DNA of 64,000 nt from Hydrogenophaga sp. PAMC20947 (GTDB lineage Bacteria > Pseudomonadota > Gammaproteobacteria > Burkholderiales > Burkholderiaceae_C): NCBI RefSeq assembly GCF_004795855.1, contig NZ_CP039252.1, positions 3,782,001-3,846,000 of the forward strand, read 5' to 3'. This document shows positions 1 through 64,000 of this stretch, in pieces. The position numbers and the translations under genes were made by a program. Each line of letters starts with the position of its first letter. The first letter of the stretch is position 1. Under the pieces are notes generated by a model. That model was not told the origin of the DNA and did no database searches. It saw nothing but the letters and a program-made list of their open reading frames with translations.

Positions 1-1098
1 GGCGCTGGCGACAAGCTGCATGGCGACACCATTCCCTATCTCGACGGCTACAGCGTGATGACCTGGCGCGAGCCCCACGGTGTGACCGGCCATGTGGTGC
101 CGTGGAACTACCCGATGCAGATTTTCGGCCGCAGCGTGGGCGGTGCCCTGGCCGCCGGCAACGTGTGCGTGGTCAAACCGTCGGAAGACGCCTGCCTGTC
201 GTTGATCCGTGTGGCCGAGCTCGCAGCAGCAGTCGGTTTTCCGGCGGGCGCCATCAACATCGTCACCGGCTACGGCCATGAGGTGGGCGATGCGCTGGCT
301 CGCCATCCTGGCATCGACCACATCAGCTTCACTGGCAGCCCCCATGTGGGCACGCTGATACAGCAAGTGGCGGCAGAGCGCCATTGCCCGGTCACGCTGG
401 AGCTCGGTGGCAAAGGGCCGCAGATCGTTTTCGACGACGCCGATATCGACGCTGCCTTGCCCTTCATCGTGAGCGGCATCGTGCAAAACAGCGGCCAGAC
501 CTGCAGCGCCGGTTCGCGTCTGCTGGTGCATCGCGGCGCCTACGAAGCGGTGTTGCAGCGCGTGGGTGACGCGTTCAAGGCCTTGCGCGCCGGCTCGCCC
601 AAGATGGATCTGGATCTGGGTCCGTTGATCCGCAAAACCCAGCTGGAGCGAGTGAACGGATTTCTTGAAGACGCCCGCACCTCGGGCATCGCCACCGTGG
701 CCCAGGGACAGATCGATGGCGGCGTGCACGCCGGCGGTTTCTACGCGCCACCCACCTTGCTGCGCGACGTCCCCGTGGACCACCGACTGGCCCAGGAAGA
801 GGTGTTCGGCCCCGTGCTTGCGGCCATGGCGTTCGACGACGAAGACCACGCCGTGCAGCTCGCCAATGCCACGGTTTTTGGCCTGGTGGCTGGGGTCTGG
901 ACACGCGATGGTGCACGCCAGTTCCGCATGGCCAAGCGGGTCAAGGCTGGTCAGGTTTTCATCAACAACTACGGCGCTGGCGGCGGCGTTGAGCTGCCGT
1001 TTGGCGGCGTGAAATCCAGCGGCTACGGCCGCGAAAAAGGTTTCGAGGCCCTGCTGGGCTTCACCACGCTCAAGACCGTGGCGTTCCGCCACGGATGA
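1..1098 (+). CDS. Aldehyde dehydrogenase family protein (5' end outside window)
   Basis: NAD(P)-dependent aldehyde dehydrogenase that would oxidise an aldehyde to the carboxylic acid in the cytoplasm. The reading frame is open from base 1, so the N-terminal part (roughly 130 residues of a usual ~480) lies upstream. The visible part has the substrate-pocket stretch PWNYP, the coenzyme motif FTGSPHVG, the general-base glutamate in ELGGKGPQ, the nucleophilic cysteine in SGQTCSAGSR, and the late EEVFGPV motif. It ends with the usual FGGVKSSGYGREKG segment. The downstream SDR and acyl-CoA synthetase on the same strand suggest joint use in catabolism of an aliphatic or terpenoid alcohol/aldehyde, which is inference. 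The exact substrate cannot be read from sequence. Confidence 0.93.
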   Translation, partial: GAGDKLHGDTIPYLDGYSVMTWREPHGVTGHVVPWNYPMQIFGRSVGGALAAGNVCVVKPSEDACLSLIRVAELAAAVGFPAGAINIVTGYGHEVGDALARHPGIDHISFTGSPHVGTLIQQVAAERHCPVTLELGGKGPQIVFDDADIDAALPFIVSGIVQNSGQTCSAGSRLLVHRGAYEAVLQRVGDAFKALRAGSPKMDLDLGPLIRKTQLERVNGFLEDARTSGIATVAQGQIDGGVHAGGFYAPPTLLRDVPVDHRLAQEEVFGPVLAAMAFDDEDHAVQLANATVFGLVAGVWTRDGARQFRMAKRVKAGQVFINNYGAGGGVELPFGGVKSSGYGREKGFEALLGFTTLKTVAFRHG

Positions 1099-1264
1099 GA
1101 TGCCGCCCACCCCCGTCGCTTGCCCACCCGCGGGTGGCCGCGTCCCCTTCAAAGGGGGGCGACACCAGCCGTCCGGCGGTGTCTCCCGCTGCGACCGTTT
1201 CATGCGTGTCGCACCGCAAGCCGCAACCCCTGACCGAATTCCCTGAAACCTGGAGATAACCGAA

Positions 1265-2026
1265 ATGCGCGTCCAAAACAAATCCATCATCGTCACCGGC
1301 GCCGGCAACGGCTTTGGTGAAAGCATCGCCAAACGCCTCGCCGCCGAAGGCGCCCAGGTGATCGTGAACGACATCGATACCGCGAACGGTGAACGCGTGG
1401 CCGCCGAGATCGTGGCCGCTGGCGGGCAAGCTTCTTTCTTCGCCGCCGACGTGACGAAATCGGCCGACATGAAAGCCCTGGTGGCCGCCGCTGTCGAGCG
1501 CCATGGCAAGCTCGACGCCATGGTCAACAACGCCGGCTGGACCCACAACAACAAGCCCGCGCTCGATGTGAGCGAAGACGAGTTTGACCGGGTGTACGCG
1601 ATCAACGTCAAGAGCCTCTACCTCGCCACGGTGCACGCCGTGCCTGCCCTGCGTGCCAATGGTGGTGGCTGCATGATCAACATCGCGTCCACGGCCGGGG
1701 TTCGCCCGCGCCCGGGTCTTACTTGGTACAACGGCACCAAAGGCGCGGTGATCACCACCTCCAAGTCGCTGGCGGCAGAGCTCGGCCCCGACAACATCCG
1801 CGTCAACTGCATCAATCCGGTGATGAACCCCTTCACCGGTCTGGGCGCGTCGTTCGCTGGCGGCGAGCTCACCGAAGAGCGTCTCACCAAGTTCCGCTCA
1901 ACGATTCCGCTGGGCCGCTTTTCCACCGGCGAAGACGTGGGGAATGCCGTGCTCTACCTCGCCAGCGACGAGGCCGCCTTCATCTCGGGCGTGTGTCTGG
2001 AAGTGGACGGCGCACGCTGCGTCTGA
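1265..2026 (+). CDS. SDR family oxidoreductase
   Basis: Short-chain dehydrogenase/reductase of 253 residues, the classical length. The Rossmann motif TGAGNGFG sits at the N-terminus, followed by NNAG, the catalytic serine in NIASTAG and the YxxxK pair in WYNGTK. An acidic residue after beta-2 (NDIDT) suggests preference for NAD(H) over NADP(H). A GGAG ribosome-binding site lies 9 bases before the ATG. It sits 166 bases after the aldehyde dehydrogenase and before an acyl-CoA synthetase, all on one strand, so the three probably act on one substrate series (alcohol to aldehyde to acid to acyl-CoA). The substrate itself is not determined. Confidence 0.9.
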   Translation: MRVQNKSIIVTGAGNGFGESIAKRLAAEGAQVIVNDIDTANGERVAAEIVAAGGQASFFAADVTKSADMKALVAAAVERHGKLDAMVNNAGWTHNNKPALDVSEDEFDRVYAINVKSLYLATVHAVPALRANGGGCMINIASTAGVRPRPGLTWYNGTKGAVITTSKSLAAELGPDNIRVNCINPVMNPFTGLGASFAGGELTEERLTKFRSTIPLGRFSTGEDVGNAVLYLASDEAAFISGVCLEVDGARCV

Positions 2027-2147
2027 TCGGGCCTTTGTTGAGGTCGCAACGGGGACCGGGTGCTCGCTTCTACCCATGACCGGGCGTGTGATCGACGTTA
2101 TCCTGATGGGTGATGCCCTGCGCAACCCACCCTAAGGAAACAACAAC

Positions 2148-3770
2148 ATGCTTCAAACCGGCCTCATGATGGACCGCCCCCTGATGCTGTCCGACGTGAT
2201 CGAACACGCAGCGCTGCAGTTTGGCGATGTGGAAGTGGTTTCGCGCGAAACCCACGGCCCCCTCTTTCGCTACACGTACGCCGATTGCGCCGTGCGCGCG
2301 CGCAAGCTTGCGAATGCGCTCGCCGGACTGGGCCTGGAGCCCGGCAGCGCCGTGGGCTCCATCGCCTGGAACAACCACCGCCACCTGGAGGCGTATTACG
2401 CTGTCTCGGGCAGCGGCATGGTCATGCACACCTGCAATCCGCGCCTGCATCCCCAGCAGCTGATCTACATCATCAACCACGCCGAAGACCAGGTCGTGTT
2501 GTTCGATGCCACCTTCGCGCCACTGGTCAAAGGCATTGCCGCCCATTGCCCCAAGGTGCGCGCCTGGGTTTGTTTGGCCGAGGCCGAGCACACGCCCGCC
2601 ATCGAAGGCGTGGACAACGTGCTGGCCTACGAGACCGTGATCGAGCCCTGCAGCGATGTCTTTGAGTGGCCCAGCTTCGACGAGCGCACCGCCGCCGCGC
2701 TGTGCTACACCTCGGGCACCACCGGCCATCCCAAAGGTGCGCTCTACACCCACCGGTCCATCGTGCTCAACGCTTTGTCGGGCTGCCTGCCCGGCGTGCT
2801 GGCGCTCGGCCCCGACCAGTCGCTGTTGCCCGTGGTGCCCATGTTCCACATCAACGCCTGGTGCTTGCCCTACGCCGCGCCCATGTCGGGCACCAAGCTG
2901 GTCTTGCCCGGCCCCAAGCTCGACGGCCAGTCGCTCTACGAGCTCATGGAAGCCGAAGGCGTCACCATCAGCGCGGGTGTGCCCACGATCTGGCAAGCCC
3001 TGTTGGCCCACGTGGACCAAAACGGCCTGAAATTCACCACCATGCGCCGCACCGGTGTGGGGGGCTCGGCCATGCCTCAGGCGCTGATCGCCAGGTTCAT
3101 GGAGGACTACAACGTCGACGTGCGCCATGGTTGGGGCATGACCGAAACCACCGCCGTGGCCACCATCAGCGCGCTGCCACCCGAGGCCAGCGGGTGGACG
3201 CCGCCCGAATGCCACGCCCTGCTCGCCAAACAAGGCAAAAGCCTCTTTGGCGTGGAGCTCAAGATCGTGGACGAAAGCGGTGCCACGTTGCCACGCGACG
3301 GCCGCGCGCAGGGCGAGCTCATGGTGCGCGGCCACTGGATCGTGAGCGCCTATTTCAAGGGTGAAAAATCGCCCTTGGTGGACGGCTGGTTCCCCACCGG
3401 CGATATCGCCACGATCAGCGCCGACGGCATCATGCAGATCCGCGACCGCACCAAGGACGTGATCAAAACCGGTGGCGAATGGATCAGCTCCATCGATCTG
3501 GAAAGCGCTGCCGTGGCACACCCGGCGGTGGCCATGGCGGCGGTGATCGGCGTGAAGCACCCCAAGTGGGACGAGCGCCCCTTGCTCTTCATCGTGCGCA
3601 AACCGGGGCAGTCGCTTGAAAAGGACGAGATCCTCGCCTTCTTGACCGAGCGCGTGGCCAAGTGGTGGGTGCCCGACGACGTCGTGTTTCTCGAAAGCCT
3701 GCCCGTGGGCGGCACGGGCAAGGTGCAAAAGGCCGATCTGCGCAAGAACTATGGTGGCGTGTTCAGCTGA
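2148..3770 (+). CDS. Long-chain acyl-CoA synthetase (AMP-binding enzyme)
   Basis: ATP-dependent acyl-CoA ligase of 540 residues that activates a carboxylic acid through an acyl-adenylate to its CoA thioester. The phosphate loop YTSGTTGHPKG lies near residue 185, followed by the A5 motif WGMTETT, the GWFPTGD adenosine-binding motif, the hinge region RTKDVIKTGGEWIS and the C-terminal lysine in PVGGTGKVQK. A purine-rich AAGGAAA lies about 8 bases before the ATG, supporting this start over the internal ATG at 2166. It closes a three-gene same-strand group with an SDR and an aldehyde dehydrogenase, consistent with beta-oxidation entry of a medium or long-chain acid. A strong hairpin follows the stop. 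Confidence 0.92.
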   Translation: MLQTGLMMDRPLMLSDVIEHAALQFGDVEVVSRETHGPLFRYTYADCAVRARKLANALAGLGLEPGSAVGSIAWNNHRHLEAYYAVSGSGMVMHTCNPRLHPQQLIYIINHAEDQVVLFDATFAPLVKGIAAHCPKVRAWVCLAEAEHTPAIEGVDNVLAYETVIEPCSDVFEWPSFDERTAAALCYTSGTTGHPKGALYTHRSIVLNALSGCLPGVLALGPDQSLLPVVPMFHINAWCLPYAAPMSGTKLVLPGPKLDGQSLYELMEAEGVTISAGVPTIWQALLAHVDQNGLKFTTMRRTGVGGSAMPQALIARFMEDYNVDVRHGWGMTETTAVATISALPPEASGWTPPECHALLAKQGKSLFGVELKIVDESGATLPRDGRAQGELMVRGHWIVSAYFKGEKSPLVDGWFPTGDIATISADGIMQIRDRTKDVIKTGGEWISSIDLESAAVAHPAVAMAAVIGVKHPKWDERPLLFIVRKPGQSLEKDEILAFLTERVAKWWVPDDVVFLESLPVGGTGKVQKADLRKNYGGVFS

Positions 3771-3801
3771 TGGACCGAATCAGCAAGCTCGAATGAAGAA
3801 A

Positions 3802-3842
3802 GCCTCCACAGGGCACCACCGATGGTGTGGTCCTGTGGAGGC
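3802..3842. terminator. Hairpin terminator between convergent genes
   Basis: The arms GCCTCCACAGG (3802-3812) and CCTGTGGAGGC (3832-3842) are perfectly complementary, and a shorter inner stem CACCA/TGGTG closes the loop. It lies between the acyl-CoA synthetase stop and the oppositely oriented nitroreductase stop. The T-tract after it is weak (TTGTCATTT), so it may act in both directions with moderate strength. Confidence 0.65.
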
Positions 3843-3889
3843 TTGTCATTTGGGGCGGCTGCGCGCTGCGATGCCCCAAGGTCAGTTGA

Positions 3890-4552
3890 TCAGACTTCCG
3901 TGATGAACTGCTCGCGAGGGCGGCGAACCTTCTTCAGGTTCACCAGCCAGTCGCCTTCGTCGGCGCGGTAGCCCAGCGGCAGAATCGCCACACTTCGCAA
4001 GCCGCGCTCGCGCAGGCTCAGGATGTCGTCCAGTTTGGCGGGGTCGAACCCTTCCATGGGCGTGCAGTCCACTTCTTCGAAGGCGGCCGAGATCATGGCG
4101 GCGCCCAGGCCGATGTAGGCCTGGCGGGCTGCGTGCTGGAAGTTCACTTCAGCGTCGCGCTTGGGGTAGTTGGCCAGCAACATCTGGCGGTAGTTTTCCC
4201 AGCCTTCGTTCTTCATGCCGCGCTGCTCGTTGGTCAGGTCAAACATGTGGTTGATGCGCTCGGGCGTGTAGTTGTCCCAGGCAGCGAACACCAGCAAATG
4301 TGAACCATCGGTGATCTGCGGCTGGTTCCAGGCGATGGGCTGGATCTGGGCGCGCACTTCCTTGCTCGTCACCACGATGATCTCGAACGGCTGCAGGCCG
4401 CTGGAGGTGGGCGCCAGGCGGGCGGCTTCGAGGATGCGCTCCACCTTTTCCTGTGGCACGGCCTTGGAGGCGTCCATCTTTTTGGTGGCATAGCGCCACT
4501 GCAGGGCGTCCAGCAATGCGGGGACTTGGGTGGGTTGCGACAGGTCGCTCAT
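3890..4552 (-). CDS. Nitroreductase family protein (NfsB-like)
   Basis: FMN-dependent NAD(P)H oxidoreductase of the nitroreductase family, 220 residues, a normal length. The N-terminus carries the WRYATKKMD stretch (the RRS/RYATKxFD motif of NfsB and related enzymes), then the APTSSGLQPFEIIVV flavin-phosphate segment, and a GLGAAMISAAFEEVDCTPMEGF region that matches the family's dimer and FMN contact. The enzyme would reduce nitroaromatics or quinones in the cytoplasm. It is a single gene facing the acyl-CoA synthetase group; nothing nearby indicates the natural substrate. Confidence 0.88.
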   Translation of the reverse strand: MSDLSQPTQVPALLDALQWRYATKKMDASKAVPQEKVERILEAARLAPTSSGLQPFEIIVVTSKEVRAQIQPIAWNQPQITDGSHLLVFAAWDNYTPERINHMFDLTNEQRGMKNEGWENYRQMLLANYPKRDAEVNFQHAARQAYIGLGAAMISAAFEEVDCTPMEGFDPAKLDDILSLRERGLRSVAILPLGYRADEGDWLVNLKKVRRPREQFITEV

Positions 4553-4685
4553 AGGGGGAACTCCGGAAAATTGAGATGTGATGCGCCCGAAAAACCGGGC
4601 GCAGGGTGGGGATACTGCCCCATCCAGGCCGCCCCCGCTGGCGTGCAGGGGGAGGGCCTGTCCACGCTAGACTTTGTGCGCAGGC

Positions 4686-4916
4686 TCAGCGAACTTCGGG
4701 TGGATCAGGTATGCGCCGCATCGAAATCGCACCAAACGGGCATTTCACCGCACACAGCGCGCAACCCGTGCAGCCCGGCTCGTCGTGCAGCATTGCAAAC
4801 TTTTGCCAGTTCACGGCCTCCAGCGACAACACATGGGGTGGGCAAGCCGCCACACACCAGCCGCAGCCAGTGCAGCGCGCGGTGTCGATGGTGGGCAAGG
4901 CTTTGCGCTCAGTCAT
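4686..4916 (-). CDS. 2x[4Fe-4S] ferredoxin-type protein
   Basis: Seventy-six-residue ferredoxin with two four-cysteine clusters: CTGCGWCVAACP near the N-terminus and CTGCALCAVKCP in the second half. This is the bacterial dicluster ferredoxin layout with a compact linker between the two motifs. It would carry single electrons in the cytoplasm. It is followed after about 130 bases by the nitroreductase on the same strand, so it might feed that flavoenzyme, but no redox partner is proven. The region upstream (4917-5156) separates it from the divergent MNIO operon and must hold both promoters. Confidence 0.85.
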   Translation of the reverse strand: MTERKALPTIDTARCTGCGWCVAACPPHVLSLEAVNWQKFAMLHDEPGCTGCALCAVKCPFGAISMRRIPDPPEVR

Positions 4917-5156
4917 CGCTTGATTGTGTGCTCATCCTGGGCTTCTGCGGCACCTGTTCTTGTGGTGCCCAGCAAGCACGCTCGAGTGTCTTCAATGGGG
5001 TAGAGCCTTGAGAACAAGATTCATCACGTCCCCCAATGAGAGGACCTCTGAGCCTGTGGTCCTCCATGAGAGGGATGACGCAGTGCGCGAATGATTCCAG
5101 TATTTCACTGTCGTTTCGACCGAAGTGACGCAAACCTTTGTGAACTGGAGAATCCC

Positions 5157-5375
5157 ATGGCAAAAGAATCTATCGTCCGGCCCAGCAAAAAAACGCCCCA
5201 AATCCGGGAGCTGCGCGTGGCCCTGCCCAGCGACATGCCCTTCGAGAAACTGGTTGATGTGCTCAAGGGCGCGCTGACCCTTCCAGAGCTTCCTGGCATC
5301 AAGGGCTGTCGCCCGTGCCTGTCGGGGCTGGATCGCTTTGTCTTCGAAGACATCGTCAACGGTCGCTTCCGCTGA
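5157..5375 (+). CDS. Candidate MNIO-modified RiPP precursor peptide
   Basis: Small protein of 72 residues starting at the ATG at 5157, with GGAG seven bases before it; an earlier in-frame start at 5091 lacks this. The N-terminal half is a charged, helical leader-like region. The C-terminal half holds a CxxC in GCRPCLSG followed by DRFVFEDIVNGRF. It stands 16 bases before a DUF692/MNIO enzyme and its DUF2063-type partner, the gene order seen for methanobactin, bufferin and other multinuclear iron oxygenase peptides. I infer that the cysteines (or the Asn near the end) are the modified residues. No signal peptide is visible, so a cytoplasmic product or another export route is possible. Confidence 0.6.
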   Translation: MAKESIVRPSKKTPQIRELRVALPSDMPFEKLVDVLKGALTLPELPGIKGCRPCLSGLDRFVFEDIVNGRFR

Positions 5376-5391
5376 CCGAACCGGAACCGTC

Positions 5392-6342
5392 ATGCATCCG
5401 CTGCCAAAGCTTGGGGTCGGTCTGGCCTTTCAGGCCCCTCTCAAAAGCTTGATCGAGCAGCCCAGGGGCGACTTCGATCTGGTCGAGGTCGTTCCCGACA
5501 TGCTCTGGAGCGATCTCGGCCCCGGTCAAACCCCGCGCTTTCTCGACGACGTCGAATACGTCGCCTGGCTTGATCGTGTGGCGCGTTCCATGTCCGTGAT
5601 CCCCCACGGCATCGGCATGTCCATTGGCAGCGCTGCGCACTTTGACGAGCAACACCTGCACCAGATGCAGCGCTGGCATCAGCGCATGCACTTCCCCTGG
5701 CACAGCGACCACCTGGCCTTTCATATCGCCGATCACCGCGGTGAAGCCATCAACGTTGGCATCACATTGCCTTTGCCGCACGACCAGGCCACCCTGGATC
5801 AACTCAAGCCACGCATCGCGAGGGTCAAGGAAGTTGTGCCCACGCCCTTCCTGCTCGAGAACAACGTCTACTACTTTGATATTCCCCATGGGGAGATGGA
5901 CGAAGCCCGGTTTCTGAACGAGCTGAGCCATCAGTGTGGCTGCGGCCTGCTGCTTGACCTGCACAACGTTTACACCAATGCCTCCAACCACGGCTTCGAC
6001 GCCATGGCGTTTGTGGACGAGCTCGATCTGCGTCAGGTGGGTGAAATCCATGTGGCCGGCGGCATGGTGCTCGACGGCTTCTACCTGGACGCCCACAGTG
6101 GCGCCGTGGCAGACCCTGTGTGGGCGCTGCTTGAGCATGTACTGCCCCGCTGTCCCAATGTGGGGGCCGTGGTGTTTGAGCTGTTTGGATCGTGGTTCGA
6201 TCTGGTGGGCGAGCCGCGCGTGCGCGCTGACATGCGCCGCCTCAAGCGCCTTTGGCAGCAATGCCAGAAGCCCCACCCGCCATCGCGCGCGGCAAAGAAG
6301 CCATTGCCCCAGTCGACGGTGGAATCGGAGGCCACGCCGTGA
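5392..6342 (+). CDS. MNIO/DUF692 family multinuclear iron oxygenase (MbnB-like)
   Basis: TIM-barrel DUF692 protein of 316 residues from the ATG at 5392 (MHPLPKLGVG...). An upstream in-frame start at 5338 would overlap the precursor gene and add a non-conserved stretch. The family installs oxidative changes on cysteine or other residues of ribosomal peptides using two or three iron ions. Characteristic metal-ligand motifs are present: FPWHSDHLAFH, LLENNVYYF, LLLDLHNVYTN and EIHVAGG. The next gene starts on its stop codon, so both are translated together. Preceding peptide plus following partner make a complete three-gene modification set. The chemistry (oxazolone/thioamide, thiooxazole, or backbone cleavage) cannot be told from sequence. 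Confidence 0.85.
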   Translation: MHPLPKLGVGLAFQAPLKSLIEQPRGDFDLVEVVPDMLWSDLGPGQTPRFLDDVEYVAWLDRVARSMSVIPHGIGMSIGSAAHFDEQHLHQMQRWHQRMHFPWHSDHLAFHIADHRGEAINVGITLPLPHDQATLDQLKPRIARVKEVVPTPFLLENNVYYFDIPHGEMDEARFLNELSHQCGCGLLLDLHNVYTNASNHGFDAMAFVDELDLRQVGEIHVAGGMVLDGFYLDAHSGAVADPVWALLEHVLPRCPNVGAVVFELFGSWFDLVGEPRVRADMRRLKRLWQQCQKPHPPSRAAKKPLPQSTVESEATP

Positions 6343-6917
6343 GCGCCGTAGCTTTTCAAAGCCTGCTGGCCCAACTGGTGGTGGATCCGGCGTTGCGGGA
6401 TCACCTGCTGGCCGATGGCATTGCCGCCGAGGCGGATCTTGATGCGCTGGAGCGCAAGCGCCTGTTGCACGTCGCCGGCCATCCGGGTCTGTCGGTCAAC
6501 CACATGCTGCACCGGGGTTTCCGGCTGGGCAAGCTCAAAGCCTTGTTGCCACTGACCTGCGTCTTGCTGAAAAGCGCGAGACTGCAAACAGCCGTTGAGC
6601 GCTTTTGGGCCGTGCATCCGCCGCGCACCTTTTACTTCCTGCCCGAGGCGATCGAGTTCTGCAGCTTTTTGCTCACCCAGCCGACCCGCTCCAAATACTT
6701 GCACGAAGTGGTCGCATTCGAACGCGCTCACCTGGAGCTTCAGCGCGCCCGCCTTGATGCGCCGCCGCGCCAAACGGTGCGCTTTCAGCACAACCCCAGC
6801 AAACTGCTCGCCCAGTTGGCCAGCGGGCGCCAGCCCCTGGGGCTGGCGCCCATGCCCTGTCTGGCGGTGGGAACCGTCGATGAACAGGGCCAGGCGCGCT
6901 GGGCGCTGCAAATGTAG
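6339..6917 (+). CDS. DUF2063-type partner protein of the MNIO enzyme (MbnC-like)
   Basis: Protein of 192 residues starting with GTG at 6339, which overlaps the preceding stop (GTGA). Its N-terminal helix FQSLLAQLVVDPALRDHLL matches the start of DUF2063 and MbnC-type partners that bind the precursor leader and hand it to the MNIO subunit. Motifs for catalysis are not seen, in line with a scaffold role. Stop-start overlap with the DUF692 gene argues for a fixed ratio complex. An ATG at 6252 lies inside the upstream gene in another frame and is unlikely to be used. Confidence 0.75.
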   Translation: MSAVAFQSLLAQLVVDPALRDHLLADGIAAEADLDALERKRLLHVAGHPGLSVNHMLHRGFRLGKLKALLPLTCVLLKSARLQTAVERFWAVHPPRTFYFLPEAIEFCSFLLTQPTRSKYLHEVVAFERAHLELQRARLDAPPRQTVRFQHNPSKLLAQLASGRQPLGLAPMPCLAVGTVDEQGQARWALQM

Positions 6918-6935
6918 GTTGGTTGCTTTCTCAGG

Positions 6936-7199
6936 TCAGCGGTAAAACGCCTCGACCTTGCCTTTGAGCTTGATCATCAGCGGGTTGCCCTTGCGGTCCA
7001 CCGTCTTGCCTGCGGGCACCCTGACCCAGCCTTCGCTGATGCAGTATTCCTCTACATCGCCACGATCTTTGCCGTTGAAGAGAATGCCGATGCTGTGCTC
7101 GAACACCGCGGCCACATGGTGGGGGCTCTTGCTGTCCACGGAAAGGTGGTCCGGCAGGGGTGGGCGCTCGGGGTTGGTGGTGGGCGTGCTGTCGGTCAT
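6936..7199 (-). CDS. DUF3297 family protein
   Basis: Small cytoplasmic protein of 87 residues (start at the ATG complement of 7199, MTDSTP...). The core LPDHLSVDSKSPHH, GILFNGKDRGDVEEYC and the end LMIKLKGKVEAF fit the DUF3297 family, which is widespread in proteobacteria and has no assigned function. The longer frame upstream to 7259 lacks conservation and is probably not translated. It is the last gene of a leftward series (cardiolipin synthase, rhomboid, HAD, DUF3297), with 112 bases separating it from the HAD gene. Confidence 0.8.
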   Translation of the reverse strand: MTDSTPTTNPERPPLPDHLSVDSKSPHHVAAVFEHSIGILFNGKDRGDVEEYCISEGWVRVPAGKTVDRKGNPLMIKLKGKVEAFYR

Positions 7200-7311
7200 G
7201 GTGTTTGAGGGAATGAAAAGAAGGGAAGCGCGCCGGCGGGCTGCGCCGGGCAATGGCAATACCCCGCTATTGTCGCAAGACCGGCACAGTCCGGTGCAAA
7301 CCGGCTGGTGC

Positions 7312-7986
7312 TTAGACGCGGGCTATGCGCCAGCCGCCGTCCAAAGCCGCTTCGGGCCGCAACGATCCATAGCTGGCCACGCTCGGGTGGGGTGAGGTGA
7401 TGGGTTGCTGGTGGGTAGCGCGGATCACCACCACCGCCGCGCCAGCCGCCTCGCCAGCCTGTATGCCGGCCGGCGCGTCTTCGAACACCACGCAGTTTTT
7501 CGCCGCCACGCCCAGCCGCGCCGCCGCGAGCCGGTAGCCATCGGGCGCAGGCTTGCCAGCGCTCACGTCTTCGGCCGTGATGAACACAGCCGGTAGCGGC
7601 AGGCCGGCCGCCGCCATGCGCCGCTCGGCCAGCGCGCGGGGGGCTGACGTCACCACCGCCCACTGCTCGGGGGGCAAGGCGGCCAGGAAAGCCGCCGCAC
7701 CGGCAATTGGCGCGACGCCGTCCACGTCGTCGATCTCGGCCTGTGTGATCGCGGCCGCCTCGGTCTCTGCGTCTACTCCGGGCAGGTTCAGGCCCCGAAT
7801 GGTGTCGATGGCACGCCGCCCATGCAGGTGTACCAGCAGCGCCACCGCATCGACCCCGTGGCGCTGTGCCCATGCAGTCCACACGCGCTCGGCGGCGGCG
7901 ATGGAGGTGAGCAGGGTGCCGTCCATGTCAAACAGGAAGGCAGCGAAGGTGCGATCGGAGGTCAGCGGTTGCATGTCTGTGGGCAT
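7312..7986 (-). CDS. HAD-IA family hydrolase (sugar-phosphatase type)
   Basis: Haloacid-dehalogenase phosphatase of 224 residues. Motif I is FDMDGTLL with the nucleophilic Asp, motif II is VVTSAP, the lysine lies in AGKPAPDGY, and motif IV is VVFEDAPAGIQAG. This layout and the helical cap match the YfbT/YniC/glycerol-3-phosphatase group that hydrolyses small sugar or polyol phosphates in the cytoplasm. The start at 7986 (MPTDM) and one at 7974 (MQPL) are both possible. The start lies 29 bases after the rhomboid gene, so they are probably co-transcribed. The frame stays open upstream through the rhomboid gene, but that part is only its shadow. Confidence 0.88.
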   Translation of the reverse strand: MPTDMQPLTSDRTFAAFLFDMDGTLLTSIAAAERVWTAWAQRHGVDAVALLVHLHGRRAIDTIRGLNLPGVDAETEAAAITQAEIDDVDGVAPIAGAAAFLAALPPEQWAVVTSAPRALAERRMAAAGLPLPAVFITAEDVSAGKPAPDGYRLAAARLGVAAKNCVVFEDAPAGIQAGEAAGAAVVVIRATHQQPITSPHPSVASYGSLRPEAALDGGWRIARV

Positions 7987-8015
7987 GGAAGCGGGTGAAA
8001 GGAATGAAGGGCGGT

Positions 8016-8606
8016 CTAGCGCCGGTGCTTGCCGAAAGGCATCTGGCCGCGCCAGTAGCGCATCACCAGCCAGCCGCCCAGCAAGCCGCCCAAGTGGGCG
8101 AAGTGGGCGATGCCGCTGGCGCTGCCGGTGACACCCAGCGTCAGCTCGATCAAGCCGTAAAAGGCGACAAAGACCGGCGCCGGCATGGGGATGGGGGGCA
8201 ACAAGGGCGTGACGGTGCGGCGCGGAAACACCATGGCGAATCCGATCAGCAGACCGAACAGACCGCCCGAGGCGCCCACAGTGGGCACGTTGCTGCCGAT
8301 CACGGCGGTCACCAGCAGTTGCGCCAGGGCGGCCACCAGCACGCTCACGGCAAAGAAGGCGGCCAACCGGCGCGGGCCCCAGACCCGCTCCAGCTCGCCG
8401 CCGAACAGCCACAGGCCGTACATGTTGAAAGCCAGATGGGTCAGGCCCCCGTGCAAAAACGCGTAGCTCGCCAGCTGCCAGGGCATGAACAGGCCGGAGC
8501 CCGTGGGCCACAAGGCGAACCACTGGATCAGCAGGTTGCCGAAAAGCTGTTGCAGCACAAAGGCCAGCACGTTGATCGCAATGAGGGCTTGGGTCATGGT
8601 GGGCAT
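8016..8606 (-). CDS. Rhomboid family intramembrane serine protease
   Basis: Membrane protease of 196 residues with about six hydrophobic segments. The catalytic serine is in GASGGLFG and the catalytic histidine in GIAHFAHLGG, the standard rhomboid Ser-His dyad. The N-terminal NVLAFVLQQLFG helix and the WQLASYAFLHGGLTHLAFNMYGLWLFG block (L1 loop and TM2) are also typical. It would cut transmembrane substrates within the inner membrane. Start chosen at 8606 (MPTMTQ), the first methionine directly before TM1; a start at 8597 is equally possible. It lies between cardiolipin synthase and a HAD phosphatase on the same strand. Confidence 0.9.
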   Translation of the reverse strand: MPTMTQALIAINVLAFVLQQLFGNLLIQWFALWPTGSGLFMPWQLASYAFLHGGLTHLAFNMYGLWLFGGELERVWGPRRLAAFFAVSVLVAALAQLLVTAVIGSNVPTVGASGGLFGLLIGFAMVFPRRTVTPLLPPIPMPAPVFVAFYGLIELTLGVTGSASGIAHFAHLGGLLGGWLVMRYWRGQMPFGKHRR

Positions 8607-8744
8607 GTCGACATTCTCCGGGTTTCCACCGTGCGGCAGGCCCGAGGGGCCAAAGCAGGGCTCGCCAACCCGATCGTGACATCCACCCCTGAAGCCGGGC
8701 TTAGCGCCGCGAGGCGCCCTGGCGTGTCCAACGCCGAGGGGCAC

Positions 8745-10133
8745 TCACAGCTGGAAACCGGTCCACAGAATCAGGCCCTCGGCCATGTCGCGCATCAGCC
8801 CGGGCTGCTGAGGCTGAAAGGCCGTGGCTGGGGCACGCTCGGTGTCAAACCAGGCCTCGAAGCGCTGCACGTCGCTGCGCTGGTGAAAGGCCAGCATCAG
8901 TTCGTAGTTGAGAAAGAGGCTGCGGCTGTCCAGATTGGCCGAGCCTGCCAGCGCCAGCGAGCGGTCAAACACAGCCAGCTTCGCGTGCAGCATGCCGGGC
9001 GCCAGCCAGATCTGGCCTCCAGCCTGCGCCAGCGAGCGCAGCGCCCGCCCACGCGCCATGTCGGACAGGCGGTGGTTGGAGCGCGCGGGCAACAACAAAT
9101 CCACCTGCACGCCGCGCCGCGCTGCCAGGCACAGGGCCATCAGCAAGGTGGCGTCTGGAACGAAATAGGGCGTGGCCAGTGCGATGCGCTGTCGCGCCCG
9201 GTAGGCCGCGGTCACCAGCAGCGCATGAACCGTGTCATCGGCCTGATCGGGGCCCGACGCAACCTGCTGAGCGCCCTCGTTGTCGAGCAGAGCTGCGCCA
9301 TGGTGCGAGGCGGTCGGCGTGGTGGGGGGTGGCAAGCCTGTAGCGAAGCACCAGTCGTGTTCGAAGAGCTGACTGGCCTGGCGAATCAATGGCCCCGTGA
9401 GCTCAAAGCTGAGATCGCGCCATGGCGGGGTCTCAGGTGCGCCGTCGAAGTATTCCGAAGCCAGGTTGCGCCCACCAGTCCACAGGCGCCCCGTGGTTTC
9501 ACCGCCGTCAATCAACGCGAGCTTGCGGTGGTTGCGCAGGTTGGTGCGCCCTTTCAGGGAAGAACGCAGCGGGGAAGAAAAAATGGCGCAGGTGCCGCCG
9601 GCGTCTCTCAGCCTTTGCAGCGCAGGCGGGCGGTGCATCAGGCTGCCCATGCCATCCAGCAACAAGCGCACACGCACCCCAGCCTGGGCCCGCTCGCACA
9701 GGGTCGACACCACGGCCTCGCCCAGCGGGTCCCGGGCCAGGATGAACGTGCACACATCGATGGTGTGTTGTGCGCCGCCCAGCGCGGCCAGCAGCGAATG
9801 GCGGGCACTTTCGCCGTCGGGGTGCAAGGCCAGGTTGGCGTAGCGCTCAGGGGCTGGTTGACCCAGGGCCAGCAGCGTATCGATGGCCCATCGCTCGGGT
9901 GGCCCTGGCTGCATTTTGGCGTGGAGCGTGGCATTGGGCCTGGCCCGCTTGCGCGTGCCAAACACCATGTAGGCAGGCAGTGCGAGGTAGGGCAGGAGCA
10001 GGATGAACAGGATCCACGCAATCGCGGCCGCCGGCTGGCGCCGCTGCGGCTCCCCATGCGCCTGGACGGCGTAATACAGGATGGCCAGCGCCGTCACGAG
10101 GCCATGCAGCGTGAGCCAGTGCAGAAGTGTCAT
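8745..10133 (-). CDS. cls: Cardiolipin synthase, phospholipase D superfamily
   Basis: Inner-membrane enzyme of 462 residues that joins phosphatidylglycerol (and a second phospholipid) to form cardiolipin. Two N-terminal membrane helices (LHGLVTALAILYYAV and AIAWILFILLLPYLALPAYMV) precede two PLD domains. The first HKD motif reads NHRKLALIDG and the second HAKLAVFDRSLALAGSANLD. The spacing and the family length (~480) agree with ClsA-type synthases. A rhomboid protease and HAD hydrolase follow on the same strand after 138 bases. Confidence 0.9.
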   Translation of the reverse strand: MTLLHWLTLHGLVTALAILYYAVQAHGEPQRRQPAAAIAWILFILLLPYLALPAYMVFGTRKRARPNATLHAKMQPGPPERWAIDTLLALGQPAPERYANLALHPDGESARHSLLAALGGAQHTIDVCTFILARDPLGEAVVSTLCERAQAGVRVRLLLDGMGSLMHRPPALQRLRDAGGTCAIFSSPLRSSLKGRTNLRNHRKLALIDGGETTGRLWTGGRNLASEYFDGAPETPPWRDLSFELTGPLIRQASQLFEHDWCFATGLPPPTTPTASHHGAALLDNEGAQQVASGPDQADDTVHALLVTAAYRARQRIALATPYFVPDATLLMALCLAARRGVQVDLLLPARSNHRLSDMARGRALRSLAQAGGQIWLAPGMLHAKLAVFDRSLALAGSANLDSRSLFLNYELMLAFHQRSDVQRFEAWFDTERAPATAFQPQQPGLMRDMAEGLILWTGFQL

Positions 10134-10376
10134 GGCTTTGGATGGATCGCATCACATGGCTGGGCGCCCCAATGGTCCCTGTCCACGCAATGCCTGCACC
10201 ACTGTACGCCGCTTGCCCTGGTGGGTGCACGGCGTCCACGATCGCTGGCCCAGGGCTGACTGAATTTCCCCAAGCCGCCGCCGGATCGCTATGCGCTGGC
10301 CAGCGCCTTGTGTGCGGCGAGGGCCCGCTCCGCGCATCCGCCAGCCCGGCGCTTGCGCTCAAACGCCACCATCGCC

Positions 10377-11030
10377 ATGAAACACCTGCTGCACCATTTC
10401 CGAACCCGCCCTCGCCTGCTTGGCGCCATGATGATCGGGCTGGTCCTGGCGCTGCTGTTGCCCAGCAGACTGCCGTGGGTCACCCGAAGCCTGCTGGGCT
10501 GGAACGTCGCCGTGTGGTTGTACCTGCTGCTCATGGGTTGGCTGATGCTGCGCGCTGACCACGACAAACTGCACCGCGATGCGCTGGCCCAGGCCGAAGA
10601 CGCCGCCACCGTGCTGGCTGTGGTGGTGTTCGCGGCTGTGGCCAGTTTGGCCGGCACGGTGCTGGAACTGTCGGCCGCCAAGTTGCCGGGCGCGGCGCAC
10701 GAATGGCGCCATGTGATGTTCGCCGCCACCACCGTGCTTGGCGGCTGGCTGCTGTTGCCCACGCTGTTCACCCTCACCTACGCCAGCGCCTACTACCGAC
10801 CTTTGCACGGCGGTGGTCTCAGGTTCCCCGACATCGATCCCGCGTTTCGACCCAGCTACACCGACTTCCTCTACTTTTCCTTCACCATCGCCGTGGCCTC
10901 GCAAACGGCTGATATTGCTGTGACCTCGCGCCCCATGCGGCGCCTGGTCCTGCTGCAGTCGCTGGTGTCATTTGGCTTCAACACCGCGGTGCTCGCGCTC
11001 ACCATCAACATCGAGGCCAGCATGTTCTAA
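10377..11030 (+). CDS. DUF1345 family membrane protein
   Basis: Integral membrane protein of 217 residues with five to six hydrophobic segments and the signature HDKLHRDALAQAEDA and FPDIDPAFRPSYTDFLYFSFTIAVASQTAD. The latter resembles the pore-like stretch that defines DUF1345 and gives these proteins a potassium-channel-like look. Start placed at the ATG at 10377 (MKHLLHH); the frame is open upstream to 10308 but without conserved residues. Function is not established. It is divergent from cardiolipin synthase with a 243-base intergenic region. Confidence 0.8.
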   Translation: MKHLLHHFRTRPRLLGAMMIGLVLALLLPSRLPWVTRSLLGWNVAVWLYLLLMGWLMLRADHDKLHRDALAQAEDAATVLAVVVFAAVASLAGTVLELSAAKLPGAAHEWRHVMFAATTVLGGWLLLPTLFTLTYASAYYRPLHGGGLRFPDIDPAFRPSYTDFLYFSFTIAVASQTADIAVTSRPMRRLVLLQSLVSFGFNTAVLALTINIEASMF

Positions 11031-11121
11031 GGCCCGGTTCATTGGGGCAAACGAGACGGCCAATGAGCGCCACTGCGCCGTATCATCGTTTTTCCAATAA
11101 CAACCCGAGGAGACGATTCAC

Positions 11122-12006
11122 ATGAAGAACAACCGGTTCAAAACCCTGCCCCAAATCCTTGCCGTGCCTTTGACCCTGGCGCTCACCGCAGCATGGGTGC
11201 CCGCAGCACACGCCGCCTGCCTGAGTGATCTCGACGCCGCAGCGATGGTCGCCAATTACATGGCCAAGACACCCGCAGCCACGCCCGAAGGCCTGTCCAG
11301 GGAAGACGGCGAATGCTCGCGCACCAAGTTCAACAAATTCCTCGCGCAGCAAATCGGCGCCACCCAGGTGGGCTACAAGGCCGGCCTCACCAATCCGGCC
11401 GTGCAAAAGCGCTTCAACGCCAGTGCGCCGGTCTGGGGCCAGCTCTACGCACCCATGCTGCTCAAAGATGGCGCCACGGTTGACGCCAAATTCGGCGCAC
11501 GTCCCCTGTTTGAAGCCGACATGCTGGTGCGTGTCAGCGGCGCCGGCATCAACCAGGCCCGCACGCCTGAGGATGTGTTGAAAAACATCGATCAGGTGAT
11601 CCCCTTCATCGAGTTGCCCGACCTCGTGGTGATGGCCCCGCCCAAGCTCAACGGCGCTGCCATCGCTGCCATCAACGTGGGCGCGCGGCTGGGCGTCATG
11701 GGCGCGCCCATGGCCGTGCAGCGCACCGCCGCCTTCAGCGACGCCCTGCGCGACATGGTTGTGGTTGTCAAAGGCGACGGCGCCGAGCTGGACAAAGGCA
11801 AAGGCAGCGACGTGCTTGAGCACCCGCTCAACGCCGTTGTCTGGCTGGTGCAAGACCTGGGCAGCCAAGGGGTGGCGTTGAAAAAAGGCGATCTGATCAG
11901 CCTGGGCTCGTTTTCGAAACTCATGCCGCCCAAGCCGGGTCTGAATGTTGAGGTGGAATACCAAGGCCTGCCGGGCAACCCGGTCGTCAAGGTCAGCTTC
12001 CGCTGA
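11122..12006 (+). CDS. Exported 2-keto-4-pentenoate hydratase-like protein
   Basis: Protein of 294 residues belonging to the fumarylacetoacetase/MhpD-type hydratase fold. The family-like block GYKAGLTNPAVQKRF corresponds to the GxKIGLTS segment, and FEADMLVRV, IPFIELPDL and GDLISLGSFS match later fold motifs. Unlike the cytoplasmic enzymes, it begins with a clear signal peptide: positive NNRFKT, a hydrophobic core and AAHAA as a cleavage site near residue 32. The mature protein would be periplasmic. Two acidic metal ligands appear to be kept (FEAD). A catabolic role is uncertain because of the location. AGGAG lies before the ATG. Confidence 0.75.
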   Translation: MKNNRFKTLPQILAVPLTLALTAAWVPAAHAACLSDLDAAAMVANYMAKTPAATPEGLSREDGECSRTKFNKFLAQQIGATQVGYKAGLTNPAVQKRFNASAPVWGQLYAPMLLKDGATVDAKFGARPLFEADMLVRVSGAGINQARTPEDVLKNIDQVIPFIELPDLVVMAPPKLNGAAIAAINVGARLGVMGAPMAVQRTAAFSDALRDMVVVVKGDGAELDKGKGSDVLEHPLNAVVWLVQDLGSQGVALKKGDLISLGSFSKLMPPKPGLNVEVEYQGLPGNPVVKVSFR

Positions 12007-12147
12007 TCGCTTTGCAGGGCAGGCGTCGCCTGCCTTGCAACGCGGCACCGGGATCGAGGCGCGCCACTTAGGCCCCTCGTCCCTGGCTGTGGCACCGCAC
12101 CCCGCCTCATCACCTCTCTCCACTTCTCACCACCCACTGCATTGCCC

Positions 12148-12357
12148 ATGCCTGAAACCACTTTCCACATCCCCACCCTGCTCACGCAAGAAGACGCCGA
12201 AGCCGTCATGTTCGAACTGCAAGACTTGCCCTGCGTCAACCAGGCCGATGTGGATCTGCCCAAACACCTGGCCTGGGTCAGCCACACCGCCATGATTTCG
12301 CCCGAAGACATTGCCGCGAAGTTGCAAGAAGCGGGCTACGAGGCCGAGGCCCAGTGA
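12148..12357 (+). CDS. Small heavy-metal-domain-like protein without CxxC
   Basis: Protein of 69 residues from the ATG at 12148. Its pattern ([28 protein letters not shown], then [18 protein letters not shown]) follows the beta-alpha-beta-beta-alpha-beta order of the HMA/copper-chaperone ferredoxin-like fold, but the metal-binding CxxC is absent; only one cysteine (LPCVN) remains. A role in metal transfer is therefore doubtful. The acylphosphatase gene starts on its stop codon (GTGA), so both are made together. Confidence 0.6.
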
Positions 12358-12656
12358 GTGCAGACCGTGATGCCTCCGTCGTCACGCGCCACTTGAGCAT
12401 CACCGGCCGCGTACAAGGCGTGGGCTACCGCTGGAGCATGGCGCAAGAGGCCAGGCGGCTCGGCGTGAATGGCTGGGTTCGCAACCGCTTGGATGGCAGC
12501 GTGGAGGCGGTGGCCAGCGGACGGGTTGGCCCGGTGCAGGCGTTGATAGCCTGGGCGCAACGCGGGCCGCAGCTGGCGCGGGTGGACGGCGTCAACGTGG
12601 CAGAAGGCGAAGGCGAAGGCGTCTTTGACAACTTCGAGCAACTGCAAACCCGGTGA
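12354..12656 (+). CDS. acyP: Acylphosphatase
   Basis: Acylphosphatase of 100 residues that hydrolyses the carboxyl-phosphate bond of acyl phosphates in the cytoplasm. The diagnostic motif [11 protein letters not shown] holds the catalytic arginine, and [17 protein letters not shown] holds the catalytic asparagine. Translation starts at the GTG overlapping the previous stop. About 100 residues is slightly longer than the typical 92 because of a short N-terminal extension. Confidence 0.92.
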
Positions 12657-12767
12657 CGCTTTACGCCTGACTGTTGCCATGTTTCAGATCAAAAGCCGAG
12701 CAAAGCGTTCGAGTCGCCCTGCGCAACGAATGGGCGTTTGGCGGGTTTGGCCCACGGTGAAATCGAG

Positions 12768-13205
12768 TCAGTAGCGCTCGTCCTGTTCGAGCTTCACCAC
12801 GCCAATGGTCAGCAACAGGTTGGCAAAGCGCCGAGTTTCGCCGGTGGCGATGACGAGTGAGGTCAGCGGCGAACAGACCGCGTCATAAAAGGCCTGGCGT
12901 TCCAGGGCCCTGATCTCGATAGCCGGCGGCAACATCGTCCGGTACTCCTCGTGAACAGGGGCTTTCTCGCCATTGGGGATCTGCATGACCGCTGCGTCTT
13001 GAAAAGGGACGATTTCCAGCAGTGCTTCGAGCACATCGGTCGTCTTGGGGATGCCGGGCATCAGGTTGAGATACACCTGGGTGGCACCGGCGCCTGAGCG
13101 CGACACGAAGGGGTAGTTGCCGTCGGCGATCAGGATCTGGGAGAAATGGCCCGAGCTGGCCAGGACCCGCAGAATCTCCGGGTGCAGCAGTTTTGTTTTG
13201 AGCAT
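12768..13205 (-). CDS. RbsD/FucU family sugar mutarotase-like protein
   Basis: Protein of 145 residues with the RbsD/FucU start MLKTKLLHPEILRVLASSGH, where the histidine acts in anomer interconversion, followed by ILIADGNYPF. The family changes the ring or anomeric form of ribose, fucose or similar sugars. The end (RRFANLLLTIGVV) matches the family's C-terminal active-site strand. It is encoded 29 bases after an SDR gene on the same strand, so the pair probably handles one sugar or polyol. No transporter is next to it. Confidence 0.87.
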   Translation of the reverse strand: MLKTKLLHPEILRVLASSGHFSQILIADGNYPFVSRSGAGATQVYLNLMPGIPKTTDVLEALLEIVPFQDAAVMQIPNGEKAPVHEEYRTMLPPAIEIRALERQAFYDAVCSPLTSLVIATGETRRFANLLLTIGVVKLEQDERY

Positions 13206-13234
13206 GTTGTTCCTTTGGAGCGCCGCCGCCGAAA

Positions 13235-13996
13235 TCAGGCGCAGTAAACGCCACCGTTGATGTCTATCGTGGCGCCGGTGATGAAGCCGTCGTACTCCGA
13301 AGCCAGAAAGACCACCGGCCGGGCGATGTCTTCAATGTCGCCGGCACGGCCCAAGGGGATTCCCCTGACCGTCTCGTCGGCCGAGGCTTTCGTGGTGTGG
13401 GTGTTGTGGAAGGTGGTGCCCAGAATCAGCCCGGGGGCCACCGCGTTCACGCGGATGCCCAGGGGCCCCAACTCGCTGGACAAAGCTCGCGTAAACGTGA
13501 GCACCGCGCCCTTGGTCATGGAATAGACCAGCGATCCCCCATGCCCGCCTTTTCGCCCTGCCAGCGAAGACAAGTTGACGATGGAGGCCCCTTTTGCCTT
13601 GGCCAGATGTGGCACGGCTTCCCGCGTGACCAGCATCATGGTCGTCATGTTGACATCGATGACCTTTTGCCAGAAGGCCAGATCGACTTCACCCAGCGCC
13701 TTGCGGGCGACCAAGCCGCCAGAATTGTTGACCAGCACATCCAGTCCGCCGAGGAACCCAACGGCCTCCCGAACCAATCCCACCGCTGCGGCTTCCTGCG
13801 TCAGGTCGGCCTGAAAACACTCGGCTTTTCGCCCAAGGGATTTGGCCAGGGCCACGACGGCCCGCGCGCCTGCTTCATCCGAATAGTAGTTGATGGCCAC
13901 ATCGCAGCCGGACCGCAGCAGGCCTTCCGCAATCGCCCGGCCGATGCCTTGCCCACCCCCCGTGACCAACGCACGTTTCCCGACAAGTTGTCCCAT
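13235..13996 (-). CDS. SDR family oxidoreductase
   Basis: Short-chain dehydrogenase/reductase of 253 residues. The cofactor motif is TGGGQGIG, the structural motif NNSG (usual NNAG), catalytic serine in NLSSLAG and the YxxxK pair in VYSMTKGA. It has a FITGATIDINGG C-terminus as in FabG/glucose dehydrogenase-type enzymes. It forms a two-gene unit with the downstream RbsD/FucU-like gene, suggesting sugar oxidation. It differs in sequence from the SDR at 1265-2026. Confidence 0.9.
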   Translation of the reverse strand: MGQLVGKRALVTGGGQGIGRAIAEGLLRSGCDVAINYYSDEAGARAVVALAKSLGRKAECFQADLTQEAAAVGLVREAVGFLGGLDVLVNNSGGLVARKALGEVDLAFWQKVIDVNMTTMMLVTREAVPHLAKAKGASIVNLSSLAGRKGGHGGSLVYSMTKGAVLTFTRALSSELGPLGIRVNAVAPGLILGTTFHNTHTTKASADETVRGIPLGRAGDIEDIARPVVFLASEYDGFITGATIDINGGVYCA

Positions 13997-14387
13997 GTTT
14001 CAAAACTCCAGTCAGTCTCGCCAATAAAAACACCTTCGCATTGTGGCGTTGAAAATTCCCGTGCCCACCCTCAAAACCGGAAGGTTCTGCAAGTGACCAC
14101 CGGTGCCGAAAAGTCCAATGCCTTGCCTCAATGGCTTGCCTGCTTCCCCAGCCAGGGAAGAACGGTCAAGTGGCATACCCGGGCTTGCACAGCGCCGCAC
14201 GGCGATCCACCGCAGGGCTTCCGGCTGCGATGCCACCTTTTAGGTGGATGACTCTAGGGAAAACCCTATAAATGAGGTGTGGTCCCTAGGACTTTTCGGC
14301 AAACTTGTCCTCAAGCCTGTCTGAAGGTGGTGAGCCAAGGGCGCACCCCGCAGCCGGGCAGATCAAATCAACAAACCGGAGTCCAGC
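13997..14387. other. Intergenic region upstream of the phasin-like gene
   Basis: No gene is seen in these 391 bases. A dyad-like stretch CTAGGGAAAACCCTATA occurs at 14254-14270 and a near-palindrome GTCCCTAGGAC at about 14282-14292, both 95-135 bases before the phasin-like ATG. They may be promoter or operator elements for that gene, but I cannot assign a factor. Confidence 0.35.
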
Positions 14388-15146
14388 ATGTCGACCAAAA
14401 ACCTTTCCACCGTTGCCGCCGAAGTCATTGAGGCTTATGGCATCACCGCGACCAACGTCATCAACACCTACCGTTTCGGTGGCGAGCGTGTCCTTGGTTT
14501 CTTCGACCAGCGTTTTGCCTCAGTCGTGAACCGCGGTGCATCGGCTCTCAGCAAGGGCACCCGTTCCAGCCTGACCGACAACCAGCAGCGCGTGAGCGGC
14601 TTCTATGTGAAAGGCTTGCGCCTCGGCACCGACCGCGCGCAGAGCGCGGTGGGTGTGGCTGTGGATCTGGCCACCAAAGGCGTGAGCCTCGTGGCATCCA
14701 ATGCCACGCGCCTCGACCGCAGTGCAAAGCTGAACGCGCTGGACAAACTGAATCGCCTGGCCATGCCCGCTGCCACGCTGCTGAGCAATGTGGCCGAACG
14801 CCTCGAAGAGGGATCCGGTGAACTGGTCAAGCGCGTTTCCGGCAAGCCCATGCCCGTCAAGGCCGTCGCCACCCGCAAGCTCAATGCCTCCAAGCGCAAG
14901 GCCGCGACGACACGCAAGAAAGTCACCAAAGACATCACCAAGGCTGCCACCCAGCAAATGGACAAAGCCGTGGCGACGCGCAAGCAAGTCACCAAGGCCG
15001 CCACCCAGCAGGTGAACAAGGTTGTGGCAACGCGCAAGCAGGTCACCAAGCGCGTGAGCAAGGTCGTCGCTGACACCGCAACCCAGACTTCCAACGCCGC
15101 GCGCCGCGTGGCGCACAAAGCCGAAGTGGCCGCAAACGTCGCTTGA
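14388..15146 (+). CDS. Phasin-like protein with lysine/alanine-rich repetitive tail
   Basis: Protein of 252 residues. Residues 1-155 are helical and resemble granule-associated phasins. From about residue 160 the chain becomes strongly basic and built from a degenerate unit TRKQVTKAATQQ, occurring three to four times, as in AlgP/histone H1-like tails. Such tails bind nucleic acid, and PHB-associated proteins such as PhaM use a similar tail to attach granules to the nucleoid; that comparison is inference. It has no neighbours in its transcription unit and ends before a hairpin. The DNA of the tail carries the same repeats and may vary in length between strains. Confidence 0.55.
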   Translation: MSTKNLSTVAAEVIEAYGITATNVINTYRFGGERVLGFFDQRFASVVNRGASALSKGTRSSLTDNQQRVSGFYVKGLRLGTDRAQSAVGVAVDLATKGVSLVASNATRLDRSAKLNALDKLNRLAMPAATLLSNVAERLEEGSGELVKRVSGKPMPVKAVATRKLNASKRKAATTRKKVTKDITKAATQQMDKAVATRKQVTKAATQQVNKVVATRKQVTKRVSKVVADTATQTSNAARRVAHKAEVAANVA

Positions 15147-15195
15147 TCGGCGCAACCGGTGGTGGCCTCTGGTCACCGCCCTTTCATATCAAGAC

Positions 15196-15224
15196 GGCGC
15201 AGCGAGCGATTTGCTCACTGCGCC
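15196..15224 (+). terminator. Hairpin after the phasin-like gene
   Basis: GGCGCAG plus GAGC (15196-15207) pairs with GCTC plus CTGCGCC (15213-15224), with one mismatch between the two stems. The following T-run is short, so termination strength is uncertain. Confidence 0.5.
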
Positions 15225-15267
15225 GCCGTGCTTTGAGCTGCGACAATGCCCCTCTTCCGTTGGCGTC

Positions 15268-16533
15268 CTAATTCGTCGAGGACCCGCAATACTCGGAATG
15301 CGCGGAAAAAGCGACCGCGGTCAGCTCGGTGTCGGCCCTGGCTATGCCCGCTTGCCTCGCAGCATCGCGCCAGCCACCAACGGCGTGAACCACCTCCGTA
15401 ACTGCCTGCTGGGCGTGTTGCGGTGAGAGCCCGTAGAAGGCCGCCGTGCTCAGGACGGTCTCCAGGCCAGGGCGGTTGTCCGAATCGTCGATGTTCAAAA
15501 CATGTTCTGCTTTGTCGACGTTCGGGTTGACGTCAAAGGCGGGGGCGAGCCGCCACCCGTTGGCGCCGAGCACAAACCCGTGATTGCGCAGGTGGTCATC
15601 CCTGTTTCCCACCGCCACGTTGAACGCGACCCGGCGAAACAGCTGTGCCAGGTCTGCCGCCACGTGTTCGCCGTCGCCGTTGGACCGAAGAAACTGTGCC
15701 AGCTCAAGGTAGCTCGTTCCTTCGCTCTGCTCTTTGCGAAGCAGCGTCATCGCCGACGCATAAAACCGCCGCACACCCTTGACGCGGTCAAACCGCTGGA
15801 CGCAGAACGTGTGAAAGTCGCTGTTCATTCGAACCAGCTTCGCAGGCGGAACATCAACGCCGGCATTCTTCGCAAGCCCGTGCACCACGTGTTCCCATGC
15901 CCCGATATCCCGGTCATCGTCGCGAGCGGGGAACTTGCCAATCCAGAGTGAGCCATCGGCCTCGGTAAAGTTGGCCTTGGGCCGGGCACCACCCAGTGAA
16001 GCGCCCGGGGCGACCAATACAGCCAGCCACTTTCGCAACGCGTTCAGGTCGTCGATTCGCCGACCGCTGAGCTGATAGGCCACCGCCTCAAGTTCCTTCA
16101 ACGTTGTGACGGGGGGCGCGGCCATCTCCTCGTTTCCCAAAAACGCTTCTGTGCCCACCAGTCGAAAGCGCAGTGCACCCTGGCGGGTGAAGTCCTGAAC
16201 TGCGGTGAGATAGTTCCAGGCGTAGAGGTTGCGTGGGCTCCTTTTCTCGTCCTTGGCTTGCAGTGCCTCCCTGCGTTTCATGAGCGTCTGGCCCCACCGG
16301 TCTGGCGAGGAGTCGAGAAACACGCCGAAGTTGCCCATTTCGGGCTTTGGAAAGAAGGGGGCGTCGTCCAACGACAAGTCGGGGTCAAGCGAAAACGCGC
16401 GACGGTCCGCGAGCCAATTGCGTTCGTAGTGGAAACGGATTTGTCCGCGGTCGTGGGCGAGCGTGCCCACGAGGCACGCGGGCCCAAGGTCACAGTCGAG
16501 CCACACTTCGAGCACCTTGCCTTGCCCGCTCAT
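15268..16533 (-). CDS. hipA: HipA-family serine/threonine kinase toxin
   Basis: HipA-type kinase of 421 residues. The N-terminal subdomain has the FxLDxSPDRWG-type motif (FLDSSPDRWGQTLMKRRE), and GASLGGARPKA is the phosphate loop typical of HipA. The catalytic loop reads NRDDHLRNHGFV and the metal-binding DVNPN follows. Such toxins phosphorylate an aminoacyl-tRNA synthetase or another target and slow growth. It overlaps the upstream antitoxin by four bases. Length and motifs are complete, so the toxin looks active. The pair borders the EcoRII restriction-modification operon. Confidence 0.9.
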   Translation of the reverse strand: MSGQGKVLEVWLDCDLGPACLVGTLAHDRGQIRFHYERNWLADRRAFSLDPDLSLDDAPFFPKPEMGNFGVFLDSSPDRWGQTLMKRREALQAKDEKRSPRNLYAWNYLTAVQDFTRQGALRFRLVGTEAFLGNEEMAAPPVTTLKELEAVAYQLSGRRIDDLNALRKWLAVLVAPGASLGGARPKANFTEADGSLWIGKFPARDDDRDIGAWEHVVHGLAKNAGVDVPPAKLVRMNSDFHTFCVQRFDRVKGVRRFYASAMTLLRKEQSEGTSYLELAQFLRSNGDGEHVAADLAQLFRRVAFNVAVGNRDDHLRNHGFVLGANGWRLAPAFDVNPNVDKAEHVLNIDDSDNRPGLETVLSTAAFYGLSPQHAQQAVTEVVHAVGGWRDAARQAGIARADTELTAVAFSAHSEYCGSSTN

Positions 16534-16892
16534 GAGGGTTCGCCTGTCTCACTTGCTGCTACAGACTTCGCTGGCAGTCTTCGCCGGCGAGGCTGCAAAG
16601 AAGAGGGTGCCAACGCCAGGTCCTGTAGCTTGCGCCCAACCTTGTCGTCGGCAGCCAATTGGTTGATATCGCTGTCCAGTCCCAACGCGGCAAGCACTCG
16701 AATATAGGTTCCCAGTGTCGCACCAGCGTCGCCCGCCTCTACCTTGTACAGCGACGTGCGGGAGATGCCGGCGCGCTGCGCCACGATGGCATTGCTCAGT
16801 TTGCGCCGCAGGCGGGCGAGCTTCAGCCGCTCTCCCAGGCGAGAGAGAAGCGCTTGCTCTTGCGGAAAGACGATGGGTGGCTTGCGCGGCAT
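16530..16892 (-). CDS. hipB: XRE-family antitoxin, HipB-like
   Basis: DNA-binding protein of 120 residues with a helix-turn-helix near residues 15-70 (LGERLKLARLRRKLSNAIVAQRAGISRTSLYKVEAGDAG, in segments). HipB antitoxins bind and block HipA and repress their own operon. It starts at 16892, 13 bases downstream of a clear inverted repeat. The basic C-terminus (LQPRRRRLPAKS) is typical. It is translationally coupled to hipA through a four-base overlap. Confidence 0.87.
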   Translation of the reverse strand: MPRKPPIVFPQEQALLSRLGERLKLARLRRKLSNAIVAQRAGISRTSLYKVEAGDAGATLGTYIRVLAALGLDSDINQLAADDKVGRKLQDLALAPSSLQPRRRRLPAKSVAASETGEPS

Positions 16893-16904
16893 TGTTTTAT
16901 TTTA

Positions 16905-16926
16905 GACAAAAATGATATATTTTGTC
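16905..16926 (-). promoter_or_regulatory. Probable HipB operator
   Basis: GACAAAA (16905-16911) and TTTTGTC (16920-16926) form a perfect 7-base inverted repeat around an AT-rich 8-base centre, just before the hipB start codon. The position over the probable -10 region suits autorepression by the HipA-HipB complex. Confidence 0.6.
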
Positions 16927-17210
16927 CACAATAGCGCAATTTATAAAATGCGAAGACAGCTCTTCAAAAAAATGATCCGAGGCGCACAACTGTCGTTAGA
17001 GTCTGGCGCAGACCGCCACGCGGGTGGGTGCGGATGGCTGGGCGCAACCGATTGAATGGATGTGTGGAGAGGCTGTGGCCAGTGGGTCGGAGAGCGTGGC
17101 GTGGGCCCCATTTGACGCAGGTGAACAGTTTGGCCGTTGGCGAGGAAACTGGCGAGTCTTGACCATCGATTAAATTTTGACTGTACATGTGATCAGGGGG
17201 ACATATTGGC

Positions 17211-17221
17211 GACATAATGTC
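17211..17221 (+). promoter_or_regulatory. Candidate methyltransferase autoregulatory operator
   Basis: GACATAATGTC is an almost perfect palindrome, and a related GGACA lies just upstream (17200-17204) in GGGGGACATATTGGC. It precedes the favoured methyltransferase start at 17247. M.EcoRII and M.SsoII are known to repress their own genes through their N-terminal helix-turn-helix and a GGACA/TGTCC dyad. The rest of the 324-base gap 16893-17216 holds no gene. Confidence 0.45.
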
Positions 17222-17246
17222 TCACTTTTATCCCGCCGGTGATTTT

Positions 17247-18509
17247 ATGACTCTCACAACGTTCGACCAACAAGCCGCGATCGATTACATCAACGCCGCG
17301 AAACTTGCCCGGCCTACCTTGGATTTGGCTGAGCACTTCGGTATCGCGAAACGCACTCTGCAACGCTGGAAAAGCGGAGAGGTCGCTCCACCGGCGCATG
17401 TTGTGGGCGAGCTACAGCGCCTTCTGCAATTCGGCGCTGTCAAAAAGCCAGTTGGTGACTTCAAGTTCATTGACCTTTTTGCCGGCATCGGAGGAATCCG
17501 AAATGCTTTTGAGGCGATTGGTGGCGAGTGCGTGTTCACGAGCGAGTGGGATGGCTACGCTCAGAAGACCTACCTCGAAAACTTTTCAGATGGACACCCG
17601 CTGAATGGTGACATCACCCAGATCGAAGCGCAGGACATCCCGGACCATGATGTTCTGTTAGGTGGATTTCCCTGCCAGCCATTTTCTATCGCTGGTGTAT
17701 CCAAGAAGAATGCGCTTGGTCGCGCTCACGGTTTTAAAGACGCAACGCAGGGCACTTTGTTCTTCGATGTGGCCCGCATCATCAATGAAAAAAGACCAAA
17801 GGCGTTTCTCCTGGAAAACGTGAAGAATCTTCACTCGCACGACAAGGGCCGAACTTTTGAAGTGATCCTGCGCACGTTGCGCGAAGACCTTGGCTATCAG
17901 GTTTTCTACAAAGTTATCGACGGCGCCCATTTCGTTCCTCAGCACAGAGAGCGGATCATCATCGTCGGCTTTCGTGACCCAGTGATCTTTGACTGGAGCA
18001 TGGTTGACCTCCCAGAAAAAGGCGAGCACCGCCTTGAGGAAATTCTTCACAAAACCAAAGGGGAGCCCAAGCTGGAGCACGATGGCGATCGTTTCTACGA
18101 TCACGCCAATCGCAAAGTGCTGGACAAGTACACGCTTACAGACAACCTTTGGCTTTACCTTCAAAACTACAAGAAGAAGCACCAGGCTGCAGGGAATGGG
18201 TTTGGCTTTGGATTGGTGACGCCCGACAGCGTCACACGCACTCTGTCAGCTAGGTACTACAAAGACGGTTCAGAAATTTTGGTAAGCCAAGGAGGCAATA
18301 AGAACCCCCGCCGCCTGACGCCGCGTGAGTGCGCTCGTTTGATGGGCTTTCCAGACTCATTCAAGATTCCGGTTTCCGATACGCGGGCCTATAAGCAGTT
18401 TGGCAACTCTGTTGTCGTGCCGGTGATGGTGGCAGTGGCTCGCGTCATGCAGCCATTGATCGCAGATGCCACGCTGACACAGCCCTCCGACATCCTTCAA
18501 CCTGCGTGA
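17247..18509 (+). CDS. DNA (cytosine-5) methyltransferase, M.EcoRII/Dcm type
   Basis: C5-methyltransferase of 420 residues from the ATG at 17247; an in-frame ATG at 17217 has no ribosome-binding site and lies within a palindrome. Residues ~15-50 form a helix-turn-helix ([19 protein letters not shown]). The catalytic domain has [10 protein letters not shown] (motif I), [12 protein letters not shown] with the nucleophilic cysteine (IV), LLENVKNL (VI), [11 protein letters not shown] (VIII) and [10 protein letters not shown] (X). The following EcoRII-type endonuclease indicates CCWGG as the target. It lacks the longer N-terminus of M.EcoRII (477 residues). The gene leads an operon with a small ORF, vsr and the endonuclease. 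Confidence 0.92.
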
Positions 18510-18526
18510 TTGCTCAAGGAGGCGCT

Positions 18527-18814
18527 ATGAAAGATCAACGTCGTATTCCCGAAATCCCCGGAAAACCCAGCCATGCGCTGGATCGCTGGTTTCGACAGCT
18601 CTACGTCGCCGGGCTGCTCTTCAACCCTGACGATCGCCCCGAAGACATCGTTGTTATTGGGACGGGTGAATCGTTGTTCACAGAGCGAGAGAGTCTGGTT
18701 CTGACGGAGTCGATAGACCGACTTTTCGAATGCCACGGTGAAAAGGTGTATGACGTGGCGCTCAAATACTTCTACAAGGCAGTGGGCATCACTCCCGATT
18801 ACTCAATCGCGTGA
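18527..18814 (+). CDS. Small protein between methyltransferase and Vsr, unknown function
   Basis: Ninety-five-residue protein with a perfect AAGGAGG site before the ATG at 18527. I do not recognise the family. It starts with a polar PGKPSHALDRWFRQLYVAGLLF helix, then a VVIGTGESLFTERESLVLTESIDRLFECHG stretch. Its stop overlaps the GTG start of vsr (GTGA), so it is translated together with vsr within the restriction-modification operon. It could be a controller or an accessory to the methyltransferase, but it lacks an obvious helix-turn-helix. Confidence 0.7.
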   Translation: MKDQRRIPEIPGKPSHALDRWFRQLYVAGLLFNPDDRPEDIVVIGTGESLFTERESLVLTESIDRLFECHGEKVYDVALKYFYKAVGITPDYSIA

Positions 18815-19275
18815 CGGATGTCGTAGACCCGGCGACAAGAAGCCGGATGATGTCCGGCATCCGGAGCAAGAACACCAAGCCAGAATTACTTGTGCGAAGC
18901 CTGCTTCATCGGCGGGGCTTCCGTTTTCGTTTGCACAGGAAAGATTTGCCCGGTAAGCCTGATATTGTCTTGCCTCGATACAAGGCGGTTATCTTTGTTC
19001 ATGGGTGCTTCTGGCATGGCCATGAATGCAACTTTTTTCATCTGCCGGCCACAAGAACTGGTTTCTGGATGGAAAAAATCCAAAACAATCGCGAAAGAGA
19101 TCTTCGCCAAATTGAAAACCTTCGAACGATGGGCTGGCGAACTCTTGTTGTTTGGGAGTGTGCCACACGGAAAGGCACACTGTTATCACCTAGCGACTTA
19201 GGTGACTGTATAGAGGTATGGCTAAAAATGCGGATTGATTCGATTCAAATTGATGCAGAAGGCGAGCATGGTTAA
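18811..19275 (+). CDS. vsr: Very-short-patch repair endonuclease
   Basis: Vsr endonuclease of 154 residues, which nicks next to the T of T:G mismatches left by deamination of 5-methylcytosine in CCWGG contexts. Family motifs are present: RSRMMSGIRSKNTKPEL near the start, RLHRKDLPGKPDIVLPRYKAVIFVHGCFWHGHEC with the catalytic Asp and His, and a late FWMEKIQNNRERD. GTG start overlaps the previous stop. Its place in the operon matches the need to repair mutation hotspots created by the neighbouring methyltransferase. Confidence 0.93.
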   Translation: MTDVVDPATRSRMMSGIRSKNTKPELLVRSLLHRRGFRFRLHRKDLPGKPDIVLPRYKAVIFVHGCFWHGHECNFFHLPATRTGFWMEKIQNNRERDLRQIENLRTMGWRTLVVWECATRKGTLLSPSDLGDCIEVWLKMRIDSIQIDAEGEHG

Positions 19276-20563
19276 AGATAAGGTTAGTGACTATGTAGAA
19301 GGCGTTGCGGCGAAGTACTTGAGCGCAGTCGATGCAGAAGCAAAGAAATCCAATCAGCATGAAATAGGTGGACTGGTCAGGGCAGGCTTTTCGCCGTATT
19401 TAGGAGTTGGGCCAGACGATTTTAGATATAAAGTGCGACAGGTATATATATCGGATGATCAAGAGGAACCAATAATTTGTGATAGTTATGTCACGTGGTA
19501 TGACACTCGTAGAGACGATGAATCCAGAGGTCCAGAGTATCGCCTCTATTACTACGACAGTCCTGTAACGGAAATGATGTCAGGAGGAGACTTTTTCCTT
19601 CTTGCGAAGCTAAAAAACGAGATTTCTAGTCAAACTGAGGGTGTAGTGCCAGCAGGTATAAAGCTACGTCCAGGCTCCTTTTTGATGGTCTTTGCAAGAC
19701 CCGGGAGTAGCGCAGAGTCGCAACTGAAGGCAATGTTCGGATTGTCGTCCGTTAGTGGTGCATTCAGTTCAGGAAAAACTGATGCAGTTGACTTGATTTT
19801 GCCATTGCGACTAATGCTCGAGAGTATCGGTGTAGAAGTCGGTAGCGGGCTTGGGCAGGAAGGCGAGTGGCTTCAAAGGCTTGTCGATGCGTTCGGTGGG
19901 GTGGCTTTTCCGAAAACTTCGATTTTTTCTGAGTTTGCTAGAAATAGCCTTGGCGCTGAAGTTTCAGCCATTGATACGCCGGATGCTACATTAATGGCAT
20001 GGATGCAGCGGGAAGAGAGTTTATTTAGGCTCTATGAACGATACCTAGTGAGAGAGAGATTAATTTTAGGATTTTCTGGGGATGTTGATTCATTTATCGA
20101 TTTTTCTTTAAGCGTGCAAAACCGCCGAAAGTCTCGAGTAGGTCATGCTTTTGAGGGTCATTTGAATAAGTTGTTTGTTGAGAACGGCTTGAATTTTGAG
20201 CAGGGTCGTGGAAAAGGAAGGGTTACGGAAAATAATTCCCGTCCTGACTTCATGTTTCCATCTTTTGGCGCCTATCAAGATCTTTTTTATCCTGTTTCTG
20301 GTTTGTTGATGCTTGGAGCAAAAACATCATGTAAAGATCGCTGGCGACAGGTTCTGTCGGAGGCTAATAGGATTCCATCGAAGCACTTGATAACCCTTGA
20401 GCCAGCAATTAGCGGAGCTCAACTTGAGGAAATGGCTGCTCATCTGTTGCAATTGGTCGTTCCCTCTTCTATACAGGATACATACACTCTTGGTCAGAGG
20501 GGAAAGCTTTTGAATGTCAGTGAGTTTATTGATCTGGCCCGGAAGACTCAGATGCAAAATTGA
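19268..20563 (+). CDS. EcoRII-type type IIE restriction endonuclease
   Basis: Endonuclease of 431 residues from the ATG at 19268, which overlaps vsr by eight bases and has AGAAGG before it. The C-terminal catalytic domain (about 270-410) carries SRPDFMFPSFGAYQDLF and MLGAKTSCKDRWRQVLSEA, matching the PD...xK signature of EcoRII including its two essential lysines and tyrosine. The N-terminal ~200 residues match the effector DNA-binding domain that inhibits cleavage until a second CCWGG site binds. The gene is notably AT-richer than its neighbours, a sign of transfer. EcoRII itself has 404 residues. Confidence 0.92.
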   Translation: MVKDKVSDYVEGVAAKYLSAVDAEAKKSNQHEIGGLVRAGFSPYLGVGPDDFRYKVRQVYISDDQEEPIICDSYVTWYDTRRDDESRGPEYRLYYYDSPVTEMMSGGDFFLLAKLKNEISSQTEGVVPAGIKLRPGSFLMVFARPGSSAESQLKAMFGLSSVSGAFSSGKTDAVDLILPLRLMLESIGVEVGSGLGQEGEWLQRLVDAFGGVAFPKTSIFSEFARNSLGAEVSAIDTPDATLMAWMQREESLFRLYERYLVRERLILGFSGDVDSFIDFSLSVQNRRKSRVGHAFEGHLNKLFVENGLNFEQGRGKGRVTENNSRPDFMFPSFGAYQDLFYPVSGLLMLGAKTSCKDRWRQVLSEANRIPSKHLITLEPAISGAQLEEMAAHLLQLVVPSSIQDTYTLGQRGKLLNVSEFIDLARKTQMQN

Positions 20564-20591
20564 TAGAATTATTGGATAACGGTTCGCAATC

Positions 20592-20629
20592 AAAAAAGCC
20601 CCGAATTCGAAGAACTTCGGGGCTTTTTT
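20592..20629. terminator. Bidirectional intrinsic terminator
   Basis: AAAAAAGCCCCGAA pairs with TTCGGGGCTTTTTT, with a short loop, and has an A-run before and a T-run after. It lies between the convergent EcoRII and MDR genes and should work for both. Confidence 0.9.
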
Positions 20630-20683
20630 CTATCCATTAGAACAGGCATCAATCGTGGTTCTGATTGAATCCGACGTCTCCGG

Positions 20684-21835
20684 TTAGTCCTGCATGCCTT
20701 TGCTCGGATCAATCAACACCTTCGCCCCAGTCGCCCGCTGCCCATAAACCCCGACCGCCTCAAGCGTCAACGCCTCAGCCAGCGACACGGTGCGTGAGTA
20801 GTGGCTGGCGAAGGTGGTTTTGAGTTCGGCGGCGACGCGCTGGCGCAGTTTCTGCGCATCGGCCTGGCCGATCTTTTGCATGAATGGGGTCAGCAGCCAG
20901 CCGCCCATGCCCCAGGCCATACCGAAACTGCGGTTAAATTCGGTGGGTGCTGGGTCCAGCATGCCGTAGAGGTACACCTGCTTGTGCACGGCCGAGCCGT
21001 AGCGGCTGTATTCCTTGGCGTTGCGGTTGATGGCCACTTCCATGCAGGTCAGGATTTGGCCGGGCAGTTTTCCGCCGCCGATGGCGTCGAAGGCGATGGT
21101 GGCGCCGGTCTCGGCCAGGGCGTCGGTCAGCTCGGCGAGGAAGTTGGGTGAATCGGTGCTGCAAACATGCTGGGCGCCCATGTCGCGCAGCAGCTTCGCC
21201 TGTTCGGGCTTGCGCACAATGTTCACCAGCTGCACACCGTCTTTCAAACAGATGCGGTTGAGCATCTGCCCCAGGTTAGACGCGGCGGCGGTGTGGACCA
21301 AAGCCGTGTGGCCCTCGCGCCTCATGCTCTCGACCATGCTCAAGGCGGTCAGTGGGTTGACGAAACACGAGGCGCCTTCGGCAGGGGTGGTGCCTTCGGG
21401 CAGCAGCAGGCATTGTTCGGCCGCCATGATGCGGTGTTGTGCGTACATCGCGCCGCCGATCAGTGCGACCGTTTTGCCCAGCAGCGCCTGCGCTGCGGCA
21501 GAGCTTCCCGCCTTGATCACCACGCCGGCGCCTTCATTGCCCACGGGCATCGACTCGTCGGCGCGGGCGGCCATGGCTTTGATCAGTTTCTCGGGCACTT
21601 GCGCGTTCAACACGGGGCGATCTGCCGTGCCCGACACCTTGGCGGTGCTCATATCGGCCGCGCCAAACAACAGGGCAAGGTCAGAGGGGTTGATGGGGGT
21701 GGCTTCGATGCGCACCAGCACCTCGTTGGCCGCGGGCTCGGGAATCTGCACCTCTTGCAGCGAGACTTCGAGCTCGCCATTGGCTCGAATCAGTGAGCGC
21801 AGTTGCAGGCTCGTGTGGGCGGTATCGGTACTCAT
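20684..21835 (-). CDS. Zinc-type MDR alcohol dehydrogenase/quinone reductase-like protein
   Basis: Medium-chain dehydrogenase/reductase of 383 residues. The N-terminal catalytic domain has INPSDLALLFG and VGNEGAGVVIKAG, and the Rossmann part shows a modified nucleotide-binding region (ALVHTAAASNLGQML) in place of the usual GGVG motif. The structural zinc cysteines of alcohol dehydrogenase are absent, so it belongs with the quinone-oxidoreductase/enoyl reductase branch, which uses NADPH. GAGGAAA precedes the ATG. A 16-base palindrome 50 bases upstream suggests local regulation. The substrate is unknown. Confidence 0.8.
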   Translation of the reverse strand: MSTDTAHTSLQLRSLIRANGELEVSLQEVQIPEPAANEVLVRIEATPINPSDLALLFGAADMSTAKVSGTADRPVLNAQVPEKLIKAMAARADESMPVGNEGAGVVIKAGSSAAAQALLGKTVALIGGAMYAQHRIMAAEQCLLLPEGTTPAEGASCFVNPLTALSMVESMRREGHTALVHTAAASNLGQMLNRICLKDGVQLVNIVRKPEQAKLLRDMGAQHVCSTDSPNFLAELTDALAETGATIAFDAIGGGKLPGQILTCMEVAINRNAKEYSRYGSAVHKQVYLYGMLDPAPTEFNRSFGMAWGMGGWLLTPFMQKIGQADAQKLRQRVAAELKTTFASHYSRTVSLAEALTLEAVGVYGQRATGAKVLIDPSKGMQD

Positions 21836-21884
21836 GGGGTTTCCTCGTCAACGGTGGAGTGATGTGTGTGGTGGGTATTCAATC

Positions 21885-21900
21885 GATCAATCGATTGATC
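21885..21900. promoter_or_regulatory. 16-bp palindrome, probable operator
   Basis: GATCAATCGATTGATC is a perfect palindrome, with extra half-similar ATCAATC on one side. It lies 50 bases before the MDR start codon, as expected for a TetR-type operator, but no regulator gene is adjacent. Confidence 0.5.
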
Positions 21901-22117
21901 AATCAACCATCCAGTCTAGTGGTGCAGGAGCCGCTGCGCGTGTTGCTCGCGCGTCACCTCTTGGCCGGTAGGGGTGTCCGGGGTGCTGTTGTGGATGGCT
22001 GGCGAATGCCTTGCCCTCAGCGCAACGACCCATCGCCGCTTTCGGTGAAATGGCAGCATTCCAAATGCATGAAGCGATGACGCCACCGAAGTGGGCAGTA
22101 GCCGCAAAGGAAAATCG

Positions 22118-22151
22118 AAAAAAAACCCCATGAGTTTTTCAACTGATGGGG
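22118..22151 (-). terminator. Original gyrB terminator, now displaced by the transposon
   Basis: Read on the minus strand, CCCCAT and ATGGGG form the stem, AGTT/AACT extend it around a GAAA loop, and eight T residues follow. This is a classic intrinsic terminator with no minus-strand gene directly in front of it. Removing the element 22188-53651 with one AAATC copy places it about 40 bases after the gyrB stop codon, also on the minus strand. Confidence 0.8.
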
Positions 22152-22182
22152 CTCGATTTTTCGGCTTATGGGGCCGCCTAAA

Positions 22183-22187
22183 AAATC
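22183..22187. repeat. Target-site duplication, left copy (AAATC)
   Basis: AAATC stands directly before the first base of the left transposon end (TGTCAGATG...). The same five bases directly follow the right end at 53652-53656. A five-base duplication is the length produced by Tn7-like and Tn5053-like transposases. Confidence 0.85.
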
Positions 22188-22324
22188 TGTCAGATGTCAG
22201 AGAACATGAAAAGTCATGTGTTGATTTCAAAGGGTTTTTTCATTAACTTTGTCATTCGCCTTTTCTGGCGTGACACAGATAGTGAAAAAATCCTGCATTC
22301 GTGCCAGTGAAAGTGCAAAAATCC
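22188..22324. repeat. Left transposon end with TnsB-type sites
   Basis: The terminal repeat (from 22188) reads TGTCAGATGTCAGAGAAC then ATGAAAA. Further related sites are an inverted copy at 22231-22254 (reverse strand TGACAAAGTTAATGAAAAAA), a direct copy at 22271-22293 (CAGATAGTGAAAAAATCC) and a weaker copy at 22301-22324 (CCAGTGAAAGTGCAAAAATC). The shared core is close to TAGTGAAAAA. Confidence 0.75.
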
Positions 22325-23154
22325 GCGCGGCTTACGTGGCAGATGACCCAAGTTTTGAGATCAGTGTGCCGAGTCCTATTTTTGCCTTCTTGGTGAGAGG
22401 GTAGTCCAAAGGCTAGAACTCACGTGTTTCGATTATGCCGGGCGGGAGTCTGTATCCAAACATCACCCTTCCTTCGCCCTACATATTGCCCGTGCACCCG
22501 AAGGTGCGGAGGAGCGCGACTCATTGATGGCCAACCTTCAACTTGGCCCGCCCGTGCGTCGGTGTCCGAGTGCCACTTTCATGTGGTCAAAACACGAACC
22601 CCATGTGGTCAGAACACGACGCCCTGTGTCAAAACACGAGGGTTCTGGTCGCTCGCACGTGTGCCAGATGACTCAAGGATTGAAGACTCAACGCCTGCCA
22701 CCTCCATGGGCGGTCCGCTGTAAGTTGAAATTTTTCTACAGAAGTGGGTGAAATCCATAGAGTGTTCGCCAGTCACAAAACAATTTGACGAGAAGCTAAA
22801 AAAGAGGCAACCTGTCCGAGCTATCGCTTGATATTCGAATATCTGAACTTCTACCGAAAAGTCGCTAGTCAGATATCCATGGTCACTGCCTGACTTAACC
22901 CATCCGGCATTGACGAAACTTGAAGCGGTTCACATGTCATCGGGTAAAAGAACAAGTCAACTTACTACGAAAAATGGGGGAGGCATGCAAGTCAAAACTC
23001 TGCCAAAAGTATCTCCGACGCCGGTGCACTCTATATTTTTTGGGGGGGCCAATGCAGTCAGCACGGCTCGATTTTGCTAGGGCGCCACTTCGGCAGGACA
23101 GCAGAAATTTGGATGTCGCTACTTCCAAGATGATCTACTTCTGAGGTCTGAGTT
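22325..23154. other. Left-end non-coding region of the transposon
   Basis: About 830 bases without a credible gene. It holds the three tandem repeats at 22580-22642. A GAGGT ribosome-binding site sits at 23143-23147 just before the TTG start of the ATPase gene. Short open frames here lack family resemblance and good starts. Confidence 0.55.
22580..22642. repeat. Three tandem ~22-bp repeats in the left end region
   Basis: The unit CATGTGGTCAAAACACGA occurs at 22580-22601, again as CATGTGGTCAGAACACGA at 22602-22623, and in a shortened form CTGTGTCAAAACACGA from 22624. The three copies follow directly on each other with a 22-base period. No ORF in the area is convincing, so they look like protein-binding iterons. 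Confidence 0.6.
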
Positions 23155-24657
23155 TTGGCCCGATCTCTCCAAACTGTTGTCTTATGGCCCAAGCATGCCG
23201 ATAAGCCTCCTCGGGTACTCAAATTTGAGGCGGATAAGGTCAATTACATCTGCTCACCAGCGCGGACCGGCAAGTCTTACCTCTGGCCCGTTATAGACTT
23301 TGTGCTGGGTGCAAGAGGGCGGCGCCCACCACAAGATCCGCTTGCAAGCACAGTCGACTGGTATCAAATGGAGTTCGACGAATCCTTGGTGGACGGGGCC
23401 GGAGATCTCGAATTGCTTGCGAGACATCATCTGGGAAGAAGTGGAGCAATGCGTGCCAAGCGGCATTCAAGCACAGCGCGTTCTAAACCGACCAATAATA
23501 TAAATATGGAACGGTACATTGAAGAACTTGCAGTGCCACTAACAACTCTTCCCATCACTCCATTTGGTCGGTTGTCTACACGCGACTTAGTACTTCTCAA
23601 TCACCTACCTCAGCATGCTTTAGGTGATCCCTATTCATTTGTAGCGACATCTGGCAAATCATTCTCACGACTGAAATTGGGCTACTTCATGGAGTCATTG
23701 CTAGGCGGGCCAACCTCTAATAATGTTCTTCATGCCACCTATGCGAACCGGCATCGTACTAAAGAAAGGGGCTTGCGCGAGGCCTGGCGCCCCTTCCACC
23801 AGGAGTTGGTGCACTTGGTGGGAAAGGCGTCTGAGGTCGGCGCACTTGACGGGGATATTAACTACCTTGAGAACCTCCCTTTAGAAGTAGGTCTCCGTCA
23901 GTTAGCTGTCGCTCGTAAACGTCTAAGCTTGACACAAATTAGGGAAACGGGAATTGAGAGAAAATATTCGGGAGGTTCTAAGGTTGCTGCTTATGAACTC
24001 GGTGTACTGGCGGGAAGGATTTCGGAGTTTCTTCGTGTCGCAGGAGGAATGCTCGAAGAAATCAGGCGCTATGACTCACAGTTGAATCTCGAGCTCGGTG
24101 CTCATGCAAAAACACTACTAAGTTCGACAATCGAAGGATTCGCTAAGTCTACAACCGACGAGATTCAACGTTGTGCTGAATTGATGGGGCTGGATGGTGG
24201 GGGTGTGCCGGTGAAAATTGACGCGAACACGATGAGTTTATATTTCGAAGGTCCCAGTGGAAAGAGGGAGCCACTGATTGAAATTGGAGGGCAGCAAAAT
24301 TACGTTGGATACAACATTGCTGCGATGATTGCTTTGCACGTAACGCTGCGTAGATGCGGACTCGACGTTTTACATTCTTTTCTTGTGATCGACCAGCCGA
24401 GTCAGGCATTTTATGAAAGAAGCAATGACTCGTCTGGTTATTGCATATCACAAGAAGCCCAAAATCGACTCCAAAAATTGTATGCTGCTCTAGATAGTAT
24501 TAGTAGTTCCACTCCAGAAATTCCAACTTTGATTATCCTAGAGCGATCGCCCCCAAACAACTTGAAGAAGCTGCCTAACAGTTGCTTAGTTCCAGGCTGG
24601 TGTACGGATGCCGACGGCCTGCTACCTTCAGGCTGGATCAAGGAAAAAAGAACATGA
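23155..24657 (+). CDS. DUF3732-type ABC-like ATPase of a putative conflict system
   Basis: Protein of 500 residues starting at TTG (23155), supported by GAGGT seven bases before it and by a stop two codons upstream. The N-terminus has the DUF3732-like KVNYICSPARTGKSYLWPVIDFVLG with a P-loop whose first glycine is changed (SPARTGKS). The C-terminus has EIGGQQNYVGYNIAAMIALH and FLVIDQPSQAFYE, matching the signature/Walker B end of DUF3732 proteins. The central coiled region is short, since family members often exceed 600 residues. Such SMC-like ATPases act as sensors or switches in multi-component defence loci. The stop overlaps the start of the bL17-like gene (ATGA). The operon is AT-richer than its surroundings. 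Confidence 0.75.
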   Translation: MARSLQTVVLWPKHADKPPRVLKFEADKVNYICSPARTGKSYLWPVIDFVLGARGRRPPQDPLASTVDWYQMEFDESLVDGAGDLELLARHHLGRSGAMRAKRHSSTARSKPTNNINMERYIEELAVPLTTLPITPFGRLSTRDLVLLNHLPQHALGDPYSFVATSGKSFSRLKLGYFMESLLGGPTSNNVLHATYANRHRTKERGLREAWRPFHQELVHLVGKASEVGALDGDINYLENLPLEVGLRQLAVARKRLSLTQIRETGIERKYSGGSKVAAYELGVLAGRISEFLRVAGGMLEEIRRYDSQLNLELGAHAKTLLSSTIEGFAKSTTDEIQRCAELMGLDGGGVPVKIDANTMSLYFEGPSGKREPLIEIGGQQNYVGYNIAAMIALHVTLRRCGLDVLHSFLVIDQPSQAFYERSNDSSGYCISQEAQNRLQKLYAALDSISSSTPEIPTLIILERSPPNNLKKLPNSCLVPGWCTDADGLLPSGWIKEKRT

Positions 24658-25601
24658 GACATCGAAAGCGAAGAAAATATCCTGCTTCGTCAGCCTCCCA
24701 TGCAATCGCATTGCTGCAAAATCAAGCTGCCGAAGTGTTACTGCATGGACAGATTATTACGACTACGGTGAAAGCGAAATGTTTGCGTCCATATTTAGAG
24801 CGCCTCATAACAAAGGCGATTCGCGCAAACGCATCGGAATCGGATGGAGCGAGAATTGCTGTTATTCGACATATCTTCCGTCATCTCAGAAATCGACAGG
24901 CACTTGAAATTCTTATCCATGTGGTTTCTCGAGTTTTTGCCGATCGTCCAGGTGGATACACGCGCCTTTTAAAGTGCGGCTTCCGCGATGGAGACGGAGC
25001 AGAAATGTCTGTCTTTCAGCTGGTAATGGATCAAAGTCCGTTTGATCTAATTGAGAAATCAGATGAGTGGGATAAGTGTTTGGCGGCCAAGGAGCGATAC
25101 GCGCTTATCAAGACTCACTGCCTTAATAATCTCATTCCGAGCCTGTCGGCTATCAGGCTTTGGGCAACCTATAGGTTCCCCAAATTCAAGCTCAGTGTGG
25201 AGCACGACACTTCAATGGGCGTTTGTTCGATTTTGGAGATCCCTGACGCAAGCCATTGGAATATAGAGGACTGGCCTGTCTTGCAAGGCGAGCGCGTACC
25301 TTTGCAGCTTACTTTGAGGTTCTTTGGGGACTCGAGATACCTGCGAGACGATCTGGTAGAAATGAGAGTCACGTGCGAACGAAGTCCTTTTGGCATATTT
25401 TCCAAAGAACGCAATGGAACTGCGCTGACATTTGTATTAAATTCAGAAATGCTCGGCGAAGCGAAAATTATTGTGGTGAAGCATTCCTTTATGAAGACAA
25501 GGCCGATTGCATTTGTAGCTACGCTTTTGAGTCCGTATACGACGTTGCGATCGGCTAGATCTATCAGTACTGTTTTCGGTGAAAACAGCGTCATTAGTTA
25601 A
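24654..25601 (+). CDS. Ribosomal protein bL17-like domain fused to an unknown C-terminal domain
   Basis: Protein of 315 residues whose first ~125 residues align along their full length with ribosomal protein bL17. It begins MRHRKRRKY like MRHRKSGRQ of E. coli, keeps SSASH, QIITTTVKAKCLRP (EIIKTTLPKAKELR), the LITKA block, and ends with FADRPGGYTRLLKCGFRDGD, nearly identical to bL17's [20 protein letters not shown]. The middle is longer and divergent. Residues ~130-315 are a beta-rich, unrecognised domain. Housekeeping rplQ follows rpoA and is ~130 residues long, so this is not it. It is coupled to the DUF3732 ATPase (ATGA overlap) and followed after 18 bases by a CHAT protease. I infer a ribosome- or rRNA-binding sensor, or a decoy. 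Confidence 0.85.
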   Translation: MRHRKRRKYPASSASHAIALLQNQAAEVLLHGQIITTTVKAKCLRPYLERLITKAIRANASESDGARIAVIRHIFRHLRNRQALEILIHVVSRVFADRPGGYTRLLKCGFRDGDGAEMSVFQLVMDQSPFDLIEKSDEWDKCLAAKERYALIKTHCLNNLIPSLSAIRLWATYRFPKFKLSVEHDTSMGVCSILEIPDASHWNIEDWPVLQGERVPLQLTLRFFGDSRYLRDDLVEMRVTCERSPFGIFSKERNGTALTFVLNSEMLGEAKIIVVKHSFMKTRPIAFVATLLSPYTTLRSARSISTVFGENSVIS

Positions 25602-25619
25602 GTTGAGAAAAATTGAGGG

Positions 25620-26774
25620 ATGATAGGTTTGACCAAGAATAATAAAACAAGGAAAATGGGGCCAAAATTTCGAGCAAGGCCGACTGCGCTGGATTTGCGC
25701 TTTATCGGCGTTCCGGGAAATCCAGACAGCGTCGAGATCCATGTCGAGTCAACTCCAAGGGGATTGCGATCTCATCCCATTGTCATTGGTAAGTCTGCGT
25801 TGCGGGCCATGAGGAAGAGTCTTATTGATGGAATTGAAGCCTATACTAGGGACAAAACCTTCGGCAAGCTTAAAGCCCTCGCTGAGCTTGGCTATGAGAC
25901 CTTCAACATTTTGTCTTCAACACACGGTCCAATACACCGAGAGCGGTGGCGCAAGCTTTTCGAAGCACCAAACGATGTTCGGCACTCGGTGATCAGGGTA
26001 AAATTTGATGGGGATTTTTCATTCCCAGTTGGTCTGCTTTGCAGTTCGAAACCGACCACTGACCAATACAAGGAGTTGGTGAACAAATTCATTGGTGCTC
26101 GGTCTGTTGTAATCAATTCTCTGGGCATGATTCATGATCGCGAAGATGATCGGAATCACGTAAGTGTAAAGCGTCCTTGTTGGGTAGCTCATGCTATTGA
26201 CGTGGATGTGCCTGGAGCAGGGAAGGAGTCGAAGTTCCTTGGAGCTCTCGAGGGTCTCCGAACCTCTCGATGCAAGAGCAAGGCGGAGTTAGTTGAGGCT
26301 TGGAATAGTCGAAAGACCGGCATTATTCATTTCACCAGTCATCACCGTTTTGATGTCGACTCAGGGCAGTACGTTTTGACACTATCGGGGGGAGAGAAAT
26401 TTGGCGCGCTGTCAGATAGAGTGCAAATCAATCGCGCAAATGACGGCCTTCCATTTCTATTCTTGAACGGCTGCAATACTGGTCAAGTTCTCGCTGGCTT
26501 CCCAGACACCTTCGCGAGTTCTCTAAGCCCTGCTTTTTCTTCTGGCATTCTTACCACTCTACATAGTGTTGGGGGTGTTGACGCTGCACAGTTTGCAAGG
26601 ACCTATTATCAGAAGTGGCTTGCAACTGATTTCGCTATCGATGCACTTGCGCAAACGAAGCATGAGTATGTTTTTAATCGCCGAGACTTTTCGGCCATTA
26701 CATATGAATTCTGGGCAATGCCAGAGGTTCTCACCCTTTTTGAATGGAGCGATGATGAAGAAGAAATCAGCTAG
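25620..26774 (+). CDS. CHAT-domain caspase-like protease
   Basis: Protein of 384 residues. The C-terminal half is a CHAT peptidase: the catalytic histidine is in IIHFTSHHRFD (about residue 235-245) and the catalytic cysteine in FLFLNGCNTGQ (about 284), followed by FASSLSPAFSSGILTTLHSVGGVDAAQFARTYYQ, the usual late CHAT segment in pieces. The N-terminal ~170 residues are a beta-rich region that may contact partners. CHAT proteases in conflict systems cut a partner or host protein on activation. The start at 25620 is provisional; 25656 has a better AAGGAA site. The gene overlaps the next by about 20 bases. Confidence 0.82.
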   Translation: MIGLTKNNKTRKMGPKFRARPTALDLRFIGVPGNPDSVEIHVESTPRGLRSHPIVIGKSALRAMRKSLIDGIEAYTRDKTFGKLKALAELGYETFNILSSTHGPIHRERWRKLFEAPNDVRHSVIRVKFDGDFSFPVGLLCSSKPTTDQYKELVNKFIGARSVVINSLGMIHDREDDRNHVSVKRPCWVAHAIDVDVPGAGKESKFLGALEGLRTSRCKSKAELVEAWNSRKTGIIHFTSHHRFDVDSGQYVLTLSGGEKFGALSDRVQINRANDGLPFLFLNGCNTGQVLAGFPDTFASSLSPAFSSGILTTLHSVGGVDAAQFARTYYQKWLATDFAIDALAQTKHEYVFNRRDFSAITYEFWAMPEVLTLFEWSDDEEEIS

Positions 26775-27126
26775 CAAGATGTCTGACGACCTCGGGTCGG
26801 GAATTCGCATTGCAGTGGCGCGGCACTATGGAAGCAACCCTGCAGAATATGAGAGGCGCGGAGTATTGGACAGTGTCAGTAGCCGGGTCAACGACGTAGC
26901 CATGGTGACGTCAGGAAAACTTGCAGAGAATTTGAAATCGTTCTCTGAGCAGTTTGGAAGTGCTTTAGCTGCTGTCGGAGAAGGAGCCGGTGCATACGAA
27001 ATAGACGAAATAAAGGTTATTGTCGAACTTGGGGTAGAGGGTGAAGTAACTCTGCTCGGTTCGGGAGTGTCGACATCAGGCAAGGCCGGAGTCGAAATGA
27101 CCTTTAGACGGAAAGTCGAAAAATAG
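26755..27126 (+). CDS. Small Pepco-like protease-associated protein
   Basis: Protein of 123 residues starting at the ATG at 26755, with GGAG five bases before, inside the end of the CHAT gene. The C-terminal part (YEIDEIKVIVELGVEGEV, then LLGSGVSTSGKAGVEMTFRRK) resembles the small peptidase-co-occurring domain (Pepco/trypco type) described next to CHAT and trypsin-like proteases. The N-terminal half is helical. It probably binds the CHAT protease or its activator. It closes the four-gene operon. Confidence 0.6.
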   Translation: MKKKSASKMSDDLGSGIRIAVARHYGSNPAEYERRGVLDSVSSRVNDVAMVTSGKLAENLKSFSEQFGSALAAVGEGAGAYEIDEIKVIVELGVEGEVTLLGSGVSTSGKAGVEMTFRRKVEK

Positions 27127-27286
27127 TGTTGTTATCTGATGGACTTCATCTGATTCAATAGACATCTGTTAGGGTCGAAATGGAAAGGTAGAAACGAGTC
27201 TTGAGATTCGCCAAGGACATCGCTTTAAAGGCGGGTTTGGTAGTAGAGGCTAGCGAGGGTGCCAGCTTCACAAATCTCTCCAAGTG

Positions 27287-28321
27287 TCATGGTGTCCCTT
27301 CGACGATGGGCGCATGGTCGCGAAGAAAATCCAAGTATCCGCGCCATTGTGGCGTAGACGCGAACGTACTCTCAGCGATCAGTTCGCCGATCCGAAGCCG
27401 ATGCTGAGTCAGCTGAGGCTCGGGGGCACCCAGATCTATCTTCACATTCGCCGCCGCGCCTGCTACAGCACGTAGTGCATCGGAGATCCCGATAGCAAGT
27501 CCCTGCGAAGCAAGTGCGTCACGCGCGACGCGAGCATCGCCGATAGGTTGTATCCCTCCTTGGGCAGCTTCGCACCACTGCAGCGAAGCCGCACCCGCAG
27601 GACCGGGTGCCAACCTCTCCGGATCGATGCCTGTAACGATCCAGGGCGCGAAGCTTCGAATGTTCTCCACGACTTTGTCGGAGTCTCCGCGCAGCAAGCT
27701 CCCGTGACCAACTACCCCGAGCGTGGAGTGTTGCGCGTTGCTGAGTCGATAGACGTAGCCTTGCGGTCCGGCGGCAATGGCGAAGCCATCCAGGTCTCGT
27801 CCAGCCTTCGCAACCTGCGTAAACGTCCGGCAAACTAGGGGGATCTCCGGACGCACGATGTAGCGTGCGGACAAAGCGGCACGCCCGGACGAATCCAAAA
27901 TGAGAGAGCCGCTATCAATGGCACCGGCGATTTCGGCCGGCACGGAACTTCCAACCGCCCGGATGCAGACACCAGACCGTGTTGCAAGGCCAAGAAGTGC
28001 CAATTCGAGTGCCGGTCGTGAGACATGTGCCGAGGGCGGAGCCTCGTCGGCGTTCACCTCCAGGGAGCGCCACTGCGTTAGCCGGCGTCCATGCGTCCGG
28101 TCGACGCCAAGCAGGCGAGGGTGCAGGCCGAATTCGACGAGCAGCGCGATCATCTGCGCGGGAATCGCCTCAAGCCAACAGGGGTCCTGCACTACGGGCA
28201 AGCGATTGGTGAGAATTTCGACCGGCAAGTCGAGCTGCCTGGCACGCAGCGCCGCCAACAGACCTACCGGACCCGCCCCGATCACGACGAGCGGCGGTCG
28301 CACGCCATGCACTTTGGACAT
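27287..28321 (-). CDS. FAD-dependent oxidoreductase of the LodA-like cluster (LodB-like)
   Basis: Flavoprotein of 344 residues. VVIGAGPVGLLAALRARQ at residues ~11-28 is the FAD Rossmann motif, GIQPIGDARVARDALASQGLAIGISDA is the late GD motif region in pieces. LodB-type flavoproteins and the monooxygenase QhpG are needed to form the cysteine tryptophylquinone of their partner oxidase. It is the last gene in a leftward operon, 17 bases after the ferritin-like LodA gene, so a cofactor-maturation role is likely but inferred. The sequence is short for the usual ~370-residue LodB. Confidence 0.7.
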   Translation of the reverse strand: MSKVHGVRPPLVVIGAGPVGLLAALRARQLDLPVEILTNRLPVVQDPCWLEAIPAQMIALLVEFGLHPRLLGVDRTHGRRLTQWRSLEVNADEAPPSAHVSRPALELALLGLATRSGVCIRAVGSSVPAEIAGAIDSGSLILDSSGRAALSARYIVRPEIPLVCRTFTQVAKAGRDLDGFAIAAGPQGYVYRLSNAQHSTLGVVGHGSLLRGDSDKVVENIRSFAPWIVTGIDPERLAPGPAGAASLQWCEAAQGGIQPIGDARVARDALASQGLAIGISDALRAVAGAAANVKIDLGAPEPQLTQHRLRIGELIAESTFASTPQWRGYLDFLRDHAPIVEGTP

Positions 28322-28338
28322 TGCCGCGGGTCGACTGG

Positions 28339-30135
28339 CTACAGACTGGCGGGCGGCTCGATCAGTGCGAACTCCGCGCCTGCGGGCGTGTCGAACGACA
28401 CCAGAAAACCTTGCGCTGCGACCGCCTCAGCGAGCGCGTTGATGCCTCCCGGCCCCACCATGCTCGTGCGTGCCGCATTAATCTCTGCCGCGCCGGGAAA
28501 TATTCCCTTTGTGTAGCCTTCCCTCAACTTGACAAGCATGGCGGCGTACGCCGCCTGTAGCAGGCCGTTCGCGGTATTTCCAGCGGGAGGACGAGCCGGG
28601 GCGACAGAACGAAGGTATTCGGACTCGTCATGATTGGCGAGCCACTCCTTCATGTCGCGGAATGTTTGGAAGTGGTCTTCGCCCTCGGCGATGATGGATC
28701 GCACGGCTTCCCGCCACTCGTCGGTCGCGGCCTGCGCTACGTCCGCGGGCGGCGTGACTAGCGTTGCGAGAATGCGCGTGTACAGGCCGTCGACTCCAGC
28801 CGACGGTGCTTCCACATTGATGAAGCTGTCGACCGCTTCGCGCGTAGCGGGCCGCATTTGAACGTCCCTCAGTTGCCCCGGAAGGCCCGGAACCCGGGAT
28901 GCAACTCGCAGTGCGGGCTGGAATGTTCCGGCGGGAGACAGCCCGCGGATGATGTCGTTCACGGACCTGGCGTGCCGCATCTCGCCAGTCGCGATTCGCA
29001 TCAGCTCGGCATGGCTGGCCCGGATATCGTCGCGCAGATCGGCGCTGCCCGCGACGGTCGGGTCGTCCGGGGATTTCAGCGAATACGCCGCGCAGAGATA
29101 TTCAAGAGCGACGGCTAGCTCAACCCCGGCCGCGTACCGCAAATGTTCGAGGAGGACCTGCAGGTCGGGCAGGGGCGCCGACTGTGGCGACATGCCCGGC
29201 GTGTAGGGCGCGACGATCTCGCGTCGCCCGACCACGAAGTGCAGTTCTTGCCACCGGCTGTTGATCTCGTAATGCCGCAGCTCGGTCCGAACTGCACTCG
29301 CGGCCGTAGCCGCTGGAGGAGCGACGGCATCGATTGCGCGGTCCCTGCGCTCCCACGGCACAGCGCGCTCCCAGGTTTGGTCAGTTGCGCCCGTGCTGGG
29401 TAGAACCGGCCGTGCGATGTCCGGGTGATTCGAAGCCCAATAGAAGCAGCCGCAATCCCGAAAGTCGTGGGTCCATGGGCTGCAAAGCGACTGAGTAAGT
29501 TCCCCCGGCAGAAAAGCCGCCGAAAGCGCACCGTTGTCGTCCAAGTAGCGGGCGCGAGGTGCCGTGAGCGTGGATTGCCCGGTTGAGCCTTCACGCCTGA
29601 ACGTCAAAGTCACGCTTGTCCCTTCGGTAAGCAACCGGACAGCGGTCCAGGCGTCCGAAGGGCGCCGAGAGGCGCCTGTGCTGGTGTCCGTGAGATCGCC
29701 GACGACCTCGGCTTCCCCGTTCATTTCGGGCTGTTGGAGCGTCAAAACCAGCGGGCCCAACAATCCGAAGGTCCCGGAGATTGTTGCAATGAGAGCGAGG
29801 CGGTCGGAGGAAATATCGCCGGCGAGGGCTTGGTAGACAGTTGCATCCGCAGCGGAGACACTGCCGTCCGCTCGCGCCCTGTCGACGCCGTCCAGGTCGA
29901 CATTAGCCAAGACGAGATGGTTGCCTATGGACTCCACTTCCATGAACGGGAAGAATCGGCGCTCCAAATTTCGCAAGTCGCATTCCAGGCCGGGGAAGCA
30001 GTTGCCGACGCCGGACTCTAGGCGCGTCGCGACGGGATTTCCGGCCACGACATCGGTCGTTCGGGTTCCATCTCCGAACCGGCGAATCGCGGCAACGTTT
30101 CGGGCGACGATTTTGGCTGAGTACGAACCGCTCAT
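28339..30135 (-). CDS. LodA-like CTQ segment fused to a VioB-type ferritin-like domain
   Basis: Protein of 598 residues (start 30135, GGAGG before it). The first ~290 residues look like the central part of LodA/GoxA oxidases: GNCFPGLECDLRNLERRFFP, then PGELTQSLCSPWTHDF followed by RDCGCFYWASNHPD, the place where Cys and Trp form the quinone cofactor in that family. From about residue 330 it changes to a helical ferritin-like domain as in VioB (LRYAAGVELAVALEYLCAAYS, a later GEMRHARSVNDIIRGL), with Glu/His metal ligands. Usual LodA proteins have no ferritin part. The start overlaps the radical SAM stop (ATGA). Substrate is unknown. Confidence 0.65.
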   Translation of the reverse strand: MSGSYSAKIVARNVAAIRRFGDGTRTTDVVAGNPVATRLESGVGNCFPGLECDLRNLERRFFPFMEVESIGNHLVLANVDLDGVDRARADGSVSAADATVYQALAGDISSDRLALIATISGTFGLLGPLVLTLQQPEMNGEAEVVGDLTDTSTGASRRPSDAWTAVRLLTEGTSVTLTFRREGSTGQSTLTAPRARYLDDNGALSAAFLPGELTQSLCSPWTHDFRDCGCFYWASNHPDIARPVLPSTGATDQTWERAVPWERRDRAIDAVAPPAATAASAVRTELRHYEINSRWQELHFVVGRREIVAPYTPGMSPQSAPLPDLQVLLEHLRYAAGVELAVALEYLCAAYSLKSPDDPTVAGSADLRDDIRASHAELMRIATGEMRHARSVNDIIRGLSPAGTFQPALRVASRVPGLPGQLRDVQMRPATREAVDSFINVEAPSAGVDGLYTRILATLVTPPADVAQAATDEWREAVRSIIAEGEDHFQTFRDMKEWLANHDESEYLRSVAPARPPAGNTANGLLQAAYAAMLVKLREGYTKGIFPGAAEINAARTSMVGPGGINALAEAVAAQGFLVSFDTPAGAEFALIEPPASL

Positions 30136-31454
30136 GAAGGCCTCCCCGAGGTGAAAAATGCGGGCTGGTCCGCAAGAAGTTCGCAGTAAGCTGCCAAGCA
30201 GAATTCGAGCCAACCACGAATGAAGTCGCAGCTGGCGATCGTTCTGCTGCGCGCTTCCTGGTGGCAGCTGCCGGAGCACAGGTAGCGGGCCCAGCAGGTG
30301 TTGCAAGGCGCCTGGGCGTGGACGTGCCGTTGGATCAGGAATGCCCGGCGGCGCTTCTGGTCCATGCCGTTCGAGTCGCCAAGCGCGAAGCTCTCATCCC
30401 CGATTGCCCGGTGGCATGCATACCAGCGGCCATTGGCGGCTACTGAGAAGTAGCCGCCGCCTGCGCCGCATGGGTAGGGAGAACTCGCGCCCGCATGGAT
30501 TTGCTTGAGCGCCACGGCAAGGTTGGTGAGACGAATCGAAGCGCCATTGCGGGCGCGCTCGAGTTCATGGCGGGAGACGGCGATGAGCTCAGCGAGGTAC
30601 GATGGCCAGTCGGATTCGCCAACGTTCGAGTCGTCGGCCGCAGTGCGCAGCGGCGCGACACCGGCCTCGCGAAATCCAAGTTCCCATACGGCATCGAGCC
30701 GGTTGGACAGATCGAATCTGCCACCGCTGATCGTCATGCGCGCTGCCACCTGGGCCCGACCCGGAGCGGCGAGCAGCGGGGCGATGTGTTCGGCCAGGCG
30801 GTTGAAGCTACCCCGACCTCGTTTGTCGGGGCGCTGCGCATCCTGGACGTCCGCACCGCCATCGATGCTGACAGTCACCGCGAATCGATGTGCCTGAAGA
30901 AGGTCGATGTCAGAGGGAGTAAGGGTCGTGCCGTTGGTTGTGATGGAAAACCGCACATCAAAACCTCGCTCCCCGCCAGCGCGCGCCGCATGGGCAACCA
31001 CCGAGTGCACCAGCGTGCGGTTCAGAAGCGGCTCGCCGCCAAGGAAGCCAATGGTCACAGGAGCAGCTCGATCGGCATCCAAGAACAATCGGTCGACTGC
31101 CGCGATTGCGGTCTCGGGCGTCATGCGATTGACCTGCTTGCCGCCGAAGCCACCGCGGTCCGCGTAGCAGTAGCTGCAGGCCAGGTTGCAGTTGGAGCTA
31201 ACGTTGAGCGACAGACTTTGCGGTGGCGGCTCGACCACAAGGTCCAGCGCGGCTTCGCCGGATCCCGTTTCACCCAGCATACCGGCGAGGCGATGCAACT
31301 CTGGTGGGTTGGAATCGAGTTCGATGGCGGCTTCCCGCGGCAAGTCGAATAAGCGCGAGTGCTGTAGCACGAGCAGATGTTCGCCTTGAGTAGAGCTGAA
31401 CCGTTTGTAGAGCGGCGCAGATGCCGAAGCGTAAAGGCGATGAATGACTTGCAT
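30132..31454 (-). CDS. Radical SAM/SPASM peptide-maturase-like enzyme
   Basis: Protein of 440 residues. The radical SAM CxxxCxxC is in NCNLACSYCYADRGG; FLGGEPLLN and ITTNGTTLT follow as expected. A SPASM region carries YPCGAGGGYFSV, ANGRWYACHRAIGD and the CNTCWARYLCSGSCHQEA cluster, for two auxiliary iron-sulfur centres, which is the layout of enzymes that crosslink or oxidise peptides and proteins (QhpD, sactionine and anaerobic sulfatase maturases). It is coupled on both sides: it starts on the LodA-like stop and its stop overlaps the next start. A GTG one codon earlier (31457) is an alternative start. The likely substrate is the LodA-like protein. Confidence 0.85.
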   Translation of the reverse strand: MQVIHRLYASASAPLYKRFSSTQGEHLLVLQHSRLFDLPREAAIELDSNPPELHRLAGMLGETGSGEAALDLVVEPPPQSLSLNVSSNCNLACSYCYADRGGFGGKQVNRMTPETAIAAVDRLFLDADRAAPVTIGFLGGEPLLNRTLVHSVVAHAARAGGERGFDVRFSITTNGTTLTPSDIDLLQAHRFAVTVSIDGGADVQDAQRPDKRGRGSFNRLAEHIAPLLAAPGRAQVAARMTISGGRFDLSNRLDAVWELGFREAGVAPLRTAADDSNVGESDWPSYLAELIAVSRHELERARNGASIRLTNLAVALKQIHAGASSPYPCGAGGGYFSVAANGRWYACHRAIGDESFALGDSNGMDQKRRRAFLIQRHVHAQAPCNTCWARYLCSGSCHQEARSRTIASCDFIRGWLEFCLAAYCELLADQPAFFTSGRPS

Positions 31455-33109
31455 CACCGCAACTCCGCCGCGTCGATCCGGGACAGCACGGCCGATCGGC
31501 GGCTCGCGGCGGCGGGCGAAAGCGCCTGGGCTTTCGAGGGTACCGCTGCCAAGCCAGCGCCTGCGGGCGCTGCGAGCGCTTGCTGCTGAACTTCATCGAC
31601 CCAGCGCATCAGCAGATCGTACTGCCACGCCGACAGGGTGAGGGGCATAGCATTCGACTGCCGCATGAACGGCGGCATGCGCATCGAACTAGAGTCGGCG
31701 CTTTCGAATGCTTCGGTTTCGAAGGGCGCCCGCACGATTTCGCGCACCCTGTTGCGTCCGGCAAGCGCATCGATCGCCACCAGCGCAAGCAGATTCTGGA
31801 TGTCCGAAAGCGCGCGATGCCGCATCCGCGCGTGCTGGCTGAGTGGCAAAGGGTTGTTGACTGTGGCCCCCTCGAGCTGAAAGACCTGTGAGCGAAGCGC
31901 GTCATGACCCCCCATGGCGCTCGCGGGATCGGGTCGCGCGCCTTGGTCGAGGTCGGTGGCTTCAATCTTCGACGAGGGTAGAACCGCTGCACGCTGGCTG
32001 CGGAAGTGGTCGACGTTGAAGAGCGAGACCGTCTCATAGATGCGCTCGAACAAATCCTCGACCCATGCGCTGAGGGCCGCACCGGTCAGGTCTACGTTGC
32101 GCTTAGCAGCTGCCCCGTCTCTGTCGTTCAATTCATCGGCGATGGAGAGGAATGGCCGGTGATTTGGCGCAAAGTCTGGCGGCGCGACAAATGCGACTGC
32201 ACGCGCAGCGAGCGAGAGCCCTGCCGAAACGTTCAACGAAACGTCGAAGTGCACTTCGCATGTGTCGTCCACGACGCCGAGGGACGCTCCTCTGGGTGCG
32301 TTCTGATCGACCGCGTCGTAAGTATCACCGGGAACGACGAGGTTTCCTGTCTGCGCGCCGCGCCAACCAGCTTGCGGGTTGAGGTACGCATTGGCGGCCG
32401 GCACCGCGGGTGCGGGACGGCCGAGCGCGGGTTGTGCACTGGCGGCTTCCGGGGGTCCATAGAACGAGCCGCGAGCGGGCGTGTATCGAAACCGAATCGT
32501 ATCCACGCGAACCACCGCGGACCACGGCCGCCCCGGAGGTTGCGGCGTACTCCGCAACATCTGCACGGTGCCAAGGGGAATCGGGCGTCCGGGCGGGATC
32601 ATGGGAACAGGCGTGCCGGGCGGGCTCGTTCCTTCAATTGTTTTCACCGTTGAATCATTCCCTGCTATCACGAGCGGCTGCCAGTTGCCGAAGGCATGGG
32701 ACTCGTCGCCCGAGCGGCGCGCCGCCTTGCGGTTGCGCGCCGTGACGCTAAGACGCAGTGAATTGATCGACAGACCGTCAGAAGCGAGCAATTCATTGGT
32801 CAGGGGAGCTTCGGTCCATGTTCCGGCATCGCTGCCCGCCTCGCCCAAGCGAGCCCATATCTCGAAGAACGGCGCCACGGGTCGAATGAGATCACCATCC
32901 CGAAAGGCAATCGCTTGGGGAGGGAACGGCGCCACGGATCCGTCGGGCTGCACTGCCAGTGTCCAACTCGGCGCTATATCTGTCTCGCCGTCGAAACGTG
33001 GGTTTTGGGTGTCGACCCAATCGTAGGCATGCATCGGTGTCGTGCTGCCGCCGAGACGAGCGACGGCGAATGCTGGCGTGATGAACAAGCCCTGGATGGA
33101 AATTGCCAT
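31454..33109 (-). CDS. LodA-like protein lacking the quinone motif
   Basis: Protein of 551 residues starting at 33109, with AAGGAG just before it (a longer frame to 33172 is not supported). The N-terminus (LFITPAFAVARLGGS, then IAFRDGDLIRPVAPFFEIWAR) matches the start of LodA/GoxA oxidases, and the C-terminus (MRMPPFMRQSNAMPLTLSAWQYDLLMRWVDE, in pieces) matches their final helix pair. The Cys/Trp quinone region is not here; only one cysteine is present in the mature chain. The gene therefore looks like one half of a split LodA system whose CTQ-like part sits in the protein at 28339-30135. No signal peptide is seen. First gene of the operon. Confidence 0.6.
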   Translation of the reverse strand: MAISIQGLFITPAFAVARLGGSTTPMHAYDWVDTQNPRFDGETDIAPSWTLAVQPDGSVAPFPPQAIAFRDGDLIRPVAPFFEIWARLGEAGSDAGTWTEAPLTNELLASDGLSINSLRLSVTARNRKAARRSGDESHAFGNWQPLVIAGNDSTVKTIEGTSPPGTPVPMIPPGRPIPLGTVQMLRSTPQPPGRPWSAVVRVDTIRFRYTPARGSFYGPPEAASAQPALGRPAPAVPAANAYLNPQAGWRGAQTGNLVVPGDTYDAVDQNAPRGASLGVVDDTCEVHFDVSLNVSAGLSLAARAVAFVAPPDFAPNHRPFLSIADELNDRDGAAAKRNVDLTGAALSAWVEDLFERIYETVSLFNVDHFRSQRAAVLPSSKIEATDLDQGARPDPASAMGGHDALRSQVFQLEGATVNNPLPLSQHARMRHRALSDIQNLLALVAIDALAGRNRVREIVRAPFETEAFESADSSSMRMPPFMRQSNAMPLTLSAWQYDLLMRWVDEVQQQALAAPAGAGLAAVPSKAQALSPAAASRRSAVLSRIDAAELR

Positions 33110-33599
33110 AGCATCTCCTTGAAAGAGACGAGTCAAATTTCTTATTGCTTCAGCGAACATCGCTGAGCACAAACATCTTGCCTATAGATCCGGCCCTTTG
33201 AAGTCATTAATCAACGCAGCCCTCTGCCCCGGCAGTTTGCATTGAAAAGTTCAGGCATCACAGGGCCGAAGAAATAAGAACGCCAAATTAGCTAAGAACC
33301 GATCGCCCTCAAAATAACGTTATCACGAAATTGCCTCTGGAAACAACTCTCTTCAACCTGAATTTGGGAATCGCGAGCGCACCCCCCATTTGCCACCGAA
33401 GTTCGCTTCGCCCTTCCAGTTGGCAAGCTCTACGACGGTGGAGATGGACTTCCAGCAACTTCGAACCACAAGTTGAAGATTGGCTAGGGAAGTGGATGAA
33501 GTCCAGATTCCGGAACTTCGTATGTTAGCCAGGGGACCCAGAGTTGGGATTCAAGGCAAGTTGCCCTGACTACCAAGAAGGCCTCGTGTGCGAAGAGCG
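33110..33599. other. Intergenic region upstream of the LodA-like operon
   Basis: I see no convincing gene in these 490 bases. The AAGGAG ribosome-binding site of the LodA-like gene is at 33115-33120, and its promoter must lie upstream of that. The sequence is AT-richer around 33240-33340, which could hold the promoter. Confidence 0.4.
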
Positions 33600-33998
33600 C
33601 TAGCTCATGTCCCAAGCATCGATGGTCAAAATCGCATCAGAGGGGCATGTTCGGATGTTGTCCAAGCGAAGGTTGGGCTTTTCCATCCAGCCAGAGGGCA
33701 AGGCGTACTCCTCACCTTCGTCTATCCCGAACGTCCAAATGCCATCTTCGGGTGGCTTGATCACATTGACTTGGATCAACGGCAGCACGTCTGCGGCCCT
33801 GGCGGTGTAGCGATTCGGATGCCCGCTGCTCTTCAACTGTGTGGCCTTGCCTTCTTTCAGCAAAGCTTGAACCCAGTCCAACCCGCCGACACCTGCTTCC
33901 CAATCGGCCAACTCGAACGGTGCGCGAGCCTCGCGCCCGATGAGTTCGTCCGCCTTTTCAGGAGGCAAGTTGATGATGCAGATCCACCAGCCCAGCAT
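33600..33998 (-). CDS. Hypothetical protein
   Basis: Protein of 132 residues beginning MLGWWICIINLPPEKADELIG. I do not recognise the family. It is soluble, has scattered Trp residues and a mixed alpha/beta look, with no signal peptide. It sits just downstream (115 bases) of the last tniQ on the same strand, inside the transposon, so it may be a cargo gene read from the tns operon. AT/GC balance and codon use appear normal for the element. Confidence 0.55.
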   Translation of the reverse strand: MLGWWICIINLPPEKADELIGREARAPFELADWEAGVGGLDWVQALLKEGKATQLKSSGHPNRYTARAADVLPLIQVNVIKPPEDGIWTFGIDEGEEYALPSGWMEKPNLRLDNIRTCPSDAILTIDAWDMS

Positions 33999-34114
33999 AA
34001 ATCCCCCTTCGGTTCAGTTATGTTCTTCTTGGGCTCTTTCGCAGCTCACCGCAGATATTGTTGCTCGACATTGGCAGGTTGGATGAAAGTGCCACACACG
34101 CCGATTCAGCAATC

Positions 34115-35941
34115 TCAAGAAACCCCGCAGCTTTGTTGGGCCACGATCTCAGATCGCCGGTAGAAATACTGGCGCGCACCGTTGATGCTTGGCCCGCACA
34201 CTGGCGATGCTGCAAGCTCGTCCAAGAGGGCACGCGGCGAACGGCGTCCCTCCTTAGCCAACCTTGCGAGGGAAATGTAGGTCGCCTGGAACTGCTCAAT
34301 ATCGCCAGCAGCAACGCGGTGGCCAAGCGCTCCGACCGTTGTTGAGCGCAAGATGCCCAAGCGCACCAAGTCGTAGGCCACCTGTTGTTTGACACCCAAC
34401 TGCTTTGCAGCTGCGTCTACCGAGAAATCCTGGCGCGCTTCGGCTCGATGCTTGAGGAGCCAATCTTTCGCCCTGGCTGCATTCAAATTCGCCTCCCCAA
34501 TAGGTACAGGACTCTGATCATCGCCTTCGGCATACAAGTAGCCATCGACCACGGCGGCGATCAGGGCAATGCCTTCATGCGCCCGAAGCCGCCAGTACTT
34601 CAAAATGTCGCGAACGGGGATGCTTTTGGAATTGCCAGGTGCTTGGACCGCTTGAACATGAAGCCGGTCGACTTCACTCTTCGAGATCAGCCATGCTGCC
34701 GCACCCCTGTTGAATTTCCGGGATACCAAGGGGGTCAATAGATCGCCCTCGATGAGCTCCCTCACCCTGCACTTGGGCAGCGCGAGCACTCGCGCTGCCC
34801 TTTCAAGCGTCATCGCGCCGTCTGTCGCGGTTTTGATGCCTGGCAGCTCAGACAGATGAATCGACCGGGCATGGCGACCTGACAACAATTCCGCAGAGCT
34901 GCTGGGTACCAATTCTGTTTGCACCATATGGCGGACCACGGAAGGCGGTACGCGCGCGGCCTTTGCCATTTGAGGCAAGCTAAGTCTAGGGTGAATTTCG
35001 ACAGTCGCGGGCTGCAAGCGCCTGTTGCGCTTGCAAACCAGGCCCCACCAGTGGATGTGCAAGTAGCCCTCAAACGCATCCCGCAGAAACTGAAACTCGC
35101 TTTCCGGCAGGGCGTCGTACAACACCCGATAGAGTGGATCGAATGTCCGGCGAACGCTTGGGCTTTCGGGCGCATCTGATTGAAGCTCAGAAATCTTCGT
35201 GTGTAAATTGGTGGGCCAGTTTGCAAGCAGACCCGCTGCCCCAGTGACAAGACCCCTTGCCACACCGAGTCGATGCACGTCCGGTGTCTGGCCTGGGTGT
35301 GAAGGCCTAGTGGCTGGCTGAAAAGGCCCGAGATAGCGAACGAGCCGATGCATCGCAGGCGTGCTCAATGCTGACAGGCATGCCAATCTCCCCGCCCTGG
35401 AAGAGTCTCCGCAGAGGAGGAGCGTTAACGCGTGCACATCCTCGTTTACCTCCTCGACTTCGCTTTCCAACAGGCTTGCCCCGCAGCGGCATTGGCCCTT
35501 TGATTGCACAACATCGCCCCAGCTGAGACTGGCCCCACATCGAGTACAAACTTCCTGCAACCAAATGCCATGCTTTGGACAAGTGCAGACGAGTTTGAGG
35601 GTCCACTGCCCGAGCAACACACCCCCTTCACGCAGGCACAGACGACACCAGCGTCCGTGGGTTTGATTGAAATCCGATATGCCAAGCCCGAGCGGAGTGT
35701 CGGTGTGGGCCCAGTGAGTCGGCAAGGAGCCAAACAGGAGCGCTCGATCTTCAATGCTCAATCGCAATCGGGCACAGAGTTCGTCGAACGCGCCTTGCTG
35801 GCGAGTACGCAGGGATGAGAAGAGATGCCGAGAAGAAACGAATCCGTTGGCGCACGCGACCCTCTTCAAATACCCCTGGGTGCTCTCATCGGGAAGAGGT
35901 CGCGGTCGAACTGGATAGATGGTTTTTGGATCAAGGCGCAT
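34115..35941 (-). CDS. tniQ: TniQ/TnsD-family target-selection protein (large)
   Basis: TniQ-family protein of 608 residues from the start at 35941, which has AAGGAG six bases upstream; an earlier start at 35986 is less supported. The N-terminal domain shows YPVRPRPLPDESTQGYLKR and the zinc-finger cysteines in WCRLCLREGG, TCPKHG, CTRCGASLSW and QCRCGA. The long C-terminal half has several helix-turn-helix-like segments (MTLERAARVLALPKCRVRELI, in pieces), as in TnsD, which reads a chromosomal attachment site. The protein is the best candidate for recognising the gyrB 3' end. It overlaps the shorter tniQ by 11 bases. Confidence 0.88.
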   Translation of the reverse strand: MRLDPKTIYPVRPRPLPDESTQGYLKRVACANGFVSSRHLFSSLRTRQQGAFDELCARLRLSIEDRALLFGSLPTHWAHTDTPLGLGISDFNQTHGRWCRLCLREGGVLLGQWTLKLVCTCPKHGIWLQEVCTRCGASLSWGDVVQSKGQCRCGASLLESEVEEVNEDVHALTLLLCGDSSRAGRLACLSALSTPAMHRLVRYLGPFQPATRPSHPGQTPDVHRLGVARGLVTGAAGLLANWPTNLHTKISELQSDAPESPSVRRTFDPLYRVLYDALPESEFQFLRDAFEGYLHIHWWGLVCKRNRRLQPATVEIHPRLSLPQMAKAARVPPSVVRHMVQTELVPSSSAELLSGRHARSIHLSELPGIKTATDGAMTLERAARVLALPKCRVRELIEGDLLTPLVSRKFNRGAAAWLISKSEVDRLHVQAVQAPGNSKSIPVRDILKYWRLRAHEGIALIAAVVDGYLYAEGDDQSPVPIGEANLNAARAKDWLLKHRAEARQDFSVDAAAKQLGVKQQVAYDLVRLGILRSTTVGALGHRVAAGDIEQFQATYISLARLAKEGRRSPRALLDELAASPVCGPSINGARQYFYRRSEIVAQQSCGVS

Positions 35942-37169
35942 GCTCTGCTCCTTCGCTACCAGTCCTCGCCATTTTTCTGACATCAATCGGTGGCACTCCT
36001 CGGTGTGCCATATCGAACACGGCGTTCCACCGGGCTATCTCTAGATTGGTGCGGGGGTTTGGTCGAGCGCTGACTCGGCCCACCATAGACTGATTTGCAG
36101 AATGCAGGCGCAACCAAGCGATCAGTTCATGTACTAAATCGCTCCGTTGATCATCGCTCAATCGAGGGTTGAATAAAGCGTTTTCCTGACCCAGTATTCC
36201 TGCATGATGCTCACACTGAAGACGCTCAATGGCGCTGAAAATGGGCCGAGCCATTGGATTGCGTTTGGCGCAGATCTCGCCCATCAATTTCTTCATGCTG
36301 TGCCATCTGGCGATGCTATCCAGATCAACCAGGGTTGAGCGGGAATCTCTGAAAAACCAGCGAAGGGTTTGTCGAGCTTTGCGGTTGATGGTGTGCGGAA
36401 ACCCCATCAACAATGACATCTCCCACGAACCCGGCACCATCCGAGAACGTCCCCTCAGCACCATGGGCCAATTGATTGAAGTGCTATTGTGCTGTGCGTC
36501 GGTCAGTACCCTCCGCGCCTTCAGCAGCCACCCAAGTACTTCGTAGACATCCCGAGTCTGATATGTCGCGCTGATTGGTGCCGAGCCGCAGCTCGCAAGC
36601 TTGACCGCTTGAGGCACCAGCGCGTCGGATGCCGCACACAAGATCCTGCTGAGGCGGACAGCAAAAAGTGGTGCGTCTTGCGCTTGAATCTCACCAACCT
36701 TTGCGCCGCATCTGCATTGCCAGCCGCGTTTTAAGGTTGCCCAGCTCCACATCCATTTGCATGCATAGCATTTTGTGATCAATTTGCAGCCATGCACGGC
36801 ACATGCAGACACGAGTGGTAGGTCCCAGTACAAAAGATGGCATTCACTTTCGGCCATGCACAAGGCGCAGAATCGAGGCCGTTTCGACCAGGCGTACCAC
36901 TTTGGGGCCAGCTGCTTTGACCAAGGATCGATGATGCCGAATTCTCGGTCGTGCAATGGCTTCAGTCGCTCGAACCCTATGAGCTGGCTTAGGACATTGT
37001 CCGGCTCCAGCACTCGAGTAGTCCTGATCGCCAGCAAGGCTGATCGCACGGCTCTAGGCACGTCGTGTCCGTTGGCGGGGCAGATTCGCCAGCCCCATCC
37101 ACCCAGACTTTCGCCTTTGCGCAAAATTGGGCGAATTGGATACGTCTCAGCAGCCACAAGGTCGCTCAT
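35931..37169 (-). CDS. tniQ: TniQ-family protein (short)
   Basis: Second TniQ-type protein, 412 residues, with ETYPIRPILRKGESLGGWGWRI at the start and zinc ligands in FCALCMAESE, CAVHGC, CYACKW and QCRCGA. It lacks the long C-terminal DNA-reading part of the larger paralogue. It starts on the tnsC stop (ATGA) and overlaps the larger tniQ. In elements with two such proteins, one often serves a second target mode or works together with the other; which is true here is unknown. Confidence 0.85.
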   Translation of the reverse strand: MSDLVAAETYPIRPILRKGESLGGWGWRICPANGHDVPRAVRSALLAIRTTRVLEPDNVLSQLIGFERLKPLHDREFGIIDPWSKQLAPKWYAWSKRPRFCALCMAESECHLLYWDLPLVSACAVHGCKLITKCYACKWMWSWATLKRGWQCRCGAKVGEIQAQDAPLFAVRLSRILCAASDALVPQAVKLASCGSAPISATYQTRDVYEVLGWLLKARRVLTDAQHNSTSINWPMVLRGRSRMVPGSWEMSLLMGFPHTINRKARQTLRWFFRDSRSTLVDLDSIARWHSMKKLMGEICAKRNPMARPIFSAIERLQCEHHAGILGQENALFNPRLSDDQRSDLVHELIAWLRLHSANQSMVGRVSARPNPRTNLEIARWNAVFDMAHRGVPPIDVRKMARTGSEGAEHAP

Positions 37170-38125
37170 CTTGATCTCATCCTCTTGAGGCTGCTCGCCA
37201 CTTGAAATGGCTCACCACCGCGGTCCAAACGTCGACAGTCAAAGTCCGGATGGAACGGATTGAGTTTTCCGATACCCTCCCACCAGATTTCAGCGGTGAA
37301 CGCCCTCTCCAGCATGGAAGCATCGATTGCATCCAAATCCTGCTCTAGAGCCCATCGCAGCGCAACGAACAGCAGCTTCTTGATATAGGCCACCCGACCG
37401 TCACTGGCGTAGTAGAGCCGGACACCCATTTCTTGAGCGCTGTATGGATGTGAGGAAACCGGAGTATCAATCAGCGAGGTCAGCGACAGGAACAGCTGCA
37501 GGCACTCGGATTCAATGCTGTCCGTATCGCTTTGGCCGACTGCCAGGCGCCGACGATTGGAAAAGCGTCTGCGCAACTGGTCGTTGACCTGCAGCACGTT
37601 TTCCACGCGAGGAAGTCCCAACAAGACGGTGGGTACGGCCAACTCGTCAATCAGGTGCTTCAGCCAATCGCCCACCATGTAGTGGGTCTTGGTGTCCCCT
37701 CGGTCTTGAAGATGCTGGGCTTCATCGAACAACAGCGATTCAACACCGCAACCCTTGCAAAGGGTGATGACCCGGTGAGTCCTTTGCGCAACCGAGCCTG
37801 TGCTTGCATAGGGGTCGCCAAGAGCCTCCAGCATTGTGCTGGCGATACCGCCGATGGACGCCGCAGGAGGGATGGCCGTGATCAAGAGTTCGATCACGTC
37901 ACGCTCTGGCAACACACGCAGAGGGTGTTGATGCGCCAACCATCGGCACAAACTGCTTTTGCCCGTGCCCGCCTCACCCGTGACCAACATGTGTGTTGCC
38001 ACCCCGGTCTCTCGAAACATCTGTAGATTCGCCTCGATGGCGGTCATCGCCGCAACAAAAGGGGGGAAGGGAATGTACTGCTCATCGAAGGCTTTGAGCT
38101 GCGTGTAGATTTCAGCTGTTGCCAT
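37166..38125 (-). CDS. tnsC: TnsC/TniB AAA+ ATPase, transposition regulator
   Basis: AAA+ ATPase of 319 residues that forms a filament on target DNA and links the TniQ target selector with the transposase. The P-loop is VTGEAGTGKSSLCRWL and Walker B is LLFDEAQHL, followed by a LLGLPRVENVLQVNDQLRRRF arginine-finger segment, in pieces. Length and motifs fit TniB/TnsC. It overlaps the tnsB stop by 14 bases and is overlapped by tniQ. Confidence 0.9.
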   Translation of the reverse strand: MATAEIYTQLKAFDEQYIPFPPFVAAMTAIEANLQMFRETGVATHMLVTGEAGTGKSSLCRWLAHQHPLRVLPERDVIELLITAIPPAASIGGIASTMLEALGDPYASTGSVAQRTHRVITLCKGCGVESLLFDEAQHLQDRGDTKTHYMVGDWLKHLIDELAVPTVLLGLPRVENVLQVNDQLRRRFSNRRRLAVGQSDTDSIESECLQLFLSLTSLIDTPVSSHPYSAQEMGVRLYYASDGRVAYIKKLLFVALRWALEQDLDAIDASMLERAFTAEIWWEGIGKLNPFHPDFDCRRLDRGGEPFQVASSLKRMRSR

Positions 38126-40121
38126 CGCGTCCTCGCTTGTTTGGATTCATCTGAAATGCCTCGAGCACTTTTGGTAACTCAAGGTCGGTTGCGGGCGCTT
38201 TGCCAGTTGGCTTGATGCTTTTGAGTTTGCGAATCACTGGCGATTCGGCAGACTGGCTTTGTGGTGTCGGGGTGCCGTTCGGCTTGCTGCTGCTGATGCC
38301 ACGAATGGCCCCCGAGCGCTGACGCGCCTTTTGTTTTCGGCTGACCATCAGTTCTTCAACGGCCTTCGTGATGTCGTTGCGAGCGCGTTGAAGCGCCACG
38401 CGGTCCTCGGCTTTCGCACCCTCCTCGCGCAACACTTGTCTGATCAATGCGTTTTGCCTCAACGTCATACCGCGCGCATAGGTCAAATCGAGCGCTTCTA
38501 CTGTGATGGGGTCGGACTCGAGCGGGCCCCATACATGGACTTCACCCAGATCTTCGGGATCAAACACAACGCGTATCTCGACCCCCTCGCCGTATTGCCG
38601 AAGCACTTGGCTCAGGGTATCGCCGTTGTAGCGAATACCGTTGAGCTCGAATCCGTCTCTTCGCAACTTCCGCGAAGCGCTTTGACCAATCCTTCTCTGC
38701 AGCATTTGAAGGTCTGATGGCAGGCGTGGCTCAAATGCAGCCAGACCTTCGTGCCACCGTTGCCAAGGTGTGGTGCCGATGCCAGAGTGCTTTGTCTGGG
38801 CGTAGATATCGACCACCCATTTTTCCAGCAGATGCTTGAACTCACCCAGCGTCAGCAAGGCACTTTTTTGTGGGTCATAGTCGCCTCTCAAGTGAAAGCG
38901 CGAAAAGCTGGTACCTGGAAGTTGATGTGCGAATTGACGGTTAAAGGTTCCCAAGAATCGCTCTATCGACCCCTTGAAGCGAGGCTGGTGCTTTGGGCAA
39001 AAAGAGGTGTGAATTCCCAGATCAAAGGCAATTCCTTCGAGGTCCAATCCGTGAAACTCAAGACCGTTGTCGACCACTAGGGATTCCGGGATTCCGTAGG
39101 TGGGCCACCTGTTCTCTACGGGCAAATCAGCGATGGCGATTTCCGCCTCTGCTTTCGGCAAGATGCCATGCCGAAGTGCACCGACCACCGCAGCCGCAGA
39201 CGGACTTCCGTAGCTCAGGTAGTACCCCAGGGGCATTCGACTGAAATGATCGATTGCAACGGTAAGCGTTGGCCTGCCAAGTGGTAGCCAGGTGCGCTCG
39301 TCCACCAAGAAGAGATCCAATGGCGTGTGATCAATTTCCACCCTTTCCAAAATCCGAGTGGACCTGACTCCGGCTTTGCCGACGCGGAAGCGACGATCTG
39401 CGCTGGCCTTGCCTTCCTTGAGTGCGGTCATGTCGTAGATGTCTACATCACCCAACATGCGGTACACAGTTCGCTTACTTGGAGTGACCAGTGGTTTGCT
39501 TGAGAGCGTCTGGCGATTTTCGAGATCGATTTTGGCTAGAAACCGCGAGTAGATGTTCGTGACCGTTGCCAATGGCGTGGTGTTGAACGCGGCCTCGGTT
39601 GCTTCTGCCAGCAGCTCGTTGAGGCGTTTACTTTGGCGCCCCCTTTTCGATCCACGAAGGTCGTAACGGGGGAGCAAGGCGCGCGTATCGCTCCCTGACG
39701 CGAGGCGTTTGTTCCATCGGTACACAGTGGTCGCACTTGGTGCATTCGTGTCAAAGTTTTCTTTGGCAACCCTCTGAATGATGGGTAACAGGAACTCAGG
39801 GGTGAATATCGGTTTGCCATCAGCATGAATGGCTTCCAGGTATTTGCGACGGCGCTTGAGCTCTTGCTGCACGCCGTCTGGCAGTTGATCCAAAGGCCTG
39901 CCGTAAATCGGCATTGCACTGCTTTGTGGATCGATTACGGTGGATGTCGAGACCAGCCCTCGCGTGAAGTCATCGAGCAATACCTGTCGGGGCACCAGAG
40001 AGATGGCCCCTCCGTTGCCGGCCTCCAAAAGCATTTCGCCATTGGGAAGCAGGCGGTCGATGCGGAAGGTGGCGCCCTTCCAGTCAAAAACCATGTTCTT
40101 GCGCAAGCCAAAACCAGCCAT
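38112..40121 (-). CDS. tnsB: TnsB/TniA DDE transposase
   Basis: Transposase of 669 residues of the retroviral-integrase (rve) family that binds the end repeats and joins 3' ends to the target. Acidic triad: Asp in EIDHTPLDLFLVDER, Asp in LVVDNGLEFHG and Glu in FKGSIERFLGTFN. A helix-turn-helix part precedes it (PSKRTVYRMLGDVDIYD), and a basic, disordered tail (KQKARQRSG, IKPTGKAPA) that may contact TnsC ends the protein. GGAGG lies seven bases before the ATG. It overlaps tnsA by 38 bases. Confidence 0.93.
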   Translation of the reverse strand: MAGFGLRKNMVFDWKGATFRIDRLLPNGEMLLEAGNGGAISLVPRQVLLDDFTRGLVSTSTVIDPQSSAMPIYGRPLDQLPDGVQQELKRRRKYLEAIHADGKPIFTPEFLLPIIQRVAKENFDTNAPSATTVYRWNKRLASGSDTRALLPRYDLRGSKRGRQSKRLNELLAEATEAAFNTTPLATVTNIYSRFLAKIDLENRQTLSSKPLVTPSKRTVYRMLGDVDIYDMTALKEGKASADRRFRVGKAGVRSTRILERVEIDHTPLDLFLVDERTWLPLGRPTLTVAIDHFSRMPLGYYLSYGSPSAAAVVGALRHGILPKAEAEIAIADLPVENRWPTYGIPESLVVDNGLEFHGLDLEGIAFDLGIHTSFCPKHQPRFKGSIERFLGTFNRQFAHQLPGTSFSRFHLRGDYDPQKSALLTLGEFKHLLEKWVVDIYAQTKHSGIGTTPWQRWHEGLAAFEPRLPSDLQMLQRRIGQSASRKLRRDGFELNGIRYNGDTLSQVLRQYGEGVEIRVVFDPEDLGEVHVWGPLESDPITVEALDLTYARGMTLRQNALIRQVLREEGAKAEDRVALQRARNDITKAVEELMVSRKQKARQRSGAIRGISSSKPNGTPTPQSQSAESPVIRKLKSIKPTGKAPATDLELPKVLEAFQMNPNKRGRDGNS

Positions 40122-40806
40122 GATCGGCCTCCATTGAAAGTGTTAGTTGAGTGTTTGAAGCCAATGAGGCATCCATGCGGCATCGAAGCAGGCCGTCCAT
40201 CAGCAGGCTGTAGGGTTCAGCGCCGTGCACGGAAAGCAATGCGGTTGTCCGCTCCAGGGTTGCCGGGAGAGAGGGAGCGCAACGTGCGAGGACTGTCCTC
40301 GCAAACTCAGCCGAGGGACGAACTCGCATGGCTCGGTGAAAAATGACACGGGCGTTGGATTGCCGTGGCTCTTGGCGAAGCACCTCGTCGGTCAGGATGA
40401 CAAAAGGCTGCCCATTCCTTTTGAGCTGGAGGGCCACGCAATCCAGCTTGTGTCGAACATCTTCTCTTTGTAGAAAAATGGCTGGCTTGACCTCGATCCA
40501 GATCGATTGGCCACAACTGAGCGTGACCTCCAGATCCGGCGTGTACCTTCGCAAACGATTTCCATCGGGGTAGGTGATCGTCGTTGGCTGCTCCCGATAT
40601 CTCGCCACCTGAGGAGAGGCCTCAAGAAGGTAGATGGCATCGAGTTCGAGCAGTCCCTCGTGATGGACCAGCCGCCCATTTTTTCTGCTCGGAAACTTGC
40701 CCCGCATGATTCCGCCCGACGGGCTGATCACCTGCCGCGCTCGACGGTGGTTATCGCCCACGGGCGTTCGCCCGTTCCATTGACCGCTCCACAGATTTGT
40801 GGCCAT
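40084..40806 (-). CDS. tnsA: TnsA endonuclease of the heteromeric transposase
   Basis: Restriction-enzyme-like nuclease of 240 residues that cuts the 5' ends of the transposon. The start at 40806 is chosen because AGGAG lies seven bases before it; the open frame up to 40902 is not supported. Catalytic residues match TnsA: Glu in HHEGLLELDAIYLLE, Asp in RRYTPDLEVTL and Lys in SIWIEVKPA. Presence of TnsA implies cut-and-paste rather than replicative movement. It is the first gene of the tnsABC-tniQ-tniQ operon, with an xre gene 243 bases upstream. Confidence 0.92.
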   Translation of the reverse strand: MATNLWSGQWNGRTPVGDNHRRARQVISPSGGIMRGKFPSRKNGRLVHHEGLLELDAIYLLEASPQVARYREQPTTITYPDGNRLRRYTPDLEVTLSCGQSIWIEVKPAIFLQREDVRHKLDCVALQLKRNGQPFVILTDEVLRQEPRQSNARVIFHRAMRVRPSAEFARTVLARCAPSLPATLERTTALLSVHGAEPYSLLMDGLLRCRMDASLASNTQLTLSMEADHGWFWLAQEHGF

Positions 40807-41049
40807 GGGTGTTCTCCTGGCCATGGCGTGGACAGCACTGTGCCCACCGCCATGGGAATGACAGTTGGATATGACTGTTTTTGGGCGTAGCAACGCCCAC
40901 ATCGGGTTGCTTCAGCCGATGAAAACAGATGTCTTGGGAGGTTGCGGTCTTGACGCTGGGAGTTGCGTCCGCGATACTGAGGGTGCGAATCAGAGGTATC
41001 GACAGATGCTTCACTAAACGGGGCAAGCCGCAAGGTTTGTTCCGTTTTT

Positions 41050-41469
41050 TTACATGGGTGCCTCCATGCTGGTTCGGCGCTTCAGTCGGCGCACTGGCTC
41101 ACGGGATTCATGCATGGTGCCGCGCAACGCGAGCACATCGCGGATCATCCGCACCTGTAGGGGCGTTAGGTGTTCAACCTCGTCGCGCAGATCACTGAGA
41201 AGCCAGTAAATGTCAGGTGGTGCGTCAGGCTCAATCACAAGCTTTCGTTGCGATGCCAGGGCTGCCGTTCGTAGGCCATCTTTCTCGGCGTCAGTCAGAG
41301 CCATTGCCGCCGACACACGTTCCAAGAACTCATCAGTGGGCGGCCCCTTCAGCCCAACTTCAAGCGCGGATATGTAGCTTTGCTCGTAGCCGATGAGCTT
41401 GGCCAGCTCAACCTGGCGCAGGCCATGCCGAACGCGGAGGGAATGCAGGGAATGAGAAAACGGGCTCAT
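41050..41469 (-). CDS. XRE-family transcriptional regulator of the transposon
   Basis: Regulator of 139 residues with an N-terminal helix-turn-helix (LRVRHGLRQVELAKLIGYEQSYISALEVGLKG, in pieces) typical of the XRE family. The C-terminal part may dimerise. It lies upstream of tnsA, co-directional, with a 243-base gap, a position where many Tn7-like elements carry a repressor of the tns operon. No ligand-binding domain is seen. Confidence 0.85.
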   Translation of the reverse strand: MSPFSHSLHSLRVRHGLRQVELAKLIGYEQSYISALEVGLKGPPTDEFLERVSAAMALTDAEKDGLRTAALASQRKLVIEPDAPPDIYWLLSDLRDEVEHLTPLQVRMIRDVLALRGTMHESREPVRRLKRRTSMEAPM

Positions 41470-42075
41470 GATGATCCGAGATTCTGGACCTTATATCCAA
41501 TTCTGTAAATGAAAAAATCCTTATGAATCAATGCGATACGCGTGTTTTGCTAGCAAAACCGTCGTTTCACCTGTGATGTGGCAACCCCACTTTCGAGAGT
41601 CATGTTTTGCTGAGGCGTAAGCAGGCGAACGGCACAAGTTGCAGTGGCTTGAGACGAAACTACAGTCTGGGAAAAGTCACTCTGATGTTTGCGACGCCAC
41701 CTTTTTGCTTATCTGTAGCGATAGCCAGGTAGGCCTCTGTCACACCACTGAAGTTCATCTTCTCTATGGACTTGATGTAGGCCTGTTCAGGTAGACACCA
41801 GTGCGAAGGAAAGGCGTTCGAATGGCGTGCTTTGCAGACAGACTGTCTCACTTCATCTGTCGCTGGATTTACCCAGCATCGATTTGTAGAGGGCACTCGG
41901 TCATAAAGAGGCAGTGACTGATAAGCAGCGGGTGCAGTCCTTCACTTTTCCAAACTCGACGCCCGAAAGCGGCCCCACAACGTTCGACGTTAGGAGCCGG
42001 CAGCAGGCGGGTCCGCCGACGGCAACCTAGGCTGCTAAGCTACGCCAAAAGTCGGAGGCAGGGAGCGGCAAAGAT
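41470..42075. other. Divergent intergenic region between xre and the STAND gene
   Basis: 606 bases without a firm gene. TTTTGCTAGCAAAA at about 41545-41558 is a perfect palindrome and TGTTTTGCT occurs again at 41603-41611; both lie before the xre start and may be its operator. A 78-codon frame on the minus strand (41660-41896, GTG start) is open but has no family resemblance. Both the xre and the 2,085-codon gene need promoters here. Confidence 0.4.
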
Positions 42076-45000
42076 ATGACGAAACTAAATTCTGTAGGGC
42101 CCTCCAGGAGCGGCGACCAGTTCCACTATCAATGGGCTGCCCGGCAATGCCTCGGGCTGCTTACCGCGAGAGACGAACTGGTGGCAGTGGCGATTGAAGG
42201 AGCGTCACTGGACGAGGGAGACGCGTCCACGAGCATCGGCGACCAGGTCATTGACGTCGGTCTCTACTACGGGAGCGAGGATGTCATAGCAGCGAAATCC
42301 ATCCGATATGTGCAGCTCAAGCACTCATCCAAGCACGCGCACGACCCTTGGACGGCAAGCGGTCTCAAGGGAACCATCGAAGGCTTCGCTGGGCGTTTCA
42401 AGGAGTTGGAGGCGTCGCTTGGTCTGGACGTATTGGCGAAGAAAGTTCGGTTCATTTTTCTGACAAACAGGCCCATGGACGGGACTGTTCTTGAAGCGTT
42501 GGCCGATATCGCCGCGGGGTCGATAGCGCCGCGGCATCATAAGATTGACGAGTTGCTGAAACGGTACGCGGCATCAGTTGGCAGTAGCGTACAGAACTTC
42601 TTTGCCGTCTTCTCGGTTGATGCAGGCGAACCGGATCTGTGGGAACAACGCAATCTCCTCCGTCAGGATCTCAACGCCTACCTGTCCGAACCGGATACCG
42701 AGGCGGCGCTTCAGTTGAACGAGTTGGTTACCCGCCGGGCAACCGACGAGGGAGAGAAGGACCGTTCCGTCCGGCTCTACAACGTCCTTCTCGCCCTTCG
42801 GGTGACTGAAGTCGATCTCTTGCCGGCACCTTCACTGATCTCGGAACCGGCGCGGGTGCTTCCTCGAGTGCAGCAGGCAGAGATTCTCGCGACCCTGCTC
42901 ACCGCACAACGCCCTGTTGTCATCCACGCGGATGGTGGTGTGGGCAAGTCGACCCTCTCTGCTCACCTGGCCCGTGCGATGCCTGCTGGGTCGGTGGCGG
43001 TGCTGTACGACTGTTTCGGTGACGGGACCTATCGCCAAGCCTTGAAGTATCGCCACCGGTACCGCGATGCCCTCATCCAGATCGCGAACGAGCTCGCAGG
43101 ACAACAGCTTTGCCTGCCATTGATTCCGTCCAGCGGCACCGATCCCAAACAGTTCATGCGGGCCTTCGTATCTCGGCTCAAGCAAGCTATTGATCTTCTT
43201 AGAGCCCGCACGCCTCAGGCGAGTCTTTGCATCATCATTGACGCTGCCGACAACGGGTACATGGCAGCACAAGAGATCGGTGAGCGCGCCTTTGTCCATG
43301 ACTTGATCAACACCGATATGCCCGACGGGGTGCGGTTGGCGTTCACATGCCGATCACACCGGCGAGGACATCTGGGAGCGCCGCTCGACAGCATAGTGAT
43401 CAAGCTGGAATCGTTCTCCAAGGCCGAGACCACCATTCACCTACGGCTGAGCTATCCCGAGGCGACAGACGCGGAGGCTGCGGAGTTCGCATTTCTCAGC
43501 AGCGATAACCCCCGAGTTCAAGCGCTTGCGATGGAGGGCACCCCGCCCATCGGTGACATGCTCAGGGCCCTGGGGCCAACCCCCACAACGGTTCAGCGCG
43601 CGATCGGAGGTCTGCTAACCAAAGCCATCGACAGGCTGAAAGCCGAGTGGGGCCCGACCGAGGCCAATCAAATTGACCTCATCTGCAAGGGCCTCGCGGT
43701 GCTCCGGCCCCTGGTACCCATTTCCATCTTGGCCCAGATCGCAGGAGTTCCCGAGAGCGCAGTCCGGACGTTCGCTACGGAGTTCGGACGGCCGTTGTTC
43801 GTCAAGGAGTCGGGCCTGCACTTCATGGACGAACCGGCGGAGACGTGGTTCAACGAGACATTCAAGCCCGACGCAGCCTCGCTTGATGCGTTTCTTTCGA
43901 AGCTCAAGCCTCTCGCGGCGACCAGCTCTTACGTCGCGGCGGCGCTGCCGCAGTTGCTGCTGTCAGCCGGCCGGATGGACGAATTGATCGCGCTGGCCCT
44001 CTCGAATGAGAGCCTGCCCGACAATCCCCTCGAGCGCCGCGACGTCGAGCTGCAACGATTGATGTTCGCTCTCCGAGCGTGCCTGAAACAGGGGCGCGAT
44101 GTCGCTGCCGCTAAGCTCGCCCTGAAAGTCGGCGGCGAGGTGGCTGGCGAGACTCGCCAGAATAAACTCATCCAAGAGAACACGGACATTGCCGGCGTTC
44201 TTCTTGCGTCAGATCGCATCGAAGAAATGGTCTCCAGGCGCACGTTCGGCGGCGGCTTCCATGGCTCGCACCATGCGTATGAGGCTGTGCTACTTGCCGG
44301 CAACGCTGACCTCATTCCCGAGGCCACGAGCAGGATGAGGATGGCCGTGGATTCGTTGAACGCCTGGAGCAGGCTGCCACCGAGGCGTCGCAATGAAAAC
44401 AAGATCGAGGACGCGGACGTCGCCGAGCTTGCAATCGGTGTGCTGAGATTGCGCGGGCCTGCGGAGGCCGCGCGCTTCCTGAAAGGATGGACTCCTAAAT
44501 TCGTCGTGTTCAGAACGACGAAGTTGGTGGCTGCGCGACTGGCTGACGTTGGTGAAGTCAAGCAGCTTGACGAGCTTGCGGAGCATGCCGAAGGGGATGT
44601 CTGGATGTTGCTGGGCCTGGCTACTGAAGCCGCCCGAATCGCACATCTGCTGCCGACCGAGCCGCTACGTCATCTGATGGGCATCTTGGTCAACCCAAAG
44701 GTCAAGTTGCCCGAAGAGGATCTCTCGTGGAAGTCTGGGAGCAGCGTCCTGGATGGGGTCCGGTCTGCAATCACACTGGCGCTCCGCGGCCTCCCGCGTG
44801 AAGATGCAACATGGTCTGAGACGTTGCGCCGGTACCTACCGTTAGACCCCCCTCGTCAGTTCCATGATTTCGACGACGAGCGCGCGAAATTCGTGCGGGC
44901 CTACGCTTTGGAAGCCGCGCTTCGCGGAAAACGGATCGAGTTGATTGATCTGGCGCCCAAAGACGTTCGCCCCCAGTTTGAATCGAAGAAATCTTCCATC

Positions 45001-48000
45001 AAGGACCGAGAGGCGTCCCTGCTGGAACATGTGACAGGGGGCGTCCTCCCCTGGTTCATCTTGGCCGCTGAGATCGCCTGTGGCCGCAAGCCTCAAAACC
45101 TTGATCATGAAATCGAGCTTGCACAGGGACAGACGCAATCTGCTTCGTCGCGCGACTATCAGAGGAGCTTCAATTTAGAGAAGGTGGCTGCCGTCGAGTG
45201 GGTGCAGATCCTGCGCGATGCGGGTTCCATTCAGCCAGCTCAGATCGACACACTGTTGAAGTGGGTCGACAAAAGCGATCACATCTACTCGAATACCCTC
45301 GTGAAAATGTGCCGTGTGACTGCGCGGACAGCAGGCCTTGGCGACCTTTCACTTCTACTTGGCAGCCGAGCGTTCGATCAGCTCGCCGCGTCGCGCAGCG
45401 ATGCTGAGACGCGGGTTGACGAACTTCAGGAACTGGCGCGCGCTATCTTTTGCGCTAGTAAATCGGAAGCCGCCGCATATTTCGACAAGGCGATCGATAT
45501 CGCCAGCAAGATCGGAGAGGAGCACCTCTCTCGATGGACAACGTTCCTAGATCTCGCGGACGCAGCACATTGCCCGGGTGAAGCGAGACCTCGGACCGCT
45601 TATCGGCTGGCACGAATCGCCGAGCTCAGTTACGAGCACATGGCCCGGGACAAATACATGGATTGGGACCGGTTGGTCAAGGGACTGGTCGGCATTTGCC
45701 CATCATCCAGTCTCGCAATTCTGAGTCGCTGGCGGGATCGAGAATTCGGCTTTTCTGGCAATCTATTTCCCGTCGCGATCTACACCCTGATTGACCACGG
45801 ACTACTTCCAAAGAAATCCGCAGTCGCCTTGAGTGGCATCGTCGGTGAATGGGAGCGGGTCAGCGATGTCAAAGCGGCGATTGAAGCAGAATCCGACATC
45901 AATCGAAAAAGAATGATCCTGCGGATCGCCTACCGATTTCTGCGCATCCAGTCGCAAGAAGCACCTACGTGGCGAGAACTTAAATCGCTGGCCGACTCAT
46001 TGGCGATGTCGCTTCCAGATTTGGAGAGGCTGCTTCAGGCATCTCAAGCCAAAGGAGCAAGTGGGTCGGCGACCGCGGTCCCCGCGTCGTGCTCTGAGCC
46101 TTACAAAGAGATGAAGGAGCCCGACTGGGATGCCATCTTCAGTGGGGTCAATCTCTGTGAGGCGGCTGCGGTTCTCATGGCGCGGCAATCACTCAAAACG
46201 GTTGACGGTCGTTCGTACGCTAGCGAGTTCTATGCGCAAGGCTGTCGGCGCGCACGACTGTCTGAGATCGACGGTTACCTCCGCGTGATTCAGTCGGATG
46301 ACAGGTTCAATGTGTTCAGCTTCATGGATGTCATGAGGCACCTCCCTCCGTCGAGCAAGAGGCTCCAATCAGTCCGCAACGAACTCAGGAAAGCAGCCCT
46401 TTCGCTTGCCGCGAACGAACCTAACCGCGTGGGGCGCCGAGGCTGGGGCGGTTCGGCCCCCTTTGATGGACTCTATGCAGAGGGCATCGTCTTAGAGAAG
46501 GACGTGGCGTCTGCCCGGATCAAGGGATATCTTTCACATTTAGACATACTTACTGCGGAAGACTTTTTCCACCTGGTGGACCCGCTCGCACGAATCTTTA
46601 CCAGCGACGAGGCGGACGAAGTGTTGAACTTCGGTTTCGACTTGTTAGATGAAGTTCTTGATGGCGAAGACGGCGATGGCCCATGGAACGACTCGCTCGC
46701 TCCCTCATCGTCTTGTGAAGCAGCCTTGGCCGGCTACTTGTGGGCAGGTCTCGCCCGCCCCGCCACTGCGGAGCGCTGGGAACACGCTCACTGCGTCCGC
46801 AACTGTCTTGAGCTCGACTGGCAAGTCCTACTGACTGCGCTGGCTAGCCGCGCATCGGCTGCCAACCCGGAACCGTTCAACGACCGTGGTCTGGTTTTCT
46901 ATGAGTGGCACGCCCGACAATGGCTCTGCCTTGCCTTGGCACGGGGCGCTATGGACGCACCGCGCGCCGTTGCTCCATTTCTAGCGTTTCTTGACTCCGC
47001 CGTAAGGGAGCCGCACGTCGTCATCCGGCACTTCGCATCGGATGCGTTGAGGCGTTTGAACGAAGTTTGTCCGTTACCCTTGGATTTGCTTGCAATTGCG
47101 AATGGCGAAAAACTCCCTGCGAGGGCAACGGAAATCTACGCTCGCGGCGAGTACGAGACTGTGGATGATGACGTTAGGGCTGGCGAGGCTGTGGACGACG
47201 ACGAGAGGTACTTCTTCGGCATCGATATCGGTCCATATTGGTTCGCTCCGTTGGGCCGCGTCTTTGGACTAAGCCAGCGATCCATCGAGCGGAAAGCGTT
47301 GGCAGTCTTGCGCGATCGCATGCCGCTTAGCCACTATCGTCGCGTCGGTGACCAGCGCTACAAACGCGGACTCTTTCGAGGACGAGGGACAGACCATTCA
47401 CAGGGCAGCATGCCAAAGGTGGAGGACTCGCTTGTCTATTCTTCCTATCACGCCATGATGTTCGTCGCTGGCCAGCTGTTGGAGACTAAACCAGTGCGCC
47501 GTCGCGCTGATGAAAAAGAGGACCCCTTCGACGACTGGTTGAAAGGGCAGTTGCTTACTCGTGGTGATGATCGGTGGCTTGCGGATCGACGTGATCCTGA
47601 GATCCTGAAGGCCGATCCCCTGAGCCGCCCTCAAGCTGATGCCTCATGGTGCTGGCAGGTCGACAGACAGTACCTGGATGACCAACTAACAACAGACGAC
47701 GGTATGACTGCCCTCTGGGGCCATTGGACGACCACCGATACGGTCAACGGTGAAACGGTATCGGTGAATTCGGTGCTTGTACCTTCGCGTCACGCGACGA
47801 CCTTTCTGGTTGCTATGCAAACCAGCCCTAGCCCGGGAGAGGTTTACCTTCCAGACGCGGATCACATTGACCATGGAGAGGAGGTTGATAACCCAGAGTT
47901 GAGGCTGTTTGGCTGGGTAACCACGGGAAGCGATTCTCTGAGGCTTGACGAATATGACCCTTGGGCCGGCAAGATCAGCAGCCCGGGCCCACGCCCTTGC

Positions 48001-48333
48001 CAGGAAATTCTCGATGTCCTGACTCCAATGGATGATCCTGACGCGAGATCATGGACGCTACCAGCAGGGGGTAGGCTGAGGAGCGAGACATGGTCGCGCA
48101 GCACCGGCTACGGGGAGGAGCGCGACTTCATTTCCGGCACTCGGCTCAGCGCAGACGGCAAGTTCATTCGCGCATTGTTGGAGGGTCGCCCAGACACTTC
48201 CCTAATCGTCCGTGTCAAGGTCCGCCGCAAGCCGCCTAAAGACGAGGGCGGCGAGGGCGACTACACCTTCTACAACTTTCCCTACAACCGTTACTACCTG
48301 ATCGGACACGATGGAATCACTCGATCGCTCTAA
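42076..48333 (+). CDS. Giant Cap4-like nuclease/STAND NTPase defence protein (Avs-like)
   Basis: Protein of 2,085 residues. Residues ~1-200 look like the Cap4/DUF4297 dsDNA endonuclease: GDQFHYQWAARQCLGLL, VIDVGLYYG and IRYVQLKHSS, a PD-(D/E)xK variant with QxK. A STAND/NACHT-like NTPase follows, with Walker A HADGGVGKSTLSAH near residue 287 and Walker B LCIIIDAADN near 387. The rest is a long helical-repeat region that could sense a phage protein. This nuclease-NTPase-sensor layout is that of the Avs antiviral ATPases, though assignment to a known Avs class cannot be made here. It overlaps the next gene by 23 bases. Upstream GGGAG is the likely ribosome site. Confidence 0.8.
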   Translation: MTKLNSVGPSRSGDQFHYQWAARQCLGLLTARDELVAVAIEGASLDEGDASTSIGDQVIDVGLYYGSEDVIAAKSIRYVQLKHSSKHAHDPWTASGLKGTIEGFAGRFKELEASLGLDVLAKKVRFIFLTNRPMDGTVLEALADIAAGSIAPRHHKIDELLKRYAASVGSSVQNFFAVFSVDAGEPDLWEQRNLLRQDLNAYLSEPDTEAALQLNELVTRRATDEGEKDRSVRLYNVLLALRVTEVDLLPAPSLISEPARVLPRVQQAEILATLLTAQRPVVIHADGGVGKSTLSAHLARAMPAGSVAVLYDCFGDGTYRQALKYRHRYRDALIQIANELAGQQLCLPLIPSSGTDPKQFMRAFVSRLKQAIDLLRARTPQASLCIIIDAADNGYMAAQEIGERAFVHDLINTDMPDGVRLAFTCRSHRRGHLGAPLDSIVIKLESFSKAETTIHLRLSYPEATDAEAAEFAFLSSDNPRVQALAMEGTPPIGDMLRALGPTPTTVQRAIGGLLTKAIDRLKAEWGPTEANQIDLICKGLAVLRPLVPISILAQIAGVPESAVRTFATEFGRPLFVKESGLHFMDEPAETWFNETFKPDAASLDAFLSKLKPLAATSSYVAAALPQLLLSAGRMDELIALALSNESLPDNPLERRDVELQRLMFALRACLKQGRDVAAAKLALKVGGEVAGETRQNKLIQENTDIAGVLLASDRIEEMVSRRTFGGGFHGSHHAYEAVLLAGNADLIPEATSRMRMAVDSLNAWSRLPPRRRNENKIEDADVAELAIGVLRLRGPAEAARFLKGWTPKFVVFRTTKLVAARLADVGEVKQLDELAEHAEGDVWMLLGLATEAARIAHLLPTEPLRHLMGILVNPKVKLPEEDLSWKSGSSVLDGVRSAITLALRGLPREDATWSETLRRYLPLDPPRQFHDFDDERAKFVRAYALEAALRGKRIELIDLAPKDVRPQFESKKSSIKDREASLLEHVTGGVLPWFILAAEIACGRKPQNLDHEIELAQGQTQSASSRDYQRSFNLEKVAAVEWVQILRDAGSIQPAQIDTLLKWVDKSDHIYSNTLVKMCRVTARTAGLGDLSLLLGSRAFDQLAASRSDAETRVDELQELARAIFCASKSEAAAYFDKAIDIASKIGEEHLSRWTTFLDLADAAHCPGEARPRTAYRLARIAELSYEHMARDKYMDWDRLVKGLVGICPSSSLAILSRWRDREFGFSGNLFPVAIYTLIDHGLLPKKSAVALSGIVGEWERVSDVKAAIEAESDINRKRMILRIAYRFLRIQSQEAPTWRELKSLADSLAMSLPDLERLLQASQAKGASGSATAVPASCSEPYKEMKEPDWDAIFSGVNLCEAAAVLMARQSLKTVDGRSYASEFYAQGCRRARLSEIDGYLRVIQSDDRFNVFSFMDVMRHLPPSSKRLQSVRNELRKAALSLAANEPNRVGRRGWGGSAPFDGLYAEGIVLEKDVASARIKGYLSHLDILTAEDFFHLVDPLARIFTSDEADEVLNFGFDLLDEVLDGEDGDGPWNDSLAPSSSCEAALAGYLWAGLARPATAERWEHAHCVRNCLELDWQVLLTALASRASAANPEPFNDRGLVFYEWHARQWLCLALARGAMDAPRAVAPFLAFLDSAVREPHVVIRHFASDALRRLNEVCPLPLDLLAIANGEKLPARATEIYARGEYETVDDDVRAGEAVDDDERYFFGIDIGPYWFAPLGRVFGLSQRSIERKALAVLRDRMPLSHYRRVGDQRYKRGLFRGRGTDHSQGSMPKVEDSLVYSSYHAMMFVAGQLLETKPVRRRADEKEDPFDDWLKGQLLTRGDDRWLADRRDPEILKADPLSRPQADASWCWQVDRQYLDDQLTTDDGMTALWGHWTTTDTVNGETVSVNSVLVPSRHATTFLVAMQTSPSPGEVYLPDADHIDHGEEVDNPELRLFGWVTTGSDSLRLDEYDPWAGKISSPGPRPCQEILDVLTPMDDPDARSWTLPAGGRLRSETWSRSTGYGEERDFISGTRLSADGKFIRALLEGRPDTSLIVRVKVRRKPPKDEGGEGDYTFYNFPYNRYYLIGHDGITRSL

Positions 48334-49003
48334 TGCAGTCATCGAGCTCGGCAAGCGAATCGTTGCCGGCTTGAAGCTGGGCGACGATGTCACTGCGCAG
48401 TGGATGGCCCACTTGGTCGCCGAGAAGATTTCCGCTGCCGAGCAAGCATCCGAAATTGCACGAGATACCGCGATAGCTGACTGCGTTGATGTCATCCTGA
48501 AACTTTGGGCGCACAGGTACACGTTGCCTCCATATATGCGACCGCTGAGGGAGTTGGACCCCCTGCTACGCACCCTCAATTCCTTGGGCGTGAATGAGGC
48601 GGATGAACTCAGGTTCTTCACGCGCCGGCCAAACAGCGATGAGCTAGGAGGCGCGACGGAGGAGGAAAAGGAGCTCTTTGAATTCGCGATCGATATCGAT
48701 CATGTGGCCAGGGAGCTGATTCGTTACATGCTCAGTGCTGCTGCCGAACGCTCAGCCGATTTGGTTCAGCCGTGGCTGGATGGTGCAATCAAAGGCAACT
48801 TAGACGCCACCGTTGAGTTGCGGATTGCGAGGTTCGCCTTAGAGGGGGGGCTGGTGAAGGAGCTGGAAGCTACCAAACAACAGGCCATGCGTGAGCGAAT
48901 CGTTAGGCTGGAGAATTTTGCGAACGCCGCCCTGCTCCTGGCCGGCGAGATGAGAAAAATGCTACCTCAAGACGTAGAGGAATTGGAAGAGCCGCCTGAC
49001 TGA
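48311..49003 (+). CDS. Helical partner protein of the STAND system
   Basis: Protein of 230 residues that is entirely helical, starting inside the end of the giant gene (ATG 48311), so the two are translated together. I do not recognise its family. No catalytic motif, membrane segment or signal peptide is seen. The C-terminus is acidic (LPQDVEELEEPPD). A role as accessory, chaperone or inhibitor of the STAND protein is inferred only from gene order. Confidence 0.7.
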   Translation: MESLDRSNAVIELGKRIVAGLKLGDDVTAQWMAHLVAEKISAAEQASEIARDTAIADCVDVILKLWAHRYTLPPYMRPLRELDPLLRTLNSLGVNEADELRFFTRRPNSDELGGATEEEKELFEFAIDIDHVARELIRYMLSAAAERSADLVQPWLDGAIKGNLDATVELRIARFALEGGLVKELEATKQQAMRERIVRLENFANAALLLAGEMRKMLPQDVEELEEPPD

Positions 49004-49731
49004 AAACCGCGTACAGCAACTTTTGCCAGCTCGACGCGGCACATTCCGTCCGGCTTGGGAGAGTCGCCACACTGTTCCAGCCTCACTTCCACCCCAATAT
49101 TGGACGCACAAAGCGGTCCTTCAAGAATGGCTGCAATCAGCCTTGAAGCGACCTTCAATTTTTCTATTTCGGCTTTGCAGCGATGGCTGCCAGTGGGTGT
49201 TGTATGGCGTACTCACGCTGACGGCCATGAAGCGGCTGTTGGATGCAGCGACCGGTGCCGGCCTGAGTGGCGACTGTAGGGGGTACTGCGGTCTTTGGGC
49301 TTTCGCGACCCTACTGACGAAGCGCCACTGACCGGTTCCTCATCACCTGGACTGGTGCTCTCGACCCAAAGCGGACATCCAAAACAAAACTTCAAACCAG
49401 CCACTCCATCCACTTCGGCCCTGCTCTAAGCCTTTTTGAAAGCGATGAGGTGGCCTCTACAGACGCTATAGTGCAAGAATCGCTACATCCCCAAAGCCGG
49501 CTCAAGATCCGGTGACTTCCAGAAAGGGAGCATTCCGGGTGTTGCACTTCCTTTACACCTGTGTAAGCAACAGGCCCGAGCGCCTAAGCCATTGATACAA
49601 CAACGTTTTCAACGTGGAAGACGTGACTAGCATATCCCGCACCGTCCAGAATATCTCGCAAGTTTTGCGGGATACGTTTCGTTGAACGTCACAAACCCGC
49701 CTGCGCAACCCCTCTACCGAATGGCCACGAG
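49004..49731. other. Intergenic region with decayed repeat sequence and operator
   Basis: 728 bases without a convincing gene. CTCGACCCAAAGCGGACATCC-like sequence near 49360-49380 belongs to a type of short intergenic repeat common in related genera (from memory). The part before the next gene holds a strong inverted repeat, listed separately at 49652-49674. Confidence 0.45.
49652..49674. promoter_or_regulatory. Inverted repeat, probable operator
   Basis: TATCTCGCAA pairs with TTGCGGGATA (one mismatch) in a 23-base dyad. A third half-site, TATCCCGCA, lies at 49633-49641. They are 58-100 bases before the start of the HEPN-like gene and suggest control by a dimeric repressor. Confidence 0.55.
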
Positions 49732-50958
49732 TTGAGTACACCGAATACAGTATTCCCGCCAGAAGTTGTTCGTGCTGTAGAAGCGGCCAAGCGAGCGCTA
49801 GTCGACATTGAGCCCGCTGGCCCACCACAGTCTAAGAACGAAGGCTCGGGGTTGCTCCTGTCCGCGAGGACCAAAGCGAGTTCCGAGTTGCCTGCCTACT
49901 ACCTCGTCTATTTCCTGCTTGTTGACGCGCTCAGCTTTCCGAGACTCGGCCAATGGGAGAAGTCTGCTTGGACCGTGCCGATCAGATACCGCGGAAGACT
50001 GTTTGGAGTCGAACACCGAAAGATGGGCCTAGGCATCTTCGCGCCGAACCTAGATTTCGGGGCCAGAAGCAGTGGAACGCCCACTGTCCAAGCAGAGCAG
50101 GACGCGATTGCCATCGCCAATCAGATTAGAGCTGCAACCGCTGCAGCCGAACCCTACTTCCAGTGGCGAGCTGAGCAGGCCGTCTCGACGTCAAAGTTGA
50201 ACGTTGCGAACAAGAGTGACGCACTTTTTGATCGCTACATCTACTTTCGAGACTCTTTCCATCGACTCACGGAAGAGGCGACGCGAAGACAGGGCGAAAG
50301 AGTCGTTGAAGAAAGCAGCCCAAGTGCCAACGTGAAGTTCACCAGCGTATTCGTTCCATCGCAGGCCCTACGCCGCGAAGCCAACTGGAACGCTCAGGCG
50401 GCAATAGAAGCCTTCTTTAGTTGGACCGAGCACGCTTTCATCCACTTGGCAATTCTGCAGGGCCGGCTGAAGACTGGCACCGATGTTGCCCAACTCGCCG
50501 AAGCAGACTGGAAGACAAAGTTCAAGGTAGCCCTGGCTGTTGCAGATGCCAGAACGAAGGTGCACTACGACGCACTTCTGGATCTTCGGGCCCAGGTTCG
50601 CAACTTTGTTGCCCATGGTGCCTTCGGAAAGCGCGGCGAGGCATTTAGCTTTCATACAGGGGCGGGGGCTGTGCCCGTTCTCCTTAGCAGCGAGCAGCGC
50701 CACAGGTTCAAACTTAATGGCCGCCCGGCATTCGAAGAGAGAACTGCCATCGACCAGCTCGAGCTTTTCCTGCAGTTCTTGTGGTCAGGCCCTTGCGCAC
50801 CCGCGCAAAACTATCTGAGCAGTGGTCTTCCAAGCGTCTTGACCTATGCAATGGACGGAACGTACACAAGTGCGATGCAGTCTGTTGCCGATATGGACGA
50901 ATTCGTCCAGGGGTTCATCCGCCAGGTTGATCGTGCAGCGGATATGGAGTGGTGGTGA
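49732..50958 (+). CDS. Unknown protein with a HEPN-type RxxxxH motif
   Basis: Protein of 408 residues starting at TTG (49732). It is mostly helical. Near residue 289 it has RAQVRNFVAHGAFGKRG; RNFVAH fits the R-x4-H signature (with Asn after Arg) of HEPN ribonucleases found in toxins and defence proteins. The family is otherwise not recognised. A partner antitoxin is not adjacent. The start is provisional because no strong ribosome site is seen. It lies between the STAND pair and the PIN gene. Confidence 0.6.
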   Translation: MSTPNTVFPPEVVRAVEAAKRALVDIEPAGPPQSKNEGSGLLLSARTKASSELPAYYLVYFLLVDALSFPRLGQWEKSAWTVPIRYRGRLFGVEHRKMGLGIFAPNLDFGARSSGTPTVQAEQDAIAIANQIRAATAAAEPYFQWRAEQAVSTSKLNVANKSDALFDRYIYFRDSFHRLTEEATRRQGERVVEESSPSANVKFTSVFVPSQALRREANWNAQAAIEAFFSWTEHAFIHLAILQGRLKTGTDVAQLAEADWKTKFKVALAVADARTKVHYDALLDLRAQVRNFVAHGAFGKRGEAFSFHTGAGAVPVLLSSEQRHRFKLNGRPAFEERTAIDQLELFLQFLWSGPCAPAQNYLSSGLPSVLTYAMDGTYTSAMQSVADMDEFVQGFIRQVDRAADMEWW

Positions 50959-50966
50959 ACAGTGAC

Positions 50967-51024
50967 GCCTAACCACTCGCTAAACCGGACTGCCGCAAAC
51001 CGCCGGTTAACCTGAACTTTGGGC
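50967..51024. repeat. attC-like palindromic segment
   Basis: GCCTAAC at 50967-50973 fits the integron R'' box and TTTGGGC at 51018-51024 resembles an R' box with one mismatch. The centre AAACCGG ... CCGGTTAA is partly self-complementary. The segment (58 bases) sits directly before the PIN gene, like the junction between gene cassettes. No integrase is in the window, so this is tentative. Confidence 0.3.
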
Positions 51025-51031
51025 ATCTAAA

Positions 51032-51883
51032 ATGGCGCCGCCTATCCACTATCTCCTCGACACCAACGCAGTGCTTCACTCGCCCGAAGTACTTGCGTCG
51101 GCGCGTCGCCTCAAGCTGCTCATTCCCAAGGCGGTCATTGGCGAGCTCACGTCTCGCGGTCGAGAACACATCCGGAATGTTGTTTCCTCACTGATCAACG
51201 ACGCGCTCAATGCCGGTGCAGAGGTTGTCAACGCGCCAGCACGTCTCAAAGACGAGCCCATCGCGTCCGATCGAAACGCGCAACGTCTGAGCTCCGCAGA
51301 CATGGACCTGGCGCGAACTGCGATCGGCCTTTCGGAACGAGACATTCCAGTATGTGTGGTTACGCTCGACAAGCCGATGAGCATGTTCCTGCAATCGCGC
51401 TCAATACGCGCGATCACCCCTTCGGACTTCCTGAACGAGCAACAAGAGAAGGCGACTGACCCTGCCCTGCTGTTGTCGGCACAATCGTTCAGCTCCATAC
51501 AAGTGCGCTACATGGCGCTGAGCGCACTGGTTGGTGGCGTCGGCGCGCTAGGCGCAAATGCGGCGTATTCAAACGCCGCATATCTCCTCAGTACAGCGCC
51601 AGTCTGGGGAACGGTCGTGGCTTTGCCTCTGCTAGGTGTCTTGCTCTTCTGGTACAGGCAGCGCTTCCGGCTTTCATACGGAATATTCGAGTTTGCAGTC
51701 GGGGTCATGATGTCGCTTTACGTCTTCCTACCAACCTTCGACTACAAGTCACTGAACGTCCTCCACGGCCTGCAAGTATTGGCAGGTCTCTATGTGATGG
51801 TGAGGGGGCTGGACAACGCGGGCAACGGGTTGCAAGGCACCAAGATGGAGTCAATTTGGAAGCGAGTCTTCGGCGGAGGCTAG
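51032..51883 (+). CDS. PIN-domain ribonuclease with C-terminal membrane segments
   Basis: Protein of 283 residues. Residues 1-135 form a PIN domain with acidic residues in order: Asp10 (LLDTNAVLH), Glu38 (VIGELTSR), Asp90/92 (SSADMDLA) and Asp113 (VTLDKPMS). From about residue 160 there are four hydrophobic segments (e.g. YMALSALVGGVGALG, GTVVALPLLGVLLFWY, FEFAVGVMMSLYVFLP), so the nuclease would be anchored to the inner membrane. A PIN-membrane fusion is unlike VapC toxins, which are soluble, and no antitoxin gene is adjacent. Possibly an abortive-infection effector. Confidence 0.75.
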   Translation: MAPPIHYLLDTNAVLHSPEVLASARRLKLLIPKAVIGELTSRGREHIRNVVSSLINDALNAGAEVVNAPARLKDEPIASDRNAQRLSSADMDLARTAIGLSERDIPVCVVTLDKPMSMFLQSRSIRAITPSDFLNEQQEKATDPALLLSAQSFSSIQVRYMALSALVGGVGALGANAAYSNAAYLLSTAPVWGTVVALPLLGVLLFWYRQRFRLSYGIFEFAVGVMMSLYVFLPTFDYKSLNVLHGLQVLAGLYVMVRGLDNAGNGLQGTKMESIWKRVFGGG

Positions 51884-51900
51884 AGATGCCTACTTCGCTC

Positions 51901-51991
51901 GAGCTGCGCGCTACGGCAGCCAGCCTTGGCCGCGCTACGCTGTAGTTCATCATGCTCCGCGCGGCCAAGGCCGGCTGCCTCTGCGCGCGGC
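51901..51991. repeat. Long hairpin with ~33-bp arms
   Basis: The arm GAGCTGCGCGCTACGGCAGC (51901-51920) continuing to GCCGCG at 51933 pairs with 51959-51991 at roughly 28 of 33 positions; the spacer is about 25 bases. It follows the PIN gene directly. It could serve as a terminator or as part of a recombination site. Confidence 0.6.
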
Positions 51992-51994
51992 TCA

Positions 51995-52200
51995 GCTCAA
52001 ACGTTGAGCGACTACTTTCCCGTTTGCCCACCGACCGCTCCTGGCCGACAGTGTGAGTACGAGGCCGCGCCAGGAAGCTGACCCTCGATTCTTAGGTTCC
52101 GCCATAGGCCAAAGACGGGTTCCAGCAGCCCTACGGGAAACCCGGTTTCGGCCAAGAGCGGTCGGCGAGCCAAGGGAAAAGCAGTCACTCAACGTTTGAA
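51995..52200. repeat. MITE-like element with ~52-bp inverted arms
   Basis: Arms at 51995-52048 and 52147-52200 match when one is reversed: both begin TCAAACGTTGAG, continue GACT.CTTT.CCC, and share CCGACCGCTC and TGGCCGA. The inside (~100 bases) has no gene. The size and form suggest a miniature inverted-repeat element or two facing recombination sites. The rest of the gap to 52287 is empty. Confidence 0.6.
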
Positions 52201-52287
52201 TTCACCCACCTGTGTGCCTCATCACGCAGATCTGGTGAAATGATGGGTTGGCGGCCATATGAGGATAGAGGGTTGGGCGCAGAAAGC

Positions 52288-52914
52288 TTACGGCCGCATC
52301 AGACGCTGACCGTCACAAGGCGTTCGAAACTTGTTCTTCGGAGCAAACATTCTGAGAGCCGGAGATTTCCTCTCGGTAAATGAGAGATCAATTAGTCCTG
52401 CTTCGTAATCCACGCCCCGATCATTGCCGGAAAAGAAACTTGCTACCTCTTTCATGTTTTTGAGCACGGTTAGGCTGATACCGCTGCCCTGACCCAGAGA
52501 CTCACTCACACAATAAGTGTATGGTCCGGCCGAAAAGAAAATAATAGCTTCTCCAGTATGTGGACTATCTCCGCGCTCGAACACATAAAACGGAGAGGAC
52601 TTCGTTGCAACTCTCTCGAACTCGACCTTCCCGATTGGGCCGAAGCGATACGAAACTAAATTGAAAGGCTCTGTTTGACTATCAGAACAGATCGACAGGA
52701 CTTTTCCAGTGCTACGAAGTATCCAACCCGGCTTTGTCATCCGCTCTTCCTCAGTGCTGTGCCGAGGATAGCGAAGCTCTGGCATTTTCGCATTTAGATA
52801 GGCGAATTCATCGGGCTTGCAATGCGAAGCGAGAATTGGCGTTTGTTGTGCTTGGCATACGCAGCATGCCAATAGTAGGATTGGAGCTGAGAGAAGTTTC
52901 GAATAAGATTTCAT
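52288..52914 (-). CDS. Exported protein of unknown function
   Basis: Protein of 208 residues starting at 52914 (MKSYSKLL). A signal peptide with hydrophobic core APILLLACCVC is followed by QAQQ, giving a likely cleavage near residue 25; a lipid anchor at one of the cysteines is possible. The mature protein has a few cysteines (HCKPDEFAYL, SICSD, YTYCVSESLG, RTPCDGQRL) that could form disulfides in the periplasm. I do not recognise the family. It is AT-richer than the flanking genes and is the last gene before the right transposon end. Confidence 0.65.
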   Translation of the reverse strand: MKSYSKLLSAPILLLACCVCQAQQTPILASHCKPDEFAYLNAKMPELRYPRHSTEEERMTKPGWILRSTGKVLSICSDSQTEPFNLVSYRFGPIGKVEFERVATKSSPFYVFERGDSPHTGEAIIFFSAGPYTYCVSESLGQGSGISLTVLKNMKEVASFFSGNDRGVDYEAGLIDLSFTERKSPALRMFAPKNKFRTPCDGQRLMRP

Positions 52915-53577
52915 AGCCGGTTTAACGATATAGATCATGATCGCGTAATGGGCGCGAACTTTTTAGTAATCTAATTGGCACGCTTTTTTACATGACGGAT
53001 TCAAATCTGAATTGCAACCTCTGCGACCAGGGTAGGTCAGCAAATGCAAAGAGCACTCTAGCCATAAGGTTGCGACAACACCAATCTGAAGATTTCGTGA
53101 CACTGGCCAGTCTGGTTCAGCAAAAGAGTTGAGTTCACGACACGATGCAAGTGTTTGGTATTTACCCAAAGCATACCCACGTATCGCGAGCGACCGCTTT
53201 TCGCTTGTGGGCTGGATGGCTGCTCTGGGTCGAAAGTGCCCGGTCGCCTTGAGCCCATCCGGTCGTTCGCGGCCAGTCCGAGTTCAATGATGGCCAGGTA
53301 CCCGCTCTTTAGCGTGAAGTGGTCATACGTGAGGCCGACCGTCGAATGACCGCTGACGGTCGCTGCTGGCGTCGAGGATGTCAACCCCGAGTGACTGCAG
53401 TCAGGCTGCCATTCAATCGCCGGGGACCATGGGCTGTAGTAGCCCGTAGGCGACGACAGATTTGGCTAGGAAGAAGGTTCTTTGGTCTGCTTCAGGTGGC
53501 GGACAACCAGGCTTGATCGCCCGTCACAGTGCTTTAGCGTGAACCCTCTGATCTATAAGAGACCAGAGCGGCGCAGC
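52915..53577. other. Right-end non-coding region of the transposon
   Basis: Over 660 bases without a credible gene. GAC-CGCTTT and GGTCG-type motifs (around 53190, 53265 and 53340) recall decayed copies of short intergenic repeats also seen near 49370. Nothing else is recognised. Confidence 0.45.
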
Positions 53578-53651
53578 CGGATTCTTGCAATAACAGTGTC
53601 AGTAGTTTTTCACTAACTTGGCAAGGTTTTCACTTTCCCTGTCATCCGACA
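53578..53651. repeat. Right transposon end with TnsB-type sites
   Basis: Read from the outside (reverse strand), the end starts TGTCGGATGACAGGGAAAG then TGAAAA, matching the left terminal repeat. A second site is 53602-53623 (GCCAAGTTAGTGAAAAACT on the reverse strand), nearly the same as a left-end site. A weaker third lies at 53578-53598. The outermost base is 53651. Confidence 0.75.
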
Positions 53652-53654
53652 AAA

Positions 53655-53656
<2 letters not shown>
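53652..53656. repeat. Target-site duplication, right copy (AAATC)
   Basis: AAATC directly follows the right transposon end. Its last two bases are part of the gyrB stop codon (53655-53657 on the minus strand). It matches the left copy at 22183-22187. Confidence 0.85.
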
Positions 53657-56339
<2,683 letters not shown>

Positions 56340-56368
56340 CTAGGGGATCGCAACAGGGTGGGCAGGCC

Positions 56369-57475
56369 TTAAATTCGCATCGGCATGACAACGTACTTGA
56401 AGGCGTTGTCATCTGGGTTGGTCACCAGCGCGGAGCTGTTGCCATCAGAGAGTTCGATGCGAACCATTTCCTGGCTCATGTTTTGCAGCGCGTCGATCAG
56501 GTAGGTCACATTGAACCCGATCTCGATCGCGTCGCCGCCGTAGTCCACATCAAGCTCGTCCACGGCCTCTTCCTGCTCGGCGTTGCTCGAGGCCACGCGC
56601 AGTGCACCGGGCTCGATGTTCAGGCGCACGCCCTTGAACTTCTCGCTGGTCATGATGGCGGTGCGCTGCAGCGAAGCCAGCAAGGGCTGGCGGCCGAGCG
56701 TGACGATGTTTTTGTGGTTCTTCGGGATGACGCGGTTGTAGTCGGGGAACTTGCCCTCGACCAGTTTGGTCACGAATTCCATGCCGTCAAAGCTGAACTT
56801 CGCCTGGTTGGCGGCGAATTGCATTTCGATCGCGCCTTCTTTGTCGGACAACAGGCGCTGCAATTCCAGCACCGTCTTGCGCGGCAAGATCACTTCCTGC
56901 TTCGGCACTTCCACGTCCAGCGTGGCGCTGGCAAAAGCCAGGCGGTGACCGTCGGTGGCCACCAGGCTGAGTTGCTGGCCTTCGGCCACAAACAAAATGC
57001 CGTTCAGGTAGTAGCGGATGTCGTGCACCGCCATGGAAAACGACACTTGGCTCAGCAGGCTCTTGAGCGTTTTCTGGGGCACGCTGAAGGCCGGGCCGAA
57101 GCTGGCCGATTCCTGGACCAGGGGGAAGTCTTCGGGCGGCATGCTCTGCAGCGTGAAGCGGCTTTTGCCGCCTTTCAGAATGAGTTTGCCGCCGGTGGAC
57201 TCCAGGCTCACCGTCTGATCGGTGGGCATGGTGCGCAAGATGTCGATCAGTTTGCGCGCGCCCAAGGTGGTGGCGAAGTTGCCGTCGTCACCGTCGAGCT
57301 CGGCCGTGGTGCGGATCTGAATTTCCAGGTCGCTGGTGGTCAGCTGCACGGATGAGCCGGTCTTGCGCAGCATCACGTTGGCCAAAATCGGCAGCGTGTG
57401 GCGGCGTTCGACAATGCCGGCCACCGATTGCAGGGCGGCCAGTACTTTGTCCTGGGTGGATTTCAAAACGATCAT
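56369..57475 (-). CDS. dnaN: DNA polymerase III beta sliding clamp
   Basis: Sliding clamp of 368 residues that forms a ring dimer on DNA and tethers the polymerase. It begins MIVLKSTQDKVLAALQSVAGIVERRHTLPILANVMLR and ends NAFKYVVMPMRI, both typical. Three clamp domains are complete. It lies between dnaA (210-base gap) and gyrB (83-base gap) on the same strand, the common dnaA-dnaN-gyrB order. Confidence 0.97.
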   Translation of the reverse strand: MIVLKSTQDKVLAALQSVAGIVERRHTLPILANVMLRKTGSSVQLTTSDLEIQIRTTAELDGDDGNFATTLGARKLIDILRTMPTDQTVSLESTGGKLILKGGKSRFTLQSMPPEDFPLVQESASFGPAFSVPQKTLKSLLSQVSFSMAVHDIRYYLNGILFVAEGQQLSLVATDGHRLAFASATLDVEVPKQEVILPRKTVLELQRLLSDKEGAIEMQFAANQAKFSFDGMEFVTKLVEGKFPDYNRVIPKNHKNIVTLGRQPLLASLQRTAIMTSEKFKGVRLNIEPGALRVASSNAEQEEAVDELDVDYGGDAIEIGFNVTYLIDALQNMSQEMVRIELSDGNSSALVTNPDDNAFKYVVMPMRI

Positions 57476-57685
57476 GTCGACTTCTTTCGTCTCAGGTTGG
57501 CGTCAATGGCGCGTCAACTTTCAGCAGCGCTTCTGTTTATAAGGTGAAGGCCTTCGCAGGCCCAAACCTCCCTATTTTCACCTTTTTGTGAACGCCCTAG
57601 GCAAAACGCTTGCCAAGCTCTGTCACAGCGTTCACCTGAGTGGCCACCCACCCGGAAAACACAGCGTCAGGGCAAGGCAGCAGGC

Positions 57686-59104
57686 TCATCCCTTGAGGGT
57701 CTGCTCGAGCACATGCAGTTGCTGGTTGAGCTCGGTGTTTTGCTGGCGTTCGGCACCAATCTTGCGCACCGCGTGGAGCACGGTGGTGTGGTCGCGCCCG
57801 CCAAACAGCTCGCCGATCTCGGGCAAACTCTTTTGCGTGAGCTCCTTGGCGATGAACATGGCGATCTGGCGCGGCCGGGCGATGCTGGCCGGCCGCTTCT
57901 TGGAATACATGTCCGCGACCTTGATCTTGTAGTAGTCGGCCACGGTCTTCTGGATGTTTTCCACCGAAATCTGGCGGTTCTGGATCGACAGCAGGTCTTT
58001 GAGCGCGTCGCGCGCCAGCTGGATCGAGATTTCTTTCTGGTTGAATCGCGAATACGCCAGGATCTTGCGCAGCGCGCCTTCGAGCTCGCGCACGTTGGAG
58101 CGCACGTTTTTCGCCACGAAAAACGCCACCTCTTCCGGCATCACGGCGCTTTCTACTGCAGCCTTGTTGATCAGAATGGCCACCCGCATTTCCAGCTCGG
58201 GCGGTTCGATAGCCACCGTCAGGCCCGAATCAAAGCGCGAAACCAGGCGCTCGTGGATGTCGGCCAGGCCCTTGGGGTAGGTGTCGCTGGTCATCACGAT
58301 GTGGCTCTTGCGCGCCAGCAAGGCCTCAAACGCATTAAAGAATTCTTCTTGCGTACGTTCCTTGTTGGCGAAGAACTGCACATCGTCGATCAGCAGCAGA
58401 TCGAGCGAGTGATAACGCTCCTTGAACTCATCGAAGGTTTTGCGCTGATACGACTTGACCACATCCGAGACAAACTGCTCGGCGTGGATGTACAAAACTT
58501 TGGCCTGTGGACGGTCAGCCAGCAAATGGTTACCGATGGCGTGCACCAGGTGGGTCTTGCCCAAGCCCACACCGCCGTAAATAAACAGCGGGTTGTAGAG
58601 CTGCCCCAAGCTGCCGGCCACGTGCATGGCCGCGGCCCGCGCCATGCGGTTGGCCGAGCCTTCGACCAGCGTCGAAAACGCGAGTGCCGGATTGAGGCGG
58701 TTGCGCTGGCTGTTGATGGGCGATGGCTCGATCTGGCCCACGTCCGGCAATTCAGCCAACACCTGTTCTTGCACATTGCGTGGTGCAGGCGATGTGCGGC
58801 TAGGGCCTTCACGCGGAGCGAGCGCTAACTCCACCATCACCGGGCGCCCCTGAACGCTCTCCAGCAGCGCCGCGATGCGCACCGCATACTGGGCCCGGAT
58901 CCAGTCCATCTTGAACCGGTTGGCCACCGCAATAACCACCTTGGAGCCGTCTGGCGCGGCGGTCGCCGAGAGGGGCCGGATCCAGGTGTTGAACTGTTGT
59001 TCGGGGATTTCCTGGGCCAGGCGGTCGAGGCAGGCCGCCCACAAATCGGTGGGCGCCGCGGTGGCGTCGGTGGCAGCAGTGGCGGGAATAAGGCCCTCGG
59101 TCAT
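57686..59104 (-). CDS. dnaA: Chromosomal replication initiator DnaA
   Basis: DnaA of 472 residues starting at 59104 ([13 protein letters not shown]). The open frame to 59188 runs through the DnaA boxes and is not coding. Domain I starts [25 protein letters not shown]; the AAA+ domain has [19 protein letters not shown] and [10 protein letters not shown]; domain IV holds the DnaA-box binding helix-turn-helix with [15 protein letters not shown] and [10 protein letters not shown]. It binds TTATCCACA boxes in oriC and opens the duplex. It is first in the dnaA-dnaN-gyrB set. Confidence 0.97.
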
Positions 59105-59464
59105 GCGGGAATGTGGCTCGGTGTGGCTTGTGGACAATTGACGAAGGGCGAAGGGGCCATTGTAGTTCGCTTGGGGACTTATCCACAAGCTGAACCGGGT
59201 TCGAACAAACCCTGATGGCGGTGGGCTGGCCTGGCGTGTTGCGGGGCCGTCACCCTGGAGTGAGGGGCGCGATCATATCGGTTTTTGCCCGGAACGCCTC
59301 GGGCTGCACGACTTAACAGGGATTGGATGTGAGTACGTTTGGCTTACGATATGCTGCGCTCACGCCCGCCCCGACCGGATTCGCCCCCGGTACGAGCGGG
59401 GCCGATGTGGGTGGATTGTGCAAACAACGAATGGGGAGCCCCAAGCTCCCAGGGAGTCCCGACG
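59105..59464. other. Probable oriC/dnaA promoter region
   Basis: A perfect DnaA box TTATCCACA occurs at 59179-59187 (plus strand) and a variant TTGTCCACA at 59129-59137 (minus strand). Both lie upstream of dnaA, where autoregulation and origin function are usual in Burkholderiales. Only two boxes are seen, so part of the origin may lie elsewhere, for example near rpmH beyond the inserted gene pair. No gene is convincing in this gap. Confidence 0.55.
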
Positions 59465-59995
59465 ATGAAATCGCTGTTGATGTTCTCCAGGCCCGTGCGA
59501 TGGTTGCTGGCCTTGTGCCTGGGCTTGACCCTGACGGCCTGCGCCAGTGTGGGTGGGCCCAAGTTGGTCAACCACGCGTTTAACTTCGACGGTTGGAACG
59601 ACGGTTGGGCTAAATCGGTGGATCTTCTGGAGTTCGCCTACGGTGACCAATATCCCCCGGTACGCGCAAAATCTACCAACGGAAAGAGCGTGGGCAATTC
59701 TTGGGGCGTCAATGGGGCAATGCCCGTCGGCGAGTTTTTGAAGCTGAAATGGCGCCTCAAGGCGTCTGGGGAAGTGGTCGAGCGGCAGGTAGATCTGCGA
59801 GATCGGTTGCCGGATGACATGGCGAATCACGAATTGACTTTTGTGATCGATGGGCAGCAGCTCTTTGTGTACATCGTGACACCGCGCGCGCAGTCCGCAA
59901 GTGTCAAGCAACGCACGCACCGAACATGGCTGTCGAAGTACAACGTGGCCTATGAAATTTTCCCGACCAGGGAAGTTGCGCCCAAGGGGAATTAA
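59465..59995 (+). CDS. Lipoprotein, probable immunity protein of the adjacent lipase-like effector
   Basis: Protein of 176 residues with a signal peptide ending in the lipobox LTAC (cysteine near residue 23), so it is probably lipid-anchored in the periplasm. The mature part includes NHAFNFDGWNDGWAKSVDL and a beta-rich KLKWRLKASGEVVERQVDLRDRLPD stretch, in pieces, features I associate with proteins beside type VI lipase genes. Its stop codon directly abuts the ATG of the downstream lipase-like gene (TAAATG). Lipoproteins next to Tle lipases are known to protect the producing cell. Confidence 0.7.
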   Translation: MKSLLMFSRPVRWLLALCLGLTLTACASVGGPKLVNHAFNFDGWNDGWAKSVDLLEFAYGDQYPPVRAKSTNGKSVGNSWGVNGAMPVGEFLKLKWRLKASGEVVERQVDLRDRLPDDMANHELTFVIDGQQLFVYIVTPRAQSASVKQRTHRTWLSKYNVAYEIFPTREVAPKGN

Positions 59996-61363
59996 ATGGG
60001 TACGCCCCTTCTTCGCGACCTGACAATTGAGGAGCTAGCTCGATTGCCGGTGGCGCGTGCCGAAATGGGCTTCACAGGCACTCGTGGGCAGGCCACTCAA
60101 TTTACTTTCTTCGCTGCGTTTGACGGGACCAACAACCATGAGGGCAATTTGAAGCTCTCAGGTGACCCCGAAGCAACCAATGTGAGTCAGCTGGGAGTAC
60201 AAGGCAGGCTTGCAGCAGCGGAAAATCCTGACCTTCGGGCGCGCTACTACCCCGGCGTTGGTAGTGGTGGTGATCAAGGCGGGCTTGTGAATGCCGCTTT
60301 CTTGCCATCCTCGGCCATCAATGCTGCCGCCGAAGAGGCCTATGCGGACTTCCGCCGCGCTGCCCTCGAGCACCTCGACACGCCAGGCGCCACCCCCGCC
60401 GACATCGGTGCCGCCACCACCGGCTTCAGTCGCGGCTGTGCCACCGCCATCCGCTTTGCCCAGCTGGTCAACGAGCGCGGACTGGTCGGGCCCGATGGCG
60501 CGGTGATCGCGCCGCCCGGCAGCGTCCCCATCACCGGCATGGCGCTGATCGATCCGGTGGCGCGCTTTGTCGAGGGACCGATGCACATTCCACCCAATGT
60601 GCGTGGCCAGGTTTTGACCGTGATGGCCGAGCACGAAAACCGCACCGATTTCCGCCCGCTGTACTACGGCGACGATCCGCGGGTCACCACCGTGCGCCAC
60701 CCGGGCAACCACGTGGGCGTGGGAGGCGGTTACGACCGCCATGGCACGGCCGCCAACGTGCTGGAAGGCGTGACCGGGTATTTCCAGCAGCGGGGCGTCG
60801 CGCTGGCCGATGTGCCGCCCGACCGGCGGCACGACCCCGCAAGACCCCAACACCTGTACACCGAAGCCTATTCCACCGCCCGCAATGGCGATGTGTTGGC
60901 CCGCGAAGACGGTGCGCCCGTCGAACGCTGGCGGCTTGACGACCCCCGCCAAGGCCGGATCGAAGTGCGTCCGCTGACACCGCCGGCCCATGCAATCTGG
61001 TTGCGGCAGCTGGAGCGCGATATAGGCCCGGGGCTGCGCGCGGCAGGCATCACGCCTGAGCAATGCCAGACCTTGGCGCAGGCCTGTGCCCATCGTTCGG
61101 GCCAGGAGGGTGTTGCTGCGCCGCCGCAGCGCCTGCTCCTGAGCAAAGACCATGGGCGCGTGGGCTGGCTCGACAGCCAGGGACGGTTGGCTGAGGTCCG
61201 CATCGATCAGGCGCTGGCTGCGCCAGGGTTGGCCCAAGGGTCCGTGCAGGATCCATCCCTGGCTCAGGGGCGCACGCCCGTGAACGGAGCCCACAGCCCG
61301 AATGCCCCCGCTGTTGACGTGGATCAGGCGCCGGTGATCGAGGCGCTGGTTCGCAGCCGTTGA
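59996..61363 (+). CDS. T6SS lipase effector-like protein (DUF2235/Tle type)
   Basis: Alpha/beta hydrolase of 455 residues. FFAAFDGTNNHEGN near residue 40 matches the FDGTxN motif of Tle/DUF2235 lipases, the nucleophile elbow is TTGFSRGCATAIRFA (GxSxG), a likely catalytic Asp is in MALIDPVARF and the catalytic His region is HPGNHVGVGGGYDRHG. Such enzymes cleave phospholipids of rival cells after delivery by a type VI secretion system. No vgrG or PAAR gene is present here, so delivery is not shown. The upstream lipoprotein would give immunity. The pair lies between dnaA and rpmH, which are usually direct neighbours. Confidence 0.75.
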   Translation: MGTPLLRDLTIEELARLPVARAEMGFTGTRGQATQFTFFAAFDGTNNHEGNLKLSGDPEATNVSQLGVQGRLAAAENPDLRARYYPGVGSGGDQGGLVNAAFLPSSAINAAAEEAYADFRRAALEHLDTPGATPADIGAATTGFSRGCATAIRFAQLVNERGLVGPDGAVIAPPGSVPITGMALIDPVARFVEGPMHIPPNVRGQVLTVMAEHENRTDFRPLYYGDDPRVTTVRHPGNHVGVGGGYDRHGTAANVLEGVTGYFQQRGVALADVPPDRRHDPARPQHLYTEAYSTARNGDVLAREDGAPVERWRLDDPRQGRIEVRPLTPPAHAIWLRQLERDIGPGLRAAGITPEQCQTLAQACAHRSGQEGVAAPPQRLLLSKDHGRVGWLDSQGRLAEVRIDQALAAPGLAQGSVQDPSLAQGRTPVNGAHSPNAPAVDVDQAPVIEALVRSR

Positions 61364-61498
61364 CCCGGTCGAGTGGCCTAAAACTGCTGATTTTCGAAGC
61401 CCTATCGCCAGTCTTGGCGGGATTCGGCGGGTATGACTTGCCTGGACGTGGGGTTTGAGGCGATAATTGCGGGTTTCCCCCGACTTTTACTGAGCATC

Positions 61499-61633
61499 AT
61501 GAAACGCACTTACCAGCCCTCCAAGATCAAACGCGCCCGCACCCACGGTTTTCTCGTTCGCATGAAGACCCGTGGTGGCCGTGCTGTGATCAATGCACGC
61601 CGCGCCAAAGGCCGCAAGCGTCTGGCCGTCTGA
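61499..61633 (+). CDS. rpmH: 50S ribosomal protein bL34
   Basis: Forty-four-residue ribosomal protein with the family sequence [18 protein letters not shown], and RVMKTRGG-like middle ([10 protein letters not shown]) ending GRKRLAV. It starts the rpmH-rnpA-yidD-yidC operon running away from dnaA. Start at the ATG 61499; an earlier frame opening at 61433 is not coding. Confidence 0.97.
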
Positions 61634-61709
61634 GCCTGCCGTTGAGTTGCCGGTTGCGACCGGACTCTCGCTTCCTTGACGCCGCCTGTCGGTGACAAGT
61701 GAGCCCGTC

Positions 61710-62132
61710 ATGCAACGCATCCGGACCCGGCATCAATTCCAGGCCGCCATGGCGAGTGCCCCCGTGGCCAAAACGCCCCACTTCGCGCTGCACCGTTCCG
61801 CGCTGGACGTGGTGCACGGCGAACGCCTGTTGTTCCCCGTGGCCGAAGCTTGGCTGGGCGTTGTCCTGCCCAAGCGCTGGGCGCGCCGCGCTGTGACACG
61901 CAATACCATGCGCCGTCAGGTGTATGAGGTTGCCCGTACCTTGCCGGTCGGGTTGCCCGATGCTGCCTGGGTGGTGCGTTTGCGCAGTGAATTCAGCCGC
62001 AAGCAGTTTCTGAGCGCCACGTCTGAGCCGCTCAAGCGCGCTGTTCGTGCCGAGCTTCAGACGCTGCTGGGTCGCGTGGTTCCTCGCGAAGCTTTGCCTT
62101 CAACGACTGGAGCGCTGGCCCATGTGGACTGA
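61710..62132 (+). CDS. rnpA: Ribonuclease P protein component
   Basis: RnpA of 140 residues (start ATG 61710; an in-frame GTG at 61692 is possible). It contains LGVVLPKRWARRAVTRNTMRRQVYEV, in pieces, the basic RNR-like motif that binds RNase P RNA. It assists in tRNA 5' maturation. It lies 76 bases after rpmH and overlaps yidD by 11 bases. Confidence 0.92.
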   Translation: MQRIRTRHQFQAAMASAPVAKTPHFALHRSALDVVHGERLLFPVAEAWLGVVLPKRWARRAVTRNTMRRQVYEVARTLPVGLPDAAWVVRLRSEFSRKQFLSATSEPLKRAVRAELQTLLGRVVPREALPSTTGALAHVD

Positions 62133-62409
62133 CTGGCCGCGCCAGGGCCTGGTGGGCCTGGTCAAGGGATACCGTTTGCTGCTCAGCCCCAGTCTGGGCA
62201 GCAATTGCCGTTTTGAGCCCAGCTGTTCGAAGTACGCTCTGGGCGTTCTGGAGCGCCACGGCGCTTTGGCCGGCAGTTATTTGACGCTGCGCCGTCTGGG
62301 TCGCTGCCATCCCTGGTGCGACGGCGGCTGTGACCCGGTGCCGGATCAGCCGCCCGCCCTGTTTTCCCGTCTGCTATCCCCTTCCTCAGAAAAGAAGAAC
62401 GCGTCATGA
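62122..62409 (+). CDS. yidD: Membrane protein insertion efficiency factor YidD
   Basis: YidD of 95 residues. GLVKGYRLLLSPSLGSNCRF, then EPSCSKYALGVLERHG and RLGRCHPWCDGGCDPVP are the family signature, including its conserved cysteines. It helps insert membrane proteins together with YidC. It begins within the end of rnpA and its stop overlaps the yidC start (ATGA). Confidence 0.95.
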   Translation: MWTDWPRQGLVGLVKGYRLLLSPSLGSNCRFEPSCSKYALGVLERHGALAGSYLTLRRLGRCHPWCDGGCDPVPDQPPALFSRLLSPSSEKKNAS

Positions 62410-64000
62410 ATGACATCCGTCGGTCCATCTTGTGGGTGGTGTTTGGTTTCTCGATGGTCCTGGTCTGGGACAAGTGGCAGATCCACAACGGGAACAAGCC
62501 CACTTTTTTCCCTTCTTCGGCCCTGACGGAAAAGGCGGCTCCGGGCGCTGTGCCTGTCCAAGGTGACAACAGCCTGCCTGCGGCAGCGGCCAGCTCGGCG
62601 GGAACGGATCCTGCCATGGCCCCGACCGGTGCCACCGCGCCTTCGGCTCAATCCGTTCGCACGGAAGTGACCACCGACGTCTACAAGCTGACCTTCAACA
62701 GCGACGGCGGCTCACTGGTGGGCGCCCAGCTGACCCAGCACGCAGCCGATGGCCACACACGCAAGGAAATCGCCGAGTTTCCCTTTACCCTGTTGCAGCA
62801 GAGCGACGCGCACACCTACATCGCGCAATCAGGGCTGATCGGCGGAAATTTCCCCACCCACAAGACCCCCATGACGCTGGTGCCCGGCCCGACGGCTTTG
62901 GCCGATGGCCAGAATGAGCTGCAGGTGAAGTACGAGTCCGCCGAAGTGGACGGCGTCAAGCTGGTCAAGACCTACACGCTCAAGCGCGGCAGTTACTCCA
63001 TCGGCGTGCAACACGCGGTGTTGAACAACGGCGCCCAGGCTGTGAGTCCGCAGCTCTATGTGCAGCTGGTGCGCGACAACCGCCAAAGCGCGAATTCCAC
63101 GCCTTTCTACTCGACCTTCACCGGTCCTGCGATCTACACCGCCGAGAAGAAATACCAGAAGGTGCAGTTCAAGGACATCGACAAACAAAAGGAACAGGCC
63201 AACGATCCCACCGGATTCAAGGCCGACTTTGTCAAGACCGCCAGCGAAGGCTATGTGGCCATGGTGCAGCACTATTTCGCTTCGGCCTGGGTGCTGGGCG
63301 AAGGCGTGCCGCGCAACAACTTTGCCCGCAAGATCGACAGCACCTTGTACGCAGCCGGCGCGATCACCGAGTTGGGTGAGATTGCTCCCGGCCAGAGCAA
63401 GACGCTGGATTCGAATCTTTTTGTGGGCCCGCAAGAAGAGAAGGTGCTGGAAGTGACCACGCCGGGTCTGGAGCTGGTGAAAGACTACGGCTGGCTCACC
63501 ATTCTGGCCAAGCCGCTGTACTGGCTGCTCGAAAAGATCCATGGCTTCGTGTCCAACTGGGGCTGGTCCATTGTGTTGTTGGTGGTGACGATCAAGGCCG
63601 CCTTCTACTGGCTCAATGCCACGGCTTACAAGAGCATGGCCAAGATGAAGGCCATCAACCCCCGCATCACCGAAATGCGTGAGCGCCTGAAGAGCAATCC
63701 GCAGGCGATGCAGCAGGAGATGATGAAGATCTACCGCGAAGAGAAGGTCAATCCCCTGGGCGGCTGCTTGCCCATCATGATCCAGATTCCGGTGTTCATT
63801 GCCCTGTACTGGGTGCTGCTGTCGTCGGTAGAGATGCGCAATGCGCCCTGGCTGCTGTGGATCCACGATCTGGCGCAACCCGATCCGTTTTTCATCTTGC
63901 CGCTGGTGATGGCCGTGACCACCATGATCCAGACCGCGCTGAACCCGCTGCCACCTGACCCGATGCAGGCCAAGCTGATGTGGATGATGCCGATGATGTT
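62406..64000 (+). CDS. yidC: Membrane protein insertase YidC (3' end outside window)
   Basis: YidC insertase, open to the window end, so the last part is missing. It starts with MNDIRRSILWVVFGFSMVLVW, the first membrane helix, followed by a long periplasmic domain (P1) and then the conserved core WLLEKIHGFVSNWGWSIVLLVV, in pieces, with AYKSMAKMKAINPRITEMRERL, EKVNPLGGCLPIMIQIPVFIALYWVLL. It inserts and folds inner-membrane proteins with or without SecYEG. A four-base overlap links it to yidD. Confidence 0.96.
   Translation, partial: MNDIRRSILWVVFGFSMVLVWDKWQIHNGNKPTFFPSSALTEKAAPGAVPVQGDNSLPAAAASSAGTDPAMAPTGATAPSAQSVRTEVTTDVYKLTFNSDGGSLVGAQLTQHAADGHTRKEIAEFPFTLLQQSDAHTYIAQSGLIGGNFPTHKTPMTLVPGPTALADGQNELQVKYESAEVDGVKLVKTYTLKRGSYSIGVQHAVLNNGAQAVSPQLYVQLVRDNRQSANSTPFYSTFTGPAIYTAEKKYQKVQFKDIDKQKEQANDPTGFKADFVKTASEGYVAMVQHYFASAWVLGEGVPRNNFARKIDSTLYAAGAITELGEIAPGQSKTLDSNLFVGPQEEKVLEVTTPGLELVKDYGWLTILAKPLYWLLEKIHGFVSNWGWSIVLLVVTIKAAFYWLNATAYKSMAKMKAINPRITEMRERLKSNPQAMQQEMMKIYREEKVNPLGGCLPIMIQIPVFIALYWVLLSSVEMRNAPWLLWIHDLAQPDPFFILPLVMAVTTMIQTALNPLPPDPMQAKLMWMMPMM

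Follow-up and report, generated by a model that had tools for sequence, protein, structure and literature searches.

A homolog of the ribosomal protein bL17, fused to a second domain to form the protein designated here as bL17-X, is encoded in a tight operon of Hydrogenophaga sp. PAMC20947 together with a compact LmuB-like ABC ATPase, a CHAT-domain protein, and a Pepco-domain protein, and this bL17-X/ATPase/CHAT/Pepco arrangement is highly unusual. The reading that we prefer, with a probability of about 45%, is that the four genes form a conflict operon derived from Lamassu/ABC-3C, probably anti-phage, in which the bL17 part would serve as an address module for the ribosome or 23S rRNA and the CHAT protein as the effector. 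A more specific version, which we put forward only tentatively, is that a Rad50/LmuB-type immune switch lost its DNA-sensing arms and middle component, was redirected to the ribosome through capture of a bL17, and now links the monitoring of ribosomes or 23S rRNA to the CHAT protease. In either form, the clustering of the fusion protein, the ATPase, and the protease suggests that such machinery may target the cell's own ribosomes. In a literature search that did not extend to most subscription papers, the main ABC-3C classification among them, we found no bacterial conflict operon described as having bL17 or any other ribosomal-protein homolog as a dedicated component.

The four-gene operon and its setting

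The window, i.e., the whole 64,000-nucleotide stretch of contig NZ_CP039252.1 that was analyzed, contains the following features of the operon.

23155..24657, plus strand: DUF3732 (LmuB-like) compact ABC ATPase, 500 aa, TTG start
24654..25601, plus strand: bL17-X fusion protein, 315 aa, its start overlapping the ATPase stop (ATGA)
24654..25025, plus strand: bL17 domain of bL17-X, residues 1-124
25029..25598, plus strand: X domain of bL17-X, residues 126-315
25620..26774, plus strand: CHAT-domain (caspase-like) protein, 384 aa, 28.2 bits against Pfam CHAT
26752..27126, plus strand: Pepco-domain protein, 124 aa, start at 26752 or 26755, 52.6 bits against Pfam Pepco

All four frames are open and overlap or lie close together: 18 bases separate the stop codon of bL17-X from the CHAT start, and the Pepco gene begins inside the 3' end of the CHAT gene, overlapping its stop. 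The coupling of the fusion gene to a DUF3732 ATPase, a CHAT protease, and a Pepco-like protein, which was proposed in a preliminary description of this DNA, is confirmed as that of a tight operon. The host genome holds a single DUF3732 match and a single CHAT match, both inside the present operon. A DNA search for the operon among E. coli genomes gave no match. An Rfam scan of positions 20000-30000 gave none at the gathering score, and an RNA element in that interval was dropped as a candidate on this ground.

The ATPase carries the Walker A motif RTGKS, the signature IGGQQNYVGYN, and the Walker B motif VIDQPSQ, scores 60.1 bits against Pfam DUF3732, and is of the LmuB type in that LmuB is its best PADLOC model (86.6 bits). 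A protein-database search that scored only the 7992 candidates with the most shared words yielded five compact relatives (P0122-P0126), which are 37-47% identical to it, are 495-510 aa long, and have no coiled-coil hook; their length backs the TTG start of the 500-aa protein, whose protein-database entry is shorter (429 aa). The profile of the six compact ATPases matches three DUF3732 chains in PDB at E about 1e-39. The coiled-coil stretch and CPxC hook are absent in all six but present in all nine ordinary full-length DUF3732 proteins aligned with them, and the signature is GGQQN (GGQAN in one) in the compact six versus GSGAN, GSAAN, or GSGEN in the ordinary nine, while Walker B, DQPSQ or DQPTQ, is retained in all 15. 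At E <= 1e-40, the compact ATPase was confined to its own genome in samples of 399 (family) and 369 (class) genomes, and a scan of viral_contigs gave no relatives in 87 matches.

The CHAT protein exceeds the cut-off of 24 bits for PF12770, covering profile positions 130-273 of 289, and has SHH and NGCNTG motifs, which we take to be a candidate His-Cys dyad. No other Pfam family matched it, including the C-terminal domain of ABC-3C effectors; no match was found in plasmids, only its own genome was hit among 349 genomes of the order, and the PDB search gave only a chance-level match (E 0.18). The score of the Pepco protein likewise lies above the cut-off of its family (PF24393, 27 bits). CHAT and Pepco genes beside bL17-X are known from the present locus only.

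The operon sits within a defense-rich, transposon-bearing stretch. An EcoRII-like restriction cluster, composed of a C5 cytosine methylase, Vsr, and an EcoRII-like endonuclease, occupies 17217-20563, and a complete pair of Avs3a (2085 aa, matching the whole PADLOC model at 2292 bits) and Avs3b (184.6 bits) occupies 42076-49003. A Tn7-like transposition set at 34115-40902 on the minus strand comprises TniB, a TnsA-like protein, a Mu/rve transposase, and two TniQ proteins, one of 412 aa and a longer one of 623 aa that has an additional helix-turn-helix domain. The divergent set at 27287-33172, also on the minus strand, encodes an oxidoreductase-like protein whose Pfam matches all stay below the cut-offs, a ferritin-like protein (41.9 bits), a radical-SAM-like protein that matches the viperin model weakly (55 bits over 120 residues), and a protein of 572 aa for which no Pfam family matched at E <= 0.001; the set possibly serves to modify peptides or metabolites. 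Immediately upstream of the operon, at 22580-22639, are three repeats of 12 bases (GTCAAAACACGA, with a mismatch in one) at spacings of 22 and 20 bases, which, we assume, resemble the transposase binding sites at a Tn7-like end. Their 16-base core has no other copy in the window at up to three mismatches, no second end was found there, and 19 of 100 shuffles equaled the repeat match count. A tRNA as the attachment site was dropped because the window contains no tRNAs.

The bL17 domain and its family

The bL17 homology claimed in the preliminary description was substantiated by both family models, PF01196 (82.5 bits, cut-off 27) and TIGR00059 (86.1 bits, cut-off 70.05), and the domain is complete, with an N-terminal MRHRK. 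The fusion to a second domain also holds, and the X domain, residues 126-315, consists of short helices (about 137-171) and a subsequent beta-sandwich (about 179-308). The host genome has two PF01196 matches, one of 134 bits at C1:3167357-3167647 and one of 85.4 bits at bL17-X. The former is the host rplQ, which adjoins the rpoA C-terminal domain (C1:3167860-3168036) on the same strand as in the usual rpoA-rplQ pair and is 38.7% identical to bL17-X over 124 residues. Both the bL17 match and the normal rplQ, on whose presence the earlier claim had been made to depend, were accordingly found on checking. The gene of bL17-X neither neighbors rpoA nor encodes the only bL17 of the genome, the rpoA-linked rplQ lying elsewhere, and in the family members covering them, all four of the near-invariant residues R12, R17, K56, and E122 are replaced. 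On sequence grounds, therefore, bL17-X is a bL17 homolog and not an rplQ ortholog. That it is a recent copy of the host rplQ is ruled out by the 39% identity and a long separate stem in the tree described below, and a role as a substitute for rplQ is ruled out by the presence of the normal gene beside rpoA.

Five fused proteins were compared with 121 canonical bL17 proteins, i.e., 114 search matches, among which the length window of the search favored long proteins and those of Bacteroidota, and seven from loci. Among the 52 columns conserved at 85% or more in canonical bL17, three belong to the tail past the domain, where most fused proteins have no residue; of the other 49, 41 retain the canonical residue in 60% or more of the fused proteins and eight do not. 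The retained residues include MRH, TT, AK, GGYTR, K107, G109, R111, and GD. R12 and R17, found in 119 and 120 of the 121 canonical proteins, respectively, are replaced in all four fused members covering these positions, K56 (113 of 121) is replaced in all five, and E122, invariant in the 117 canonical proteins with a residue there, is Q in all five. The canonical residue has also given way at position 28, where V or I mostly stands in for L, and at D125, on the edge of the domain, whereas A19 is retained in two of four and M20 in two of five. With P0005 left aside, pairwise identity within the fused family is 53-69% in the bL17 domain and 21-39% in the C-terminal part, which indicates that the bL17 part is the conserved portion of the fusion protein. 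P0005 contributes only 20 bL17 residues, and its C-terminal part is 90% like that of P0002 and 42% like that of P0001. In a tree of 30 bL17 domains, the five fused proteins form one clade (support 100/99) whose stem measures 0.84 changes per column and which is separate from the rplQ of Burkholderiales, including that of the host; the tree shows this separateness, not the place of the long branch within bacteria.

A database of about 5.8 billion proteins, searched with full-length bL17-X, gave 150 matches among 1477 candidates, and within the best 120 of these, five relatives (P0002-P0006) extend clearly past bL17 proper. Both domains are present in P0002, P0003, P0004, and P0006, which are 51%, 48%, 38%, and 39% identical to bL17-X, respectively, although P0006 is without its N-terminus; P0005 (46%) is a 209-aa piece from an 818-base contig and begins near the end of the bL17 domain. 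Their source contigs, from the sources lgn or ena, are 818 to 15314 bases long, and the relatives are presumably metagenomic. P0003 and the compact ATPase P0123 very likely share one contig because both come from a 15314-base contig of the same source; no such pair was seen for the other relatives. The C-terminal part alone, used as a protein query, found only itself among 206 candidates, which reflects the word-based pre-filter rather than absence because the whole-protein query recovered the five relatives.

Full-length bL17-X is very rare in genomes. At E <= 1e-12, 249 of 300 genomes of the order match bL17-X, but among the matches listed (the best of the 249), those outside its own genome reach residue 174 at most, and the 130 of 378 phylum genomes that match the family profile at E <= 1e-25 reach residue 167 at most, with the same exception; the genome samples overlap, and records near the window are possibly missing from some collections. 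The C-terminal alignment, applied as one peptide pattern, gave no relatives in 35 pattern matches in genome_contigs and none in six in viral_contigs, and a single-protein scan of viral contigs gave none in two matches. By tblastn, 56 plasmid and 14 phage records match bL17-X, none of them at 80% query cover or more; seven of the 11 plasmid places inspected are annotated as rplQ, and four are in records without annotation there.

A possible ribosome-addressed protease switch

The kinship of the ATPase and the neighborhood of the operon suggest a role in defense, likely against phages. In the preferred reading, ATPase and bL17-X would compose the sensing unit and the CHAT protein would be the effector. 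The bL17 domain, as an address module, would hold the complex on, or recognize, the large subunit or 23S rRNA, which might be nascent, precursor, damaged, or exposed, or it might bind another RNA, and the beta-sandwich of the X domain would join it to the ATPase. An infection that disturbs translation or ribosomes might switch the ATPase, which would release the CHAT protease, with Pepco as its partner, and the released protease would cut cellular proteins so that the infected cell is stopped.

Contact of the bL17 domain with the ribosome or 23S rRNA seems plausible because the most constrained domain of the protein is derived from the ribosome and its canonical partner is highly conserved rRNA, because the host does not need bL17-X as bL17, and because a single table row of PMC9409020 counts bL17 among the proteins ringing the tunnel exit. 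A fused domain near the exit could watch nascent chains. The relevant part of PMC5071890, however, names uL22, uL23, uL24, and uL29 as tunnel-exit proteins and not bL17, which counts against this line of reasoning. Moreover, if R12, R17, and K56 touch rRNA, as we suppose, binding at the normal site would be weakened, and the bL17 domain of bL17-X is probably not seated in the ribosome exactly as bL17 is because these residues are gone in the fused members covering them. The tether to the ribosome or 23S rRNA envisaged in the preliminary description thus fits the constraint on the domain, but its ordinary incorporation into the 50S subunit has become less likely.

The replaced residues could also be explained differently. 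The bL17 domain might be a repurposed nucleic-acid binder that has taken on the sensing role of the absent LmuB arms and middle component; its ligand would be an RNA of phage or stress origin, or a DNA structure, and it would never meet the ribosome. The replacements at R12, R17, K56, and E122 would be consistent with a different ligand, the bL17 parts of the fused proteins all carry a positive net charge (+7 to +17), and the ordinary arms and hook are absent in the compact ATPases; we nevertheless regard this as unlikely, since the domain retains most conserved bL17 residues and varies far less than the rest of the protein, a constraint that a fast-evolving phage ligand disfavors. Full-length mimicry of bL17 and the protease gene directly downstream would suit a decoy or bait for phage attack on the ribosomal protein, or a CHAT substrate whose cleavage signals activation. 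Such a decoy should track the bL17 of its host, but bL17-X shares only 39% identity with the rplQ of the host and belongs to an old separate clade; we also know of no phage factor against bL17, and the idea is quite improbable.

Another possibility, to which we assign a similarly small chance, is that bL17-X takes the place of bL17 as an alternative protein of some ribosomes and directs the CHAT protein to nascent chains or ribosomal proteins, i.e., that it serves in targeting and not in sensing. The complete domain with its MRHRK terminus agrees with this idea, and a C-terminal fusion could sit near the exit if bL17 belongs to the exit ring as in the table row of PMC9409020; the loss of R12, R17, and K56 and the absence of bL17 from the exit proteins named in that part of PMC5071890 speak against it. 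That the operon is inert or decaying cargo without present function is very improbable: the full-length fusion protein, the compact ATPase, and the CHAT protein are each absent from the other genomes searched, but the four frames are open and overlapping or closely spaced, and the relatives retain the domain pair under strong constraint. If the preferred reading is correct and the bL17 module addresses ribosomes, LmuB-type switches would not be confined to DNA, bacteria could monitor the integrity of their ribosomes through a copy of a ribosomal component linked to a protease, and the translation machinery would be guarded through a homolog of its own component.

Relationship to known systems

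The Lamassu superfamily, which includes ABC-3C, is characterized in PMC10586767 by an LmuB of about 650 aa with short coiled coils and, in many but not all cases, a zinc hook, by a Walker B glutamate that is generally glutamine, and by effectors that include proteases. The present operon resembles Lamassu/ABC-3C (LmuA-LmuB-LmuC; DdmABC) in its LmuB-type DUF3732 ATPase with the DQPSQ Walker B and in its defense-rich setting, but the ATPase is about 140-180 aa shorter, is without coiled-coil arms and the CPxC hook, and has a family signature of GGQQN or GGQAN in place of the GSGAN type. In ordinary DUF3732 loci, a larger upstream protein, taken as the effector, precedes MC3 and the ATPase, whereas here the order is ATPase, bL17-X, CHAT, and Pepco, the latter three standing in place of the middle component and the ABC-3C effector. 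No operon protein matched a middle component (LmuC or the MC families) at E <= 1. The middle components extracted from distant DUF3732 loci are all MC3 (nine of nine), and a hidden MC3 in bL17-X is ruled out by the hhalign probabilities of 0.7% and 0.2% against MC3 profiles. In twelve distant DUF3732 loci, no ORF of at least 80 aa matched the bL17-X profiles at E <= 10. Judged by these comparisons, the system is an offshoot of Lamassu/ABC-3C without a detected middle component. It is not filed as Lamassu because arms and hook, middle component, and effector domain are all lacking, but it may still work like Lamassu.

With the bL17 encoded by rplQ, bL17-X shares the full domain, the fold, and 41 of the 49 conserved columns; it differs in its fused C-terminal domain, in its location outside the rpoA operon as a second gene beside the real rplQ, and in the replacement of R12, R17, K56, and E122 in the fused members covering them. 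The succession of a CHAT and a Pepco gene recalls the CHAT peptidase modules with partners of the Pepco/Trypco type, although the switch here, unlike in the CHAT modules of conflict systems, is the LmuB-like ATPase plus bL17-X. In PMC7159879, whose text names neither CHAT nor Pepco, Trypco denotes small domains that travel with trypsin peptidases. The nearest precedent, from PMC8195603, is the reverse case, that of S29/Dap3.
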